Source: Pseudomonadota bacterium
GTDB lineage: Bacteria > Pseudomonadota > Gammaproteobacteria > Burkholderiales > Burkholderiaceae_C
Reading direction: 5' to 3'
Assembly: GCA_021819435.1 (NCBI GenBank)
Contig: JAKARB010000007.1
Span: forward strand, 1 to 64,000
DNA length: 64,000 nt
The notes under the pieces were generated by a model, which saw nothing but the letters and a program-made list of their open reading frames with translations, was not told the DNA's origin and made no database searches. Every line of letters starts with the position of its first letter. Position 1 is the stretch's first letter. The position numbers and the translations under genes are program-made. Shown here piece after piece: positions 1 through 64,000 of the stretch.

Positions 1-1295
1 ACAGCTGGCAGCTCACCCTCATCGTGCTGCTGAGCCTGCCGCTGTACACCTTGCTCACCCTCGTGGTCGTGCCCATCCTGCGCGGGCGCTTGAACGAGAA
101 GTTCGCCAGAGGGGCAGAGAACCAGTCCCTGCTGGTCGAGACCGTCACCGGCATCCAAACCGTCAAGGCCAACGCGCTGGAGCCGCAGATGGCTCGCCGT
201 TGGGACAACCAGCTCGCCGCCTACGTCTCGGCCAGCTTCAAGACGCAGACGCTGGCCACCTGGGCGCACGAGGGCATCAACCTCATCGGCAAGCTCATCA
301 ACGCCGCCACGCTGTGGTTCGGCGCCAAGCTGGTGATGGACCAGGAGCTCACCGTCGGCCAGTTCGTGGCCTTCAACATGTTCGCCGGGCGGGTGGCCCA
401 GCCCATCATGCGCATGGCGCAGATGTGGACCGACTTCCAGCAGACGGGCATCTCCATGGAGCGCCTGGGCGACATCCTCAACACGCGCACCGAGGTGCCG
501 GCCAGCACCGCCGCTCAGCTGCCCCAGCTCAAGGGCCGCATCACGCTGGACAACGTCACCTTCCGCTACCGGCCCGAAGCCGCGCCGGTGCTCAACGACG
601 TGAGCCTGGACATGCGCGCCGGCGAGGTCATCGGCATCGTCGGGCGATCGGGTTCGGGCAAGAGCACGCTGACCAAGCTGGTGCAGCGCCTGTACGTGCC
701 CGAGCAGGGCCGCGTGCTGGTCGATGGCATCGACATCAGCCTGGTGGACGCCGCGCAGCTGCGCCGCCAGGTCGGCGTGGTGCTGCAGGACAACTTCCTC
801 TTCAACCGCAGCGTGCGCGAGAACATCGCCGTGGCCGACCCGGCCGCCCCGCTCGAGGCCGTGATGCACGCCGCGCGCCTGGCCGGCGCCCACGAGTTCA
901 TCAGCGAGCTGGCCGAGGGCTACGACACGGTGGTGGGCGAACAGGGCGCGTCGCTCTCGGGCGGGCAGCGCCAGCGCATCGCGATTGCGCGGGCGCTGTT
1001 CACCAACCCGCGCGTGCTGATTTTTGATGAGGCCACCTCGGCGCTGGACTACGAGAGCGAGGCCATCATCCAGCGCAACATGGCCGCCATCTGCAAGGGG
1101 CGCACGGTGATCATCATCGCCCACCGCCTGAGCGCGGTGCGCCACGCCGACCGCATCGTGGCCATGGAGCGCGGGCGCATCGTCGAGGCCGGACCGCACG
1201 AGGTGCTCATCCAAAGGCCCAAGGGCTTGTACGCCTACCTGTGGCGCATGCAGCAGAACGGGGGCAGTGAAGAAGCACCGGAGAGCCAGGCATGA
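1..1295 (+). CDS. Type I secretion ABC transporter (HlyB-type), 5-prime end missing
   Basis: This is the C-terminal part of an inner-membrane ABC exporter that would power one-step export of an RTX protein together with the HlyD adaptor that follows. The open frame runs in from the left edge (first full codon at base 3), so the N-terminal part is outside the window. Visible are the end of the transmembrane domain ([13 protein letters not shown]) and a complete ATPase domain: Walker [10 protein letters not shown] near 643-669, signature LSGGQRQR near 954-977, Walker [12 protein letters not shown] near 1018-1050, and the H-loop IAHRLS. The stop overlaps the next start (ATGA at 1292-1295), which indicates translational coupling. 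The RTX protein at 5185 is the natural local substrate; this is inferred from proximity. Confidence 0.93.
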
Positions 1296-2806
1296 ACACC
1301 GCCAACCCGTCCCCCCGCCACCCCTTCCTCGAACTGCTGCAACGCTACCGCGCCGTGGTGCAGGCAGCCTGGGCCCACCGCCATGAACTGGCCGGCCCCG
1401 CCCGCATGGCCGACGAAGCAGCCTTCCTGCCCGCGGCGCTGAGCCTGCAGGCCACGCCGCCCCACCCCGCACCGCGCCGCGCGCTGTGGGCCATCATGGC
1501 GCTCTTCACCATCGCGCTGCTGTGGGCCTGCATCGGCCAGGTCGACATCGTCGCCGTGGCGCCGGGGCGCATCGTGGTGAGCGACGGCACCAAGCTCATC
1601 CAGCCGCTCGAGGCCAGCGTGGTCAAGACCATCCACGTCAAAGACGGCGACAAGGTGCAGGCCGGCCAGGTGCTCGTCGAGCTCGACCCCACCACCGCCC
1701 AGGCCGACAACAGCCGCGTGAGCCAGGAGCGCTCGGGCGCGCTGTCCGAAGCGTGGCGCACCCAGGCGCTGCTGACGGCGCTGAAGGCCTTGCGCGAGCG
1801 TGGGGGCAAGACCGCCGCCGTGCAGCCCACCCTGCCAGCAGAAGCCCGCAAGAGCGACAACGGCCTGAGCGCCGACGAGCGCGAACTCATGCGCAGCCAG
1901 CTCGACGCCGAGTGGCGCGACACCCAGGCTCAGCTCGCGCGCCTGCAATCCGACATCGACACCCGCCAGGCCGAGCTGCAAACCGTCAAGGAGCAGATCG
2001 AGAAGCTCCAGGCCACGCTGCCCATCGTGCGCAAGCGCGAGGACGACTTCCAGACCCTGCAAGCCCAGGGCTTCGTGAGCCAGCACGCCGGCCAGGACCG
2101 CACCCAGGCGCGCATCGAGATGGAACGAGACCTCGCCACCCAGCGCGCCCGCCAGGCCGAGGTCAAGGCTGCCATCGCCCAGGCCGAGCACACCCTGGCC
2201 GCCTGGCGCACCGAGGCGCTCAAGACCCTGAGCGAGCGCCACGCCAAGGCAGACCTGCAAGCCCGATCACTCCAGGCCGAAGGCGCCAAGACCAGCCAGC
2301 GCGAACAGCTCACCACGCTGCGCGCACCGGTGAACGGCACCGTGCAGCAGCGCGCCGTGCACACCACCGGCGGCGTGGTCACCCCCGCGCAGGTGCTCAT
2401 GGTGGTGGTTCCCGATGCCGCACAGGTCACCGCCGAGGTCACGCTTGAGAACAAGGACGTGGGCTTCGTGCACCTCGGGCAGGAAGCGGAGATCAAGCTG
2501 GAGACCTTCCCCTTCACGCGCTATGGCACGGTGCCCGCCAAGGTCACCACCATCACGGCGGATGCGGTGATGAAGGAGCCCAGCGTGCAGCCCAGCAAGG
2601 ATGGCAAGGCTGTTGCCTCAGGCGGAGCAGTCTTCCCCGCCACGCTCACGCTCGCGGCTCATGCGATCGATGTGGATGGCAAATCGATTCGGCTCACGCC
2701 GGGGATGAACCTCACGGCGGAGATCAAGACGGGCAAGCGCAGGGTCATCGAGTACCTGCTCAGCCCCGTGCAATCGCATGTGAGCGAGAGCCTCAAGGAG
2801 CGTTGA
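1292..2806 (+). CDS. HlyD-family membrane fusion protein of a type I secretion system
   Basis: 504 residues. This periplasmic adaptor would link the ABC exporter to an outer-membrane channel of the TolC type; no TolC gene is in the window. A short cytoplasmic N-terminus is followed by one membrane segment (about residues 65-85, [18 protein letters not shown]). Next come a lipoyl/barrel half-motif ([20 protein letters not shown]), a long Gln/Ala/Glu-rich helical hairpin (about 150-340), the second lipoyl half ([11 protein letters not shown]) and a beta-barrel C-terminus ending in [16 protein letters not shown], typical of HlyD/PrtE proteins. The start overlaps the exporter stop by 4 bases, and the glycosyltransferase begins one base after this stop, so the three genes form one transcription unit. 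Confidence 0.93.
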
Positions 2807-2807
2807 C

Positions 2808-4013
2808 ATGCGCATCCTCTTCATCCACCAAAATTTCCCCGGTCAGTTCCGCCGCATCGCCCACCTGTGGTCACAGCAAGCCGGCTGGGAAGTCATCGGC
2901 ATGGGTCGCCAGTCTGCCCCCGGCATGGAAAGCATCCGCTGGATCCCGTACAACCTGCACCGACAGGGCATCAAAGACCAGCACCCTTACCTGCGCCAAA
3001 TGGAGACCGCCGTGCTGCATGGCCAAGCCGTCGCGCGCAAGCTGATGCTGCTCAAGCGCCAAGGCTGGGTGCCCGACGCCATCATCGCGCACCCGGGCTG
3101 GGGCGAAACGCTCTACGCCAAGGACATCTTCCCGAGCGCGCGCCTCATCCACTTCTGCGAGTGGTTCTACGGCACGCCCGGCAGCGACACCAACTTCGAC
3201 CCCGAGTTCCCGACCTCGTTCGACGGCCTCGCCAAGCTGCGCACCTGGAACGCGCTGCACACCCTCAACCTCGAACACTGCGATGTCGGCGTGAGCCCCA
3301 CCGAGTGGCAGCGCAGCCGCCATCCTCAGGCCTACCTCGACAAAATCCAGCTGGCCCACGAAGGGATCGACACGGATCTGTTGGCGCCGGTTGCGGGCGT
3401 GCAATTGGCCTTGCCATCCGGCCACACCGTCCGCCAGGGTGACCCGGTCATCACCTATGTGGCGCGCAACCTGGAGCCTTATCGCGGCTTCCACACCTTC
3501 ATGCGCGCGCTCGAGAAAGTGCAGAAGGCCCACCCCCATTGCCACACGCTCATCGTCGGCGGCGACGAAGTGAGCTACGGCGGGCAACCCAAGGACGCCA
3601 AGAACTGGCGCGAGAAGATGCTCGCCGAAGTGAAGCTCGACCCACAGCGCACCCACTTCCTCGGCAAGCTGCGCTACGACGCCTATTGCAAGGTGCTGCA
3701 GGTGTCGGCCGCGCACGTTTACCTCACCTACCCCTTCGTACTCTCGTGGTCGATGTTGGAAGCCATGGCCTCGGGTTGCCTGCTGATCGGCTCGCGCACG
3801 GGGCCCGTGCAGGAGGTCGTCGAAGACGGCGTCAACGGCCTGCTGGTGGACTTCTTCGACACGGGCGCCATGGCCGACCGCATCGTCGAAAGCCTGGAAC
3901 GCCGCGCCGCCTTGCAACCCCTGCGAGATGCCGCACGCCAGACGGTGGTCGAGCGCTACAGCCTCAAGGAAGGCGAACGGCGATTCCGCAGCTTGCTGCC
4001 CGCCGTGGGCTGA
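2808..4013 (+). CDS. GT4-like glycosyltransferase inside the type I secretion operon
   Basis: 401 residues. The protein looks like a GT-B fold, retaining family-4 type glycosyltransferase: an N-terminal Rossmann start (MRILFIHQNFPGQFRR), a second domain with TYVARNLEPYRGF and LIVGG, and the nucleotide-sugar region SMLEAMASGCLLIG followed by GPVQEVVEDGVNGLLVD. No signal peptide or membrane span is visible, so it should act in the cytoplasm. It starts one base after the hlyD stop, and its tight coupling to an RTX export system suggests that it may modify the exported protein or make a linked surface glycan. The acceptor and donor sugar cannot be read from sequence. Confidence 0.85.
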   Translation: MRILFIHQNFPGQFRRIAHLWSQQAGWEVIGMGRQSAPGMESIRWIPYNLHRQGIKDQHPYLRQMETAVLHGQAVARKLMLLKRQGWVPDAIIAHPGWGETLYAKDIFPSARLIHFCEWFYGTPGSDTNFDPEFPTSFDGLAKLRTWNALHTLNLEHCDVGVSPTEWQRSRHPQAYLDKIQLAHEGIDTDLLAPVAGVQLALPSGHTVRQGDPVITYVARNLEPYRGFHTFMRALEKVQKAHPHCHTLIVGGDEVSYGGQPKDAKNWREKMLAEVKLDPQRTHFLGKLRYDAYCKVLQVSAAHVYLTYPFVLSWSMLEAMASGCLLIGSRTGPVQEVVEDGVNGLLVDFFDTGAMADRIVESLERRAALQPLRDAARQTVVERYSLKEGERRFRSLLPAVG

Positions 4014-4093
4014 ACAACACCAGAACATCGGCCCTGTTTCACCCACTTGGCCCCCGGCCCCCACCTAAGATCTCCATCAGGAGACCCTCGCCC

Positions 4094-4834
4094 ATGTCAC
4101 CAGAGCGCCATGAAATGCTTTCTGCCAAGTTGTCCGGGCGCCTGATCTGCGCATCCATCTCAGCGCTGCTGCTCGCCGGCTGCGAAAACGCCCCCAAGGC
4201 CCCCAACATGCCTTCCGTGCCCGCCGTGGTCGAGGTCGATCCGGTGAGTTCCGACAGCGACGTCACCGACCGCGTCGGTCAGGCCGCCATCACCCCGCTG
4301 AGCGACCTCAACGTCGTGCAGCAGAAGATCCCTGAGGTGCTGCTCTTCGCCCGCGATGTGGGCGCCTACGCGGTGCCAGGCAAGCTGGACTGCCCCAGCG
4401 TGCAAACCGAAATCGACCGGCTCGATGCCGCCCTGGGCGCCGATTTCGACGCCGCCGGCAAAGGCAAGCCCAGCCTGCTGGAACGTGGCGGCGACATGGC
4501 CGAGAACTACGGCGTAGGCATCGTGCGCCGCACCATGGAGGGCTTCGTGCCCTTCCGCAGTTGGCTGCGCAAGCTCTCCGGCGCCGAAAAGCACAGCAAG
4601 GAAGTGGCGGCTGCCATCACGGCGGGTGGGGTGAGGCGGGCGTACCTCAAGGGTCTGAGGCAAGGGCTCGGTTGCCCGGTGCCGGCCCCCGTTGTCATGA
4701 AAGCGAAAACCTCCACCCCCCCTGAAAGTTCGGCCGCCGCCTCGGCGCCGGCATCAGCCACGCGAGAGACCGCCCTGCAATCTCGGGCTGCCGAGCCGGA
4801 GGTATCTGCTTCGGGGACTGCGTTGAAGAACTGA
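4094..4834 (+). CDS. Predicted lipoprotein of unknown function
   Basis: 246 residues. The start at 4094 is chosen because an AGGAGA ribosome site lies at 4079-4084 with a good spacer; an in-frame ATG at 4115 has none. The N-terminus is a lipoprotein signal with lipobox LLAGC and Cys30 as the predicted lipidated residue. The mature region contains no family that I recognise; it has two later Cys (in LDCPS and LGCPV) and an Ala/Ser/Thr-rich tail. It follows the glycosyltransferase by 80 bases and precedes the RTX gene, so it may belong to the same secretion locus. The reading frame is open far upstream of the start inside the glycosyltransferase gene, but that part is an antisense-like shadow. 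Confidence 0.75.
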   Translation: MSPERHEMLSAKLSGRLICASISALLLAGCENAPKAPNMPSVPAVVEVDPVSSDSDVTDRVGQAAITPLSDLNVVQQKIPEVLLFARDVGAYAVPGKLDCPSVQTEIDRLDAALGADFDAAGKGKPSLLERGGDMAENYGVGIVRRTMEGFVPFRSWLRKLSGAEKHSKEVAAAITAGGVRRAYLKGLRQGLGCPVPAPVVMKAKTSTPPESSAAASAPASATRETALQSRAAEPEVSASGTALKN

Positions 4835-5184
4835 ATCTCCGTTCCCGCACCCGAGCCTTCGGCAGAAGAAATTCCGATCCTGTCATCACAGGCCAAAAAG
4901 GTGCCGACAAAACAATTAGACACAAACTGCTCGGCTCGTTTCAAATGACGCAGAGATAACTTCGCTTCGCCTCCGCTAAGCTGAAGAAGCGCGAATACCA
5001 ACAAGCGCATAGAAAAACACTCAGGGGGAAGATTGGGCCGTTCGGACGCCATCGGGCGCGCGGCCTTCACGAAAGCATGAGACGCTCAGCGCTCCTCATG
5101 CATTCATTGGCTGCGCAATGCGCTCGCCACGGCACCAGTCCTCTCTGAGCGTCCAAGCCCAGATCATTCACAGAGGACCAATGC
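4835..5184. other. Intergenic region upstream of the RTX gene
   Basis: This 350-base stretch has no convincing gene. It is less GC-rich in its first half (the part around 4870-5010). It holds a 9-base inverted repeat, GACGCTCAG at 5081-5089 and CTGAGCGTC at 5145-5153, separated by 55 bases, and an AGAGGA ribosome site at 5172-5177 seven bases before the RTX start. The RTX promoter probably lies here, but I cannot point to a clear -35/-10 pair. Confidence 0.6.
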
Positions 5185-7668
5185 ATGAACTACCTCGGTA
5201 CAGCCGGCAATGAAAGCATCACCGGCAGCACAGGCGATGACACCATCAATGGCAATGGTGGCACAGACACACTGGTCGGTGGCACCGGCGATGACACCTA
5301 CATCGACGACGACGGCCTTGACACCATCGTCGAGAACGCCAACGAAGGCTTTGACACCGTTCAGACCGGCAAGATCAATTACAAGCTCGGTGCCAACCTC
5401 GAAAAGCTGGTGCTGACTTCAACCGCCAGCCAGCACATTGGCATCGGCAACGAACTCAACAACGTCATCATCGACAGCGCCACCCGCGGATTGATCACCG
5501 CCGGTGCTGGCAATGACACCGTCTATCTCGGCGATGGCAACGACGTGGCCTACGGCGGCGATGGCAACGACGTGCTCCACGGCGAAGACGGCAACGATCA
5601 ACTATTTGGCGATGACACCGCCGCAGTCGCGCCCGGCAACGACACCCTCATCGGCGGGGCGGGCAATGACATCCTCAACGGCCAGCAAGGCATCGATTCA
5701 CTGGTCGGCGGCACCGGCGATGACACTTACATCGACGACGACGGCCTCGACACCATCGTCGAAAATGCCAACGAAGGCTTTGACACCGTTCAGACCGGCA
5801 AGATCAACTACAAGCTCGGCGCCAACCTCGAAAAGCTGGTGCTGACTTCAACCGCCACCCAGCACATCGGCATTGGCAACGAACTCAACAACGTCATCAT
5901 CGACAGCGCCACCCGCGGATTGGTCACCGCCGGTGCTGGCAATGACACCGTCTACATGGCGGGAGGTGATGACGTCGCCAACGGCGGCGACGGCGATGAC
6001 GTCCTCTACGGCGAAGATGGCAACGATTCCTTGAATGGCGGCGCCGGCACCAACAAGCTATATGGTGGCCTGGGCAACGACACGCTGGAAGCCACAGGCA
6101 TCAACGACATCCTCTCCGGCGGACAAGGCGACGACGTCTTCATCGTTCACTCGACTTCTTTCGCCATCGGCATGGATGGCGACGCAGGCGATGGCAACGA
6201 CACGCTGAAGACAACGGTCTCGCTCAGCTTTGCCGAACAAGAAATCAGCGGGGTCGAAACCCTGCAACTGATGGGTAGCGACAACTTGAATGCCGAAGGA
6301 TGGTTTGGTAGCCAGACCATCATCGGCAATGCCGGCAATAACCTGCTGACGGACCAATACTCATTCAGCAGCACCGACGGCGACACGTTCCACGGCATGG
6401 GCGGCAATGACACCATCGAATCAGGAGGTGGCGATGACTTCCTGTATGGAGATGATGGCAACGATTCGCTGAGCGGTGGCGCGGGGACCAACAAGCTGTA
6501 TGGCGGACTGGGCAATGACACCCTGGAAGCCAGTGGCGTGAACGATTTTCTCTCTGGTGGAGAGGGTGATGACCTTTTCATCATTCATTCCTCCAATGTG
6601 ACCATCGACTTTGAAGGAAATGCCGCAGACGGAAACGACACACTGCAATCCAGTGCCTCGATCAGTTTGGCTGAAAAAGCAATCGGTGGCATCGAAACCA
6701 TTCAGTTGCTCGGCAATGAAGATCTGGAAGCTGAAGGGTGGCACGGAACCCAGACCATCATCGGCAATGCTGGAAACAACTTGCTGATCAATGAGGTGAA
6801 CAGCCAGGATGCCACGCTTCGCGGCATGGGTGGCGACGACATCATGACGTCCGGCGCAGGAAACGACACCTTGGACGGCGGATCTGGCTCGGACCTCATG
6901 ACCGGCAGCACAGGCAGCGATTACTACATCGTCGACAACGTGGGCGACATCGTGGTCGAAGACGACGCCAGTGGGTTTGACTACGACATCATCGAGAGCA
7001 GCGTTTCGTTTGAACTCAACGACACGATCACGGCAGGCATCGAGGGTATGGTTCTGACGGGAACCTCACAGCTATCCGCAACAGGCAACAGCCTGAACAA
7101 CCTGATCATCGCCAACGACGCAGGCAACAACCTGAGCGGTGCGGGCGGCGATGATCAGTTGGTAGGTGGCTTGGGCGCAGACACCCTGACGGGCGGAGAT
7201 GGCTCGGACATCCTGGAAGGGGGAGCAGGAGCCGACCAACTCTTCGGCGGAGCTGGCGATGACCAACTGGCAGGAGGCGAAGGCAACGACCAGCTGCAAG
7301 GGGGTTTGGGCAGCGACCTGTACCTGCAGTCTGGCAACTTTGGCACCGATACGCTCAGCGACGCAGGCGGTGCTTCGGATGTACTGAGCTTCCTCGACGT
7401 CAACCGAGACCAACTCTGGTTCAGCCGCGCCGGCCAGAACCTGGAAGTTCAGAAGATCGGCAGCGCCGACAAGGTGATCGTCCAGGACTGGTTCAGTGCC
7501 TCCGACAAGCTGGAGAGCATTGTCAGTGCCGATGGTTTCAGCCTCAACCAATCAGGTGTGGCCAACCTGGTTCAGGCCATGTCCGCCTTCAACCCTCAGC
7601 CGCTGTCAGGCGCCCCATCGTCCTTGCAAACGACTGTCCAGAACGCCTGGACACCTATCGGCGCATGA
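5185..7668 (+). CDS. RTX (haemolysin-type calcium-binding repeat) protein, type I secretion substrate
   Basis: 827 residues with no N-terminal signal peptide. The chain is filled with GGxGxDxUx nonapeptides (for example GGTGDDTYI, GGDGDDVLYG, GGAGNDILNG), which fold as a Ca2+-binding beta-roll outside the cell. Two modules are each duplicated: residues about 30-119 recur at 173-262 almost unchanged, and residues about 273-388 recur, more diverged, at 419-534. A block near residues 735-770 (LSFLDVNRDQLWFSRAG) followed by KVIVQDWFS matches the C-terminal region common in this type of bacterial RTX protein. The last about 50 residues would carry the type I secretion signal. No enzymatic domain is visible, so it may be structural (surface layer, sheath or biofilm) or an adhesin. 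The start has AGAGGA seven bases upstream. Confidence 0.9.
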   Translation: MNYLGTAGNESITGSTGDDTINGNGGTDTLVGGTGDDTYIDDDGLDTIVENANEGFDTVQTGKINYKLGANLEKLVLTSTASQHIGIGNELNNVIIDSATRGLITAGAGNDTVYLGDGNDVAYGGDGNDVLHGEDGNDQLFGDDTAAVAPGNDTLIGGAGNDILNGQQGIDSLVGGTGDDTYIDDDGLDTIVENANEGFDTVQTGKINYKLGANLEKLVLTSTATQHIGIGNELNNVIIDSATRGLVTAGAGNDTVYMAGGDDVANGGDGDDVLYGEDGNDSLNGGAGTNKLYGGLGNDTLEATGINDILSGGQGDDVFIVHSTSFAIGMDGDAGDGNDTLKTTVSLSFAEQEISGVETLQLMGSDNLNAEGWFGSQTIIGNAGNNLLTDQYSFSSTDGDTFHGMGGNDTIESGGGDDFLYGDDGNDSLSGGAGTNKLYGGLGNDTLEASGVNDFLSGGEGDDLFIIHSSNVTIDFEGNAADGNDTLQSSASISLAEKAIGGIETIQLLGNEDLEAEGWHGTQTIIGNAGNNLLINEVNSQDATLRGMGGDDIMTSGAGNDTLDGGSGSDLMTGSTGSDYYIVDNVGDIVVEDDASGFDYDIIESSVSFELNDTITAGIEGMVLTGTSQLSATGNSLNNLIIANDAGNNLSGAGGDDQLVGGLGADTLTGGDGSDILEGGAGADQLFGGAGDDQLAGGEGNDQLQGGLGSDLYLQSGNFGTDTLSDAGGASDVLSFLDVNRDQLWFSRAGQNLEVQKIGSADKVIVQDWFSASDKLESIVSADGFSLNQSGVANLVQAMSAFNPQPLSGAPSSLQTTVQNAWTPIGA

Positions 7669-9050
7669 ATTCACCCGCATTCAATCCAAACACCATGAAG
7701 CACCCCATTCATTTCATCCCGAGCGCCTTGAGCATCGCCATGGCGTGTGCGCTCAGCACCTCTGTCATGGCGATCACGCCCAGCATCTACACCGGAACGT
7801 CCACGGTGGTGAATCCGTTCACTGGCCTTGCCACCGACGCTTGGAAGTTCGCCGGGTACGCCGAAAATCTCAGCGGCGGCAAGTGTTCTGCGGTGCAAAT
7901 CACCCCGCAATGGGTCGTGGCCACCGCGCATTGCCCGCTCAACGATTCAGCGACTTTTCACAATGGCTGGAGCACTGATCCGGCGGGCTCCACGTTCGAC
8001 TGCGATGAAACCACCGATGGTGGGCACAAAAATTTCACCCTTGACCTCTCAGTGTGCCGCTTGAAGAACCCTGAGCGATTCTCACCGCCAGCCACATTCC
8101 CTCCGATGATCGGCCAGGCAGCTGCCCTCCTGATTCAGAAACGAGGCCTGGGCTCGATTTTGTACACCGGTTACGCGGGTGGCGCTCAGCCAACCATGAA
8201 TTTCGGCCAAGCAACGACTGAGAGGGCGCAAGGTGCCAGCTCCTTCGACGTGGATGGCCCCAGCAGTTTTCATGGAGACGGGGGGGACAGTGGCGGTGGC
8301 ATGCACTGGTTCGGAGCGAACGATGGTCGAGCTGCCCTCTACTGGATCATCAGTGGCGCCCATGACACTACAGTGGATTGGCGCCCATGGGTCATGAACA
8401 AGATCACCAGCGGAGGCGGCACCCCGCCAGCCGTTTTGAGCGAGCAGGACGTGCTGCTGCGCGCCAATTCTGTGGTCCCCCCCCCGCTCAGCACCGGCCC
8501 AGTCGTCAGGGTCACGGGAACCGGCCAGTTCACCGTGACTTGGATGCCACCATCCCTGTCTTCCATCGAGCAAATCGACGATTACCACTTCTATGAAGGC
8601 GTTGTAGGCAGCACACCCCGCACCATGTTCACGACAGGAACAACGGCCGTGGTCACAGGAGCTCAGCAGTCGCCCACTCACAGGGTGTGTGCGGTGCCTC
8701 GCAATGATGGCCTGGAGTCAATCACCTTGAGCAACTGCACCACCTTCGAAAGTGCTTACCCGCTTGTCAGTGGATTGCAAGTTGCGTCCAGCGGGACAAC
8801 CAGCTTGAAGACGGTTCGCACGAGTTGGAATCAATCAACTGTGAACAGCGTATTCCAGTACACCGCCAAGTACACGGTCAAATCTCAATCAGGCAGTGTT
8901 CGCACTGCGAGCGTGGTCTTGCCTCGATCCTCAAGTTCACCGTCCTTCACCGTCGGCGTTACTGCCGGCTCAGAGTTCTGCGTGCAGGTGTACAGCAGCA
9001 CCCCTTGGTCAGACGGCGCCATCACAAGCACCTGCAAAGTGATCAATTGA
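7665..9050 (+). CDS. Secreted trypsin-like serine protease (S1-type) with C-terminal beta-sandwich region
   Basis: 461 residues from the ATG that overlaps the RTX stop (ATGA); an in-frame ATG at 7695 begins a cleaner Sec signal peptide and could be the true start. The S1 catalytic triad is readable: His89 in VVATAHC, Asp127 in LDLSVCRL and Ser209 in GDGGDSGGG. The mature part begins near ITPSIYTGTS. After the protease domain, residues from about 285 on contain fibronectin-like text (RVTGTGQFTVTWMPPS) and a second similar stretch, probably two beta-sandwich modules for substrate or surface binding. The protein would be exported by Sec, unlike its RTX neighbour, yet the 4-base overlap suggests co-expression. 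Substrate is unknown; processing of the RTX protein is one possibility. Confidence 0.82.
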   Translation: MNSPAFNPNTMKHPIHFIPSALSIAMACALSTSVMAITPSIYTGTSTVVNPFTGLATDAWKFAGYAENLSGGKCSAVQITPQWVVATAHCPLNDSATFHNGWSTDPAGSTFDCDETTDGGHKNFTLDLSVCRLKNPERFSPPATFPPMIGQAAALLIQKRGLGSILYTGYAGGAQPTMNFGQATTERAQGASSFDVDGPSSFHGDGGDSGGGMHWFGANDGRAALYWIISGAHDTTVDWRPWVMNKITSGGGTPPAVLSEQDVLLRANSVVPPPLSTGPVVRVTGTGQFTVTWMPPSLSSIEQIDDYHFYEGVVGSTPRTMFTTGTTAVVTGAQQSPTHRVCAVPRNDGLESITLSNCTTFESAYPLVSGLQVASSGTTSLKTVRTSWNQSTVNSVFQYTAKYTVKSQSGSVRTASVVLPRSSSSPSFTVGVTAGSEFCVQVYSSTPWSDGAITSTCKVIN

Positions 9051-9077
9051 TTCGGCACCGCTCCGTCGGTCTATAAA

Positions 9078-9109
9078 AAAGCCGGGGCATGCCCCGGCTT
9101 TCTGTTTTT
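9078..9109. terminator. Bidirectional rho-independent terminator
   Basis: A perfect 11-base stem (AAAGCCGGGGC at 9078-9088 with GCCCCGGCTTT at 9091-9101) closes on a 2-base loop. On the plus strand it is followed by TCTGTTTTT and on the minus strand by TTTTTT, so it can end both the protease transcript and the converging pntB transcript. Confidence 0.9.
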
Positions 9110-9153
9110 GGCCTGAGTGCATTGCTCAAAAGGCAAGCACCCGGCGTGGCAAC

Positions 9154-10704
9154 TCACTCCACCGCCTTCACCATGTCCTCGACCACCTTCTTGGCGTCGC
9201 CAAACACCATCATGGTCTTGTCCATGTAGAACAGCTCGTTGTCCAGGCCTGCATAACCAGAAGCCATCGAACGCTTGTTCACGATCACGGTCTTGGCCTT
9301 GTAGGCCTCCAGGATCGGCATGCCGTAGATGGGCGAGCCCTTCACGTGCGCGGCCGGGTTCACCACGTCGTTGGCGCCCAGGATGATGGCCACGTCGGCC
9401 TGACCGAATTCGGCGTTGATGTCTTCCATCTCGTGCACCTGGTCGTAAGGCACCTCGGCCTCGGCCAGCAGCACGTTCATGTGCCCAGGCATGCGGCCCG
9501 CCACGGGGTGGATGGCGTACTTCACGTTCACGCCCTTCTCGGTGAGCTTGTGCGCCAGCTCCTTCACGGCGTGCTGGGCGCGGGCCACGGCCAGGCCGTA
9601 GCCGGGCACGATGATGACCGACTCGGCGTTGCCCAAGATGAAGGCGGCGTCGTCGGCCGAGCCGCTCTTGACCGAGCGCTGCTGCTGCGCACCACCCGCG
9701 CCTGCGGCACCGGCGTCACCACCGAAGCCACCCAGGATCACGTTGAAGAACGAGCGGTTCATGGCCTTGCACATGATGTAGCTCAGGATCGCGCCTGAAG
9801 AGCCCACCAGCGAGCCGGCGATGATCAGCATCGAGTTGTTCAGCGAGAAGCCGATGCCGGCCGCCGCCCAGCCCGAGTAGCTGTTGAGCATCGACACCAC
9901 CACGGGCATGTCCGCGCCGCCGATGGGGATGATGATCAGCACGCCCAGCACGAAGCTCAGCGCCAGCATGGCGAAGAAGGCGTCCCAGCGCTCGGTGGCC
10001 ATGAAGGCCAGGCCCAGGCCGATGGTGGCCAGCGCCAGCACCAGGTTGAGCATGTGCTGGCCCTTGAAGACCACGGGCGCGCCCTGGAACAGGCGGAACT
10101 TGTACTTGCCGCTGAGCTTGCCGAAGGCGATCACCGAGCCGCTGAAAGTGATGGCACCGATGGCCGCGCCCAGGAACAACTCCAGGCGGTTGCCCACGGG
10201 AATCTGCGGCGTGACCACCTCGGTGACGCTCACCGGCGAAGGCACGATGGCACCGATCTGCAGCGAGCCGATGTGGGCCGACACGGCCACCGGATCACCC
10301 GCCGACACGACGTCCCGGACCACAGGCGCCACCAGGCCGAAGGCGGCCGGCTCGGCCACCACGGCCACGGCGATGAACACCGCAGCCAGGCCGATCATGC
10401 TGTGCATGAAGGCCACCAGCTCGGGCATCTTGGTCATCTCGACGCGCTTGGCCATGATTGCGCCTGCGCCGCCGCCCAGCACCAGGCCGCCCAGCACGTA
10501 GGCGATGCCTTCGCCGAAGTTCAGCTGCAGCGCCTGGGCCTGGCCATGGATCAGGCCGATGGTGGTCAGCACGGCGATGGTCATGCCGGTCATGCCAAAG
10601 ACGTTGCCGCGGATGGACGTCGTCGGGTGGCTGAGCCCCTTGAGCGCCTGGATGAAGAACACCGAGGCGACCAGGTACAGCAGTGCGATGAGGTTCATGC
10701 TCAT
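9154..10704 (-). CDS. pntB: NAD(P) transhydrogenase subunit beta
   Basis: 516 residues. This is the beta subunit of the proton-translocating transhydrogenase, which transfers hydride from NADH to NADP+ using the proton gradient. The first about 330 residues are multi-spanning membrane helices (start MSMNLIALLYLVASVFFIQA). A Gly/Gln/Ala linker (GAAGAGGAQQQRSVKSG) follows, then the NADP(H)-binding domain III with IVPGYGLAVARAQHAV, HPVAGRMPGHMNVLLAEA and GANDVVNPAA, all diagnostic of PntB. The start codon abuts the pntAB stop, so the two genes are translationally linked. It is the last gene of a minus-strand operon ending at the terminator at 9078. Confidence 0.97.
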   Translation of the reverse strand: MSMNLIALLYLVASVFFIQALKGLSHPTTSIRGNVFGMTGMTIAVLTTIGLIHGQAQALQLNFGEGIAYVLGGLVLGGGAGAIMAKRVEMTKMPELVAFMHSMIGLAAVFIAVAVVAEPAAFGLVAPVVRDVVSAGDPVAVSAHIGSLQIGAIVPSPVSVTEVVTPQIPVGNRLELFLGAAIGAITFSGSVIAFGKLSGKYKFRLFQGAPVVFKGQHMLNLVLALATIGLGLAFMATERWDAFFAMLALSFVLGVLIIIPIGGADMPVVVSMLNSYSGWAAAGIGFSLNNSMLIIAGSLVGSSGAILSYIMCKAMNRSFFNVILGGFGGDAGAAGAGGAQQQRSVKSGSADDAAFILGNAESVIIVPGYGLAVARAQHAVKELAHKLTEKGVNVKYAIHPVAGRMPGHMNVLLAEAEVPYDQVHEMEDINAEFGQADVAIILGANDVVNPAAHVKGSPIYGMPILEAYKAKTVIVNKRSMASGYAGLDNELFYMDKTMMVFGDAKKVVEDMVKAVE

Positions 10705-11013
10705 TTATTTGGCTCCTGCCTTCTTGTCCTTCTTCTTGAACATCTCGAGCATGCGGCGCGTGACGAGGAAGCCACCGAAGACGTTCACCGCCGCCAGCGC
10801 CACGGCCAGCACGCCCATGGTCTTGCCCAGCGGCGTCACCGTCAGGGCGGCGGCCAGCATGGCGCCCACGATGACGATGGCCGAAACGGCGTTGGTCACG
10901 GCCATCAGCGGGGTGTGCAGGGCGGGGGTCACGTTCCAGACCACGTGGTAGCCGACGTAGATGGCCAGCACGAAGATGGTCAGGTTGATGACGACGTGCG
11001 AGATCGCTTCCAT
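10705..11013 (-). CDS. pntAB: NAD(P) transhydrogenase subunit alpha part 2 (membrane part)
   Basis: 102 residues. This is the small membrane domain of the split alpha subunit, with three to four helices (ISHVVINLTIFVLAIYVGYHVVWNV; ALHTPLMAVTNAVSAIVIVGA; FGGFLVTRRML) and a Lys-rich tail. The start at 11013 (MEAISH) is chosen over an upstream ATG because TCCTC at 11021-11025 (GAGGA on the coding strand) gives a ribosome site at normal distance and the upstream residues read through panD. The length is normal for a stand-alone PntAB. It sits between panD and pntB, whereas the usual partner upstream is pntAA. Confidence 0.94.
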   Translation of the reverse strand: MEAISHVVINLTIFVLAIYVGYHVVWNVTPALHTPLMAVTNAVSAIVIVGAMLAAALTVTPLGKTMGVLAVALAAVNVFGGFLVTRRMLEMFKKKDKKAGAK

Positions 11014-11023
11014 CGTTGTCTCC

Positions 11024-11389
11024 TCAATCGAACTTGCGGACTTCTTTGATGGCGTTGCGCTCGTCGAGCAGCACCACCTTGGGCTTGTACCCAGCCACTT
11101 CACCTTCGGTCATCGGGGCGTAGGTGCAGATGATCAGCAGGTCGCCGACGTGGGCCTTGCGGGCGGCAGCGCCGTTGAGCGAGATCGCACCCGAACCACG
11201 TGGCGCCTTGATGACGTAGGTGGAGAAGCGTTCACCGTTGTTGATGTTGTAGAGCTCGATGTACTCGAACTCCTTCATGTCGGCGGCTTCCAGCAGGTCT
11301 TCATCGATCCCGCAGGAGCCTTCGTAGTTCAGATCGGCCTCGGTCACCGTGGCGCGGTGAAGCTTGGCTCGCAGCATGACGCGTTGCAT
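11024..11389 (-). CDS. panD: Aspartate 1-decarboxylase (pyruvoyl enzyme)
   Basis: 121 residues, normal length. It makes beta-alanine from L-aspartate for pantothenate and coenzyme A synthesis. The proenzyme cleaves itself at Gly24-Ser25, visible in YEGSCGID, to form the pyruvoyl group. Other family signatures are [16 protein letters not shown] at the start, the [19 protein letters not shown] region and the [10 protein letters not shown] end. Unusually, the gene lies between pntAA and pntAB of the transhydrogenase operon, with only 10 bases to pntAB and 22 to pntAA, so it must be co-transcribed with them. NADPH made by transhydrogenase serves ketopantoate reductase in the same pathway, which offers a possible logic. 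Confidence 0.96.
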
Positions 11390-11411
11390 GGGGTACTCCT
11401 ACTCAATCCAT

Positions 11412-12527
11412 TCAGGCCCGCAGCAACTGACCGTCGCGGCACATCAGGCAGGCCTTGACGATGTCGTCTTCGAGGTCGACGTGGAACTGGCCTTCCTTGT
11501 TAAAGACCAGTTTCAGGAAATCCAGCACGTTGCGGGCATAGAGTGCGGACGCGTCGGCGGCCACGAGGGCCGGCAGGTTGGTTTCACCGACCAGGGTCAC
11601 GCCGTGCTTGACCACGGTGCGACCGGCTTCGGTCAGCGGGCAGTTGCCGCCAGCGGGCGCGGCCAGGTCGACGACGACCGAACCGGGCTTCATGGCCTTG
11701 ACCATCTCTTCCGTCACCAGCACAGGGGCGGCGCGGCCGGGGATCAGGGCGGTGGTGATGACGATGTCGGCCTGCGCGACGCGCTTGGCCACTTCGATCT
11801 TCTGGCGGTCGAGCCAGGACTGCGGCATCGGGCGGGCGTAACCGCCCACGCCTTCGGCGGCTTCCTTTTCTTCGGCCGTTTCATAGGGCACATCGATGAA
11901 CTTGGCGCCCAGCGACTCGACCTGTTCCTTCACCGAGGGGCGCACGTCGGAGGCCTCGATGACCGCGCCCAGGCGCTTGGCCGTCGCGATGGCCTGCAAG
12001 CCAGCCACGCCCACGCCCAGGATCACCACGCGGGCGGCCTTGACGGTGCCGGCGGCGGTCATGAGCATCGGGAAGATGCGCTGGTACTTGTCGGCGGCGA
12101 TCATGACGGCCTTGTAGCCCGCCAGGTTGGCCTGCGAGGACAGCACGTCCATGCTCTGGGCACGGGTGGTGCGGGGCGCGGCCTCCAGCGCGAACGCCGT
12201 CAGGTTGGCGCCGGTGAGGTTCTGCAGGCCGTCCTTGTCGAACGGGTTGAGCATGCCGACCAGCACGGCGCCCGGCTTCATCTGGGCGATTTCATTGGCG
12301 AACGGCGGGCGCACCTTGAGCACCATGTCGGCCCCGAAGGCGCCAGCCACGTCGGTGATCTCGGCGCCGGCGGCCACGTAAGCCTCGTCGGTCACGCTGG
12401 CGGCAACGCCGGCGCCCGATTGCACGCGGAGGGTGTGGCCCTGGGCCTTGAGCTTCTTGACGGTTTCAGGGGTCACGGCCACGCGGGTTTCGCCAACCGT
12501 GGTTTCCGTGGGTATGCCGATGAGCAT
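11412..12527 (-). CDS. pntAA: NAD(P) transhydrogenase subunit alpha part 1 (NAD(H)-binding)
   Basis: 371 residues. This soluble domain I of the transhydrogenase binds NAD(H); it shares the alanine dehydrogenase fold. Evidence is the start MLIGIPTETTVGETRVAVTP, the RTTRAQSMDVLSSQANLAGYKAV block, the nucleotide site VVILGVGVAGLQAIATAKRLGA, and the late PGSVVVDLAAPAGGNCP motif. The C-terminus ends cleanly without the membrane helices, so this is the split form used with PntAB. It is the first gene of the pntAA-panD-pntAB-pntB set; its promoter must lie in 12528-12880. Confidence 0.96.
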   Translation of the reverse strand: MLIGIPTETTVGETRVAVTPETVKKLKAQGHTLRVQSGAGVAASVTDEAYVAAGAEITDVAGAFGADMVLKVRPPFANEIAQMKPGAVLVGMLNPFDKDGLQNLTGANLTAFALEAAPRTTRAQSMDVLSSQANLAGYKAVMIAADKYQRIFPMLMTAAGTVKAARVVILGVGVAGLQAIATAKRLGAVIEASDVRPSVKEQVESLGAKFIDVPYETAEEKEAAEGVGGYARPMPQSWLDRQKIEVAKRVAQADIVITTALIPGRAAPVLVTEEMVKAMKPGSVVVDLAAPAGGNCPLTEAGRTVVKHGVTLVGETNLPALVAADASALYARNVLDFLKLVFNKEGQFHVDLEDDIVKACLMCRDGQLLRA

Positions 12528-12880
12528 ACGTGTCTCCTACTAGTGGGTGCCTCTGATGGCGCTGGACAGGCGTGTTCGACGAGCGTGTTCGAGGGGCGTG
12601 ACCGGCCCCAAGCCCAGGCGCGACGCCACAGGATGCATGGCGCACGTCGAACCCGGCAGCATACACAAGAACCAGGGTTCTCCAGATGTCTTGCCCAGGC
12701 TGGCCAAGGTGAAACGGCCAGCGTCCGCCGAACCAGCGATTATCGCGTTTTTTGACCATTGGTGTTTTCAGATCGTGCCGGATCCTGCACGATGGCGCGG
12801 CGGGGCGTTCCGCGCTGCCCCCAACCTCCGGGTTCACCGGACATGCGCGCGTCACGACATTCGCGGATAATGCTCGGCTC
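12528..12880. other. Divergent intergenic region between pntAA and nudJ
   Basis: This 353-base region has no supported gene and must hold the promoters of pntAA (minus) and nudJ (plus). On the minus strand a GATAAT hexamer (plus-strand ATTATC, 12739-12744) sits in an AT-richer patch, without a good -35. On the plus strand GATAAT at 12866-12871 lies only 9 bases before the nudJ ATG. Confidence 0.6.
12866..12871 (+). promoter_or_regulatory. Candidate -10 element of nudJ, near-leaderless
   Basis: The hexamer GATAAT lies 9 bases before the nudJ start codon. If it is the -10 box, transcription would begin within a few bases of the ATG, giving a leaderless or very short-leader mRNA. No clear -35 match is present 16-18 bases upstream. 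Confidence 0.4.
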
Positions 12881-13435
12881 ATGAACTCCGCCGATCTGCT
12901 CGCAGCCAAGGTTCCGTCCGGCCAACCCGCCACCCCGAAGGTGCGCTGGAAGCCCAACGTCACCGTCGCGGCGCTCATCGAACGCGATGGCCGCTTCCTG
13001 CTGGTCGAGGAGGACACCTCCGACGGCCTGCTGCTGAACAACCCCGCCGGTCACCTCGACCCGGGCGAGTCGCCGCTGCAAGGCGTGATCCGCGAGACGC
13101 TGGAAGAAACCGCCTGCCAGTTCACCCCTGAGGGCTTCCTCGGGATGTACATGTCGCGCTTTCGCCGCACCCGCACGGGCGAAGACATCACCTACCTGCG
13201 CCTGGCTTTCTTTGGCTCGGTCAGCGAGCCAGACGCCACGCGGCAACTCGACGAAGGCATCGTGCGCACCGTCTGGATGACGGCCGACGAGATCCGCGCC
13301 TGCCCCGAGCGCCACCGCAGCCCGCTGGTGCTGGAGTGCATCGAGAGCTACCTGGCCGGCCAGCGCTACCCGCTGGACCTCCTCACCGTGCACGAAAGCG
13401 TGTTCTCGGCGCCCAGCCACCACCGCGCCGCCTGA
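12881..13435 (+). CDS. nudJ: NudJ-like Nudix phosphohydrolase
   Basis: 184 residues from the ATG at 12881; the open frame extends upstream but without family similarity. The Nudix box is readable as [20 protein letters not shown], matching Gx5Ex7REUxEE, although the Gly that usually follows is Ala (EETACQF). These enzymes use divalent metal to hydrolyse nucleoside or thiamine-precursor pyrophosphates. It is followed 7 bases later by mnmA, the same order as nudJ-mnmA in enterobacteria, which is the main reason for the symbol. The C-terminal 25 residues are not conserved in any way I recognise. Confidence 0.88.
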
Positions 13436-13442
13436 AACCCGG

Positions 13443-14582
13443 ATGTCTCCCCGCCCTCAACGTGTCGTCGTCGGTCTCAGCGGGGGCGTGGACTCGGCGG
13501 TTTCGGCCTGGCTGCTCAAGCAACAGGGGCACGAGGTCATCGGCGTCTTCATGAAGAACTGGGAAGACGACGACGACAGCGAGTACTGCTCTTCGCGCCA
13601 GGACTTCCTCGACGCCGCCTCGGTGGCTGATGTGATCGGCATCGAGATCGAGCACGTGAACTTCGCGGCCGACTACAAGGACCGCGTCTTCGCCGAGTTC
13701 CTGCGCGAGTACCAAGCCGGCCGCACGCCCAATCCGGACGTGCTGTGCAACGCCGAGATCAAGTTCAAGGCCTTCCTGGACCACGCCATGCGCCTGGGCG
13801 CCGAGAAGATCGCCACAGGGCACTATGCGCGTGTGCGGGCGGTGCCGATGGGCGATGGCGCCGTCAGCCATCAATTGCTCAAGGGGCTCGATCCGCTCAA
13901 GGACCAGAGCTACTTCCTGCACCGCCTCAACCAGGCGCAACTCTCCAAGACGATGTTCCCGGTGGGCGAGTTGCCCAAGACCGAGGTGCGCCGCATCGCC
14001 GACGAGATCAAGCTGCCCAATGCCAAGAAGAAGGACTCGACCGGCATCTGCTTCATCGGCGAGCGGCCTTTCCGCGAGTTCCTCAACCGCTACCTGGCCA
14101 ACGAGCCCGGCCCCATCAAGGATGACAAGGGCCGCAAGCTGGGTGAGCACGTGGGCCTGAGTTTCTACACCCTGGGACAGCGCAAGGGCATCGGCATCGG
14201 TGGCGTGAAGCCGGAAAAGGGCGCGGACCTGGCCCAGCGTGGCGGCGATCACGAACCCTGGTTCGTCGCCCGCAAGGACCTCGAAAAGAACACGCTGTAC
14301 GTGGTGCAAGGCCACGACCACCCCTGGCTGCAGCAGCACACCCTGGTGGCCGAGGACCTGAGCTGGGTCGACGGACGTGGCCCACTGGTGGGCGCCCAAA
14401 CCATGGCCGCCAAAACCCGCTATCGGCAAGCCGATGCGCCCTGTGAGGTCACGGCGGTGGACACGGCCTCGTTGCGGCTGCGCTTCCCCGAGGCGCAATG
14501 GGCGGTCACACCCGGGCAGTCGGCTGTGCTCTACCAGGGTGAGGTGTGCCTGGGTGGGGGCGTGATCGCCAGCGGGGCCTAG
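13443..14582 (+). CDS. mnmA: tRNA-specific 2-thiouridylase
   Basis: 379 residues. This cytoplasmic enzyme transfers sulfur to the wobble uridine (U34) of tRNA Lys, Glu and Gln. The N-terminal ATP-pyrophosphatase domain shows the P-loop [15 protein letters not shown]. The catalytic cysteines are Cys102 in [12 protein letters not shown] and Cys203 in DSTGICFIG. Further signatures are [15 protein letters not shown] and the C-terminal barrel starting [10 protein letters not shown]. The start is 7 bases after nudJ, so the pair is an operon. Confidence 0.97.
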
Positions 14583-14825
14583 CCAGGCGATCAGCCTGGC
14601 CGGCGTCGTCGTGGATGCCGCGCCCCACCGACGCGAAGACACACGCGCCCCAGCTGCGTGTGCCAGCCTTCCCGTCGGCCTATTCCCTCCTGCGCTTGAC
14701 AGCCCACAGCCGCTCTGCGAGCTTGGCGACCTTCTTGAACCCGCAGGCGCCCCCCATGGCTCGCGGCGTTTCGACGCCTGTCACAGGAGCGCCTCGATGT
14801 CACACGAACGAGAGGGGACACGCGC

Positions 14826-17209
<2,384 letters not shown>

Positions 17210-17213
<4 letters not shown>

Positions 17214-17701
17214 ACACCCTGACCGCCCCAGAGCCACCGTCCGAGCCCAAGCCCCGACACGAACCCGCCACGCCCATCGTCATCCTCGACACCAACGCCC
17301 TGCTCGATTGGCGCGTGTTCAAGGACCCAGCCACGCACCCGGTGGCGCAAGGCGTCCTGGCCGGTCGCCTGCGCTGGCTGGCCTGCCCCTCGATGGAGCA
17401 GGAGTGGCATCAGGTCTGGCCGCGCAGCCAGTTCAAGCCCTGGGCGCCGGACCCGATGCTGACGTTGACGGTGTTCCAGCACGCCACCTTCGTGGATGAG
17501 CCGCCACGCGGCCCGCTGCGTTGCAAGGACCCAGACGATCAGGTCTTCATCGACCTGGCTCTGCATGTGGGCGCGAAGTGGCTGTTCAGCAAGGATGCCG
17601 CCCTGCTCAAACTGGCACGACGTGCGAGGAAGCTCACGGGCCTGGAGGTCATGACGCTGACGCATTGGTCAGGCCTGGGGGACAATGCGGGTTCACCCTG
17701 A
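17210..17701 (+). CDS. PIN-domain protein
   Basis: 163 residues from the ATG that overlaps the preceding stop (ATGA at 17210-17213). The PIN nuclease fold is indicated by the first acidic strand VILDTNALLDW, the central Glu near ACPSMEQEW, the DPDDQVFIDLAL acidic helix and LFSKDAALL near the end; these supply the usual Asp/Glu metal ligands of an RNase. Such proteins are often toxins, but no small antitoxin gene is adjacent: upstream is the dehydrogenase and downstream the thioesterase. It could be a solitary RNase of the COG1569 type found in many Burkholderiales. The partner and target RNA are unknown. Confidence 0.8.
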
Positions 17702-17720
17702 ACCGAGTTGAGCAGCGACC

Positions 17721-18728
17721 ATGAGCATTTTCACGGGCAACGAACGCCAGGCCTGGGCCGACGCCTTCATCTCAGGCATCCCTTATGCCGCAGCCTCTGG
17801 CATGACCCTGGTCGACACCGGCCCCGGCCGCGCCAGCTTGCTGCTGCCTGCACGCGCCACCTGGACGGGCGACGCAGAGCGCAAATTGATCCACCCCGGG
17901 TGCCTGAGCGTGCTGGCCGACACCGCTTGCGGCGTGGCCGTTGGCTGCGCGCTTGAGCAACTCGAACCCTATGCCACGCTGGATCTGCGCATGGACTACC
18001 TTCGCCCACCCGTGGCCGAGACCGACCTGGTCTGCCACGCCGAGTGCCACCGGCTTTCACGCAGCGTGGCCTTCGTGCGTGGCGAGTTGATGCAGCCGGG
18101 CCAGAGCGAACCGGTGGCCACTGTGCACGCCACGTTCATGCGAGCCACGGCGGCCACCCGCCGCAAGGACCTGCCGACGGACGCTTCGGGCGCCAGCACC
18201 CAAGCTGCGGCGCCGAAGGGCAGCCGTCCCACGCCCGCCGAAGCGGCCTCATCGTTGATCGCCCCGTCTTCGGTCGAACCCAGCCAAGTCTTTGTCAGCC
18301 GCGCGGCCGACCTGCCCGAGACCCTGGCCGTGCCCCCAGGCCGCTCGCCCTACGTCGATTTCCTGAACGTGCACCAGCAGCCTCAGATTGACGCCGGCCC
18401 GGTCTTCCGCATGCCCTACAAGCCCGAGCTGATCGGCAACCCCGTGTTGCCTGCGCTGCACGGCGGCGTGCTGGCCGGCTTCGGGGAGACGGCCATGGTG
18501 CTGCACCTGCTGGCCACCAACCCGGAACTCGCCGGCGTGCCGCGCAGCGTGGACTTCGCCATCGCCTACATGCGCTCGGCCAAGCCCATCGACACCTTCG
18601 CGCAGAGCACCACCGTGCGCCAGGGCAACCGCGTGGCGCTGGTCATGGTGTCGCTGTGGCAGGACGACCCGTCGCGCCCGGTGGTGCAGGCGCGCGGTCA
18701 CTTCCTGATGCCGCGCGAAGAGGGCTGA
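17721..18728 (+). CDS. Double-hotdog PaaI-type acyl-CoA thioesterase
   Basis: 335 residues with two hotdog domains. The N-terminal half has a PaaI-like core (HPGCLSVLADTACGVAVGC, followed by LDLRMDYLRPP), and the C-terminal half repeats the theme (LPALHGGVLAGFGETAMVLHL, SVDFAIAYMRSAKP). A low-complexity Ala/Ser/Pro linker (about 140-175) separates them. Proteins of this type hydrolyse acyl-CoA thioesters in the cytoplasm; chain-length preference cannot be read. The tandem fusion gives in one chain the two domains that normally pair in a dimer. It ends 4 bases before the convergent SDR gene. Confidence 0.86.
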   Translation: MSIFTGNERQAWADAFISGIPYAAASGMTLVDTGPGRASLLLPARATWTGDAERKLIHPGCLSVLADTACGVAVGCALEQLEPYATLDLRMDYLRPPVAETDLVCHAECHRLSRSVAFVRGELMQPGQSEPVATVHATFMRATAATRRKDLPTDASGASTQAAAPKGSRPTPAEAASSLIAPSSVEPSQVFVSRAADLPETLAVPPGRSPYVDFLNVHQQPQIDAGPVFRMPYKPELIGNPVLPALHGGVLAGFGETAMVLHLLATNPELAGVPRSVDFAIAYMRSAKPIDTFAQSTTVRQGNRVALVMVSLWQDDPSRPVVQARGHFLMPREEG

Positions 18729-18732
18729 ACGC

Positions 18733-19533
18733 TCAATACCCAGCCATGCGGGCCGTCACCAGCCGATTCATGAAGTCGGGCGATAACTTGGACAGCAAGG
18801 CGAACAGCTTGGTCTGCCAGCCCACCATCGAATGCGTGGGCAGGCCCTGGGCCGATGACATGGCCAGCCGCCACACCACCGCCGCCACGTCCTCGGGGCC
18901 GAGGCGCACACCCAGCGTGGACACCGTCTTCATGCGGCTGACCTCGTTGGTGACCATGGCGGTGTTGACGAACAGTGGCAGCACGTCGAGCACGCGGATG
19001 CCGTGGCGGCGCCATTCGATGTCCAGCGCCTCCGTCAGGCTGCGCACGGCGGCCTTGGTTGCGGAATAGGTGGCGAGCTCGGGCTGGCCATACAGCGCCG
19101 AGGCCGAGCACATGTTGATGACGCGGCTGCCCGGCGTGCGCTGGAGCAGCGGGAACGCCAGGTGGCAGCCGTTGACCAGGCCCTTGAGGTTGATGTCGAT
19201 GAGGCGGTGGTGACGCGTGAGTTCGGCTTCTTCGAAGGGGGCCGTGACGGCGATGCCGGCGTTGTTGAAGAGCACGTCGAGCCGGCCGCCGGTGGCGAGC
19301 TCGAAGGCGGCCAGCGCCTCGCGCCAGCCGGCTTCGGAGGTGACGTCCAGCCGGGCACTGGTACAGCGGTCGGCGCCCCACTGCTGCTGCATGGCGTCGA
19401 GCCCGGCCTCGTCGATGTCGCACAAGCCGACGAACCAGCCCGCCGCCATGAAGCGTTCGGCCACGGCGCGGCCGATGCCGGCAGCGGCGCCGGTCACGAA
19501 CAAGGTGGGGCGGGTGCTGCGCGTGCGGCTCAT
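18733..19533 (-). CDS. Short-chain dehydrogenase/reductase
   Basis: 266 residues from ATG at 19533 (MSRTRSTRPTLFVTG); the frame is open further upstream but that part reads through the inverted-repeat region. The classical SDR marks are the cofactor motif TGAAAGIGRAVAE, LFNNAGIA, the catalytic Ser in MCSASALYG and the YSATKAA Tyr/Lys pair. Asp in LCDIDEAGLD suggests a preference for NAD(H). The C-terminal region (LPTHSMVGWQTKLFALLSKLSPDFMNRLVTARM) is typical of SDRs annotated as acting on lipid or ketone substrates, but the substrate is unknown. It lies downstream of glpD on the same strand, separated by an intergenic region with long inverted repeats. Confidence 0.9.
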   Translation of the reverse strand: MSRTRSTRPTLFVTGAAAGIGRAVAERFMAAGWFVGLCDIDEAGLDAMQQQWGADRCTSARLDVTSEAGWREALAAFELATGGRLDVLFNNAGIAVTAPFEEAELTRHHRLIDINLKGLVNGCHLAFPLLQRTPGSRVINMCSASALYGQPELATYSATKAAVRSLTEALDIEWRRHGIRVLDVLPLFVNTAMVTNEVSRMKTVSTLGVRLGPEDVAAVVWRLAMSSAQGLPTHSMVGWQTKLFALLSKLSPDFMNRLVTARMAGY

Positions 19534-19629
19534 GGGGCGAGATTCCTGCTTCGGTTCGGTGGGTCTGGCCGCACTTTCGCACAATCTGAAGACAAACGCC
19601 ATCAGAATTGGGTGGCGTTTCGTGCGTCG

Positions 19630-19796
19630 GGTGGTTCGGGCTCGGTGGGTGGGGTGGGTGTGATCCGGCCCTGCGCGGGGCATCACCGAGCTTTGCTGCT
19701 GTCACCCCTTGAACACCGGCCAAGTGGTTGCCGAGCCATGACACCGCACATGTCGGGCCGGCTCACACCCACCCCACCCACCGAACCCGAACCACC
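19630..19796. repeat. Long imperfect inverted repeat, 42-base arms
   Basis: The left arm 19630-19671 and right arm 19755-19796 are reverse complements except at two positions (C/T and T/G in the aligned arms). The arms carry the runs GGTGGTTCGGG and GGTGGGTGGGGTGGGTGTGA. The centre is 83 bases and codes for nothing obvious. The shape resembles a small non-autonomous element with terminal inverted repeats, or a large cruciform or mRNA stem-loop. Confidence 0.8.
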
Positions 19797-19814
19797 GCGC
19801 ACTGCGGGGTTGGT

Positions 19815-19854
19815 GGAAGAAGAAGGGCGACGCAAGCGTCGCCCTTCTTCTTCC
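19815..19854 (-). terminator. Perfect 19-base hairpin after glpD
   Basis: Arms 19815-19833 and 19836-19854 pair perfectly around a 2-base loop. It lies 47 bases beyond the glpD stop on the minus strand and probably ends the glpD transcript. The stem itself contains the CTTCTTCTTCC pyrimidine run; there is no extra T-tract. Confidence 0.65.
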
Positions 19855-19901
19855 TTCGCCGCCTGCCCGTTGCTCAACCGTGGCAAAACCAAACCACTCA
19901 C

Positions 19902-21611
19902 TCAAGCACTCAGCTGCCGACTCAAGTCGCTGCAATGGAAGCCACTGGCCGCCCCACGCGCCTGCGCAGCCAGCCAATCGGCCACCGCTTCGCGCTGCTC
20001 CGCCGTGCAATGCAAACCCAACTTGCTGCGTCGCCACAGCACATCCTCAGAAGTGAGCGCCCACTCATTTCTTTTCAGAAAGAACAGCTCGGCTTCGTGC
20101 AAATCGGGCGCGACCTCGGCACCCAGGTCTCCGCGAGACGAAACCCCATCGAGCAGGCGCAGCACGCGGCCGCCATAAGACCGTGTCCAGCGGCGCAGCA
20201 AGGGCAGGTCGATCCAGGGATGGCGCTGGCGCAGGCGGTGCTGGAAGGCCGCCATGTCGGCTTCCGGATGCGTCAGCTCATCGACCAATTCGGACAAGTC
20301 GCCGCCAGGCAGGAAGGCCGACTCCGTCCACGGCCGGCGCGCCTCGCCCAGCATCTCGCCGACCTGGTCGGCGGCTTGCTCAGACAGCTTGCGGAAGGTG
20401 GTCAGCTTGCCGCCCCAGACGGTGAGCCAGGGCGCCGGCCGCACCTGGCTTTGCAGCAGGTAATCGCGCGTGACGGCCGAGGCCGAGCCGCGCGCATCGT
20501 CGAGCAGCGGGCGCACCCCGGCGTACGACCAGACCACGTCCTGGTGGGTGAGCGGGCGGCGCAGGTAGCGGCCCAGTTCGCCGCAGAGGTAGTCGATCTC
20601 GGCCTCGTCGATGGCCACCCGGCCCGGATCGCCCTTGAACTCGACATCGGTGGTGCCGACCAGGGTGAACTGGCGCTCGTAGGGGATGGCGAAGATGATG
20701 CGCCCGTCGCGACCCTGGAAGATGTAGGCGTGGTCGTGCTGGAAGAGGCGCGGCACGACGATGTGACTGCCCTTGACCAGGCGCAACGCGTTGTGCGGGC
20801 CGGCGTGGCGGGCCCGGCCGCCATGCTGCGGCGGCACCTGCATGAGGTCGCGCAGCACCTGTTCGGCCCAGGGGCCGGCGGCGTTGACCACGGCGCGGGT
20901 GTGCACCGACAGGCGGCGCGTTTCCTGGCCAGTGAGCGCGTCGCGGCGGCTGAGTTCCGCCCGCCAGCCCGCGCCTTCGATGCGCAGGTTCGTGCAGCGC
21001 GTGCGCGTGAGCACCTGGGCGCCGCGCTCGGCGGCATCGAGGGCGCACAGCGCCACCAGTCGGGCGTCGTCGACCCAACCATCTGAATAGACGAAGGCCT
21101 GCTGCCACTGCGGCTGCAGCCCTTCGCCAAAGGGGCTGCCGCGCAGGTTCAGCGATTCGGTGCCGGGCAGGAAATCCCGGCCCGCGAGGTGGTCGTACAG
21201 GTACAAGCCCAGGCGCACCAGCCACGCCGGCCGCATGCTCGGGTCGTGGGGCAGCACGAAACGCATCGGCCACATGATGTGCGGGGCGCTGCGCAACAGC
21301 ACCTCGCGCTCGGCCAGCGCCTTGCGCACCAGGCCGAACTCGCGGTGCTCCAGGTAACGCAGGCCGCCGTGGATGAGCTTGGTTGACGCCGACGAGGTGT
21401 GGCTCGCCAGGTCGTCCTGCTCGCACAGCACCACGCGCCAGCCCCGGCCGGCCAGGTCTCGCGCGATGCCGACGCCATTGATACCGCCGCCCACCACGAG
21501 CACGTCGCACAGGTGATCGGCCGGATGCGGGGTGGGGGCGTCCGGGTTGGCCTGGCTGTGCGCGTTGGCTGATTCGGTGGGAACGGCTGGTTCGGCGGTC
21601 GTCGTGCTCAA
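19902..21611 (-). CDS. glpD: FAD-dependent glycerol-3-phosphate dehydrogenase
   Basis: 569 residues. This membrane-associated flavoenzyme oxidises sn-glycerol 3-phosphate to dihydroxyacetone phosphate and feeds electrons to quinone. After an about 34-residue Ala/Pro-rich extension, the FAD-binding motif reads VLVVGGGINGVGIARDLAGRG. STKLIHGGLRYLE, VVNAAGPWAEQVL, LVKGSHIVVPRLF, FAIPYERQFTLVGTTD and VWGGKLTTFRKLSE follow, all glpD signatures. The gene is divergent from a DeoR-type regulator (glpR-like), so repression by that regulator and induction by glycerol-3-phosphate are likely. Confidence 0.96.
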   Translation of the reverse strand: MSTTTAEPAVPTESANAHSQANPDAPTPHPADHLCDVLVVGGGINGVGIARDLAGRGWRVVLCEQDDLASHTSSASTKLIHGGLRYLEHREFGLVRKALAEREVLLRSAPHIMWPMRFVLPHDPSMRPAWLVRLGLYLYDHLAGRDFLPGTESLNLRGSPFGEGLQPQWQQAFVYSDGWVDDARLVALCALDAAERGAQVLTRTRCTNLRIEGAGWRAELSRRDALTGQETRRLSVHTRAVVNAAGPWAEQVLRDLMQVPPQHGGRARHAGPHNALRLVKGSHIVVPRLFQHDHAYIFQGRDGRIIFAIPYERQFTLVGTTDVEFKGDPGRVAIDEAEIDYLCGELGRYLRRPLTHQDVVWSYAGVRPLLDDARGSASAVTRDYLLQSQVRPAPWLTVWGGKLTTFRKLSEQAADQVGEMLGEARRPWTESAFLPGGDLSELVDELTHPEADMAAFQHRLRQRHPWIDLPLLRRWTRSYGGRVLRLLDGVSSRGDLGAEVAPDLHEAELFFLKRNEWALTSEDVLWRRSKLGLHCTAEQREAVADWLAAQARGAASGFHCSDLSRQLSA

Positions 21612-21758
21612 GCGGTCTCCTGTCTCCTGCGGGGTCGCGGATCGTCCGGTGCTGTGCGCAGCTCTGCGCCCGATTGTGCCGAACGCCTTGCTTTCACGCG
21701 CCGGGATTTACTTGGGGAGGTGCGCATGCCACGCGCGCTTTCCTTGCTTTTCTGTTGT

Positions 21759-21772
21759 TATCTTTTCGGATA
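21759..21772. promoter_or_regulatory. Candidate operator between glpD and glpR
   Basis: TATC-TTTTCG-GATA is a 4-base inverted repeat around TTTTCG within an AT-rich patch between the divergent genes. Known GlpR half-sites contain a TTCG-like core flanked by A/T, so this is a plausible but weak operator candidate. Confidence 0.3.
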
Positions 21773-21844
21773 GGCTGCGCGCACGGCGCTTTCGCGTCGC
21801 GCCTTCACCCGCCCATTCTTCCGTCCATCTTTCGCATCGACGCC

Positions 21845-22627
21845 ATGCCCACCTCGCCGACCTGGAGCCCCAATCCCCGCCAGCAAGCCCTGCTCGACGA
21901 AGTGAAGGCGCGCGGATCGGTGTCGGTCGAGCGCCTCGCACAGCGGCTGGACGTGACCATGCAGACGGTGCGCCGCGACGTGCAGCGATTGTCGGAAGCC
22001 GGCCTGCTCACGCGCTTCCATGGCGGTGTGAGCCTGCCGCGCGAGGCGCCGGCCGTGGCCGCATGGAAGGAACGCCAGGCCTTGTTCGCCGATGCCAAGG
22101 CGCGCATCGCCCGCTCGGTGGCCGCCGCCGTGCCCGATGGCGCCACCTTGATGATGGGCATCGGCACCACCGTCGAGGCCGTGGCGCGCGAACTGCTCAA
22201 GAAGCCGGGCCTGACCGTGATCACGCACAACCTGCACGTGGCCAGCCTGCTGAGCGAACACACGCAGTGCAAGGTGCACGTGGCCGGCGGCATGCTGCGC
22301 ACCCGCGACAGCGCCATGGAGGGCGACGCCACGGTGGAGTACCTGCAGCAATTCAAGGTCGATGTGGCCATCGTCGGCGCGCTGGGCATCGACCCGGACG
22401 GCAGCCTGCGCGACCGCGACCTGCGCGAGCAGGCGGTCTACCAGGCCATGGTCAGCCAGTCGCGCGAAAGCTGGATCGTGGCCGACGCCAGCAAGTTCGG
22501 CCAACCCGGCCTGGCCCAGGTCGGCCACCTGCGCGACGCCCGCCGCGTGTTCACGCAGGCCCTGCCGCCCACGCCCTTCCCCAAGCTGCTGCAGGAGTGG
22601 GACATCGCGCTGACCATCGCGCCATGA
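21845..22627 (+). CDS. glpR: DeoR-family transcriptional regulator, glpR-like
   Basis: 260 residues from ATG at 21845. An N-terminal DeoR winged helix (RQQALLDEVKARGSVSVERLAQRL, then TMQTVRRDVQRLSEAGLL and RFHGGV) is followed by the sugar-phosphate sensing domain: DGATLMMGIGTTVEAVARELL, LTVITHNLHVASLL, HVAGGMLR, VDVAIVGALGIDPDGSL. This matches GlpR-like repressors, and the divergent glpD gene supports glycerol-3-phosphate as effector. The frame is open upstream but lacks family residues. The stop is 13 bases before the PACE gene. Confidence 0.9.
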   Translation: MPTSPTWSPNPRQQALLDEVKARGSVSVERLAQRLDVTMQTVRRDVQRLSEAGLLTRFHGGVSLPREAPAVAAWKERQALFADAKARIARSVAAAVPDGATLMMGIGTTVEAVARELLKKPGLTVITHNLHVASLLSEHTQCKVHVAGGMLRTRDSAMEGDATVEYLQQFKVDVAIVGALGIDPDGSLRDRDLREQAVYQAMVSQSRESWIVADASKFGQPGLAQVGHLRDARRVFTQALPPTPFPKLLQEWDIALTIAP

Positions 22628-22640
22628 GCCGCTCGCCGAG

Positions 22641-23102
22641 ATGACCTTGCAGGGCCCGCTGCGCAAGGTGGTGCACGCCACCTTGTTCGAACTGCTCGCC
22701 GTGGTGCTCGTGGGGCTCGGCCTGTCGTGGCTGCTCGGCCAGGACGCCACCGAAACCGGCGCGCTGGCCCTGGTCACGTCGCTGATCGCCATGGTCTGGA
22801 ACATCGCCTTCAACACCGCCTTCGAAGCCTGGGAACGCCGCCAGGCCGACCGCCGCCGCACGGTCCGCCGCCGCGTGGCGCACGCCATCGGCTTCGAAGG
22901 TGGCATGGTCGCGATGACCGTGCCGCTCATCGCATGGTGGCTGGAGATGGGCTGGTGGGAAGCCCTGCTCACCGACCTCGGCCTGATGGCCTTCTTCCTC
23001 GTCTACGCCTTCGTCTTCAATTGGGCGTTCGATCAGGTCTTCGGCTTGCCGGCATCGGCCAGCCCCCCGACCGGCGGCGAGCCCGGCGAACAAGCCCGCT
23101 GA
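22641..23102 (+). CDS. PACE-family (AceI-type) efflux transporter
   Basis: 153 residues with four predicted membrane helices arranged as two repeats. Each repeat starts with the family signature: RKVVHATLFELLAVV (with the membrane-embedded acidic residue Glu17 that carries protons in AceI) and RRRVAHAIGFEGGMV. The ends of the repeats show the paired WNIAFNTAFEAWERR and FNWAFDQVFG motifs. PACE proteins export biocides such as chlorhexidine or short polyamines by proton antiport in the inner membrane. The C-terminal tail is short and Pro/Gly-rich. It follows the glpR-like gene by 13 bases, but functional linkage to glycerol metabolism is unlikely. Confidence 0.88.
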   Translation: MTLQGPLRKVVHATLFELLAVVLVGLGLSWLLGQDATETGALALVTSLIAMVWNIAFNTAFEAWERRQADRRRTVRRRVAHAIGFEGGMVAMTVPLIAWWLEMGWWEALLTDLGLMAFFLVYAFVFNWAFDQVFGLPASASPPTGGEPGEQAR

Positions 23103-23276
23103 CCCGATCACCAGCCCGCTGTGTCGCGGACATTGCCTCACTTGTCGCCGAAACCACCTCGGCGGGAGGCCGCTGTCGTTAGCATGCGAGGTCGCCCGGC
23201 GGCCCACCCGTGGCATCTCGAAGCGTCCGTCCTGGGCGACCTCCATGCGTTTCCATGCCCCCTCTTTGAGCCCGAC

Positions 23277-24197
23277 ATGAGCCCCATCCCCACCGAACAC
23301 TTCTTCGTCCAGGGCCTCGACGGCCAGCTCGCCGTGCAGCGCTGGGGCGACCGCACGCGCCCTGTCATCGTGCTGGTGCACGGCTACCCGGACAACCGCA
23401 ACAAATGGGACGAAGTCGCGCTGCACCTGTCGAAGCGTTTCCAGGTCATCGCCTACGACGTGCGCGGTGCGGGGGCGTCCTTCCGGCCCACGCGCAAGCA
23501 GGACTACCAACTCGCGCGCCTGACGGCCGACTTCACCGCCGTGATCAACGCCGTCAGTCCCGACCGGCCGGTGCACCTGGTCGCGCACGACTGGGGTTCG
23601 GTGCAGAGCTGGGAATTCGTCAGCGAGCCACTGCTCAAGGGCCGCATCGCGTCGTTCACTTCGTGCTCGGGGCCGTGCCTGGATCACATGGGGCACTGGG
23701 TGCGCGAACAGTTGAGCCGCCCCACGCCGCCGCGCCTGCTGCGGCTCACGATGCAGCTCATCAAGTCCTGGTACGTCTACCTGTTTCACGTGCCGGTGCT
23801 GCCCGAACTGATGTGGCGCCATGTCACCGGCCCGAGCTGGCCGCGCCTGATGCGCTGGCTCGAAGGGGTGCGCATCCAGCCCCGCCCCACCCAGGCCGAA
23901 GACGGCGCCTGCGGCGTCAACCTGTATCGCGCCAATGTCTTCCCCTGCCTGCTGCACCCGCGCGAGCGCGTCGCCCACGCGCCCGTGCAGGTCATCGTGC
24001 CGCTGCGCGATCACTTCGTCAGCCCCGCGCTGAGCGAGAACCTGCACCGCTGGGCGCCCGGCTACGTCCGCAAGGAGGTGGATGCTGGCCACTGGGTCAC
24101 GGTGCAAAAGCCCCGGCTGTTCGCCGATGCGGTGCTGGCTTTCATCGACGCATTGCCTGCCACCGAAGCCAAGCCCATGCGCGCCGCCAGGGCTTGA
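23277..24197 (+). CDS. Alpha/beta hydrolase with Asp nucleophile (epoxide hydrolase/dehalogenase type)
   Basis: 306 residues from ATG at 23277; an upstream open stretch from 23121 has no family features. The oxyanion segment is VLVHGYPDN. The nucleophile elbow reads AHDWGS with Asp105 in the usual Ser position, which places it with epoxide hydrolases, haloalkane dehalogenases and related ester-forming hydrolases. Probable partners are His272 in DAGHWVTV and Asp245 in LRDHFVSP. A cap of about 80 helical residues (about 135-215) would define the substrate, which is unknown. The protein is cytoplasmic, and the GST start is 61 bases downstream. Confidence 0.88.
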   Translation: MSPIPTEHFFVQGLDGQLAVQRWGDRTRPVIVLVHGYPDNRNKWDEVALHLSKRFQVIAYDVRGAGASFRPTRKQDYQLARLTADFTAVINAVSPDRPVHLVAHDWGSVQSWEFVSEPLLKGRIASFTSCSGPCLDHMGHWVREQLSRPTPPRLLRLTMQLIKSWYVYLFHVPVLPELMWRHVTGPSWPRLMRWLEGVRIQPRPTQAEDGACGVNLYRANVFPCLLHPRERVAHAPVQVIVPLRDHFVSPALSENLHRWAPGYVRKEVDAGHWVTVQKPRLFADAVLAFIDALPATEAKPMRAARA

Positions 24198-24258
24198 AAC
24201 GGCGGCGCAGAATCCGGTGCTCCGCTCTCGCCAAGAGAGAACCCACGAGGACCCGACC

Positions 24259-24864
24259 ATGAAGCTCTACCTGACCCCCGGCGCCTGCTCCCTGTCACCG
24301 CACATCGTCCTGGAAGAACTGGGCATCGCCCACGAGATCGAATTCGTCAACCTCAAGGACAAGGTCACCGCCAGCGGCGCCAACTACCTGGGCGTCAACC
24401 CAAAGGGCTACGTGCCTGCGCTGCAGCTCGACGACGGCGAGGTGCTCACCGAAGGCCCGGCCATCGTGCAATACCTGGCCGACCTGCAACCCGAGAAAAA
24501 GCTCGCACCGCCCAACGGCAGCGTGGCGCGCTACAAGCTTCAAGGCTGGCTGAACTTCATCGGCACGGAGCTGCACAAGAGCTTCTCGCCCTTCTTCAAC
24601 CCAGCGGCACCCCATGAGATGAAAGCGCTCGCACGCGCCAACATCGAACGCCGACTGGGTTACATCAACGAGCAGCTCGAAGGCCGCGAGCACCTGCTGG
24701 GCGAAGACTTCACCGTCGCCGACGCCTACCTGTTCACCGTGCTGGGCTGGGCCAAGGGCATCGAGCTCGACCTGGCGCGCTGGCCTCGCGTGGCCGACTT
24801 CCAGGCCCGCGTGGCGGCACGTCCGGCCGTGAAGCGCGCGCTGGAGAGCGAAGGCAAGTCTTGA
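24259..24864 (+). CDS. gst: Glutathione S-transferase, beta class
   Basis: 201 residues; a CGAGGA site precedes the ATG at 24259. The start MKLYLTPGACSLSPHIVLEEL carries the beta-class signature with Cys10, which makes a mixed disulfide with glutathione, followed by the NPKGYVPALQLDDGEVLTEGPAI glutathione-site block. The C-terminal helical domain has the conserved N-capping FTVADAYLF motif. It would conjugate or reduce electrophiles with glutathione in the cytoplasm. The neighbouring epoxide-hydrolase-like gene suggests a possible small detoxification pair. Confidence 0.94.
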   Translation: MKLYLTPGACSLSPHIVLEELGIAHEIEFVNLKDKVTASGANYLGVNPKGYVPALQLDDGEVLTEGPAIVQYLADLQPEKKLAPPNGSVARYKLQGWLNFIGTELHKSFSPFFNPAAPHEMKALARANIERRLGYINEQLEGREHLLGEDFTVADAYLFTVLGWAKGIELDLARWPRVADFQARVAARPAVKRALESEGKS

Positions 24865-24867
24865 GCG

Positions 24868-24889
24868 GCGGCGCCTTCAATGGCGCCGC
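24868..24889. terminator. Hairpin between convergent gst and DUF502 genes
   Basis: GCGGCGCC (24868-24875) pairs with GGCGCCGC (24882-24889) around a 6-base loop. It lies across the two convergent stops; there is no T-tract, so its role as terminator is uncertain. Confidence 0.4.
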
Positions 24890-25530
24890 GACAGGTGTTG
24901 CCCCGAAGTCACCCCCATCGACACGTAGATGCTGGTGACCGCCTCCATGCCCACGTCCGCTGGCTTGACCGCGGCCTGCGGCACGTACAGCAGCCCGCCG
25001 CCCACCGGCACCGGCGCCGTGGGCACCAGCACGGCCAGGTAGGGCTGCCCATCGAGCTCGACCGACTCAGGCGTCGACAGCAGGCCGAGCACCTTGACGC
25101 CTCCCGGTCCACCAAAGGTGACCCACACCGGGCTCATTGACTTGAGGCCATCGGCATCACGTTGGCCCAGCATGTCAACGAAGCGTTTGAGCAGGTCGTA
25201 CACGCTGCGCACCACAGGGATGCGACCCAGCACCAGGTTGACCACCCTGGCCAGGCCTGCCTGCAGCCGCGCCTCGACCAACAGGCCCAAGGCGTAGATC
25301 GCGCCCAGGGTGATCAGCACGCCCACCAGGTAACCCGCCCACTCCGACTCGGACAGCCCCAGGCCGAGCCGCACGAACAACCCGCCGATCAGGCTCTTGG
25401 GCCCCAGCCAGGCATAGAAGAGCTGCGCCAGCCAGGCAAATACAAGCACCGTGGCCACCAGCGGCAAGGCCGCCAGCAGCCCGGCCAGGAAGGTGCGGGC
25501 GAATCGGGATGTGGGCTGAGGATCAGGCAT
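24877..25530 (-). CDS. DUF502 family membrane protein
   Basis: 217 residues from ATG at 25530, with a GGAGA upstream; an ATG at 25563 in frame is a weaker alternative. Two strong membrane segments (TFLAGLLAALPLVATVLVFAWL and GYLVGVLITLGAIYALGLLV) are followed by the family block VLGRIPVVRSVYDLLKRF and a soluble domain with VWVTFGGPGGVKVLGLLST and TAPVPVGGGLLYVP. This layout is that of DUF502 proteins, small inner-membrane proteins of unknown function. It is divergent from the caspase-lipoprotein gene. Confidence 0.9.
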   Translation of the reverse strand: MPDPQPTSRFARTFLAGLLAALPLVATVLVFAWLAQLFYAWLGPKSLIGGLFVRLGLGLSESEWAGYLVGVLITLGAIYALGLLVEARLQAGLARVVNLVLGRIPVVRSVYDLLKRFVDMLGQRDADGLKSMSPVWVTFGGPGGVKVLGLLSTPESVELDGQPYLAVLVPTAPVPVGGGLLYVPQAAVKPADVGMEAVTSIYVSMGVTSGQHLSRRH

Positions 25531-25648
25531 GGCGAGCAGTGTCTCCGATGAAGGCGGGGCCATCCAAGCAGGTACAGCCCGTGCTAGCGAGGCAGCATGG
25601 TTTTTCGTCTACATTCTTCGGCACATCACAACAGACTCAGGGACGAGC

Positions 25649-27421
25649 ATGCGGATGTTGACAAGGATCTCACTGGGCCTCGCCGCGGCCTGCCTGGCGG
25701 CTTGCACGAACATGTCAGGCTCCAACCCACTGGAGGTGCTGGGCCGCAAAATCAACCTCGGCCTGGCGACGGAAGTCCCCTTCCTGGTGCCGGCGCGCAA
25801 TGCCGACGCCGCAGCCCTGCGCTCGCTCACCATCGTCAGCTCGGGCCAGCCCTTGACGCAAGAGGTGGGCGGTGAAGTCGAAGCACTGCTGCTGAAGCTC
25901 AAGATCCAGGAAAAGGATTACTACGAAAAGCTCAAGCACGGCGACCCGATCCCCATCGCGCAGCTCTCGGAAAACAACCTCGACGAAATGGGGCGGCGCC
26001 ACGCCACGGCTGGCGTGGTGGGCCTGTCGCGGGCGCGCACGGGCTCATCGGTCAGCACCTCGCGCGAGGAGCGCACCGTCTGCGCCACCAACAAAACGGG
26101 CAAGTGCCCCAAGGACCAACAGGTCCAGCGCACGGTGTCTTGCCGGACCACGCAGGCATCGGCGAGCGTGCACGCCCGCGTCTTCCGCATGTCCGACCGC
26201 AAGACCATCTTCGTCGACACCCTCACGGCCAACACCAGCCAGCATGTCTGCGATGGCGACAACTACACCGAAGCGCTCACCGCTCAGCAGCTGGAAGCGC
26301 AGGCGGCGGGGCAACTGGCCAAGCTGGTCGCCCAGTCCGTGGCCCCGAGCTTCGAGCTGCGTCCCCTTGACCTGAAGGCTGCCGACGCCAAGGTGCCACC
26401 TGCCCGCCTCGCCGACTTCAATGCCGCCTTGAACTTCGCCAAGGCCAAGCGCCTCGACGAGGCTTGCACGCGCTTTGGCGAGCTGTACGACGACCTCAAG
26501 GAATCGGCCGCCCTGACCTACAACATGGGCTTCTGCGAAGAATCCCGTGGCGACCTGCTGCGTGCCTCCCAGAGCTACCGAAGGGCGTCCGAACTCAATG
26601 GCGGGCCGGACCTCGCCATCGACGACCACCTCCGGCAGGTCGAACTGCAATTGCGTCAGTCGCCGGCTGGCGCGCTGCCCGCGATGAATGGCGGTGGCAC
26701 GCTGCCCAACCTCGACGCCAAGTCCACCGGCAAGCGCGTGGCGCTGGTCATCGGCAACGCCCGCTACGAAGTCAAGGCCCTGACCAACCCAGTCAACGAC
26801 GCCCAGCTCATGACCAGCAAGCTCAAGCGCATGGGCTTTGACGTGACCCACGCCGAAAACGTCAATGGCGCGCGGCTGGGCAGCCTGGTCAACGACTTCA
26901 GCGCGCGGTCGAAGCGAGCCGACGTTGCGCTGTTTTTCTACGCCGGCCACGCCATCCAGGCCGACGGCGACAACCTGCTCATGCCGGTGGACAACAAGAA
27001 GATGCAATCCATCGAAGACGTGAGAGAGCAAGGCGGCCTGCCGCTGGGCCTCTTGCTGGCCAAGCTGGATGCCGCCGGCGCGCGCGCACGGCTCGTCATC
27101 CTCGACGCCTGCCGCAACAACCCGCTGCCCGCGACCTCGCGCGCCATCGGTGTGGGCGATGGCCTTTCGGCCCTGCCCAAGCCCGCGTCCGGCTCTCTGA
27201 TCGCGTTCTCGACCGAGCCGGGGCGCACCGCCGAGGACGGCGTCGGCAAGAACAGCCTGTTCACGAAGGCCCTGGCCAACCTGATCACCACGCCCGGCAT
27301 GCCCGTGGAACAGGTGTTCAAGCGCGTGCGCGAGGATGTCATCCGCGATAGCAACAACAAACAACGCCCGACCGAGGCGAACTCCCTGGCCGGCGACCTG
27401 ATCCTGGTGCCTGCGAAGTGA
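25649..27421 (+). CDS. Caspase-family (metacaspase-like) lipoprotein
   Basis: 590 residues from ATG at 25649. The N-terminus is a lipoprotein signal with lipobox LAAC and Cys19 as lipidated residue (Cys15 is an alternative), so the protein is probably tethered in the periplasm. Residues about 30-330 form an uncharacterised sensor-like region with several Cys and a helical, TPR-like part (RLADFNAALNFAKAKRLDEA, then FCEESRGDLLRASQSYRRAS). The C-terminal caspase domain starts at about residue 361 (KRVALVIGNARY) and has the catalytic dyad His434 in FYAGHA and Cys488 in ILDACRNNP. Such enzymes cleave after basic or acidic residues. The next gene starts inside this stop (GTGA), a tight coupling to the CHASE2-like protein. 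Confidence 0.87.
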   Translation: MRMLTRISLGLAAACLAACTNMSGSNPLEVLGRKINLGLATEVPFLVPARNADAAALRSLTIVSSGQPLTQEVGGEVEALLLKLKIQEKDYYEKLKHGDPIPIAQLSENNLDEMGRRHATAGVVGLSRARTGSSVSTSREERTVCATNKTGKCPKDQQVQRTVSCRTTQASASVHARVFRMSDRKTIFVDTLTANTSQHVCDGDNYTEALTAQQLEAQAAGQLAKLVAQSVAPSFELRPLDLKAADAKVPPARLADFNAALNFAKAKRLDEACTRFGELYDDLKESAALTYNMGFCEESRGDLLRASQSYRRASELNGGPDLAIDDHLRQVELQLRQSPAGALPAMNGGGTLPNLDAKSTGKRVALVIGNARYEVKALTNPVNDAQLMTSKLKRMGFDVTHAENVNGARLGSLVNDFSARSKRADVALFFYAGHAIQADGDNLLMPVDNKKMQSIEDVREQGGLPLGLLLAKLDAAGARARLVILDACRNNPLPATSRAIGVGDGLSALPKPASGSLIAFSTEPGRTAEDGVGKNSLFTKALANLITTPGMPVEQVFKRVREDVIRDSNNKQRPTEANSLAGDLILVPAK

Positions 27422-29043
27422 AAGCGAATCAGCCGCATGCCAAGCAGGGGGCGCAGCTCTGGCGCGTGACCTGGGCTCACTTCTGGCACCACCGCTGGCA
27501 TCACCTGTTGGTGGCCATGACGCTGGGCGCGCTCACGCTGATCGCTGAAAACGCCGGCACGCTGGCCTGGCTGGACGCGGTGATGCTGCGGCTCATCGCG
27601 CCGCAGGTGCACACCCACCCCACGCCCCCGGCGCCAGGACAAGCGCACATCACAACCCTGGTCATCGGGCCGGGGCTGTACCACGATGCCAGAGGCTTCC
27701 AGGGGCGCTCACCGCTGGACCCGGTGCATCTGCGCCCCATCCTGGCTGCCATCGAGGCGGCCCAGCCCAAGGCCATCCTGATGGACCTTCAGCTTGAGCC
27801 GGGCTTGTCAAACTGCCCGCCCACTCAGGCCGAGTGCGACCCCCACTACGACGCAGCGGTGACCCTGGGCCACGCGCCCTACGTGCTGCCGCTGCCGGTG
27901 CTGCGCGACGAGGCAGGCAACCAGGCATCGATGGCGTGGCTGCGCGAACTGTGCGGCAAGGGCATGCGCTTCGCCAGCCCCGATGTCCGCAGCCACCTGG
28001 GCCAAGTCGTGCGGGTGGACCGCACGCCCGGCACCCTGGCCGCTGAAACCTTGGCCCTGCTCAGTCCTGCCCCCGCCCACGGCGCTGGCGAGCACCCGCA
28101 GGCTGGGGCCCATGACCACCAAGCCCATTCGCGTTCCCAAGCCGACGCGCCCCCCACCTGTGAGCTGGCTCAAGCCCCAGCCCCCCAAGGCGCCCGAGAC
28201 CTCGCGATGCTCCGCGCCATGACCCGGCAGCCGGACACAGCGAGCGCGTCCCAAACCGAACCCGTGCACCCGGCTGTGCTGAGCCAGGTGTTGGCAAGCA
28301 CCTACGTCTTGCGGCGCTGCGGCAACGATGGTGGCAGCAAGGGCAGCAGCAGCGCCAGTGACATCTGCACCACCGACAGCCACGGAAACATCCAGCCCCT
28401 GGCAGCGACCCTGCAACATCAGCGAGAAGCCAGCGGCCAGGCACCTTGGGCCATCGCGCTCGGCGGGGATTTCGACGAGCGCGACCGATTCAAGATCATG
28501 GGCCTGAGCCAGCCCGGGCCGGTCATCCAGTCCGTGGCCCTGGCAACCCGAGGCCGGGTCAGCGAACACCATGCGCTGGCCCTGGCGGCCGACATCGTCC
28601 TCGGGATGCTGGCCGTGCTGCCGCTGGGCCTGGCCGTCGAGCTGTCGCGCCGCTGGGGGGCATCTGCACAGGCGCTCACCCGGCACGCGGCCTTCCCCAA
28701 GCTGTTGGGCGCGGCGGTCTGCCTGGTGCTGACCGGCGCCCTGCCCTGGCTGGTCGCGGGCGCCATCGTCGCCGCCTTGGTGCTGAGCTCGGCCTCCATC
28801 CTCGACCATGGCTTGTGGCTCAACCCCGGCCCCATGATCCTCGGCATGGCGGTGCACACCTTGCTGGAGAGCCAAGCCCAGGAGCACGGTCCTGAACAAC
28901 CACATCAGAAAGGCGAACACGCCGCATCGACCGAGCACCCTGGCGAGGAGCTCAGCCTGTGGCGCCAACATCCCCGCCTGCTGGTGAGCCTCTTGCTGAT
29001 CGCCTACGCCGCAGCCTCCCTCCTGTCCTCCAAACACCATTGA
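27418..29043 (+). CDS. CHASE2-like sensor membrane protein without output domain
   Basis: 541 residues starting with GTG at 27418, overlapping the caspase gene stop. The N-terminus has one membrane helix (about 30-50), followed by a large periplasmic region (about 60-390) resembling CHASE2 sensor domains, with the LDAVMLRLIAP start and AIEAAQPKAILMDLQL strand pattern, and QAPWAIALGGDFDERDRFKIMGL before the return. Three further membrane helices follow (ADIVLGMLAVLPLGLA; LGAAVCLVLTGALPWLVAGAIVAALVLSSA in part; LLVSLLLIAYAAASLL). There is no kinase, cyclase or GGDEF output domain, so signalling would have to pass to a partner, most simply the caspase lipoprotein. A low-complexity His/Ala/Pro segment lies near residues 215-250. 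Confidence 0.72.
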   Translation: MKANQPHAKQGAQLWRVTWAHFWHHRWHHLLVAMTLGALTLIAENAGTLAWLDAVMLRLIAPQVHTHPTPPAPGQAHITTLVIGPGLYHDARGFQGRSPLDPVHLRPILAAIEAAQPKAILMDLQLEPGLSNCPPTQAECDPHYDAAVTLGHAPYVLPLPVLRDEAGNQASMAWLRELCGKGMRFASPDVRSHLGQVVRVDRTPGTLAAETLALLSPAPAHGAGEHPQAGAHDHQAHSRSQADAPPTCELAQAPAPQGARDLAMLRAMTRQPDTASASQTEPVHPAVLSQVLASTYVLRRCGNDGGSKGSSSASDICTTDSHGNIQPLAATLQHQREASGQAPWAIALGGDFDERDRFKIMGLSQPGPVIQSVALATRGRVSEHHALALAADIVLGMLAVLPLGLAVELSRRWGASAQALTRHAAFPKLLGAAVCLVLTGALPWLVAGAIVAALVLSSASILDHGLWLNPGPMILGMAVHTLLESQAQEHGPEQPHQKGEHAASTEHPGEELSLWRQHPRLLVSLLLIAYAAASLLSSKHH

Positions 29044-29048
29044 CAACC

Positions 29049-29882
29049 ATGCTCGAGCGCGCACGCCCACGCCGACGAACCAGCCCCCACGGCCCAACCA
29101 GGGCGGCCGCCCTGCTGCCCTTGCTGCTGGCTGGCTGGGCGAGCGCGCAAACCCCGCCCGACTTCGGCTGCATGTACCGTGGCAGCGACGATGGCGCCCG
29201 CGTCTTCACCCGGGGCGGCGATTACCAAACCCCCTACCCTCACCTCAGCCGCGACGAAGACTGCCGCCGCCTGTCGGTCGGTGCTGGCGAGGTGTGGGTG
29301 TACCAGCCAGGCCCCCAAGGCAGCGTGGTGACGCGCAAGGTGCAAAGCGGCCCCTTGGTCCGCAGCGCCGACGGCCAGCCCGGCCCCTTGCGACAGGCGT
29401 GGACCGACCTCAAGCTCATCCTGGCCGGTGACCAGCACCTCACCCAAGGCTCCTCGCGTGACGGAGAGGCCGGCGAATGGGTCAACCTGCTGCCACAAGG
29501 CAAGCTGGGCCCTCGCACCGAAGCCCTGCGCCTGCCGCTGGGGCCCTCCGCCGGCAAGGCGCTCAAGTGGTTCGAAGTGCGCGTCGGTGGCCGGACGGTG
29601 TCCCGCCAACAGGGCCCCGCCGACAGCCTGTTGATTCCGGCGCGGGTGCTCAGCCCCGGCCAGGCGGTCAGTTGGCAACTCCAGCATGGCGACGCGGTGG
29701 CGCAAGGGCAGTTCACGGTGACCCGAGCCGAAGAGATCCAGCGCGTCCTGAGCACCCCGTTGTCGCCCCCGCCTGCGGACGACACCGCCGAAGCCCTGCA
29801 ACGCGCCAGCCTCTTGCTCGAAGCCGGATTCCGCTGGGAAGCCTTCGAGCTGCTGCACACGCTGCAAACCGCCCCGCGCTGA
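29049..29882 (+). CDS. Exported protein of unknown function in the caspase/CHASE2 operon
   Basis: 277 residues from ATG at 29049, 5 bases after the CHASE2-like stop. A twin-Arg-like basic stretch (RARPRRRTSP) precedes a hydrophobic core (AAALLPLLLAGWASA) and cleavage before QTPPDFG, so it is exported. The mature region has two Cys (FGCMYRG and DEDCRRL) that could form a disulfide, a strand-rich middle with TDLKLILAGDQHLTQGSS, and a helical end (AEALQRASLLLEAGFRWEAFELL) like a TPR helix. I do not recognise a family. Gene order links it to the caspase-like lipoprotein and membrane sensor, and all three products face the periplasm. Confidence 0.75.
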   Translation: MLERARPRRRTSPHGPTRAAALLPLLLAGWASAQTPPDFGCMYRGSDDGARVFTRGGDYQTPYPHLSRDEDCRRLSVGAGEVWVYQPGPQGSVVTRKVQSGPLVRSADGQPGPLRQAWTDLKLILAGDQHLTQGSSRDGEAGEWVNLLPQGKLGPRTEALRLPLGPSAGKALKWFEVRVGGRTVSRQQGPADSLLIPARVLSPGQAVSWQLQHGDAVAQGQFTVTRAEEIQRVLSTPLSPPPADDTAEALQRASLLLEAGFRWEAFELLHTLQTAPR

Positions 29883-29944
29883 AGTCGAGCCCGAGCCAAA
29901 CTGAAGCCGCACCGAGGCTTCACCGAAGGCTTCCCCCGGCTTTC

Positions 29945-29950
29945 TATAAT
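29945..29950 (+). promoter_or_regulatory. Candidate -10 box upstream of leuS
   Basis: A perfect TATAAT lies 82 bases before the leuS start; a matching -35 is not evident. It is followed by a strong hairpin in the presumed leader. Confidence 0.5.
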
Positions 29951-29969
29951 CCACAGCTTGCACATTCCA

Positions 29970-30001
29970 CAGGCTGACGGCCCTCCCTGGCTGTCAGCCT
30001 G
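29970..30001 (+). promoter_or_regulatory. Hairpin in the leuS leader
   Basis: CAGGCTGAC (29970-29978) pairs with GTCAGCCTG (29993-30001), and the inner GGCC/GGCT bases extend the stem to 13 pairs including one G-U, closing on a 6-base loop. It lies between the TATAAT and the leuS ATG and is not followed by a T-run. A role in leader control of leuS is possible. Confidence 0.5.
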
Positions 30002-30031
30002 CTTCTGTCTGGGCCCACCCCACCCCTTCCC

Positions 30032-32845
30032 ATGAGCGCCAACGAAAACCTGACCTACGACCCGCGCGCCGTCGAAGCCCGCGCCCAGCAACATTGGGCC
30101 CAACCGCTTTGGCAGGGTCACGACGCCTACCGCGTCACCGAGTCACCAGACAAACCGGCCTTCTACGCCTGTTCGATGCTGCCCTACCCCTCGGGCAAGC
30201 TGCACATGGGCCACGTGCGCAACTACACGATCAACGACATGCTCACGCGCTACCTGCGCATGAACGGTCACAACGTGCTGATGCCCATGGGCTGGGACGC
30301 CTTCGGCCTGCCCGCCGAAAACGCCGCGCTCAAAAACAAGGTGCCGCCCGCCGCCTGGACCTACGACAACATCGCCTACATGAAGAAGCAGATGAAGGCG
30401 ATGGGTCTGGCGATCGACTGGTCGCGCGAGATCGCCACCTGCCAGCCCGAGTACTACAAGTGGAACCAGTGGCTGTTCATCAAGATGCTCGAAGCCGGCG
30501 TTTGCGAACGCCGCACGCAAACCGTCAACTGGGACCCGGTCGACCAGACCGTGCTGGCCAACGAGCAAGTGATCGACGGACGCGGCTGGCGCTCGGGCGC
30601 CCTGGTTGAAAAGCGCGAGATCCCCGGCTACTACCTCAACATCACCAAGTACGCCGATGAGCTGCTGAGCGCGGTCGCCAACCCTGAGGACAAGAACTAC
30701 CTCAGTGGCTGGCCCGAGCGCGTGCGCCTGATGCAGGAGAACTGGATCGGCAAGAGCGAAGGCGTGCGCTTCGCCTTCTCGCACGACATCCAAGGTGCTG
30801 ACGGCAGCCTGATCAACAACGGTCAGATGTGGGTCTTCACCACCCGCGCCGACACCATCATGGGCGTGACCTTCTGCGCCGTCGCGCCGGAGCATCCGCT
30901 GGCCCTGCATGCGGCGAGCGCCACCCCCGCGATCAAGGCCTTCATCGACGAATGCAAGACCGGCGGCACCACCGAGGCCGAGCTCGCCACGCAAGAGAAG
31001 AAGGGCATGGCCACCGGCCTGTTCGTCACGCACCCGCTCACCGGCGAGCAGGTCGAGGTCTGGGTCGGCAACTACGTGCTGATGTCCTACGGCGATGGCG
31101 CCGTGATGGGCGTGCCCGCGCACGATGAGCGCGACTTCGCGTTCGCCAAGAAGTACGGCATCGCGATCAAGCCAGTGGTTGCACCTCGCAACGCTTTCAC
31201 CCTTCAAACCAACCAATTCGGCACCCCAGGGAAGATGGTTGACCATGGCCCCGCTGTGATCGATCCTTCTTGGTATGACAAAAATGAATGGCGGGAAGAG
31301 TACGGGAGCAAGGACTGCTTCTGCTTCGATTCAAGTGATGCCCTCGACGGCCTGGGCCACAAGGCCGCCGTCAACAAGGTCGCCGAGCTGCTCACCGCCA
31401 AAGGCATCGGCGAAAAGAAAACCACCTGGCGCCTGCGCGACTGGGGCATCAGCCGCCAGCGCTACTGGGGCACGCCGATCCCCATCATCCACTGCGCCGA
31501 CTGCGGCCCGGTGCCGGTGCCCGAGAAGGACCTGCCCGTGCGCCTGCCCGAAGACGTGGTGCCGGACGGCAGCGGCAACCCGCTCAAGCAACGCCCCGAC
31601 TTCCTCAACGTCGGCTGCCCGAAGTGTGGCAAGCCCGCCCAGCGCGAAACCGACACGATGGACACCTTCGTGGACTCGAGCTGGTACTTCCTGCGCTACA
31701 CCTGCGCCGACAACCACGGCGCCATGGTCGACGAGCGCACCAATTACTGGATGGCCAACGGTGGCATGGACCAGTACATCGGCGGCATCGAACACGCCAT
31801 CCTGCACCTGCTGTATGCGCGCTTCTGGACCAAGGTCATGCGCGACCTGGGCCTGGTCAAGGTCGACGAGCCCTTCAAGAAGCTGCTCACCCAAGGCATG
31901 GTGCTCAACCACATCTACAGCCGTCGCACGGCCAAGGGTGGCAAGGAGTACTTCTGGCCGCACGACGTCGAGCACGTGCTCGACGAAGGCGGCAAGGTGA
32001 TCGGCGCCAAGCTGATCAACGCCGTCGACAGCGCCGATGGCCAACTGCCCGTGGGCACCGCCATCGACTACGAAGGCGTGGGCACCATGTCGAAGTCGAA
32101 GAACAACGGCATCGACCCGCAAGAGCTGATCGAGAGGTACGGCGCCGACACGGCACGCCTCTACACCATGTTCACCGCCCCGCCCGAACTCACGCTGGAG
32201 TGGAACGACGCGGCCGTGGAAGGCAGCTTCCGCTTCCTGCGCCGGGTGTGGAACTTCGGCATGAAGCTCCAAGCCCTGCCCAAGGCCGACACCGCCGCCG
32301 CCACGCAAGGCGCCACCTCGCTGGCCGACGTCGCCTTCGGCAAGGAAGCGAAGGCCCTGCGCCTGGAAGTCCACACCGTGCTCAAGCAGGTGGACTACGA
32401 CTACCAGCGCATGCAGTACAACACCGTCGTCTCGGGCGCGATGAAGCTGCTCAATGCGCTCGAAGGCTTCAAGGCCATCGACACCGCCGATGGCCAGGTC
32501 GCCCTCATTGAAGGTTTCGGCATCCTGCTGCGCGTGCTCTACCCGGCCACGCCCCACCTCGCGCACACACTGTGGAGCGAACTGGGCTACGCCGGCCAGC
32601 TCGGCGACCTGCTTGACGCCCCGTGGCCGAAGGTCGACGCCTCGGCCCTGGTGCAAGACGAGATCGAGCTGATGCTGCAGGTCAACGGCAAGCTGCGTGG
32701 CTCGATCAAGGTCAGCCCGCAGGCCGACAAGGCCGCCATCGAGGCAGCCGCCCTGGCCAGCGAGGACTTCGCCAAGTTCAGCGAGGGCAAGGCGCCCAAG
32801 AAGGTCGTCATCGTGCCGGGCCGCCTGGTCAACCTGGTGGTCTGA
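30032..32845 (+). CDS. leuS: Leucyl-tRNA synthetase
   Basis: 937 residues. This is a class I aminoacyl-tRNA synthetase that charges tRNA-Leu. The HIGH-type motif is LHMGH (residues 57-61) and the KMSKS-type motif is TMSKS (685-689). The editing CP1 domain has [12 protein letters not shown] and the [17 protein letters not shown]-like segment. The zinc-type cysteine pairs appear in HCADCGP and VGCPKCGKP. The C-terminus ends with the VNGKLRGSI domain that contacts tRNA. A short patch at 31170-31340 has codon use slightly different from the rest but is in frame and conserved. It is followed by lptE and holA, the usual Burkholderiales order. Confidence 0.98.
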
Positions 32846-32869
32846 GCACCGGTGTTAAGGTCACGTCCC

Positions 32870-33472
32870 ATGCAACGCCGCCAACTCCTGACCCTGCTGG
32901 GCGCTTCGTCCCTGCTGCCGCTGGCCACGCTCGGGGGCTGCGGCTTCCAGCTGCGCCGTGGCCACGACATGGCCTTTCGCTCGATCCAGCTCAGCGGTTT
33001 CACCGGCACCTCGCCGCTGGCCACCGAACTGGCGCGCGCGCTCGAGGCCAATGGCGTCACCGTGGTCGAGAGCAGCTTGCAGGCCACGCAGGCGGCTTCG
33101 GCCGCCCAGGTGCCCGTCACCCACGTCGAATTCGTCGCCCTGCGCGACACGCGCGACACCCTGGTGTCGGCCAAGACGGCCTACGGCCAGGTTCGCACGA
33201 TGACGGCGCGCTCCATCCTGCGCTTCGAAGTACGGCGTGGCGACGGCAGCGTGCTGCTGCCGCCTTCCGAGGTGTCGCTGGCGCGCGACCTGAGCTACAA
33301 CGAGCGCGACGCCCTGGCCAAGCAGGATGAATCCGACGCGCTGACCCGCGCCATGCAGACCGACATCGTCAACCAGGTGCTGCGCCGCCTGGCCGCCATC
33401 CGCCCGCAGCAGTTGCCGACGCCGACCGAGCTGCCCGAGCCGCCCCAGGCACCGAGCGACGCCGAGCGCTGA
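32870..33472 (+). CDS. lptE: LPS-assembly lipoprotein LptE
   Basis: 200 residues from ATG at 32870. The signal MQRRQLLTLLGASSLLPLATLGG precedes Cys24 in GGCGFQLRR, the typical N-terminus of LptE (RlpB), which plugs the LptD barrel in the outer membrane and helps deliver lipopolysaccharide. Family features are the GFQLR start of the mature protein, the strand pairs around VTHVEFVALRDTRDT, and the SYNERDALAKQDE region before the final helix (ALTRAMQTDIVNQVLRRLAAI). The gene sits between leuS and holA, as in most proteobacteria. A GTG 18 bases upstream in frame is a less likely start. Confidence 0.95.
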   Translation: MQRRQLLTLLGASSLLPLATLGGCGFQLRRGHDMAFRSIQLSGFTGTSPLATELARALEANGVTVVESSLQATQAASAAQVPVTHVEFVALRDTRDTLVSAKTAYGQVRTMTARSILRFEVRRGDGSVLLPPSEVSLARDLSYNERDALAKQDESDALTRAMQTDIVNQVLRRLAAIRPQQLPTPTELPEPPQAPSDAER

Positions 33473-33555
33473 GCCTCGGCCCGGTCCCGGCTCATCGTCG
33501 AGCAACACCCCGCTTCAGCCACCTCATCAAGAACGCGCCAGCCGCATCCACCACC

Positions 33556-34614
33556 ATGCAGTTGCGCCCCGACCAGCTCTCCGCCCACCTCGCCAAGGGG
33601 CCGCTCAAGCCGGTCTACACCCTGCATGGCGACGAGGCCCTGCTGGCGCAGGAAGCGGGCGACGCCATCCGCGCCGCCGCGCGCGCGCAAGGCCACACCG
33701 AGCGCCAGGTGCACACGGTGCTCAACGCCGGCACGTTTGACTGGGGCAGCCTGATCGGCGCGGCCAGCGAGATGTCGCTGTTCGGCGATCGCCAGTTCAT
33801 CGAGCTGCGCATCCCCGGGGGCAAGCCCGGCAAGGAAGGCTCGCAGGCGCTGCAGCGCTACATCGAGCAGGCCGCCGGCAACGACGCGCTCATCACGCTC
33901 GTCACCCTGCCCCGGCTGGACAAGACGCAGCAATCCAGCGCCTGGTTCACCGCGCTGGATGGCGCCGGCGTCACCCTGCGCTGCGACCCGATCGAACGCC
34001 AGCAACTGCCGCTGTGGATCGCGCAGCGCCTGAAAGCCCAGGGCCAGGAGGTCGAGCCCGGCGAGGCCGGCCAGCGCGCGCTGGCCTTCTTCGCAGACCG
34101 GGTCGAAGGCAACCTGCTGGCGGCCCATCAAGAGATCGTCAAGCTAGGCCTGCTGCATCCGCCGGGCGTGCTGACGCTCGAGCAGATCGACACAGCGGTG
34201 GTCGACGTGGCTCGATTTGAGGTCTTCAAGCTGACCGAGGCCGTGCTCTCGGGCAACGTGGCGCGCACCCTGCGCATGCTCGACGGCCTGCAGGCCGAGG
34301 GCGAGGCCGCCGTGCTGGTGCACTACACGCTGGCCGGCGAGATCCAGGGCCTCTACCACGCGCGCCAGTCGCTCGACGGGGGCAAGCCGCTGCCCATGGT
34401 GCTGCGCGAGCAGCGCATCTGGGGCCCGCGCGAGCGGCTCTATGAACGCGCGCTACCGCGCCTGCGCACGCCGCCGCTGGCGCGCCTGGTTGCACACGCC
34501 AGCATCGTCGATGGCATCGTCAAGGGCCTGCCGCATCCGCAGTGGCCGGTCGACGCCTGGGAGGCGCTGCGCCGGCTCGCGTTGCAACTCGCCGAGGTGG
34601 CCGCGCCGGCCTGA
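33556..34614 (+). CDS. holA: DNA polymerase III subunit delta
   Basis: 352 residues, normal length. The delta subunit of the clamp loader opens the beta sliding clamp. The N-terminal AAA-like fold is degenerate, as expected for HolA, with KPVYTLHGDEALLAQEAGDAIR. Further signatures are SLFGDRQFIELRIPGGKPGKEGSQALQRYI, FFADRVEGNLLAAHQEIVKLGLL and the C-terminal clamp-loader collar with VWGP-like IWGPRERLYERAL. The order leuS-lptE-holA supports the call. Confidence 0.96.
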   Translation: MQLRPDQLSAHLAKGPLKPVYTLHGDEALLAQEAGDAIRAAARAQGHTERQVHTVLNAGTFDWGSLIGAASEMSLFGDRQFIELRIPGGKPGKEGSQALQRYIEQAAGNDALITLVTLPRLDKTQQSSAWFTALDGAGVTLRCDPIERQQLPLWIAQRLKAQGQEVEPGEAGQRALAFFADRVEGNLLAAHQEIVKLGLLHPPGVLTLEQIDTAVVDVARFEVFKLTEAVLSGNVARTLRMLDGLQAEGEAAVLVHYTLAGEIQGLYHARQSLDGGKPLPMVLREQRIWGPRERLYERALPRLRTPPLARLVAHASIVDGIVKGLPHPQWPVDAWEALRRLALQLAEVAAPA

Positions 34615-34753
34615 CCTCGGTCCGACCAACCCCCTCGATCCGGGGTGCCCCTCCGCTGGAAAGCCCCCAGGCGGCTTTTGCCCCCAACTGGCTACAGTCA
34701 AGCGACCATCGTTTGACGCGACACGGCAAAACCAAAGTCGCCGGGACACCGTT

Positions 34754-36172
34754 GTGAGCACCCCCAACCTGATCCCCCTCAACCGCTCCGAACACATGTA
34801 CTGGGCCGGCGAGGGGCACCTCGGGCCCATCAACCAGGCCTACCTCCTGCTATTCGACCAGCCGCTCGAAGAAGCCCTGGTCCGCCAGGCCCTTCGCGAG
34901 CTGACCACCGCTTTCCCGCGCATGCGCGGCATCGTGGCCCCCACCGGCTGGATGCACAAGCTGCAAATCCTGCCCGACGACCGCTTCGTCGACCAGCTCT
35001 TCGACGACTGCTATCGCATCGAACACGGCGTCGATCCGTCGTCGCGCGAGGCCTTGCAGGCCTACCACACCCGCTTCCTCAACGAGCCGATCTCGCTGGA
35101 GCGCGGCCTGCCCTGGCGCGGGCGTTTCCTGCCGCATCCCACCCAATCGGCGCTGATGTTCTCGGTGCACCACATCATCGGCGATGGCCGCTCCATGGTG
35201 CAAATGCTGTGCGCCATCCTGGGCCGCCTCAATGGCCAGCCCATCGCGCCCTGCAAGATCGACTCGCCCTCGATGATGCCAGCCGTCACGCCGCAGAAAT
35301 GGTGGCAGTGGCCCGGCAGCATCGCCCGCTGGTGGCGTGACAGCCGCGCCGAGAAGGCCGCCACGCGAGGCGAACGCGTCATCCGGCTCGAAGACGGCAG
35401 CTCCAGCCGCTACACCACGGTCAGCGTGCGTTACCACGAGCTGCCCGTGGCGGCCGACGCCATGCGCGCGCTCTCCAAGCAGCACGGCACCACCGTCAAC
35501 ACCCTGCTGATGGCAACGGTGGCCAACACCTTCCTGGCCCTCGGCCACCGCGACGGCCCCGACCAGCCGGGCGGGCCGCGCTCGGTGGCGGCGCTTCGCA
35601 CCTCGGTTGACCTGCGCCGCTACTTTCCCGACGGCAAGGGCCCCGAGTTCGGCAATTTCGTCTCCGTGTTCACCGTGCGGGCGCGTCAGCAGGCCACGCT
35701 GGCCGAGCAAATCGCCTCGCTGGAGGCGCAATCCAAGGCAGCCATGGCGCGTTTCGAGCGCCGCGACTTCGCCCTGCCCCTGACCTTCTGGGAAATCCTC
35801 CCCTGGATCGGGCGCACGCTCTACAGCCGCCTCATCGTGCAAAGCAAGGCCAAGCACAAGCTGCCCGAGCTGTCTTGCCACCTGAGCAACCTTGGCAACG
35901 CCGAGTTCATCAACCCCAAGGGCGGCAGCGTGCGACTGGCCGAGATTTGGCCCACCACGATCAGCAACGTCATCCTGCTGGGCGCGCTCAGCCTCAACGG
36001 CAAGCAGTTCCTCACGGTCATCCACCCGAACGACGAGATCTCGCCGGCCTCGATGGACCGCTTCCTGGCCGAACTCGACCAGCAATTGCACAAGCTGCAA
36101 GCCGCTCCCACGGATGAAACAAACCGTGACAAGACGCACGGCAAGCCCCAAAACATGGCGGCGGCGGCCTGA
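34754..36172 (+). CDS. Condensation/WS-DGAT-like acyltransferase
   Basis: 472 residues, started at GTG 34754 because the preceding in-frame ATG lies far inside holA; the initiator is therefore not certain. The catalytic-type motif HHxxxDG is clear as VHHIIGDGRSM, with an N-terminal acyltransferase start (NRSEHMYW). The second half (TVNTLLMATVANTFLAL, VDLRRYFP, FGNFVSVFTV, LPELSCHLSNLGN) has the layout of the CoA-dependent acyltransferase or NRPS-condensation fold found in WS/DGAT and PapA proteins. It likely transfers an acyl or aminoacyl group, but the substrates are unknown. It stands alone, without adjacent biosynthetic genes. Confidence 0.75.
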   Translation: MSTPNLIPLNRSEHMYWAGEGHLGPINQAYLLLFDQPLEEALVRQALRELTTAFPRMRGIVAPTGWMHKLQILPDDRFVDQLFDDCYRIEHGVDPSSREALQAYHTRFLNEPISLERGLPWRGRFLPHPTQSALMFSVHHIIGDGRSMVQMLCAILGRLNGQPIAPCKIDSPSMMPAVTPQKWWQWPGSIARWWRDSRAEKAATRGERVIRLEDGSSSRYTTVSVRYHELPVAADAMRALSKQHGTTVNTLLMATVANTFLALGHRDGPDQPGGPRSVAALRTSVDLRRYFPDGKGPEFGNFVSVFTVRARQQATLAEQIASLEAQSKAAMARFERRDFALPLTFWEILPWIGRTLYSRLIVQSKAKHKLPELSCHLSNLGNAEFINPKGGSVRLAEIWPTTISNVILLGALSLNGKQFLTVIHPNDEISPASMDRFLAELDQQLHKLQAAPTDETNRDKTHGKPQNMAAAA

Positions 36173-36507
36173 AAACATACGTTCGACCCTGAAGAAATCC
36201 GTGGCGTGACCGATCAAGAGGGTGTCAAGCAGCATCGACACCCTCCGCAAAGGTCCCCATGGCACCGCCTGCCCGCAAGCCCGCCGCCCAAGCCGCACGC
36301 CGATCAACCGTGGCCAGCGCCTCCGTGGCATCGCGTCACGACGCGCGCCGCGAGAACCGCGCCGACGACGCCTCGGCGTGCCAGCTCGACTGGCTCCAAC
36401 CCGCCCTGACCCTCTGGCTGAGGGATGACACCGCCTCCAGCGTGCGGATGGGGGATGTTCATCCGACAGAGGGCGTCTGATACTGCGGGGTCCGTCGGAC
36501 CGCCTGC
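36173..36507. other. Intergenic region upstream of the GGDEF-EAL gene
   Basis: This 335-base region contains a hairpin with 9-base arms, GAGGGTGTC (36218-36226) and GACACCCTC (36237-36245), which may end the acyltransferase transcript although it lacks a T-run. A 73-codon open frame at 36259-36480 has an ATG but no recognisable family or good ribosome site, so I do not call it a gene. Confidence 0.55.
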
Positions 36508-38826
36508 ATGTTTTCGGATCTGTTCACCCCGCCGCGGCTCCACACCCGCATCGTCATCGCCTACATGGCCCTGCTCGTGATGGGCCAGGGCCTCACGTTC
36601 TGGCTGATCCAGCGCGGCATCGAGCGCAACGTCCGCTTGTCTGTCCACGCCAGCCTGATCACCACGGAGCATTGGCTGCAACGCCAGTTGCCCGCCTCGT
36701 CGGTGGATCTGGCCACCGCCACCGGCAACCCTCACCCGCCGGAAACCCCAACGGCCGCCGATGTGCGCCTGCGCGGCGTGCTGCACGACATCCACGACCT
36801 GTTCGGCCCGGATGTGCTGTTGATGGTGCGGCCCAACAAGCCCAACGGCAGCAACGACGGCCATGGCGAGCCTTGGCGTTTGCACAGCAGCACCCTGGAG
36901 CCGCCTGTGGCCCAGACCCTGCTGCCGATGTGGCTCGCCGATGAAGCGAGCCACCCCTTGGCCGCGGCCAGCGCAACGACCGCGACGACAGGCCATCCCG
37001 CCGACTCACGCACCGCCCAGGCCGAAGACGCGACACGAACCAAGAAGATCCCGGCCGCGCCCCAGGTCGACCCGGCAAACGACCCCGCCGACCGCGCCGT
37101 CACCCTGCCGCACGGCGAGCACCTCGGCCGCGCCTTCACGCTCTCCGCCCCTGGCGACCCCACCGAGGTGCGCGCCATCGTGCTGAGCTCGCTCGACGAC
37201 GTGCGCGCCACCTACCAGCACATGAAGCACACCCTGCTCGCGCTGTCGGTGCTGAGCCTGGTGGCCTTCGGCGTGGTGAGCCTGATCACCGCGCGGCGCC
37301 TGACCAAGCCGCTGCGCCGCCTCTCCAGCTCGGCCGAAAAACTCAAGCGCGGCGACTACGACTCGCAAGTGCCCAGCAGCTACGGCGGCGAAATCGGCGA
37401 GCTGGCCGAATCCTTCGAGACCATGCGCCAGGCACTGCAAGACCGCGACGGCCAGATCCGCCGCCTGGCCACCCGCGACCGCCTCACCGACCTGCCCAAC
37501 CGCGACCGTTTCCGCCAGGAGCTGCGCCAGGCGCTCGACCGCGCCGGCCGCAAGCCCACCTCCGTGCTCATGCTCGACATGGACCGCTTCAAGCACGTCA
37601 ACGACCAGCTTGGCCACCGCTTCGGCGACGGCCTGCTCAAGGCCGTGGCGGAGCGCCTGCGCGGCCATGCCAAGGGACAGCAGCGCGCCGTGCTGGCCCG
37701 CCTGGGCGGCGACGAATTCGGCCTGCTCCTGCCCCGCACCGAGGCCAGCGCCGCGCACCGCCTGGCCCAGCGCATCCTCGCCGACTTCGAACGCCCCATC
37801 CAGCTGGATGGCCACAAGGTCGATCTCTCCGCCGGCATCGGCATCGCCTGCGCCCCGGAGCATGGCCAGGACGTCGACGCCCTGCTCAGCCGCGCCGAGC
37901 TGGCCATGTACGCGGCCAAGCAACGCCGCGCCGGCGCGGTGATCTACCAACGCGAGCTCGACCCCGAGAGCGGCTCCTCGCTGACCTTGCTGGGCGAGCT
38001 GCGCCAGGCCGTCGACCAGGGCGAACTGCGCCTGTTCCTGCAACCCAAGGTCAGCCTGCGCACCGGGCAGGTGGTCGGCGCCGAGGCGCTGGTGCGCTGG
38101 GAACACCCGGTGCGCGGCGTGCTACCACCGCGTGGCTTCGTGCCCTTCGCCGAGCAGACCGGCTTCGTACGTCTGCTCACCGGCTGGATGCTCGAAGAGG
38201 TCACCCGCACCGCCCGCCAGCTCGCCGACCAGGGCCTGGCCGTGAAACTCTCGGTCAACCTCTCCACCCGCGACCTGATGGACCAGGCCCTGCCTGAACG
38301 CTTCGAGGCCCTCATCGAACAACACGGCGTCGCCCCCGACCGCCTGGTGCTCGAGATCACCGAAAGCGCCATCATGGACGACCCTCGCCGCGCCCAGATG
38401 ACGCTGGAGCGCCTGCATGGCATGGGCCTGCGCCTGTCGATCGACGACTTCGGCACGGGCTACGCGTCGCTGGCTTATCTGAAGGCCCTGCCGGTCGACG
38501 AACTCAAGATCGACCGCTCCTTCGTGCAGGACATGGACCGCGACGGCCACGACGCCAAGATCGTGTCATCGACCATCGAACTCGCCCACAGCCTGGGGCT
38601 GACGGTGGTCGCCGAAGGCGTGGAAGACGAAGCCGCCTGGCGCCAACTGGCCGGCCTGGGCTGCGACGAGGTCCAGGGCCACCTGGTGGCCCGGCCCATG
38701 CCCGCCGTCGAATTTCCCGGATGGGCCCGCGGCTGGCAGGCACCGGTCTGTGCGCCGGCCACGGCGCCGCTGCAAGCCACGGCTGGGGCGCCAGGCGAAG
38801 CCCCCTCGGGGCCCTCTCAGGGCTGA
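36508..38826 (+). CDS. Membrane GGDEF-EAL protein with periplasmic sensor and HAMP
   Basis: 772 residues. The order is a membrane helix (about 15-37), a periplasmic sensor of about 210 residues with an Ala/Thr/Pro-rich stretch, a second helix (about 245-265), a HAMP segment (TARRLTKPLRRLSSSAEKLKRGDYD), a GGDEF domain with an intact GGDEF at 400-404, and an EAL domain. The EAL domain keeps the key residues: EALVRW at 526, SVNLS, EITES, IDDFGTGYASL, LKIDRSFV and VVAEGVED. Both diguanylate cyclase and phosphodiesterase activity are therefore possible. No RxxD inhibitory site is visible before GGDEF. It would tune cyclic di-GMP in response to an outside signal. Confidence 0.92.
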   Translation: MFSDLFTPPRLHTRIVIAYMALLVMGQGLTFWLIQRGIERNVRLSVHASLITTEHWLQRQLPASSVDLATATGNPHPPETPTAADVRLRGVLHDIHDLFGPDVLLMVRPNKPNGSNDGHGEPWRLHSSTLEPPVAQTLLPMWLADEASHPLAAASATTATTGHPADSRTAQAEDATRTKKIPAAPQVDPANDPADRAVTLPHGEHLGRAFTLSAPGDPTEVRAIVLSSLDDVRATYQHMKHTLLALSVLSLVAFGVVSLITARRLTKPLRRLSSSAEKLKRGDYDSQVPSSYGGEIGELAESFETMRQALQDRDGQIRRLATRDRLTDLPNRDRFRQELRQALDRAGRKPTSVLMLDMDRFKHVNDQLGHRFGDGLLKAVAERLRGHAKGQQRAVLARLGGDEFGLLLPRTEASAAHRLAQRILADFERPIQLDGHKVDLSAGIGIACAPEHGQDVDALLSRAELAMYAAKQRRAGAVIYQRELDPESGSSLTLLGELRQAVDQGELRLFLQPKVSLRTGQVVGAEALVRWEHPVRGVLPPRGFVPFAEQTGFVRLLTGWMLEEVTRTARQLADQGLAVKLSVNLSTRDLMDQALPERFEALIEQHGVAPDRLVLEITESAIMDDPRRAQMTLERLHGMGLRLSIDDFGTGYASLAYLKALPVDELKIDRSFVQDMDRDGHDAKIVSSTIELAHSLGLTVVAEGVEDEAAWRQLAGLGCDEVQGHLVARPMPAVEFPGWARGWQAPVCAPATAPLQATAGAPGEAPSGPSQG

Positions 38827-38854
38827 AGCGCCCCGAAGGTCAGCTCAGCCGGCC

Positions 38855-39286
38855 TCACCTGGCCGTCAGCTCAATTTGCCGCGCCAGCGCCGCAAACGCC
38901 TCGAACTGATCGGCAGGCAGGCCCGATGTCGCCATGGCCAGCGTGCCCCCCGCCGACGCGACCTCGCATTGCACCGCCAACAGCCGCTGCGCATCGCCCA
39001 GGCGCGGCAGCACCGGCCCCGCGAACAGCAGGCGGCCAGCGTGGGCCAGCATCAGCGTCGGGAAGGTCTCCACATCGATGTCGCCGATGGCATCGGCCTC
39101 GTCCTCGATGTCGATCCAGCGATAGCGGTGACCAGGGTTGGCCAGCCGCAGGGCGTCGAAGATGGCTTCGTACTCGCGGCAGGTGCCGCACCAGGCCGCG
39201 CACAGGCAGACCACATCGAGTGCAGGCTCGGACGCTGAGGCCACGGCAGGCACAACAACAGGCGCGACAGGCTTCTCCAGGGACAT
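38855..39286 (-). CDS. Thioredoxin-like protein
   Basis: 143 residues from ATG at 39286 (MSLEKPV); ATG at 39295 is an in-frame alternative, and the frame continues further upstream without family features. The active site reads CLCAAWCGTCREYEAIF, a WCGTC variant of the thioredoxin CxxC, followed by the family cis-Pro region in DIDVETFPTLMLAHAGRLLF. There is no signal peptide, so it is cytoplasmic; an extra Cys pair (VVCLC) precedes the active site. A role in thiol-disulfide exchange is likely, but partners are unknown. It converges on the end of the GGDEF-EAL gene. Confidence 0.85.
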   Translation of the reverse strand: MSLEKPVAPVVVPAVASASEPALDVVCLCAAWCGTCREYEAIFDALRLANPGHRYRWIDIEDEADAIGDIDVETFPTLMLAHAGRLLFAGPVLPRLGDAQRLLAVQCEVASAGGTLAMATSGLPADQFEAFAALARQIELTAR

Positions 39287-39510
39287 GGCGGCCATTGTCG
39301 CGCAGGACTCGGCCGGGCGTGGACACGCCTGGTTACCGCCACCACCGCGCACCACGCATCGGCCACCCACCCTCGCGGTATCCTCGGCCCCATCCGGCGC
39401 GCCTCTGCGAACACCCGCAGTGCCCCCACCAACGCCCCAACTCGCGAACGCGCCCATTCCATGCTCTCCAGCGTTTCCGCCCTCTCCCTTTCGTCAGCCA
39501 AGGAAGCCTC

Positions 39511-39912
39511 ATGACCCGCACTCGCAAAGCCCTCGCCTTCACCGTCGCCCTGGCCCTGAGCCACACCGCTGGCCTGCAGGCCGCCCACGCCGGCATGATC
39601 ACCACCGACGCCGTCGCCGCCCAGGCCACCCAGGCCGAAGCCCAGTCGCGCCGCGCTGCCGTGCTGGCCACGCTCAACCGCGCAGACGTCGCGCAGGCCC
39701 TGGCCGCCAAGGGCGTCGACATGGACGCTGCCCGCGCCCGCGTCGCCTCGCTGTCCGACGCCGAAGTCGTGGCCCTGGCCGACCAGCTCGACCACGCCCC
39801 CGCCGGCGCCTCGGACGTGCTCGGCGTCATCGTCTTCATCTTCCTGGTGCTGCTGGTGACTGACATCCTCGGCCTCACCAAGGTGTTCCCCTTCACCCGC
39901 TCCATCCGCTGA
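39511..39912 (+). CDS. PA2779-family small membrane protein
   Basis: 133 residues from ATG at 39511, preceded by AAGGAAG. A Sec signal (RKALAFTVALALSHTAGLQAAHA) precedes a short helical region (QSRRAAVLATLNRADVAQALAAKGVD, DAARARVASLSDAEVVALADQL) and one C-terminal membrane helix (DVLGVIVFIFLVLLVTDILGL). This matches the PA2779 family (DUF6627), whose genes are commonly paired with a PA2778-type C39 peptidase, as here 48 bases downstream. The helix-turn-helix-like middle binds nothing known. Confidence 0.87.
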   Translation: MTRTRKALAFTVALALSHTAGLQAAHAGMITTDAVAAQATQAEAQSRRAAVLATLNRADVAQALAAKGVDMDAARARVASLSDAEVVALADQLDHAPAGASDVLGVIVFIFLVLLVTDILGLTKVFPFTRSIR

Positions 39913-39960
39913 AGCAAGGCGGCGGCGGTCTTCCCCAGCCTGCGGTTCCACGCTGCAACG

Positions 39961-41058
39961 ATGAACGCACCCAGGCCTGACCGCCGGCGCCTGGGCCGAC
40001 TCGCCTTGGGCACCGTGCTGTCACGGGCGTGGCCCTGGCGCGCGCTGATCTCCCCGGCGTCGGCCACAGGCGCCACCCGCGCCGCCACCGCCCTCGCACC
40101 CGCCGCCCTCACAGGCTGCGCCAGCTGGGGCACCTGGAACGACGAAGGTTCGGCCCAGGCCCGCGCCCTGGTGGCAGACCCGCCCGCCGGCCTGCCGCGC
40201 GCCGTCCACCTGGCCGACACCCCCTTCTTCCCGCAAACCGAGTTGCAGTGCGGCCCCGCCACCCTGGCCACCCTGCTGCAAGCCATCGGCAGGCGAGCGA
40301 CCCCGGCCGAGCTCGCGCCGCAACTCTTCGTGCCCGAACGCGGCGGCAGCCTGCAAATCGAGATGCTGGCCGCGCCCCGCCGCCACGATGCCCTCGCCAC
40401 CCGCCTGCCCTCACGGCTCGACGCCGTGCTGCGCGAACTCGCCGCCGGCCACCCCGTGGGCGTGATGCAAAACCTCGCGCTCGACTGGATACCGATGTGG
40501 CACTTCGCCGTGCTCATCGGCTTCGACCTCGATCGGGGCGAAGCCATCCTGCGCTCGGGCACCACGCGCGAGCAGCGCCTCGACCTGTTGACCTTCGAGC
40601 GCACCTGGGCGCGCGCCCAACGCTGGGCCTTCGCCGTGTCACCGCCCGAAGAGCCGCCCGCCACCGCCGAGCCACCCGCCATGCGCGAGGCCCTGCTCGG
40701 CTTCGAACGCGTGGCGCCGCCCGCGCGCGCCGTCACCGCCTGGCAAGCCGCTGCCCGCCGCTGGCCCGACGACCTCGTCATCGGCATGGGCCTGGGCAAC
40801 AGCCTGCTACAAGCCGGCCGCCCCGAAGACGCCGCCCAGGCCTTCGCCCAGGTCGCAACCCGGACCGACGCGGCCGCCGCCTGGAACAACCTCGCCAACG
40901 TGCGACTGCGCCAAAGCCGCCTGCCCGAGGCGCGCGACGCCGCCCGCCGCGCCGTGCTGCGCGCCGCCGCCGCCGAACCGGGCGTGCTCGAAGCCACCCG
41001 GGCCACGCTGGCCGAGGTCGAGGCGGCGTTCGCGGCGGCGGGCAACCCGCGCCCCTGA
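39961..41058 (+). CDS. PA2778-family C39-like cysteine peptidase with TPR tail
   Basis: 365 residues. An N-terminal signal-like segment ending near TGCASWG has a lipobox-like AALTGC, so it may be a lipoprotein. The papain-like C39 domain shows the nucleophile region in FFPQTELQCGPATLATLL and the His in MWHFAVLIGFDLDRG. After residue about 240 come TPR-like helices (WQAAARRWPDDLVIGMGLGN, AAAAWNNLANVRLRQSRLPEA). The C39 peptidase fold in this family is best known in bacteriocin processing, but PA2778/PA2779 pairs are not associated with bacteriocins here. The true function is unknown. Confidence 0.87.
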   Translation: MNAPRPDRRRLGRLALGTVLSRAWPWRALISPASATGATRAATALAPAALTGCASWGTWNDEGSAQARALVADPPAGLPRAVHLADTPFFPQTELQCGPATLATLLQAIGRRATPAELAPQLFVPERGGSLQIEMLAAPRRHDALATRLPSRLDAVLRELAAGHPVGVMQNLALDWIPMWHFAVLIGFDLDRGEAILRSGTTREQRLDLLTFERTWARAQRWAFAVSPPEEPPATAEPPAMREALLGFERVAPPARAVTAWQAAARRWPDDLVIGMGLGNSLLQAGRPEDAAQAFAQVATRTDAAAAWNNLANVRLRQSRLPEARDAARRAVLRAAAAEPGVLEATRATLAEVEAAFAAAGNPRP

Positions 41059-41247
41059 ACCCGGCATCATCGATGCCGCATCAGCGATCTGCGGCGGCCA
41101 GCCGTCTCCGTGCGGTGTCCAGGCCTCCGCGCGCGTCATCCAAACGCCATCCGCATGCCACTTGAGCGGCCGCCCCCGCTGACGCCCTCTGGCTTGAGCC
41201 ACAATCGGCGGCAGGCAAACCGCCAGCCATCCGACAGGAGCAACACC

Positions 41248-41865
41248 ATGCCAGTGATCGTGGTCGCCAATCCCAAAGGCGGCGTGGGCAAATCCACGCT
41301 GTCGAGCAACATCGCAGGCTGCTTCGCCCGACAGGGCCACCCCGTGATGCTGGGCGACGTCGACCGCCAGCAGTCCTCGCGCCTGTGGCTGAAGCTGCGC
41401 CCCGAGACCATGCCTCGCATCCAGACCTGGGACGTGAGCGAAGACCACATCGCCCGCCCGCCCAAGGGCGTCACCCACGTGGTGCTGGACACCCCCGCCG
41501 GCCTGCACGGCAGAGGCCTGGACGCGGTGATGAAGCTCGCCGACAAGGTCATCGTGCCCTTGCAGGCCAGCGTCTTCGACATCTACGCCACGCAGGAGTT
41601 CGTCGCCGCGCTGGCCAAGAAGGGCCGAGCAGAGGGCAAGCAGGTCGCCGTGGTCGGCAACCGCATCAAGGACCACACCAAGGCCACCGAGCACCTCAAG
41701 GAGTTCCTGCAGACGCTCGACGTGCCCCTGCTCACGCTGCTGCGCGACACGCAGAACTACGCCCACCTCGCCGCCCACGGCCTCAGCCTGTGGGACGTGC
41801 CTGCCGCCAAGGTCGAGAAGGACCTGGCGCAGTGGGAGCCGATCCTGGCTTGGCTGAAGGCCTGA
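41248..41865 (+). CDS. Orphan ParA-family ATPase
   Basis: 205 residues with a good AGGAG upstream of the ATG. The deviant Walker A is PKGGVGKSTLSSN (residues 9-21), then DVDRQQSS (Walker A-prime), VLDTPAG (Walker B) and VIVPLQASVFDI. It is shorter than chromosomal ParA (about 260 residues) and no parB or parS gene follows, so it is an orphan MinD/ParA-type positioning ATPase, as often found in Burkholderiales, perhaps for cellular cargo such as chemosensory arrays. The next gene converges. Confidence 0.92.
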   Translation: MPVIVVANPKGGVGKSTLSSNIAGCFARQGHPVMLGDVDRQQSSRLWLKLRPETMPRIQTWDVSEDHIARPPKGVTHVVLDTPAGLHGRGLDAVMKLADKVIVPLQASVFDIYATQEFVAALAKKGRAEGKQVAVVGNRIKDHTKATEHLKEFLQTLDVPLLTLLRDTQNYAHLAAHGLSLWDVPAAKVEKDLAQWEPILAWLKA

Positions 41866-41880
41866 GGCCCCGCGCCTCAG
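41862..41880 (+). terminator. Hairpin at the end of the parA-like gene
   Basis: CTGAGGC (41862-41868) pairs with GCCTCAG (41874-41880) across a 5-base loop, beginning at the stop codon. A second hairpin of 9-base arms lies at 41917-41942 at the end of the convergent amidotransferase gene. Neither has a T-run. Confidence 0.4.
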
Positions 41881-41928
41881 CGTAAGCTCAACTCGGCCTT
41901 TCAGCCCCGCGATGGAAGGCCAGGCTGC

Positions 41929-42711
41929 TCAGCGCCTGGCCTCGCGGTGCGCGCGGCACGCCAGGCCAAACGCCTCGAAGATGCGCTGCGACACCGGGTT
42001 CTCGTGAGCCAGCCACTCCGGGTGCCACTGCATGCACAGGTTGAAGCCGGCACCAGGCTGGCTGAAGGCCTCGACGATGCCGTCCGGCGCCAGCGCCTCC
42101 ACCCGCAGCCCCGGCGCCAACTGCTTGACGCCCTGACCGTGCAAGCTGTTGACGCGCACCTGCATGCCCTCGCGCACCGAAGCGGGCAACCCTTCGAGCA
42201 CGCGGTCCAGCGTGCCGCCGGGTTGGATGTGGATCGCGTGCGCCAACCCATATTCCTGCTCCACCGGCAGGCTGTCGTCACCCCGGTGATCCATGTGGCC
42301 GGGTTGCTCCTGCACCGCCTGATGCAATGAGCCCCCCATCGCCACGTTGACCTCCTGCAAGCCACGGCAAATGGCGAGCAAAGGCACGCCACGTTCGAGC
42401 GCCGCGCGGATCAGCGGCAGCGTCCAGGCGTCGCGCACCGGGTCCAGCGGCAAGGTCTCGTCGTGCACGGCCTCTCCAAAGTGGCTGGGATGCACGTTCG
42501 ACGGCGAGCCCGTCAGCAAGACCCCGTCGATGAGGTCCAGCGCCGCCAACAACTCGCCCGGCTGACCACCCGGCACCATCAAGGGCACGGCCCCCGCCAG
42601 CCGGATCGCGTCGACGTACTTGCGACCGACCACATGGAAGGGATGCCGCCCCAGCACACGCTGACAAGACGGCAACAGGACGAGGGGAGGGGAGTCGTTT
42701 CGGGCAGCCAT
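41929..42711 (-). CDS. Class I glutamine amidotransferase-like hydrolase (PuuD/gamma-glutamyl-GABA hydrolase type)
   Basis: 260 residues from ATG at 42711; an ATG 33 bases upstream is in frame. The catalytic triad of class I glutamine amidotransferases is present: Cys115 in AICRGLQE, and His230 and Glu232 in MQWHPEWLAH. The fold matches the PuuD family, which hydrolyses gamma-glutamyl bonds such as gamma-glutamyl-GABA in putrescine breakdown. There is no Puu neighbour in the window, so the actual substrate is uncertain. Confidence 0.88.
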   Translation of the reverse strand: MAARNDSPPLVLLPSCQRVLGRHPFHVVGRKYVDAIRLAGAVPLMVPGGQPGELLAALDLIDGVLLTGSPSNVHPSHFGEAVHDETLPLDPVRDAWTLPLIRAALERGVPLLAICRGLQEVNVAMGGSLHQAVQEQPGHMDHRGDDSLPVEQEYGLAHAIHIQPGGTLDRVLEGLPASVREGMQVRVNSLHGQGVKQLAPGLRVEALAPDGIVEAFSQPGAGFNLCMQWHPEWLAHENPVSQRIFEAFGLACRAHREARR

Positions 42712-42923
42712 GCCGGGATCTTGCAACCTCCATGCCGAGGCCATCCGCTGGAGTAGAGGCCGCGTTCGCCGCCATCTTCACAAATGCTTGCACTTTGGCC
42801 CCGGCAGGACGGCCCCCAAGCGGGGGAATCGCGCGGCCGTTTCTCCCCTTTTGCGATACCTTCCCGCCACACGATGCCTGGGGCGCCTGAACCCTGGCCC
42901 GCACACATTCCCAGGGACGGCCC

Positions 42924-43091
42924 ATGACCGATCTAGCCGGCATCCAGCACGCGCTGGGCGATGCCTCGCCCGTTGCTTTCGCCAACACATCCGCCGCCTC
43001 GGCCATCTCAAGCCTGCTGCCCAGCGGCCCGAAACAACGCACCCGCCTGCTGCGCCTGCACACCCCGCTGGGTGCCGATGTGTTGCTGGCG
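42924..43091 (+). pseudogene. VgrG N-terminal fragment (type VI spike), truncated by an insertion element
   Basis: About 56 codons from ATG 42924 resemble the start of a type VI secretion VgrG protein (QRTRLLRLHTPLGADVLLA), the first turn of the gp27-like domain. The reading frame then continues straight into transposase sequence at about 43090, so the rest of VgrG is lost. VgrG proteins normally exceed 600 residues. No other type VI gene is present in the window. Confidence 0.7.
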
Positions 43092-43370
43092 GCACTGCTG
43101 ATGGCCATCTGGCGACGCAAACCCAAGGCGCCGGTCACGTTGCACTCCGATCAGGGCTGTCAATTCACCAGCCACGAGTGGCAGGACTTCCTCAAGAGCC
43201 ACAACCTGGTGGCCAGCATGAGCCGCCGTGGCAACTGCCATGACAACGTTGTGGCCGAGAGCTTCTTCCAGTTGCTCAAACGCAAGCGAATCAGGCGCCA
43301 GATCTACCTAACCAGGGATCTGGCCCGCAGCGATGTCTTCCACTACATCGAGATGTTCTACAACCCACGA
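43092..43370 (+). mobile_element. Internal fragment of an IS3-family transposase (orfB)
   Basis: About 93 codons code for an IS3-family orfB segment: ALLMAIWRRKPK, HSDQGCQFTSHEWQDFL (with the second Asp of the DDE site), SMSRRGNCHDNVVAESFF (with the final Glu) and RSDVFHYIEMFYNP. The N-terminus with the first Asp and the C-terminal end are missing, and no terminal inverted repeats were found, so it cannot transpose. It is fused in frame to the vgrG stub upstream. Confidence 0.85.
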
Positions 43371-43403
43371 GTGTCTAGGGAAGCCGGGGCGATTCAGACA
43401 GCC

Positions 43404-43592
43404 ATGACCAAGAACGCCAGCATTCGGCAACGGGACACATTCATCGCAATGACCATCGGCGTCAGTTTGAACACGTCGGCTCACATGGCCGAAGCTCAAA
43501 CACCTCCCCCACCGACCTGTGAGGTCATGCCTTGGTCCGAGCGCGAGTCAGTGCAGGCACCCACCATGCTGACCCAACCAAAGTTCGTGTAA
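43404..43592 (+). CDS. Unrecognised short ORF with signal-peptide-like start
   Basis: In the same frame as the vgrG-IS3 chimera, after the IS fragment, lies ATG 43404 with 62 codons. The start (MTKNASIRQRDTFIAMTIGV) looks like a signal peptide with cleavage near AEAQT, and then PPPPTCEVMPWSE. The frame stops at 43590-43592. The next stretch in another frame continues a plausible coding sequence, so it could be the start of a frameshifted gene. Function unknown. Confidence 0.3.
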   Translation: MTKNASIRQRDTFIAMTIGVSLNTSAHMAEAQTPPPPTCEVMPWSERESVQAPTMLTQPKFV

Positions 43593-43921
43593 CAGGGTGG
43601 ACGATCACTCACACTTGGTATGCACCCACCATCGGTCGAGCCGTCATGAAGGCCAGCCTGCGGCTGGGCGATCCTCACTACACTGCCTTCTACGAGTCGA
43701 TACTGGACCGCGCCAACACCACGATCATAGAGTTACAGTCTTTCGAAGGGGCGGGGAAACGTTGCGCAGACAAGCCTTTGCTGAAGGCGAGGCGCCCTGA
43801 GATGTACATCCCCCTGGGTTACCCCGCTGTTCAGAGCAACACGTGGCAATGGTCGTTTCAGATGCGCGAGCATCTCCCTCGCCGCGCTGAGTGATGGCTC
43901 CACCACCTCCCTGCCCCACTC
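43593..43921. other. Stretch with ORF remnant before the cutA pseudogene
   Basis: Within this 329-base region, one frame (a shift from the ORF at 43404) stays open to 43894 and reads TITHTWYAPTIGRAVMKAS and RLGDPHYTAFYESIL. I recognise no family, and no independent start has a good ribosome site. It may be the frameshifted remainder of the gene at 43404. Confidence 0.35.
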
Positions 43922-44248
43922 ATGCTCCTCATCCAAACCACCACTCCCACCCGCGACGAAGCATTGCGCCTCGCACGCGAGCTCGTCAAACAGCGCTTGG
44001 TGGCCTGCGCCCAGGTATGCGACATCGAAAGCGTCTACCTGTGGGAAGGCGGGTTGCAATAGGAGCCCGAATGCCGCCTGCAGCTCAAAACAACCGAGGA
44101 CAGGTGGCCCGAGGTGGAGCGCTTCATCCGCGAATGGCACAGCTACGACGTGCCGGCCATCTTCGCGGTGCCGGTCACGCAGGCCAGCGAAGCCTACTGT
44201 GCGTGGGTGCGCGAATGCACGCGCGCCGCGCCGGCCCCATCGGCATGA
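43922..44248 (+). pseudogene. cutA: cutA, broken by an in-frame amber codon
   Basis: The frame 43922-44248 (109 codons) codes for a CutA1-type divalent-cation-tolerance protein: MLLIQTTTPTRDEALRLARE, LVKQRLVACAQVCDIESVY, LWEGGLQ, CRLQLKTTEDRWPEVERFI and SYDVPAIFAVPV. Codon 47 is TAG (44060-44062), just after GLQ, where a Gln (CAG) is expected from family members. The rest of the frame keeps the conserved fold, so the gene looks newly inactivated by one C-to-T change, unless an amber suppressor is present or the base is an assembly error. The wild-type protein forms trimers linked to copper tolerance. Confidence 0.85.
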
Positions 44249-44257
44249 AGCAGCCGC

Positions 44258-45490
44258 TCATTGCCACAACTCGTCGAGGTGCTTGAAGCCCCATGCCTCA
44301 GGGTCCTCGGGACCCGTGATGCTGTCCTTGCAGGAAGGCGAAGCCAGGTTGAGGGTCTGCAAGGGGATGGGTTCTTTGGATCGCAATGAGAAGAACACCC
44401 GCACCTTGGGTGCCACCAAGGACTCGGCGTTGGCCTCGACGACCACGGCCAGCCGGTTGGATGCGAGCTTCACCAGCGAGCCGACTGGGTAGATGCCCAA
44501 GGCCTTCACGAAGGCGTTGAAAACGCGCTTGTCGAAATGCCCTTCCCAGCGGGCCATTTCTCGAATGGCCTTCGCGGGATCCCAGGCCTGCTTGTAAGGC
44601 CGGTGCGAGGTGACGGCGTCGTAGACATCGCACACCGCGCCCATGCGAGCCAGCAGCGAGATGTCGTCCCCCACCAGCCCGTGCGGATAGCCCTGGCCGT
44701 TCACCTTTTCGTGGTGGTGCAGTGCGATGTCCTGCACCTCGATGGGGGCGCCGCTTTCTTTGAGCACCTTGGCGCCAGCCGCCGAGTGAGCGCGCATGAC
44801 CGCGAACTCCTGATCCGTGAGCTTGCCCGGCTTGTTGAGGATGTCGAGGGGCATGAGGGCCTTGCCCAGGTCGTGCATCAGGCCGCCCACGCCTGCCAGC
44901 TTGGTTTGCTGCTCGTCCAGGTTCAGCTCGCGGGCCAACGAGAGCATCAAGGCGCACACCGCCACGGAGTGCATGTAGGTGTAGTCATCGTGCGTCTTCA
45001 ACCTGGCCACGCTGAGGATGGCAGAGGCATTTCTCTGCAAGGACGCAGAGATGTCTTCTACCAAAGGCAAGGTGAATGCCGGATCGATCGCTTTGCCAAG
45101 GCGGGCATCGTTGAACATCGACTCGACCGCGACCTTGGCTCCCCGGCAGATCTTGCGCGCCCGTTCGATTTCCGACGCCATCGAGGGGACGGGCGCGGTC
45201 TTGCTGGCTGCACAAGCCGCTTCAGGCGTCGGCTGAGCCGGTGCATCGGCCTGCTCGCAGGCGGTCTCGGGCCCCGATGGCGATGTCGGGGCAGCCTGGG
45301 ACAACGGGGCTTCGCCCTTGGTGCAGTCGATCCAAACTTCCTGGATGCCTGCATCGCGGATGGCCCGGATGTCGTCTGGTTTGGTCAGCAAGAAACTGCC
45401 ACGTAGGAAGGGGTGCTGAAGCCACGAACCGCCGAGCTTCTGGATGAACATGCCTGTTCGCAACTCCATCACCGAAATGCGCATCACCAT
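44258..45490 (-). CDS. HD-GYP domain cyclic di-GMP phosphodiesterase
   Basis: 410 residues, started at ATG 45490 (an ATG at 45484 is also in frame). An N-terminal DUF3391-like region (VMELRTGMFIQKL, GSWLQHPFLRGSFLL) and an Ala/Pro-rich linker precede the HD-GYP core: SVAVCALMLSLA, VGGLMHDLGKALMP, HHHEKVNGQGYPHGL (with the GYP motif) and MGAVCDVYDAVTSHRPYK. The metal-binding His and Asp are intact, so it is a likely c-di-GMP hydrolase. It is cytoplasmic, downstream of the degenerate GGDEF-EAL gene on the same strand but beyond a terminator. Confidence 0.92.
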   Translation of the reverse strand: MVMRISVMELRTGMFIQKLGGSWLQHPFLRGSFLLTKPDDIRAIRDAGIQEVWIDCTKGEAPLSQAAPTSPSGPETACEQADAPAQPTPEAACAASKTAPVPSMASEIERARKICRGAKVAVESMFNDARLGKAIDPAFTLPLVEDISASLQRNASAILSVARLKTHDDYTYMHSVAVCALMLSLARELNLDEQQTKLAGVGGLMHDLGKALMPLDILNKPGKLTDQEFAVMRAHSAAGAKVLKESGAPIEVQDIALHHHEKVNGQGYPHGLVGDDISLLARMGAVCDVYDAVTSHRPYKQAWDPAKAIREMARWEGHFDKRVFNAFVKALGIYPVGSLVKLASNRLAVVVEANAESLVAPKVRVFFSLRSKEPIPLQTLNLASPSCKDSITGPEDPEAWGFKHLDELWQ

Positions 45491-45565
45491 CTTGTTACTG
45501 CCTTGTGGTCGAAAGCTGGTTGGCCCGTTCGCTTTTTGATGGCGAAGCAACCCCAGACACTCAAC

Positions 45566-45592
45566 AATTTAAGACAGCTAGCCCAAATGCAA
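45566..45592 (-). promoter_or_regulatory. Candidate promoter of the HD-GYP gene
   Basis: On the minus strand TTGCAT (45592-45587) and TAAATT (45571-45566) are separated by 15 bases, in an AT-rich patch about 76 bases before the start. The spacer is shorter than the usual 17. Confidence 0.3.
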
Positions 45593-45662
45593 AGTCCAAA
45601 AAAACACTAAAAATGATTGAATTGATAAGGTCATCCGTTCGGTCGGTTGATTTGGCGAAAGC

Positions 45663-45685
45663 AAAAAAGGCTGACAACGTCAGCC
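45663..45685 (-). terminator. Rho-independent terminator of the GGDEF-EAL gene
   Basis: On the minus strand GGCTGAC-GTT-GTCAGCC (45685-45669) is followed by TTTTTT. It lies 61 bases after the stop of the upstream gene and separates it from the HD-GYP gene. Confidence 0.85.
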
Positions 45686-45746
45686 CTCGCATGGCCCTGT
45701 CCTGCGCGGACAGGCCCCTCATCAGCAGTGCGCGGCTCCCCGCGTT

Positions 45747-47738
45747 TCAAGCCTGGACGATGTCGCTTTCCTCGAACGCACGCGTCGGGGCCCACACCCC
45801 GCCCAGGTAGCCCTGGGCACCGGCCTGTTCCCGCAGCCAGCCGAGCAATTGCACGTGGTTCATGGCCTGGGCGAAGAAGTCGCCTTGCATCATCGGGCAG
45901 CCGGCTTGCTTGAGCCAGGTCGCCTGCTCGAGCGAGGTCACACCCTGCGCCACGATCTTGACTTCCAGCCGCTGCGCCAGGCCGATCATCAGCTCCAGCA
46001 GCGCGGGGTTGAAGCCCGGCTGGCCGATGGCGCGCACGAACATCGGGTCGATCTTGATCTTGTCGGCATGGAGGTCGATGAGGCGTGACAGCGACGATTG
46101 CCCCGCACCGAAGCCATCGATGGCGATGCGGAAACGCATCTCCTGCAACTGCCGAAGCGTGGCGTTTTCCTTGCTGACCTGGCCGACCATGGTCGTGCCT
46201 TCGGTGACTTCGAACTCCAGGTCGGCGGCGGTGAGGCCATGGCGTTGCAAGGTCTCCTTCAGGTCTTCCACCATGGCCTTGTCGGCCAACTGGCGCATCG
46301 ACACATCCAGGCTCACGTAGGGCAGCACCAGGCCTTCCTTGCGCAGGTTGACGAGGTCTTCGCAGACCAGGCCCACGAGGTGTTTGCCCAGCGGCACGAT
46401 CAGCCCGCTCTGCTCGGCGATGGGCATGAACTCCTCAGGCAGCATCAAGCCGCGCACGGGGTGGCGCCAACGCACCATGGCTTCCACGCCCCGGATCTGG
46501 TCGTTGGTGTCGAACTGCGGCTGGTAAACCAGGAAGAACTGGCGCGCGTCGATGGCCTGCTTGAGCTCACCCTGGATCTGCGCGCGGCTGCGAGCGGCGT
46601 CTTCCATGGACTCGTGATAGAAAACCAGTCGGCCCCGGCCGGCGCGCTTGGCCTCGTACATGGCCAGGTCGGCGCGGTGCAGCATCTCGCCGACGGTGAG
46701 CGTGCCGCGCTTGAGCATGTGCGCGCCGATGCTTAGGCCCACCCATTCCTTCACGTCGTCGATGGGGATGGGCTTGGAGACCTGCTCGATGAGCACACGG
46801 CAGATGGTTTCGATGTTGCCACGCGAGGAGACGTCGGTGATGAGCGCGGCGAACTCGTCGCCACCCAGGCGGCCGATCAGCACGCCCCCACCGAGGGTGT
46901 AGCGCAGGCGCTGGGAGACGGTGCGCAGCACGGTGTCGCCGGCGATGTGGCCGTAGGTGTCGTTGATGAGCTTGAAGCGGTCGAGGTCGAAGTACAGCAG
47001 GCAGCCGTCGACTTCGAGGGCGCTGAGGTTCTCGGATTCGTTGTGGCGCTTGAGCGCGGCCTCGAAGGCCACGCGGTTGAGCAGGCCGGTGAGCGCATCC
47101 CGCTCGCCTGATTTCGGGGCGGCGGTGCCGGCTTCACCCGGGGGGACGGCTGTGGCGGCCTGCGCGGCTTGGGCCGCCGAGGTGGACGGTGCACGCGAGG
47201 TGCGAACCCTGGCAAACGCCCACAGCACCCCGGCCATCAGCAGCAGGCAGGCCACGGACTGTTCGGCGGCAGCCAGCCAGGTTCCGCTCAGCGCATAAGT
47301 CACGCGGATGGTGTCCTCGGGCCGCGAAAGCGAAGGCACGCTGGTGCACAGGGCCGTCAGGCTGAAGCCGGGAACGCAGGGCGTGGCTTCGTCGCGCACG
47401 AACAAGGTCTCGCACTGGCCCGCGCTCGTGGCCGGGCAATAGGTCACGGCTTGCGCAGCAACCTGAGGCTCCACGGCCGCTTCCACAGCCGCTTGTGTGG
47501 CGGGCGTCACGCCTTGTGCCGCGTCCACCAAGTTGACCGCAGCCGCTCCCACCGCCCGGGACTGCCGCTGCGCATCGAGCCAGCGCAGGCCGGTCAGCAG
47601 CAGACAAAACGCCACGGTCAGCACAACCGTCACGCGTGAGGCTCGCAGCCAGCTGCGTTTGACGGCCGGATCCAGCAAGGCCGGCGCCGCCGGCGTGGGT
47701 TGCTCGACTGAGGTGGTGGGGTTCGATTCAGAAGCCAT
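45747..47738 (-). CDS. GGDEF protein with a degenerate EAL domain, membrane-anchored
   Basis: 663 residues from ATG at 47738. A membrane helix (about 35-52), a periplasmic segment with several Cys (about 60-155) and a second helix (about 158-175) precede a GGDEF domain with intact GGDEF at 292-296. The EAL domain is altered at key places: EAM in place of EAL (419-421), VSLDVS in place of the Asn-containing motif, DGFGAG (541-546) in place of DDFGTG, and VAQGV with Gln598 in place of the catalytic Glu of VAEGV. It is probably a diguanylate cyclase or a c-di-GMP-binding effector, not a phosphodiesterase. No RxxD inhibitory site is seen. It ends at a clear terminator. Confidence 0.9.
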   Translation of the reverse strand: MASESNPTTSVEQPTPAAPALLDPAVKRSWLRASRVTVVLTVAFCLLLTGLRWLDAQRQSRAVGAAAVNLVDAAQGVTPATQAAVEAAVEPQVAAQAVTYCPATSAGQCETLFVRDEATPCVPGFSLTALCTSVPSLSRPEDTIRVTYALSGTWLAAAEQSVACLLLMAGVLWAFARVRTSRAPSTSAAQAAQAATAVPPGEAGTAAPKSGERDALTGLLNRVAFEAALKRHNESENLSALEVDGCLLYFDLDRFKLINDTYGHIAGDTVLRTVSQRLRYTLGGGVLIGRLGGDEFAALITDVSSRGNIETICRVLIEQVSKPIPIDDVKEWVGLSIGAHMLKRGTLTVGEMLHRADLAMYEAKRAGRGRLVFYHESMEDAARSRAQIQGELKQAIDARQFFLVYQPQFDTNDQIRGVEAMVRWRHPVRGLMLPEEFMPIAEQSGLIVPLGKHLVGLVCEDLVNLRKEGLVLPYVSLDVSMRQLADKAMVEDLKETLQRHGLTAADLEFEVTEGTTMVGQVSKENATLRQLQEMRFRIAIDGFGAGQSSLSRLIDLHADKIKIDPMFVRAIGQPGFNPALLELMIGLAQRLEVKIVAQGVTSLEQATWLKQAGCPMMQGDFFAQAMNHVQLLGWLREQAGAQGYLGGVWAPTRAFEESDIVQA

Positions 47739-47807
47739 GGGTGGATATCGGCCGCCCAGGTTTGCAAGTTGAGCACGGGATGGCCCGGGGTGGTACAAAT
47801 CCCGCCC

Positions 47808-48131
47808 ATGCCCGCACCCACCCTCGTCTTCCTCTGCTTCGACGCCAGCTCCGACACCGATGGCGTGCACACCTTCGACGCCCTGGCCTCGACCTCGCGC
47901 GAACGCCACGCGGCGGTCATGGCCGAGGTGGACGAAGTGCTGGCCTGGGCGGCACGGCGCTTCCCCGATGGCCCGGGCGACCTCGACGAGGGCGCGAGCT
48001 GGGGCCAGGACCTGCAGGTCACGCCCGAAGGCGACTGGGTGAGCGTGAGCCTGTCGCTCAGCGGCACAGCGGCCTTCGGCGAGGCGTTTGCCGATGCCTT
48101 CGCTGGCGCGATCGGTCAGGGCGAGGATTGA
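47808..48131 (+). CDS. Conserved hypothetical small protein
   Basis: 107 residues from ATG at 47808, divergent from the GGDEF gene. The sequence MPAPTLVFLCFDASSDTDGV is followed by an amphipathic helix (RERHAAVMAEVDEVLAWAARRFPD) and a strand-rich end (GQDLQVTPEGDWVSVSLSLSGT). It has no signal peptide or membrane span and is rich in acidic residues. I do not recognise the family. TACAAAT ends 7 bases before the ATG, suggesting a short-leader or leaderless transcript. Confidence 0.6.
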   Translation: MPAPTLVFLCFDASSDTDGVHTFDALASTSRERHAAVMAEVDEVLAWAARRFPDGPGDLDEGASWGQDLQVTPEGDWVSVSLSLSGTAAFGEAFADAFAGAIGQGED

Positions 48132-48158
48132 GGCCCGCCCAAGGGAGGCGCCTGCGCT

Positions 48159-49262
48159 TCAGCTCAGCGGGCGCGGCTCATCGGCCAACACCCTCTCAGC
48201 GGCCACCGAGGCCACGGAGGAGGCCAGCATCAGCGGGATCTTCACCGGCTTGCGGTGAGCGGGCAGCACACTCTCGCGGGCGCGCAACTGGCCGCAGCCC
48301 CCGTCGACATCCTGCCCGGCCGAGTGGCGCAGCTTGGCGAGCACGCCACGGCGGTGCAGCCAGCGTGCCATCTCGGCGGCGCGCTCCCAGCTCGGGCGTT
48401 TGAAATCCAGCGACTCGACCTCGTTGTAGGGGATGAAGTTCATCAGCGCGTACTTGCCTTTGAGCAGGCGCTCGATGCCTTCGAGTTCGTCGTCGCCATC
48501 GTTGATGCCCTCCAGCAGCGTCCACTGGTACTGGATGGGGTAGCCGGTGGCGCGGGCGTATCGCTCACCCGCTTCCACCAGCTCTTCGGGCGACATGGGC
48601 GTGGCGCGCGGCAGCAATTCGCGTCGCAGCGCAGCCTTGCTTGAATGCAGCGACAGCGCCAGCGCGGGCTTGACGCGGCCTTGCAGCAGGCGCTCGAACA
48701 CGCGCGGGTCGCCCACGGTCGAGAACACCAGGTTCTTGTGGCCGATGTTGCCGACCGTGCCCAGCAGCTCGATGGCTTCGAGCACGTTGTCGAGGTTGTG
48801 CGAGGGCTCGCCCATGCCCATGAAGACCACCTTCTTGACCGCGCGGCGCGTGCGCGCCAAGGCCACCTGGGCGACGATCTCGGCGCTGCCCAACTGGCGC
48901 AGCAGGCCGTCCTTGCCCGTCATGCAGAACACGCAGCCGACCGCGCACCCCACCTGCGAAGACACGCACAGCCCATCGCGCGGCAGCAGCACGCTTTCAC
49001 ACGTCTGGCCATCGTGCAGGCCCACCAGCAGGCGCTCGGAGCCGTCCGCGCCCGGGTGAGCCGAGCGCAGCGTGGCCAGCCCCATGACCTCGGCCATCAG
49101 CGCGTCGAGCCCCTCGCGCACGGGCTGGGGCAGGAAGTCCTCGGGGCGGCGCTTGCCGCTGTCTTGCGGCAGGGCCTGGGCCCACAGGCGCAGCACGCGC
49201 TGTTCGTGGACGGGTTTGGCGCCGAGCGCGCGCAGGCGCTGACGGATGTGTTCGATGCGCAT
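48159..49262 (-). CDS. Radical SAM RlmN/Cfr-family RNA methyltransferase (paralogue)
   Basis: 367 residues from ATG at 49262. The radical SAM motif CxxxCxxC is Cys106-Cys110-Cys113 in VGCAVGCVFCMTG. The central GEPSHN motif (MGMGEPSHNLDNV) and FSTVGDPRVFERLL, ALSLHSSKAALRRELLPRA, YQWTLLEGIND and the C-terminal DVDGGCGQLRAR with the methyl-carrying Cys are all RlmN/Cfr-type, so it should make 2- or 8-methyladenosine in 23S rRNA or tRNA. The N-terminal accessory region (RIEHIRQRLRALGAKPVHEQRVLRLWAQ) differs from classical RlmN, so this is likely a second paralogue found in Burkholderiales. It is divergent from an MFS gene. Confidence 0.88.
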   Translation of the reverse strand: MRIEHIRQRLRALGAKPVHEQRVLRLWAQALPQDSGKRRPEDFLPQPVREGLDALMAEVMGLATLRSAHPGADGSERLLVGLHDGQTCESVLLPRDGLCVSSQVGCAVGCVFCMTGKDGLLRQLGSAEIVAQVALARTRRAVKKVVFMGMGEPSHNLDNVLEAIELLGTVGNIGHKNLVFSTVGDPRVFERLLQGRVKPALALSLHSSKAALRRELLPRATPMSPEELVEAGERYARATGYPIQYQWTLLEGINDGDDELEGIERLLKGKYALMNFIPYNEVESLDFKRPSWERAAEMARWLHRRGVLAKLRHSAGQDVDGGCGQLRARESVLPAHRKPVKIPLMLASSVASVAAERVLADEPRPLS

Positions 49263-49343
49263 GAGGAAAAAAGACGGTGCAGGCGCAAGTGTAGTCAGGC
49301 CGCTCGCGGCGGACGGGTGCGCACCGGCGTACAGTCTTCGCCC

Positions 49344-50612
49344 ATGACCGCCACGACCCTGCCCACCCCAGCCCCAAATGCCCCCGATGCCCGCCAGGAC
49401 GCCACCACCATCGGCCTGATCGGCCTGGCCCACGGCACCTCGCACTTCCACCACATGCTGCTGCCGCCGCTGTTCCCGCTGTTCATCCGGGACTTCGGGC
49501 TGAGCTATGCCGAGTTGGGCCTGCTGGTCACGCTGTTCTTCGTGATCTCGGGCGTGGGGCAGGCGCTGGCGGGCTTCGTGGTCGACCGCTTTGGTGCACG
49601 GCCGGTGCTGTTCGGCGGCCTGGCCTGCTTCGTGGGCGCGGGCCTGAGCGCGTCATTGGCCACTGGCTATGGCGGGCTGATGGTGGCAGCGGCGCTGGCG
49701 GGCTTGGGCAACTCGCCCTTCCACCCGGTCGATTTCACCATCCTGAACAAACGGGTGTCGATGGCGCGCATCGGGCACGCGTTCTCGATCCACGGCATCA
49801 GCGGCAACCTGGGTTGGGCGGCGGCGCCGGTCTTCCTGATCGGGCTGAGCTCGGCGACGGGCAGTTGGCGCATCGCCTGCGCCTGCGCCGCGCTGGTGTC
49901 GCTGTCGGTGATCGCGTTGCTGTGGTGGCAGCGCGAGGCCATCGACGATCACCACGCAGCGCACCGGCAGGCCGCCGCGCAGGCGCAGCAAGCAGGCGCC
50001 GTGAGCGAACACCCGATGGCGTTTTTGAAGCTGCCGTCGGTGTGGTTGTGCTTCTCGTTTTTCTTTTTCACGACCGCCGCGCTGAGCGCCATCCAGAGCT
50101 TCGCCAGCCCGGCCCTGCAGCAGCTCGCCGGCCTGCCCGCCTCGATCACGGCCTTCGTGGTGACGGGCTACATGCTGTGTGGCGCGGCGGGCATGGTCAT
50201 CGGCGGCTTCCTGGTGCAGCGCGCCGAGCGGCTGGAGCGCCTGATCGCTGCGGCGATGACGCTGGCTTCGGCCCTGCTGGTGCTAGCCACCACCGGTTGG
50301 CTGCCTCCGCTGCTGTGCGCGGCGAGCGTGGCACTCGCCGGCTTCGGCACCGGCCTGGCCGGGCCTTCGCGCGACATGCTGATCAAGCGCGCCGCGCCGC
50401 CTGGCGCCACGGGCCGGGTCTACGGCACGGTGTATTCGGGGCTGGACGTGGGCTTCGCGCTGGCCGCGCCGGTGTTCGGCTGGATGATGGACCACGGGCA
50501 CCCGGCCGGTGTGTTCGCGGGGGCCGCGATGGTGCTGATGCTGGGGGTGCTGGCAGCTTCGGCCGTGGGTGGCCGCGTGCACCGGCAGGCGGTGGCAGCT
50601 TCGACTGCTTGA
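49344..50612 (+). CDS. MFS transporter (fosmidomycin-resistance-like)
   Basis: 422 residues from ATG at 49344; the frame is open for a long way upstream but antisense to the methyltransferase gene. Twelve membrane helices are predicted, with the first after GLIGLAHGTSHFHHMLLPPLFPLF. The typical MFS loop 2-3 motif appears as GFVVDRFGARPVLFGG, and GNSPFHPVDFTILN and GTGLAGPSRDMLIKRAAP occur in the two halves. The HGTSHFHHMLLP and PFHP segments resemble Fsr-type efflux carriers. It could export a drug or metabolite. TACAGT at 49330-49335 lies 8 bases before the ATG, again a near-leaderless arrangement. Confidence 0.87.
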   Translation: MTATTLPTPAPNAPDARQDATTIGLIGLAHGTSHFHHMLLPPLFPLFIRDFGLSYAELGLLVTLFFVISGVGQALAGFVVDRFGARPVLFGGLACFVGAGLSASLATGYGGLMVAAALAGLGNSPFHPVDFTILNKRVSMARIGHAFSIHGISGNLGWAAAPVFLIGLSSATGSWRIACACAALVSLSVIALLWWQREAIDDHHAAHRQAAAQAQQAGAVSEHPMAFLKLPSVWLCFSFFFFTTAALSAIQSFASPALQQLAGLPASITAFVVTGYMLCGAAGMVIGGFLVQRAERLERLIAAAMTLASALLVLATTGWLPPLLCAASVALAGFGTGLAGPSRDMLIKRAAPPGATGRVYGTVYSGLDVGFALAAPVFGWMMDHGHPAGVFAGAAMVLMLGVLAASAVGGRVHRQAVAASTA

Positions 50613-50689
50613 TTCGGATCAGGACTTCGCCCAGGGCCTTTGCTCGATGCGTTGAACGAGAGGGCAGCAACCGCGCGCGAACAAACAGC

Positions 50690-50724
50690 AAAAATGAAAA
50701 AAGGCCCGCCATCCGGCGAGCCTT
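50690..50724 (-). terminator. Terminator of the barstar-like gene
   Basis: On the minus strand the hairpin AAGGCTCGCC-GGAT-GGCGGGCCTT (with one mismatch) is followed by TTTTCATTTTT. It lies between the convergent MFS gene and the barstar-like gene and may also serve the MFS transcript. Confidence 0.75.
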
Positions 50725-50745
50725 CTTCATGGGGCGCGAGACCAA

Positions 50746-51303
50746 TCAGGCTGCGGCCAGCAGGGCGGCGGTGTCGAACACGCTGCTCATCGGGGGCAGG
50801 TTCATGATCATCGGGGCCGGCGCGTTCTTGGAGACCTTGACCGGCTTGACGTTCGGATCGTTCTGGGCGACTTCAGCCTTGTCCCAGTTGCCCGCCGACT
50901 CCTTGCCCGATACGGCGATCGAGTAGAAGACGCGGAAGGGGATCTTGCGCTCGCCCCAGAAATCGGCCGCGTCGCGGAAGGCGTCGAGCAGTTGCTCACG
51001 CGTTTCACGGTCAACGTTGCCGCCGGGGATCAGCTCCAGCACGACGACGAAACCGGGTTGCGGCCCCGACTTGTGCACCATGTCCGTGATGCAGTCGTAG
51101 AGGGCGTCCAGGTTCTTGCCGAAGTGGTCGGGGAACAGGAAGTCACGCGCGATGATGTCCAGCACGTCCTGCTTGTCCCGGGCGCCGCCCAGGTTGGTAT
51201 ACAGGAAGTGATGGCCTGCGGCGTTGGCAGCCTGTTGCAAGTCTTCCGGGCGGTAGGCGCGGATGGATTGAACGATGTTGGGTCGAACGGATTGCAACAA
51301 CAT
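50746..51303 (-). CDS. Barstar-family RNase inhibitor
   Basis: 185 residues from ATG at 51303. The barstar core is seen in HHFLYTNLGGARDKQDVLDIIARDFLFPDHFGKNLDALYDCITDM, with the GGARDK and PDHFGKNLDALYDC signatures. The C-terminal part (PGFVVVLELIPGGN, then ERKIPFRVFYSIAVSG) is typical of the longer Burkholderiales version. It is cytoplasmic and would neutralise the RNase coded just upstream, before export. Gene order is RNase then inhibitor on the minus strand, 107 bases apart. Confidence 0.9.
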   Translation of the reverse strand: MLLQSVRPNIVQSIRAYRPEDLQQAANAAGHHFLYTNLGGARDKQDVLDIIARDFLFPDHFGKNLDALYDCITDMVHKSGPQPGFVVVLELIPGGNVDRETREQLLDAFRDAADFWGERKIPFRVFYSIAVSGKESAGNWDKAEVAQNDPNVKPVKVSKNAPAPMIMNLPPMSSVFDTAALLAAA

Positions 51304-51410
51304 GATCGCTTGGGGCCCATGGTGCACCGAGGGGTCGGCGTCCGGGCGGGCTGTTGAGGGTCAGAGAAAGAGCGGTGGGCTTCGGGGCGGGTCAGGCCCT
51401 TCGGCGGGGG

Positions 51411-51890
51411 TCAGCGGCGGGGATCGATCTGCTGGAAGCTTGCATAGTGATCCCGCGTGTAGAAACAAGTTTCAGGTTGTCGAACTTCTTTACCTCCGCA
51501 GACGATGCGTCGTGCACCACGATCGCGTTCGCCGGGCGTTGGCACGGTGTATTCACGATAGAAGCCGCGCGGCCGACGTGGCAGCAAACGTTCCCGGTTA
51601 CCGAAAACAGACCCGTCCTTGGTGTGGCGGAACGGGACCCCTTCGTGGATGCGCCGGTGAACATCTTGTGCCTGCACGGGCAGTTCGCTCAAGGCGATGA
51701 CCTGGATTCGCCGCGCCTGTTCTGTTTCGGCTCCACCTTGGCGACCGTACGAGTTGTACGGCGGATTCGCCTGGGTGAAGGCCTCGACCGGAGGCGCCGC
51801 CAGCACGGCCAGCGATGTCGCCAGGACCAGCGTGACGTTGCGAAAGAGTGTTCGGGTCAACGGGTGAACGAACCGGTGTGTTGTCAGCAC
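51411..51890 (-). CDS. Secreted guanyl-specific RNase (barnase/RNase Sa type)
   Basis: 159 residues. A Sec signal (NVTLVLATSLAVLAAPPVEA) precedes a microbial RNase N1/T1-type domain: ALSELPVQAQDVHRRIHEG, FGNRERLLPRRPRGFYREYTVPTPG (with the catalytic-type Glu113), GARRIVCGG (Arg) and FYTRDHYASF (His148). Cys131 and Cys142 can form a disulfide. It cleaves RNA after guanosine, probably outside the cell or in the periplasm. It forms a pair with the barstar-family gene, a toxin-antidote arrangement widespread in Burkholderiales. Confidence 0.9.
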   Translation of the reverse strand: MLTTHRFVHPLTRTLFRNVTLVLATSLAVLAAPPVEAFTQANPPYNSYGRQGGAETEQARRIQVIALSELPVQAQDVHRRIHEGVPFRHTKDGSVFGNRERLLPRRPRGFYREYTVPTPGERDRGARRIVCGGKEVRQPETCFYTRDHYASFQQIDPRR

Positions 51891-51952
51891 TTCATCAGCA
51901 CTTCAGCTCTTCGTTAAAGGCGATATGGTAGAGAAAGAGCCCAAAAAGCTCA

Positions 51953-51988
51953 AGGCCCCAGCCCCGGGGAAAGCGGGAACTGGGGCCT
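51953..51988 (-). terminator. Terminator of maeB
   Basis: AGGCCCCAG (51953-51961) pairs with CTGGGGCCT (51980-51988). On the minus strand it is followed by TGAGCTTTTT. It lies 85 bases after the maeB stop and ahead of the RNase gene promoter. Confidence 0.7.
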
Positions 51989-52072
51989 AGCCGGGCTGTT
52001 TGACAAGCGCGCCTGACCTGTGTCAGGGCGCTCGGCCAACAGCTTGCGCAAGAGGCTGACGCGGGGCTCTGC

Positions 52073-54367
52073 TCAGCGCAGGGCGTTGGCGTCGGCCACG
52101 GTCATGGCCGTCATGTTGACGATGCGGCGCACGGTAGCCGAAGGCGTCAGGATGCACACCGGCTTGGCCGCGCCCAGCAGCACGGGACCCAAGGCAATGT
52201 TGTTGCCCGCAGCCACCTTCAGCAGGTTGTACGAGATGTTGGCGGCGTCGATGTTCGGGCAGACCAGCAGGTTGGCTTCGCCGGTGAGGGTGCTGCGCGG
52301 CATCATCTGCTGGCGGTAGGCGGCATCCAGGGCGGTGTCGCCGTGCATTTCGCCGTCGATCTCCAGCCAAGGGGCGCGCTGCTGGATCAGCGCCAGCGCC
52401 TCGCGCATCTTCACGGCGGAGGGCTGGTTGCTCGAGCCGAAGTTCGAATGCGAGAGCAGCGCGGCTTTGGGGCGCTGGCCGAACCGCATCATCTCCTCGG
52501 CGGCCATGATGGTGATCTCGGCGAGCTGCTCGGCCGTGGGGTCGTGGTTGATGTGGGTGTCGAGGATGTTGACGGTGCGGCCAGGCAGGATCAGGCCGGT
52601 CATGGCGGCGTAGGTCTTGACGCCCTGGCGCTTGCCGATGACCTGGTCGATGTAGTGCAGGTGCAGGGCGGTGTTGCCCCAGGTACCGCAGATCAGGCCG
52701 TCGGCGTCGCCCTTGTGCACGAGCATGGCGCCGATCAGGGTGAGGCGGCGGCGCATCTCGATCTTGGCCATCTGCTCGGTCACGCCCTTGCGTTCGGTCA
52801 GGCGGTGGTAGGCCTGCCAGTAGTCGCGGTAGCGCGGGTCGTTCTCGGTGCTGACCAGGTCGATGTCGACGCCGGGCTTGAGGCGCAGGCCGAAGCGCTC
52901 GATGCGTTGCTCGATGACGCCGGAGCGGCCGATCAGGATCGGGCGGGCGATGCCCTCGTCGACCAGGATCTGGGCGGCGCGCAGCACGCCTTCGTTTTCA
53001 CCTTCGGCGTAGGCGATGCGCTTGTTCTTGGCGCGCTTGGCCACGCTGAAGATCGGCTTCATGGTCTGGCCGGAGGCGTAGACGAAGCTCTGCAGGCGTT
53101 CGGTGTAGGCGACGTAGTCGGTGACCGGGCGGGTGGCGACGCCCGAGAGCACGGCGGCCTGGGCCACGGCCGGCGCGATCTTGATCATCAGGCGCGGATC
53201 GAAGGGCTTGGGGATCAGGTACTCGGGCCCGAAGCTCAGGTTGGCGCCCACGTAGGCGGCGGCCACGACGTCGCTTTGCTCGGCCTGCGCCAGCTCGGCG
53301 ATGGCGTGCACGGCCGCGATCTCCATCTCGTCGGTGATGGTGGTGGCGCCCGAGTCAAGCGCCCCACGGAAGATGTAGGGGAAGCACAGGACGTTGTTGA
53401 CCTGGTTGGGGTAGTCGGTGCGGCCGGTGGCCATGACGGCGTCGTCGCGCACGGCCTTGACCTCTTCGGGCAGGATCTCGGGCGTGGGGTTGGCCAGGGC
53501 GAAGATGATGGGCTTGGCGGCCATCTTGGCGACCATCTCGGGCTTGAGCACGCCGCCGGCCGAGAGGCCCAGGAAGATGTCGGCGCCTTCGATGGCCTCG
53601 GACAGCTTGCGCTGCTCGGTCTTCTGGGCGAACTGGGCCTTGTCGGGGTCCATCAGCTCGACGCGGCCTTCGTAGACGAGGCCGGCCAGGTCGGTGACCC
53701 AGATGTTTTCGCGCGGCACGCCGAGCTTGACGAGCAGTTGCAGGCAGGCCAGGGCCGCCGCGCCGGCGCCGGAGGTCACCAGCTTGACTTCCTTGATGTC
53801 CTTGCCGACGACCTTCAGACCATTCATCAGCGCCGCGCCGACCACGATGGCGGTGCCGTGCTGGTCATCGTGGAAGACGGGGATGTTCATGCGCTCGCGC
53901 AGCTTGCGCTCGACGTAGAAACAGTCGGGGGCCTTGATGTCTTCCAGGTTGATGCCGCCGAAGGTGGGCTCCAGGCTGGCGATGATCTCGACGAGCTTGT
54001 CCGGGTCTTTTTCGTTGATCTCGATGTCGAAGACGTCGATGTCGGAGAACTTCTTGAAGAGGACGGCCTTGCCTTCCATCACGGGCTTGGCGGCCAGCGG
54101 GCCGATGTCGCCCAGGCCGAGCACCGCCGTGCCGTTGGTGATGACGGCCACGAGGTTGCCCCGGCTGGTGTACTTGAAGGCGTTGGCCGGGTTCTCGACG
54201 ATTTCCTCGCAGGGGGCGGCCACGCCGGGCGAGTAGGCCAGGGCCAGGTCGCGCTGGTTGGTGAGCTGCTTGGTGGCGCTGATGGCCAGTTTGCCGGGCG
54301 TCGGGTACTCGTGGTACTCGAGGGCGGCTTTCTTGAGCTCGGCGCGTTTTTCTTCAGGGGTGGTCAT
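52073..54367 (-). CDS. maeB: NADP-dependent malic enzyme fused to phosphotransacetylase-like domain
   Basis: 764 residues. It oxidatively decarboxylates malate to pyruvate, producing NADPH. The N-terminal malic-enzyme half shows [73 protein letters not shown] and the nucleotide site [16 protein letters not shown]. After about residue 430 a phosphate acetyl/butyryltransferase-like domain follows ([50 protein letters not shown]), with no obvious catalytic role and known as a regulatory part in MaeB. It is the normal fused length. Confidence 0.96.
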
Positions 54368-54467
54368 GTTCTGCGGCCTTCAAGGACTGGCTGAGGGGTC
54401 GGGTTGACCGGTCGGGCCAGGGCGGCGCCTGGGCGCCAAGGTGACCATTCTAGGAAGCTTCGAGAGG

Positions 54468-54481
54468 TCCGCACGTGCGGA
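54468..54481. repeat. 14-base perfect palindrome upstream of maeB
   Basis: TCCGCACGTGCGGA lies between maeB (start 54367) and the stop of the giant ORF. It could be an operator or the core of a terminator hairpin; there is no T-run. Confidence 0.5.
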
Positions 54482-54518
54482 TGTCCGCAACAGCCGGGCC
54501 CGGTGGCGAAGGCGCATC

Positions 54519-57500
54519 TCAGAAGAGGGCCTGGCGGGTGAGGCCGGTTTCGCGGTCCCACTGGACGTCCATGTGCCAGCCACCAGCCGGGTCCTGGCGG
54601 GTTTCGATCAGGGCCAGGCCATCGCCGTGGGGCGCGAAATCGGTGTCCACCCGGCAGTGGAAATGCTCCAGCCGGCCTTCGTGAAGGTCGGTGAAGGTGA
54701 AGCCGTCGTGCACGTGGAAGTCGTGGGGGCGGCTGTTGGCGAAGGGGTAAGGCGCGTACAGGGCGGAGCTGTGCACGGAGTGGGCCACCACCTCGCGCTC
54801 GGGGCCATCGCCCTCGCGGCGGATGCGCAGGCGGGCGATGCAGGAGAGGTGCTCGTCTCCAGACAGGAAGACGACGTGGCGGGCCTGGATGCGGCAGAGG
54901 TGGGCCAGCAAGGCGTGCAGGCTGCGGGGGTAGGCCTCCCAGGCGTCGGCGAGCGTGGCGCTGGCCGGCCGCAGGGTGTCGGACAGCAGCCGGCGCGGCA
55001 GCAGGATGGACGGGCTGGCAACGAAGGTGGGGCGGTCGTCGGGGCCGTGGTGGGCCAGCCAGGCCAGCAAGCAGGCCCATTGGGCGCGGCCCATGATGCG
55101 GGCGTGCTCGAAGTGGGCGATGCCGCGCGGTTCGCGCTGGGTGCGGGTGTCGGCCATGAACAGGGGCAGGCCGCGATGGGTGAAGGCGTACCACAGGCGG
55201 GCCGGACGCGAGGTGGGGTCACGCGGGTCGATGGGGTGACGCACGGGCTGGGCAAAGCGCTGGTGGTGGCGGTAGGCGCGCAGGCCGTCGGCGCGGCGCT
55301 GGCGGTTGTCGTCCCAGGGGAGGTCGGCGGAGGTGTGGTCGCCGTCCAGCCAGCTCCAGTTGTCGACGATTTCGTGATCGTCGATGAGGGTGTGCACAGG
55401 CACGCCGGCCAGGGCCTGGCGCAGCAGGCGTTGCGCGAGCATGGCCTGGTGCGGCTGCTGGAACCGGGCGCTGGCGGTGCGCGGGTCGAACAGGCCGGCG
55501 GTGGCGTCGGCGTAGATTTGGTCGCCCGAGAGGATGGCGAGCTCGAGCGGCGGGTGGCCGCTGTGAGCGTTCTGGGCGCGCCAGCGGTGCAGGCGTTGCC
55601 AGACGTGGTCGGGCGGGCCAGGCAGCCAGCCGGGGCCGGGCGGTGTGCGTTCGGCCAGGCTGCCGGGGTAGAGGCAACTGGCTAGGGCGAGCACCCACGG
55701 GCCATCGTCGCGGCAGTGGCCATCAGCCAAGCTGGCCCGAGGCGGGCATGGCACCCAACATGGCTCGCCTGCAGGATGGGCGGGGGGTGAGATGGGGCTG
55801 TCGATGGGCTCGATGGCCGCCGCCAGCACGGCCTCTACGATGCGCGCGCGCTCGGCCTGGTTCGGCGTGCGGGCCGGGCCTTGCACGAGGAAGAAACCCA
55901 GCTCATGACCCGGCCCCGGCCACCAGCTCGCGGGCACGGCCAGCGTGCGCACCGTGGAGAGGCCTGCGTCGCGCACGCTGCCCGCCTGAGGCCAGGGCAT
56001 CAGGTGAGGCTCTTCGAGCCGGCCATCGGGGCAGCGCGGCACGCAGGCGATCAAGGTGGGCATCGAGCGAGAGGGGTCGCGCCCGATGGAGACAGGCCAA
56101 TGCGGCACCCCACCCCGCCAGTCGGGCGACGAAAAAGCCGTGCCCAGGAAAGGCCCCAGCGGCACGGCGCTCACCGTGGGAGCCCAGGGGACGGGTGCCA
56201 TGGGCTCGGAGGGCTCCACGGGCTTGGTCGCAGGCGCCCCAACTGAAACCGCTTCATCGCGCAAGAAGAAGTCGAGCACCAGTGGAAAGACCACCTGCGG
56301 GGCATGGATGCCGATCAGGCAGTCCTGGTGGCCATGGCCTTCGATGATGTGATGGGTGAAACGGGTTGCGAGATCTGGCCCCAGCTCGTCGACCAGGGCA
56401 CGAAAGCGCAGCAGGCCCCGGACGTCAGACAACGCGTTTTCGCGGCCGTGCACGCTCATCACAGGGGTGCGTTGCAGGACCTTGGCGAGGCGTTCGGGCG
56501 GCACGCCGTGCGCTTCGCCATCGGGCCGGGCCAGGCCGCCTGCACGGGCCATGTGCAGCGCCTGGGTCAGGGTGGCCAGGCTGAGCGGGCCGAAGTGTTC
56601 GTCGATGGCTTCGAGCACGCTGGGTGGCAAGTTGGCCAGCTTGAAGTCTCGGCCGTAGAGCAGGTCCATGCGGTGGCGGCTGCCCGCCCATGGCACACGC
56701 GCTGCGGGCGGCCACAGCGGGTTCTCGCGGCGCCATTCGTCGGGCGGGTAAGGCAGGGTCGAGAGCAGCCGATCGAGCAGGCTGTCGGCGAAGCTGGCTT
56801 GCGCGGGCGGGCGGAATTGGAAGGGACCTTGCGGCAGCAGGGCGAGGGCTTGCTGGGCAATGAAGGCGCGAAACAGGTTGTCGGGGGCGAAGCTCACCAA
56901 GGGCGCGACCTGGCTCATGCCAATGCGGCGGATGCGCTCAGGCATCGCCTGGCGCAGCGTCTCGTGTTCGAGGTGCCCAGGCATGGCGTCGCTGAGCAGC
57001 CCCATCCAGAGCATGGCCGAGCCCATGCAGTGTGCGAAGACATCGATGGGGCGCTCGCCGGTGTGCCGCCAGATGTGGTCGATGGCCAGGGGGATGTCGT
57101 GGTGGGCGACGTCTTCGAAGGTCCAGGGGAGGATGGCAGTGGGCAGGCCAGGGCTGGTGCGCAGGTCGGCCACCCAGACGTCGAAGCCGGCATCCCACAG
57201 CGTGCGGGCCAGGCCGCGCGGCACCGAGGGATGCAGGAAGGTCGTGCCGCCGGCGCTGTAGCCGTGAAGCAGCAAGATGGGCTGGGCCTCGGTGGCGCGA
57301 CCACGCAGGCGGCTCAAGCGCAGGCGCACCGGGGAGCCATCGGCCTGGTCGGGGGCCACGGTAAGTTCGGTGACTTCGTGCGCGGGCAAGCCATCGGAGG
57401 CGTCGGGCAAGCAGCGAGGCAGGAGGTCGACGGAGCCAGCGCGGGGCGGATCGGGCAAGCGCAGGCTCCAGACGTGGGTGTGCAGCAGCAGGCGCGTCAT

Positions 57501-60272
57501 CCACAGGCCCAAGCCGATGAGGTCGATCCAGGTGTCAGGCAGGTGATGCTGCTGGCTCACGCGCATCAGCGCCAGGCCCTGCTCGGCCAGGTGGGCCAGA
57601 TCAAGGCTGAGCACCGGACCACGGGTGCGATGGCGCAGGCCGGGCGCCTGCGTCAGGGTCACGTTCATGAGCTGCAGCCAGGGGTTGCCGCCAACGGTGT
57701 AGCTCAGGCGTTTGTGGCCGACGATGTGCTCGCCCGCCCAGGGGCCGTCGCCCAGCACCTGCAGTTCGTAATCGAAGCGGCGCACCTCGCCGGCACGGCT
57801 GGCCAATTGGCAGGCACCTCGCGTTCGGCGGAACAATTCGTCGATCAAGGAACGCTGAGGCCCCGTGCCTTGCGGCACGCGCCGCGATCGTTCGGCCAAG
57901 CGTTCGACAAGCCGCTGGCCGGCATCGCGCCAGCCCCGGTTGCCGCACCAGGCCCACAGCCCCCGCGCAGTGCGACGCAGCGGGCCGCTGGGTTCGCGGT
58001 GCAGCAGTCGCAACTGGCCCTGCAAAGGCTGCCGGTCAATGGTGAAGGCTTCATGCCAGGGGTCACCGCCATGCTCATCCACCTCGGCTTGGGATGCACG
58101 CCGCACGCGACGCACGGCGCTGTGGCCCGGACTCACCCGCAAAGTGCGGGCGCCGGGTTTGCCGCGCACCAGGGCCTGCAGGTCTTGCGGGCCGAAGCGC
58201 AGCGTGAGTTCGATGCCCGTGTCGCCCCACCAACCACGCAGGCGCTCCCCCAACTCGACACGCGTGCGCTCATGGGGTTGCGGCTCGGGCATGGGGCGCA
58301 GACGAGGGCGTTGCCTCAGCAGGCCAGGCGCCGCTTCAGCGGCCTGCCAGCCCCATTTCTCGCGCAGCCGTGTGACGCCACGTTGCGCGAGGGTCGCGAT
58401 GGTGAGGGCGGGATTGGTGCCCAGCGAGCCCGGCACGATGGCGCCATCGAGGACGACCAGGCCTTCGTGCACACCACGACCGTCGTTCACACGCGGGTCG
58501 AAGGCCTCACCCAGGTCATTGACCACGCCGCGTTCAGCGTCCTCACCCATCGCACAACCGCCGAGGGGATGGACGGTCAGCAGCGGGCCGCGCTGTTTTC
58601 CGAAGAGATCTTCCAAGGTGTCGGGCAGGGGCCGCCAGGCAGGGTTGGGCAGCACGCGGGTGCGCCAGCCGCGTTCCACGCAGTGCTGCACCAAGGCCTG
58701 CTGGCGGGCTGCGAAGCCTGGGTCTTCAGCCAAGGAGGGCCAGGCGATGTCAAGTTGGCCGTCCGAAGGCGGCAGGGGATCGTCCGCGATGCGCAGCCGC
58801 AACCGGCCGTCGGCCCCATCGTGGCCAATGAGGGCCACCGCCATCGAGCGCCCCGTCGCAGCCTCTGTGACAGCCAGCGGGTCGGCCTCGTCGGGCTCAC
58901 CGGTGTGCCGGCTGGCATCGGTCTCACCCAGCGTGTGCAGCGCCCTCGCCGTTGCAAAGACTTCCTCGAAGACGCGGCGCATCGGCCCTGGCACAGCCAG
59001 GTCCTCGATCACATGGGGCAAGGCACCCGATGGCCGCTGGTCGAAGATGCCGGTGATGGTCGGGCCCACGCCGCGCACCGCGGGAGGCTGGGCCTCGTCG
59101 GCCACGCCGTTGATCGGCACGCCTTGACCGTGCTCGTCGTGCACATCGTGCAGCACAGCGATCATGTCGCCATTGCCCGAGAAGCGTTCGCCCAGGCGCG
59201 TGGACAACGGCAGATCAGGGCTGCGCGAGCGCAACAGCAATTCGGTGGAACCCAGGGTGCCGGCGGCCACGATCACGCGCCGCGCGCGCAAGGTGTGCGG
59301 ACGGCCCTCGCGCTGCTGGGCCTGCTCATCGGTGTGGATCACCGTCACATCCCAGCCCATGTCAGCAGGGCTCAGACGCCAGGCCGTGGCGCCGGTCACC
59401 ACGCGAGCGCCCAGGCGCTTCGCACGCGCCAGCAGGTTGGTGTCGAGCGAGACCTTGGCGTTGTGGTTGCAGCCGGTGGCGCAATCACCGCAATGCAGGC
59501 AGGCGTCGAGCTGCACGCCGTCTGCGCTGGGCTGAGCCCGCAGCGCGACGGTGATCGGGGCTTCGCGCAATGAACCGGACCCGGTCAGCGTCTCGAACGC
59601 CTTAAAGCGCTGCGGCGGGCAGCCAGCCGAAGCCACGCCATTCACGCCCCCATGCGGATCATCGGCCAAAGCGCCATCGCCGACCCATTGGCGCGCACCG
59701 AGCACCCCAGCGAGCGAGCGAGCGCGCAGCGCCAGATCGGCGCGCTCGTCGCGGATCACTTGCGGCCAGTGTGCCTGCTCGAAGACGGCGGCATCGGGCC
59801 AGTCCATCACGCCTGCGTTGATGAGCGAGCCACCACCCAGGCCGTTGCCGACCAGGGCGCAGATGTCGGCGTGGATGCGCACGTCAAAGAGGCCATCGCG
59901 CCGCCCGCTCACGCCCCCGCGACCCGCCATGCTGAAGCGCACATGCCCGGGCAGTTCACCCAGTTCCGAAGGGAATGAGCCAGGCAGGTGTTCCTGCCCC
60001 CGCTCCAGCACCCACACCCGAGCGACGCGACCATCGGGCAGGCGGCTGCCAGCCAGTTCGGCGGCCGCCACCGCGCCGCCATAGCCACTGCCCAGGATCA
60101 GCACATCGCAGTGGCAACCCGACTCGTCGGCAGGCAACTCACCCGTGCGCAAGCCATGCAACACGCTCTCCCAGCCTTCGGACAACCAGCGTGCCTGCGA
60201 GGCCGGTGCACGCTGGCCGGCGGGCTCAGGCTCCGGAAGCGACCCTTTCGTCGCGTGGCTCCACAGGGGCAT
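54519..60272 (-). CDS. Giant three-domain protein: GMC oxidoreductase + alpha/beta hydrolase + PhoD-like phosphoesterase
   Basis: 1917 residues. The start at 60272 has AAGGAG seven bases upstream and overlaps the kinase gene by 47 bases. Residues about 55-640 resemble cholesterol-oxidase-type GMC flavoproteins: FAD motif GSGYGG (61-66), GNGLGGGSLIN (142-152), a four-Cys CxxCxxCxxxC (258, 261, 264, 268) like that of related dehydrogenases, and HPLGGCAMG (568-576). Residues about 965-1340 form an alpha/beta hydrolase: LLLHGYSAGG (1001-1010), elbow AHCMGS with Cys1082 in the nucleophile position, and EGHGH. Residues about 1525-1917 are PhoD-like: ASC (1531-1533), GDQIYAD (1583-1589), DDHEIVDNW (1631-1639), GDEH (1805-1808). 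No signal peptide is visible. No single reaction can be assigned; sterol or lipid oxidation, ester cleavage and phosphate release are possible. Confidence 0.85.
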   Translation of the reverse strand: MPLWSHATKGSLPEPEPAGQRAPASQARWLSEGWESVLHGLRTGELPADESGCHCDVLILGSGYGGAVAAAELAGSRLPDGRVARVWVLERGQEHLPGSFPSELGELPGHVRFSMAGRGGVSGRRDGLFDVRIHADICALVGNGLGGGSLINAGVMDWPDAAVFEQAHWPQVIRDERADLALRARSLAGVLGARQWVGDGALADDPHGGVNGVASAGCPPQRFKAFETLTGSGSLREAPITVALRAQPSADGVQLDACLHCGDCATGCNHNAKVSLDTNLLARAKRLGARVVTGATAWRLSPADMGWDVTVIHTDEQAQQREGRPHTLRARRVIVAAGTLGSTELLLRSRSPDLPLSTRLGERFSGNGDMIAVLHDVHDEHGQGVPINGVADEAQPPAVRGVGPTITGIFDQRPSGALPHVIEDLAVPGPMRRVFEEVFATARALHTLGETDASRHTGEPDEADPLAVTEAATGRSMAVALIGHDGADGRLRLRIADDPLPPSDGQLDIAWPSLAEDPGFAARQQALVQHCVERGWRTRVLPNPAWRPLPDTLEDLFGKQRGPLLTVHPLGGCAMGEDAERGVVNDLGEAFDPRVNDGRGVHEGLVVLDGAIVPGSLGTNPALTIATLAQRGVTRLREKWGWQAAEAAPGLLRQRPRLRPMPEPQPHERTRVELGERLRGWWGDTGIELTLRFGPQDLQALVRGKPGARTLRVSPGHSAVRRVRRASQAEVDEHGGDPWHEAFTIDRQPLQGQLRLLHREPSGPLRRTARGLWAWCGNRGWRDAGQRLVERLAERSRRVPQGTGPQRSLIDELFRRTRGACQLASRAGEVRRFDYELQVLGDGPWAGEHIVGHKRLSYTVGGNPWLQLMNVTLTQAPGLRHRTRGPVLSLDLAHLAEQGLALMRVSQQHHLPDTWIDLIGLGLWMTRLLLHTHVWSLRLPDPPRAGSVDLLPRCLPDASDGLPAHEVTELTVAPDQADGSPVRLRLSRLRGRATEAQPILLLHGYSAGGTTFLHPSVPRGLARTLWDAGFDVWVADLRTSPGLPTAILPWTFEDVAHHDIPLAIDHIWRHTGERPIDVFAHCMGSAMLWMGLLSDAMPGHLEHETLRQAMPERIRRIGMSQVAPLVSFAPDNLFRAFIAQQALALLPQGPFQFRPPAQASFADSLLDRLLSTLPYPPDEWRRENPLWPPAARVPWAGSRHRMDLLYGRDFKLANLPPSVLEAIDEHFGPLSLATLTQALHMARAGGLARPDGEAHGVPPERLAKVLQRTPVMSVHGRENALSDVRGLLRFRALVDELGPDLATRFTHHIIEGHGHQDCLIGIHAPQVVFPLVLDFFLRDEAVSVGAPATKPVEPSEPMAPVPWAPTVSAVPLGPFLGTAFSSPDWRGGVPHWPVSIGRDPSRSMPTLIACVPRCPDGRLEEPHLMPWPQAGSVRDAGLSTVRTLAVPASWWPGPGHELGFFLVQGPARTPNQAERARIVEAVLAAAIEPIDSPISPPAHPAGEPCWVPCPPRASLADGHCRDDGPWVLALASCLYPGSLAERTPPGPGWLPGPPDHVWQRLHRWRAQNAHSGHPPLELAILSGDQIYADATAGLFDPRTASARFQQPHQAMLAQRLLRQALAGVPVHTLIDDHEIVDNWSWLDGDHTSADLPWDDNRQRRADGLRAYRHHQRFAQPVRHPIDPRDPTSRPARLWYAFTHRGLPLFMADTRTQREPRGIAHFEHARIMGRAQWACLLAWLAHHGPDDRPTFVASPSILLPRRLLSDTLRPASATLADAWEAYPRSLHALLAHLCRIQARHVVFLSGDEHLSCIARLRIRREGDGPEREVVAHSVHSSALYAPYPFANSRPHDFHVHDGFTFTDLHEGRLEHFHCRVDTDFAPHGDGLALIETRQDPAGGWHMDVQWDRETGLTRQALF

Positions 60273-62037
60273 CGAGTACTCCTTCCTCCAGTGTGTCCAT
60301 CACGGCTTTGAGCAGCACTTCCACCGACACGGGCTTGTGCAGCATGCGCAGGCCCGCCTGCCGGGCTTCGAGCAGCCGGTCCTGGGCGGTGTCGCCACTG
60401 ATCAGCATGGCGGGCAGGTCCGGCTGCTGCTGGCGCAGCTTGCGGATCGCCTTGATGCCACTTTCCTCGCCGCGAAGGCGGAAGTCGGCCAGCACCACAT
60501 CGGGCGGGTCGAGGCTGGCCAGGCGCATGGCCTCATCGGTGCAGGCTGCCAGCGTCACGCGGCATCCCAGCGACTCGAGCAGCGTCTTCATGGCCACGCG
60601 CACGCCGGCTTCGTCATCAAGCACGAGCATGTGGCACAGCGGCATGGCCGCAGATTCGGTGGGCTCCTCCAGCGGCACGACCTCCGAAGCCTCGGCCAGC
60701 GGCAAGCACAGCGACACGGTGGTGCCCACGCCAAGCTCGGACTCCAATTGCACCGGCAACGCCAGCAGGCGGCCCAGACGCTGCACGATCGACAGGCCGA
60801 GCCCGAGGCCGCGCGTGCGATCGCGCTCCGGGTTGTCGACCTGATAGAACTCTTCAAAGACTTTGCCAAGATCCTTCTCGGCGATGCCCCGGCCTGTGTC
60901 CTTGACACTCAGGTGCAACTGCTCGCCCTCGCGTCGCGCCAGCAACCAGACCTGGCCGGCATCGCAGTACTTGATGGCGTTGTCGAGCAGGTTGCCGACG
61001 ATGCGCTCGAGGTGCAAAGGATCGGTGTGCACGACCATGTCACCCTCGACCGCGCAAGTGAGCTGCAGCCCCTTGGCGTGCGCCTCCTCTCGCTTGGCGT
61101 CGCACAGGCGGCGCAGCATGGGGCCGATGTCGCAGGGCCGCGCATGCACGGAAACGATGCCCGCATCGAGCTTGGACATGTCGAGCAAAGCGGTGAGCTG
61201 CGAGCGCAATGCGCTGAGCGCGGCGTCCATGTGCGTGAGGATGCGGCGCGCCGATTCGTCGACCGAGTGGGTCATCAGCGCGGCGCAGAACAGCGTCAGG
61301 GTATGCAGCGGCTGGCGCAGGTCATGGCTGGCCGAGGCCAGGAACCGGGTCTTGGCAGCGTTGGCCTCTTCGGCCTGCTCCAGCGCCGAGCGCAACTGCT
61401 CATTCAGGCGGATTTGCTCGTTGCGCATCTCCACCGACTCGACCAGCGCGCGGTAGTTGTCGCGCGCCAGGCCGTTTTGCACCGCCAGGAAAGCCAGGCA
61501 CAAGAAGGACATGGCCCCATCAACCAGCAGGCTCGAGCCATGGTGGGGCGTGAGCGCCCAGGCCACCGCCAGGCCCAGCATCACCGGCAGCGCGAAGGCA
61601 TTGAAGATGCGCGGGTGGCCGTTGGTGGTGCCCACCGCGCCGGCCGTGATCCCGGCCAGCAGGATCGACACCACCGCGCGCTGCAGGTCGGTCATGCCAT
61701 AGAAAAACAACACCGCGCTGCCTTGCACCACGCCGTTGAATCCGCTGAGCAGCACGGCAGTCTGCATGCGCTGATCATGCGGCCGGGTCGAGCTCGGCAG
61801 CATTCGCAGCACGAACCAGCGCACCGCCTGCATGCCGATGACGGCGATGGCCCAGCCCAGCAAAGCCCAGTGGGGCACCTCGTTCCAGGCCATGGCCAGC
61901 ACGAACAACGCCGACAAGCCGACGGGCCAAGGCACCTTCTCGACCTGCCTGGCGATCAGTTCCAGGACTTCGACATCGGCATCGAGTGGCGCAGCGCGCA
62001 AGGATCCCTTGCCCGACAACAGGTGCTGAGTGGGCAT
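60226..62037 (-). CDS. Hybrid histidine kinase with N-terminal membrane sensor
   Basis: 603 residues from ATG at 62037. Five to six membrane helices (about 40-185) lead through a coiled coil (AEEANAAKTRFLASA) to the dimerisation helix with His238 in SASHDLRQPLHTLTLF. The ATPase domain has LLDNAIKYC, KDTGRGI and GLGLGLSIV, and a C-terminal receiver has Asp518 in VVLADFRLRG. The lack of a periplasmic sensor suggests membrane or lipid signals. The gene follows the response regulator by 10 bases, and its stop overlaps the giant ORF start by 47 bases, so the three genes are co-translated and the kinase probably controls or senses products of the giant enzyme. Confidence 0.92.
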   Translation of the reverse strand: MPTQHLLSGKGSLRAAPLDADVEVLELIARQVEKVPWPVGLSALFVLAMAWNEVPHWALLGWAIAVIGMQAVRWFVLRMLPSSTRPHDQRMQTAVLLSGFNGVVQGSAVLFFYGMTDLQRAVVSILLAGITAGAVGTTNGHPRIFNAFALPVMLGLAVAWALTPHHGSSLLVDGAMSFLCLAFLAVQNGLARDNYRALVESVEMRNEQIRLNEQLRSALEQAEEANAAKTRFLASASHDLRQPLHTLTLFCAALMTHSVDESARRILTHMDAALSALRSQLTALLDMSKLDAGIVSVHARPCDIGPMLRRLCDAKREEAHAKGLQLTCAVEGDMVVHTDPLHLERIVGNLLDNAIKYCDAGQVWLLARREGEQLHLSVKDTGRGIAEKDLGKVFEEFYQVDNPERDRTRGLGLGLSIVQRLGRLLALPVQLESELGVGTTVSLCLPLAEASEVVPLEEPTESAAMPLCHMLVLDDEAGVRVAMKTLLESLGCRVTLAACTDEAMRLASLDPPDVVLADFRLRGEESGIKAIRKLRQQQPDLPAMLISGDTAQDRLLEARQAGLRMLHKPVSVEVLLKAVMDTLEEGVLDAPVEPRDERVASGA

Positions 62038-62047
62038 CGGCGCACCG

Positions 62048-62743
62048 TCAGGGTGATGGCGCCGCCGACGCGGGCGGCGCCGAGCGCAAGGCACTGAACA
62101 GCTGCAACTCGTGCGCGCGGTACATGGCCTGTGCGCGATTGCTCACGCCCAGCAACTGGTAGACGGCCCACAGGTGGGCCTTGACCGTGCCTTCGGCGAT
62201 GCCGATTTCGCGCGCAATGACCTTGTTGGGCTTGCCTTGCAGCAGACAGCGCAGAACAGCCAGTTGTCGGGGGCTGAGCTCTTGCGGCCAGGTGGGCGCA
62301 GGCTCGGCGGGCGACGGCAAGGCATCGGCGGCTGGGCCAGGCTGGCGCAAGGCCTCGGGGGGAAGGTAGGTGCCCTGGGCCAGCACCAGGCGCAAGGCCT
62401 GGATGGTCACGCTCGGGTCGGTGGTCTTGGGCACGTAGCCGGCAGCGCCATGCTGGATCGCGCGCTGGATGGTTTCAGGCGATTCGTCTCCCGAGACCAC
62501 CACCACGGCGGCCGCTTCGAACATCGTCTTGATCCGTGCCAGCGCCTGCATGCCCTGGCTGCCAGGCATGTTCAGGTCCATCAAGACCAGGTCGAACACC
62601 TGGCCCTGAAAGGACTCGGCGTCTTCGGCCGAACTCCCCTGCTCGACGCGCACGGACGGCTCCAGCCCCATCAGCAGGCCCTTGAGGCCTTCGCGAAAGA
62701 GGGGGTGGTCGTCGAGCAAGAGGACGCGCATGCCGGGATTCAT
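62048..62743 (-). CDS. LuxR/NarL-type response regulator
   Basis: 231 residues. A receiver domain (MRVLLLDDHPLFREGL, phospho-acceptor Asp56 in LVLMDLNMPGSQG, AVVVVSGDES, GYVPKT) is joined by a Pro/Ala-rich linker to a LuxR-type helix-turn-helix (LSPRQLAVLRCLLQGKPNKVIAREIGIAEGTVKAH in part, VSNRAQAMYRAHEL). It is cognate to the following hybrid kinase, with which it forms an operon. It probably controls its own promoter and the giant ORF downstream. Confidence 0.93.
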   Translation of the reverse strand: MNPGMRVLLLDDHPLFREGLKGLLMGLEPSVRVEQGSSAEDAESFQGQVFDLVLMDLNMPGSQGMQALARIKTMFEAAAVVVVSGDESPETIQRAIQHGAAGYVPKTTDPSVTIQALRLVLAQGTYLPPEALRQPGPAADALPSPAEPAPTWPQELSPRQLAVLRCLLQGKPNKVIAREIGIAEGTVKAHLWAVYQLLGVSNRAQAMYRAHELQLFSALRSAPPASAAPSP

Positions 62744-62781
62744 GTCGGGATGTTACCGAAGGCCCCTGCCGTTGAAGGGGA

Positions 62782-62797
62782 CTAAACGTTGGTTTAG
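62782..62797. promoter_or_regulatory. Candidate operator near the response regulator gene
   Basis: CTAAAC and GTTTAG form a 6-base inverted repeat around GTTG, 39 bases upstream of the response regulator start on the minus strand. Such dyads are bound by LuxR-type regulators; autoregulation is possible. Confidence 0.3.
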
Positions 62798-62935
62798 CCA
62801 TCCGATGAGGGGGCGAGCCCCGATGCAGGTGTAACGTTCGGGGTAGATGCACATTTCTTCACGCCGCGAGGCGAAACGATACAAAAAAGGCGTCTGCTCA
62901 GGGAAACGGTGGTGTTCGCGCCGCCCTCGTGAGGC

Positions 62936-62963
62936 CACCTGCCGGGACGTCCTGGCAGGTGGC
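62936..62963. repeat. 28-base near-perfect palindrome
   Basis: CCACCTGCC (62936-62944) and GGCAGGTGG (62955-62963) flank GGGACGTCCT, whose centre GGACGTCC is itself palindromic, with one G-T wobble. It may be a dimeric regulator site or a terminator-like hairpin without a T-run. Confidence 0.65.
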
Positions 62964-63057
62964 TGATTCGGGCCCTGCCCTCCCCCCAAGCTGTACCCAC
63001 CGAGGCTGCGGTTCCCCACGCCGGCCACGGCTTCGGTGCTGACCTGGCCATTGGCGC

Positions 63058-63063
63058 GACAAT
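63058..63063 (+). promoter_or_regulatory. Candidate -10 of thiL, near-leaderless
   Basis: GACAAT ends 7 bases before the thiL ATG. As in the genes at 12881, 47808 and 49344, transcription would start within a few bases of the start codon. Confidence 0.35.
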
Positions 63064-63070
63064 GCCGCGC

Positions 63071-64000
63071 ATGAGCCTCGGTGAATTCGACCTGATCGCG
63101 CGCTACTTCCATCGCCCACCCGGAGCCGGCCCGCGCCGAGCCATCGTCGGCAATGGCGACGACTGCGCCGTCATCGCGCCTGCTGCGGGCATGCAGCTCG
63201 CGCTGTCCACCGACACCCTGGTCGAAGGCCGGCACTTCCTGTCCACCGTCAACCCGGCCCGCCTGGGCCACAAGGCGCTGGCGGTCAACCTCTCTGACCT
63301 CGCGGCCTGCGGCGCCCGCCCCCTGGGCTTCACACTGGCGCTGACCCTGCCGCGCGTCGAGGAAAACTGGCTGGCGAGCTTTGCGCGCGGCCTGCTCGAC
63401 CTCGCCGACAAGCACGACTGCGAGCTGCTCGGCGGCGACACGACCGCCGGTCCGCTGGCCATCGGCATCACCGTCTTCGGCGAGGTGCCGGCGGGGCAGG
63501 CGCTGCTGCGCGGCGGCGCGCGCGTGGGCGACGACATCTGGGTCAGCGGCCACCCGGGCGAAGCCCGCCTCGCACTGGAAGCGTTTCGCGGCAGCCTTCG
63601 CCCTCCACTGGACGGCGACGCCTTAGAAGCCTGCCGGCTGGCGATGGAATGCCCCACCCCACGCGTGGCGCTGGGCGAAGGGCTGCGCGGACGGGCGAGC
63701 GCCGCCATCGACGTGTCCGATGGCCTGCTGGGCGACCTCGGCCACATCCTCGCTCGCAGCCACGTGGGCGCCGACCTGTTCGCAGACGACTTGCCGCGCA
63801 GTCGCTGGCTGCTGCAGCGCCCCGACGCCGAACAGCTCGACTGCATCCTTGCTGGCGGCGATGATTACGAACTGCTGTTCACGGCGGCACCAGCTCAACG
63901 CACGGACATCGCAGCGCTGGGCGTGAACCTGAGCCTGCCGCTGACACGCATCGGCCGCATCCGCGCCGAGCCGGGGCGCACGATCTGGTCGGCCGGGCGA
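63071..64000 (+). CDS. thiL: Thiamine-monophosphate kinase, 3-prime end cut by the window
   Basis: The open frame of 310 codons reaches the right edge without a stop. It phosphorylates thiamine monophosphate to the diphosphate. Signatures are MSLGEFDLIARYF, VGNGDDCAVIAP, STDTLVEGRHF, GHKALAVNLSDLAACGARP, ELLGGDTT, ISGHPGEARLALEAF-like text, AAIDVSDGLLGDLGHI and ILAGGDDYELLFT, covering nearly the whole protein. An in-frame ATG 9 bases upstream is an alternative start. No downstream neighbour is visible. Confidence 0.96.
   Translation, partial: MSLGEFDLIARYFHRPPGAGPRRAIVGNGDDCAVIAPAAGMQLALSTDTLVEGRHFLSTVNPARLGHKALAVNLSDLAACGARPLGFTLALTLPRVEENWLASFARGLLDLADKHDCELLGGDTTAGPLAIGITVFGEVPAGQALLRGGARVGDDIWVSGHPGEARLALEAFRGSLRPPLDGDALEACRLAMECPTPRVALGEGLRGRASAAIDVSDGLLGDLGHILARSHVGADLFADDLPRSRWLLQRPDAEQLDCILAGGDDYELLFTAAPAQRTDIAALGVNLSLPLTRIGRIRAEPGRTIWSAGR

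Follow-up and report, generated by a model that had tools for sequence, protein, structure and literature searches.

The window that we analysed, the whole stretch of 64,000 nucleotides, carries on its minus strand an open reading frame, P0001, in which a GMC oxidoreductase, an alpha/beta hydrolase-fold domain and a PhoD-like phosphoesterase follow one another. The genes of a hybrid sensor kinase and of a response regulator adjoin it. The features are as follows.

54519..60272, minus strand: whole three-domain reading frame P0001, 1917 aa, uninterrupted, ATG start
60279..60289, minus strand: GGAGGAAGGAG, ribosome site 6 nt upstream of the P0001 start codon, read directly
58353..60140, minus strand: GMC oxidoreductase domain, cholesterol-oxidase-like, aa 45-640, by Pfam and profile match
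59469..59501, minus strand: four-cysteine motif C-x2-C-G-x-C-x2-G-C, a predicted Fe-S site, aa 258-268
57321..58352, minus strand: middle region, aa 641-984, conserved but diverged, no Pfam match
56238..57320, minus strand: alpha/beta hydrolase domain, acid-lipase-like, aa 985-1345, by profile match
57027-57029, minus strand: Cys1082, hydrolase nucleophile position, by alignment
56436-56438, minus strand: Asn1279, hydrolase acid position, by alignment
56328-56330, minus strand: His1315, hydrolase catalytic His, by alignment
55698..56237, minus strand: region before the PhoD domain, aa 1346-1525, its first 154 aa without Pfam match
54522..55697, minus strand: PhoD-like phosphoesterase domain, aa 1526-1917, with its metal-site residues
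60226..62094, minus strand: hybrid sensor histidine kinase (hydrophobic N-terminal part, HisKA, HATPase, REC), overlapping the fusion by 47 nt
62048..62743, minus strand: LuxR-type response regulator (REC and GerE), nearest curated model ErdR

An earlier note on this DNA had described a single uninterrupted frame with a strong ribosome site, and this was borne out: 1917 codons are read without a break behind GGAGGAAGGAG, with the ATG placed inside the 3' end of the upstream hybrid kinase gene. All sequence motifs quoted in that note were found in P0001. Its further statement that the catalytic motifs are intact stands only in part, as the quoted motifs are indeed present but the hydrolase nucleophile position is occupied by Cys and the acid position by Asn. 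The proposed check of the domains with Pfam gave a similarly divided result, with the GMC and PhoD domains above their cut-offs but Abhydrolase_1 below.

Is the fusion real? We searched 42 genomes of the genus and found that 11, the window's own genome included, match P0001 at E ≤ 1e-30. Two members (G430 and G427) align to residues 1-1917 with 83% and 79% identity, and a third (G435) aligns to residues 1-1518 with 80%, its PhoD end sitting at the terminus of another contig. G427 also shares its DNA with L028, an Aquabacterium parvum genome that we found by a peptide pattern, which makes Aquabacterium very probably the genus of the window. Because full-length relatives exist in these genomes, the frame is neither a chance product nor the result of a frameshift. 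In the plasmid collection 58 records match P0001; seven of them, all from Ensifer, cover 80% or more of the query and are 36-37% identical to it, and one of the two that we inspected annotates the three-domain fusion as a single CDS. The earlier note had itself named an assembly or frameshift error that joins separate genes as what would overturn it. For such an error speaks that some species of the genus have PhoD as a separate adjoining gene; against it stand the same fusion in three other genus genomes (79-83% identity, one cut by a contig end) and the single CDS of the Ensifer record. We give this explanation practically no weight, and consider it already refuted by the independent full-length relatives. 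The three-domain reading frame is real and conserved, and its parts come from known families. Structure prediction with AlphaFold of both halves (6 and 8 sequences) reached mean pLDDT values of only 31.4 and 32.0.

Fused and split loci

We counted 34 loci with a PhoD part, the window included. In 13 of these the three domains share one reading frame, in 18 the PhoD gene is separate and adjoining, and in three a contig end or a frame disruption interrupts the unit (G435, G187 and G109, the last with its GMC part on another contig). The domains are thus not always separate proteins, the second finding that would have spoken against the fusion in the earlier note. The one-frame loci are the window, G430, G427, two from Ensifer, the second copy of G034, G030, the first copy of G056 (counted here from an indel-rich assembly), G115, G082, G307, G291 and G662 (1884 aa). 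The architecture is hence not unique to P0001 and is found in Ensifer plasmids as well as in other genomes of the family. A 2377-aa frame in G056 seemed to link the sensor kinase as well to the three enzymes. We rejected it as evidence for such a fusion, since the junction contains a homopolymer run and the two near-identical ends of this assembly show 22 gap openings between them over 12 kb; with this reservation, its enzyme part stays among the 13.

The split loci consist of a GMC-hydrolase gene, 1308-1395 aa where complete, followed by the PhoD gene, and several of these pairs overlap by 4 nt. They comprise G036 (Methylibium), Roseateles, the first copy of G034, G077, G075, G007, G067, G028 (spread over two contig ends), G097, G457, G433, G452, G432, G451 and the second copy of G056 (both with disturbed frames), G447 and G029 (both without the GMC part on that contig) and G506. 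In those loci of this protein family that show both parts on one contig with an undisturbed frame, GMC and hydrolase are always together. Domain order and active sites are kept over the 34 loci, which belong to at least two classes of the phylum, and the genus itself contains both species with split genes and species with the fusion.

Such proteins are seldom met in wider samples. With a threshold of E ≤ 1e-40 we detected matches in 7 of 274 genomes of the class sample and 4 of 200 of the phylum sample, own genome and two-domain relatives included, and in 2 of 121 genomes of the family of G506, again with two-domain relatives included. The locus counts leave out five of the seven Ensifer records that cover 80% or more of the query, Persicobacter, a second Rhizobium record, GMC-only or PhoD-only matches (G143, G098, G012, L033) and weaker matches, which at E ≤ 0.001 extend to 60 of 150 genomes, mostly via the GMC part alone. 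Phage records gave one weak match, to the GMC part only, and a PADLOC defence search of P0001 gave no match.

To follow the history of the fusion, we compared a tree of the front part (38 rows, built by a quick method with SH-aLRT support only) with one of the PhoD part (31 rows). Both share most main clades, with G082 placed differently, which argues that the parts travel together. The front tree needs six changes between fused and split states, at least four of them forced by starred branches (G435 and G187 labelled fused), and the PhoD tree needs five, at least two of them forced (G109 labelled fused); several rows have long branches and uneven composition, which makes these numbers unsure. 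Within the genus, the clade of fused proteins clusters with species whose genes are split. Since the two states are interspersed on the trees, even among the species of one genus, the fusion is neither an assembly error nor a one-off, and fusion, fission or both have probably occurred more than once.

Three domains and their active sites

The N-terminal domain belongs to the GMC family. Pfam places GMC_oxred_N (PF00732) at residues 135-349 (2.8e-10, 40.8 bits, cut-off 23) and GMC_oxred_C (PF05199) at residues 508-629 (6.1e-9, 37 bits, cut-off 24.6), and the FAD motif and the catalytic His are present. The best profile matches are the Class I (GMC) cholesterol oxidases (PDB 1coy, 1b4v, 4rek; 3e-43), in which the FAD motif and the HPLGGC and NP regions align. 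None of the 38 aligned rows departs from His568 or Asn620; a paper on the FAD glucose dehydrogenase of Burkholderia cepacia (BcGDH) assigns catalysis in cholesterol oxidase to a His/Asn pair (PMC6719666). P0001 differs from the aligned solved cholesterol oxidases in its additional domains and in a four-cysteine motif that we did not find in them, and with 127 bits it stays far below the 850 bits of the cholesterol oxidase model NF058674. Two other cholesterol-oxidase-like GMC proteins of the same genome are both without this motif.

The four cysteines, Cys258, 261, 264 and 268, are invariant in all 38 aligned rows and in 8 of 8 further loci with a visible GMC part (46/46). The catalytic subunit of BcGDH (PDB 6a2u, 8hdd) matches the GMC domain by profile at 5e-11, and its 3Fe-4S cluster is held, according to the same text, by Cys212, Cys218 and Cys222 in the arrangement C-x5-C-x3-C (PMC6719666). 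Exactly this spacing is shown by Cys258, Cys264 and Cys268, while the position of the fourth Cys differs between the two proteins. A relative from Pseudonocardia retains just the equivalents of these three and has Gly in place of Cys261. Because four cysteines are invariant and three of them have the spacing of the BcGDH ligands, the data suggest that the GMC domain is an Fe-S dehydrogenase rather than an O2 oxidase, an argument built on the cysteine spacing and on the place of BcGDH among the profile matches. The label of a flavin oxidase in the earlier note is therefore doubtful; we infer that the electrons would go to an acceptor other than O2. Hitchhiker or cytochrome c subunits of the BcGDH type were not found among the Pfam-tested window neighbours, which are the kinase, the regulator, a malic enzyme, a ribonuclease and a barstar. 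GmcA of Rhizobium was dismissed as a counterpart, being a 550-aa GMC protein (PMC7105596) and thus too short.

The middle region, residues 641-984, gave no convincing solved relative by profile, the best E being 0.16. For the domain behind it, Abhydrolase_1 matches residues 998-1090 at 3e-4 with 21 bits, under the cut-off of 25.8, and with 25.7 bits when the domain is taken alone. A profile built from 29 hydrolase domains reaches 9e-17 with gastric lipase and 5e-13 with lysosomal acid lipase (PDB 1hlg, 1k8q, 6v7n), with the His aligned, which makes the fold assignment sound. At the matched positions the acid lipases have their catalytic Ser, Asp and His; P0001 has Cys and Asn in place of the first two and keeps the third. 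The Cys is found in 38 of 38 aligned rows and nine further loci (47/47). The Asn is found in 37 of 38 rows and eight further loci (45/46, G662 left out), and the exception is the second copy of G056, whose end is apparently out of frame. The His occurs in 38 of 38 rows and is doubtful in that same copy. Two stand-alone hydrolase relatives, from Rhodococcus and Pseudonocardia, also have Cys and Asn. The gene of the former lies beside a polyketide synthase and a thioester reductase, that of the latter beside a GMC gene.

Cys nucleophiles in the alpha/beta hydrolase fold are known in acyl transfer, as in the polyhydroxyalkanoate (PHA) synthases, which makes it unsafe to take ester hydrolysis for granted here. 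With Cys-His-Asn rather than Ser-His-Asp, the de-esterification proposed in the earlier note becomes doubtful. We considered a link to PHA synthesis, as one Rhizobium relative gave a weak PhaC match (E 3e-4) and had a PhaE neighbour; a 369-aa gene near it did not look like a PHA synthase by eye, and the idea was dropped.

The C-terminal domain is matched by PhoD (PF09423) at residues 1575-1840 with 6.5e-25 and 88.4 bits against a cut-off of 27. The stretch before it, residues 1346-1525, has a counterpart of similar length ahead of the PhoD domain in the split PhoD genes. Alkaline phosphatase D (PDB 2yeq) matches by profile at 2e-15 with the DDHE and GD-H motifs aligned; in contrast to it, the fusion has an N terminus without a hydrophobic segment and joins PhoD to two other enzymes. 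The curated model of alkaline phosphatase PhoD (NF058638, cut-off 1000 bits) gave 22 bits for the split PhoD of G457, and P0001 was not among its listed NCBIfam matches. The metal-site residues, which we take to be metal ligands, are retained in 30 of 31 rows. The one exception is the adjoining PhoD of G067, which is degenerate; because it has lost these residues, phosphoesterase activity seems dispensable there.

Neighbouring genes and proposed function

A hybrid kinase adjoins the unit on the same strand in 25 of the 30 loci with a visible flank, upstream in 23 and downstream in two (G433, G432); G109, G447, G187 and G029 have no visible upstream flank. At four loci outside the window's class, two from Ensifer (Alphaproteobacteria), G506 and G662, a divergent AAA/guanylate-cyclase-like regulator, assigned once by Pfam and otherwise by similarity, takes the place of the kinase. 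G067, the locus with the degenerate PhoD, has neither. The NCBIfam models nearest to the core of the window's kinase and to the regulator are those of NahK/ErcS' (NF041832, 297.5 bits, below the cut-off of 400) and ErdR (NF041830, 123 bits, below 390) of Pseudomonas. According to a review, ErcS'/NahK is encoded in the ped alcohol-oxidation cluster of Pseudomonas, NahK is tied to nitric oxide and biofilm signalling, and ErdR has a part in the use of acetate and in swarming induced by ethanol, with ethanol use unaffected by erdR deletion in P. putida (PMC12997753). This likeness is a weak pointer to alcohol chemistry. The kinase beside the fusion has hydrophobic N-terminal segments; PedS1 is called soluble in the text of that review and predicted to be membrane-bound in its table (PMC12997753).

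Additionally, we examined 13 loci of remoter relatives that encode GMC and hydrolase but no PhoD domain. Their proteins, about 1120-1332 aa long and annotated as 'alpha/beta fold hydrolase' or 'GMC oxidoreductase', share with P0001 the first two domains, the four cysteines and the Cys at the nucleophile position, but lack PhoD; in 6 of the 13 another phosphoesterase gene adjoins. This gene is calcineurin-like in G078, G069, G403 and Variovorax, with Pfam Metallophos above its cut-off in all three neighbours tested (Variovorax, G403, G078) and G069 assigned by similarity. In Azospirillum it is an annotated metallophosphoesterase (19.5 bits, under the cut-off of 21.5), and in G349 it is PhoD-like (22.5 bits, under 27). 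No adjoining phosphoesterase was seen for the other seven, by annotation in Leptospira, Rhizobium and Bernardetia, and by similarity queries and crude gene calls, by which some may be missed, in G065, G201, G551 and G578. The calcineurin-like neighbour of one distant relative weakly matches an anti-phage phosphoesterase model (20.4 of 420 bits).

Taken together, the fusion looks like a real metabolic unit that is encoded by one gene or by two neighbouring genes in the relatives. The earlier note had proposed one joint line of chemistry, and this is supported, because the same parts are adjoining genes in relatives. Its overall task would be to oxidise a lipid-like molecule, to act on an acyl group and to take off phosphate; anything more specific we infer. 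The GMC domain would oxidise an alcohol group of this molecule and pass the electrons from FAD via the predicted Fe-S cluster to the acceptor. The Cys-His-Asn domain may bind one of its acyl groups in thioester linkage, to be hydrolysed or transferred, and the PhoD domain would remove a phosphate or phosphodiester head group. The adjoining kinase could sense substrate or product and switch the operon, and the fusion may serve equal dosage and the hand-over of a poorly soluble intermediate. We see an even chance that P0001 truly catalyses several steps, probably in the cytoplasm, and shares an operon with a two-component system of its own. A bolder version can be put forward only tentatively, and we would sooner doubt it than assert it: the loci may encode a hitherto undescribed lipid-modifying system that is coupled to a sensor. 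An Fe-S GMC dehydrogenase, a Cys-His-Asn thiol acyltransferase descended from hydrolases of the acid-lipase kind and a metallophosphoesterase would process a single lipid step by step, and different lineages would have recruited different phosphoesterases, of the PhoD type and of at least one calcineurin-type family, beside the same GMC-hydrolase core.

The domains may instead be merely co-expressed, act on unrelated substrates and be fused neutrally. This would fit a fusion that is apparently easily gained or lost between overlapping adjoining genes, and the retention of a degenerate PhoD in G067, but it sits badly with domain order and active sites conserved over 34 loci and with the other phosphoesterase genes beside distant relatives, and we regard it as unlikely. 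The unit could also process a signal lipid, with the enzyme making or destroying a signal that the adjoining kinase reads. The kinase that stands beside most of the loci has several hydrophobic segments as well as a receiver, and oxidation, acyl transfer and dephosphorylation could conceivably mature such a lipid. The nearest curated kinase models are however not lipid-signal receptors, and the four loci with the AAA/cyclase-like regulator do without the kinase, which leaves this reading improbable.

Sterols are the obvious guess, because the nearest solved relatives are cholesterol oxidase and cholesteryl ester hydrolase, and the earlier note had likewise named a sterol derivative as a possible substrate. 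A cholesterol-oxidase-type GMC, a cholesteryl-ester-hydrolase-type domain and a phosphatase would then degrade sterols, steryl esters or steryl phosphates, in line with the match of 3e-43, with the conserved His/Asn pair and with gastric lipase and lysosomal acid lipase/cholesteryl ester hydrolase as solved relatives of the hydrolase. Against this stand the low score with the cholesterol oxidase model, the Cys-His-Asn residues and the two motif-free cholesterol-oxidase-like proteins elsewhere in the genome. KshA_C is a marker of steroid ring cleavage. We searched for it in 44 genomes (28 carriers, with G109, Roseateles and Ensifer left out, and 16 genus non-carriers; no known steroid degrader served as positive control) and did not find it in 25 of the 28 carriers, the window's genome among them. 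At E ≤ 0.001 it matched three carriers, strongly G115 and marginally G082 and G056, and 5 of 16 non-carriers, all marginally; from these proportions we see no association with carriage. This result weakens the idea of a sterol substrate, although mere sterol oxidation or another route would be compatible with the absence of KshA. We judge sterol degradation to be about as improbable as the processing of a signal lipid.

In the literature that we searched, mainly openly accessible papers, we found no description of the three-domain architecture, nor of its combination with dedicated regulation, a predicted Fe-S site and a putative Cys-His-Asn centre. The usual label 'alpha/beta fold hydrolase' conceals the multi-enzyme nature of these proteins. 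If our reading is correct, three enzyme families would be linked in one co-regulated line, and a single genus, in which both states occur, would offer an example from nature of genes that fuse and separate. Fe-S clusters would then be predicted in GMC proteins that resemble 'oxidases', and relatives of the acid lipases that use Cys-His-Asn may transfer acyl groups rather than hydrolyse them.

Genes after the fusion gene in the window

Following the fusion gene in the window, we find a malic enzyme gene, which is also present at five further loci in the genus set:

52073-54367, (-) strand, malic enzyme fused to a phosphate acetyltransferase domain

As seen from the fusion gene, a barnase/barstar-like pair is located past the malic enzyme gene, assigned by Pfam (barstar, PF01337, 4.6e-25; ribonuclease, PF00545, 5.6e-20):

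50746-51327 and 51411-51890, both (-) strand, barstar gene and neighbouring guanyl-type ribonuclease gene

A longer frame and a degenerate PhoD

Two loci from other genomes:

L057, 4201-11334, 2377-residue ORF with hybrid kinase, GMC, hydrolase and PhoD in one frame
L052, 4370-6136, PhoD-like gene that has lost its metal-site residues

The L057 ORF has probably arisen from a frame error in its assembly. At L052 the GMC-hydrolase gene still lies next to the PhoD-like gene, and no sensor kinase was found beside them in the flanks of this locus.

Relatives with other domain sets

L095 (G403), 2536-10624, two-domain GMC-hydrolase locus
L110 (G143), 6727-8544, stand-alone GMC protein
L103 (Rhodococcus), 4980-6053, stand-alone hydrolase-fold protein with Cys/Asn at the nucleophile and acid positions

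The GMC-hydrolase gene of L095 has a calcineurin-like phosphoesterase gene as a neighbour, and a kinase/regulator pair, also related, lies beside it as well. The L110 gene has no hydrolase or PhoD match in its vicinity, and its product carries the four-Cys motif of the fusion's GMC domain. The L103 gene occupies the terminal position in a Rhodococcus polyketide synthase and thioester reductase cluster.
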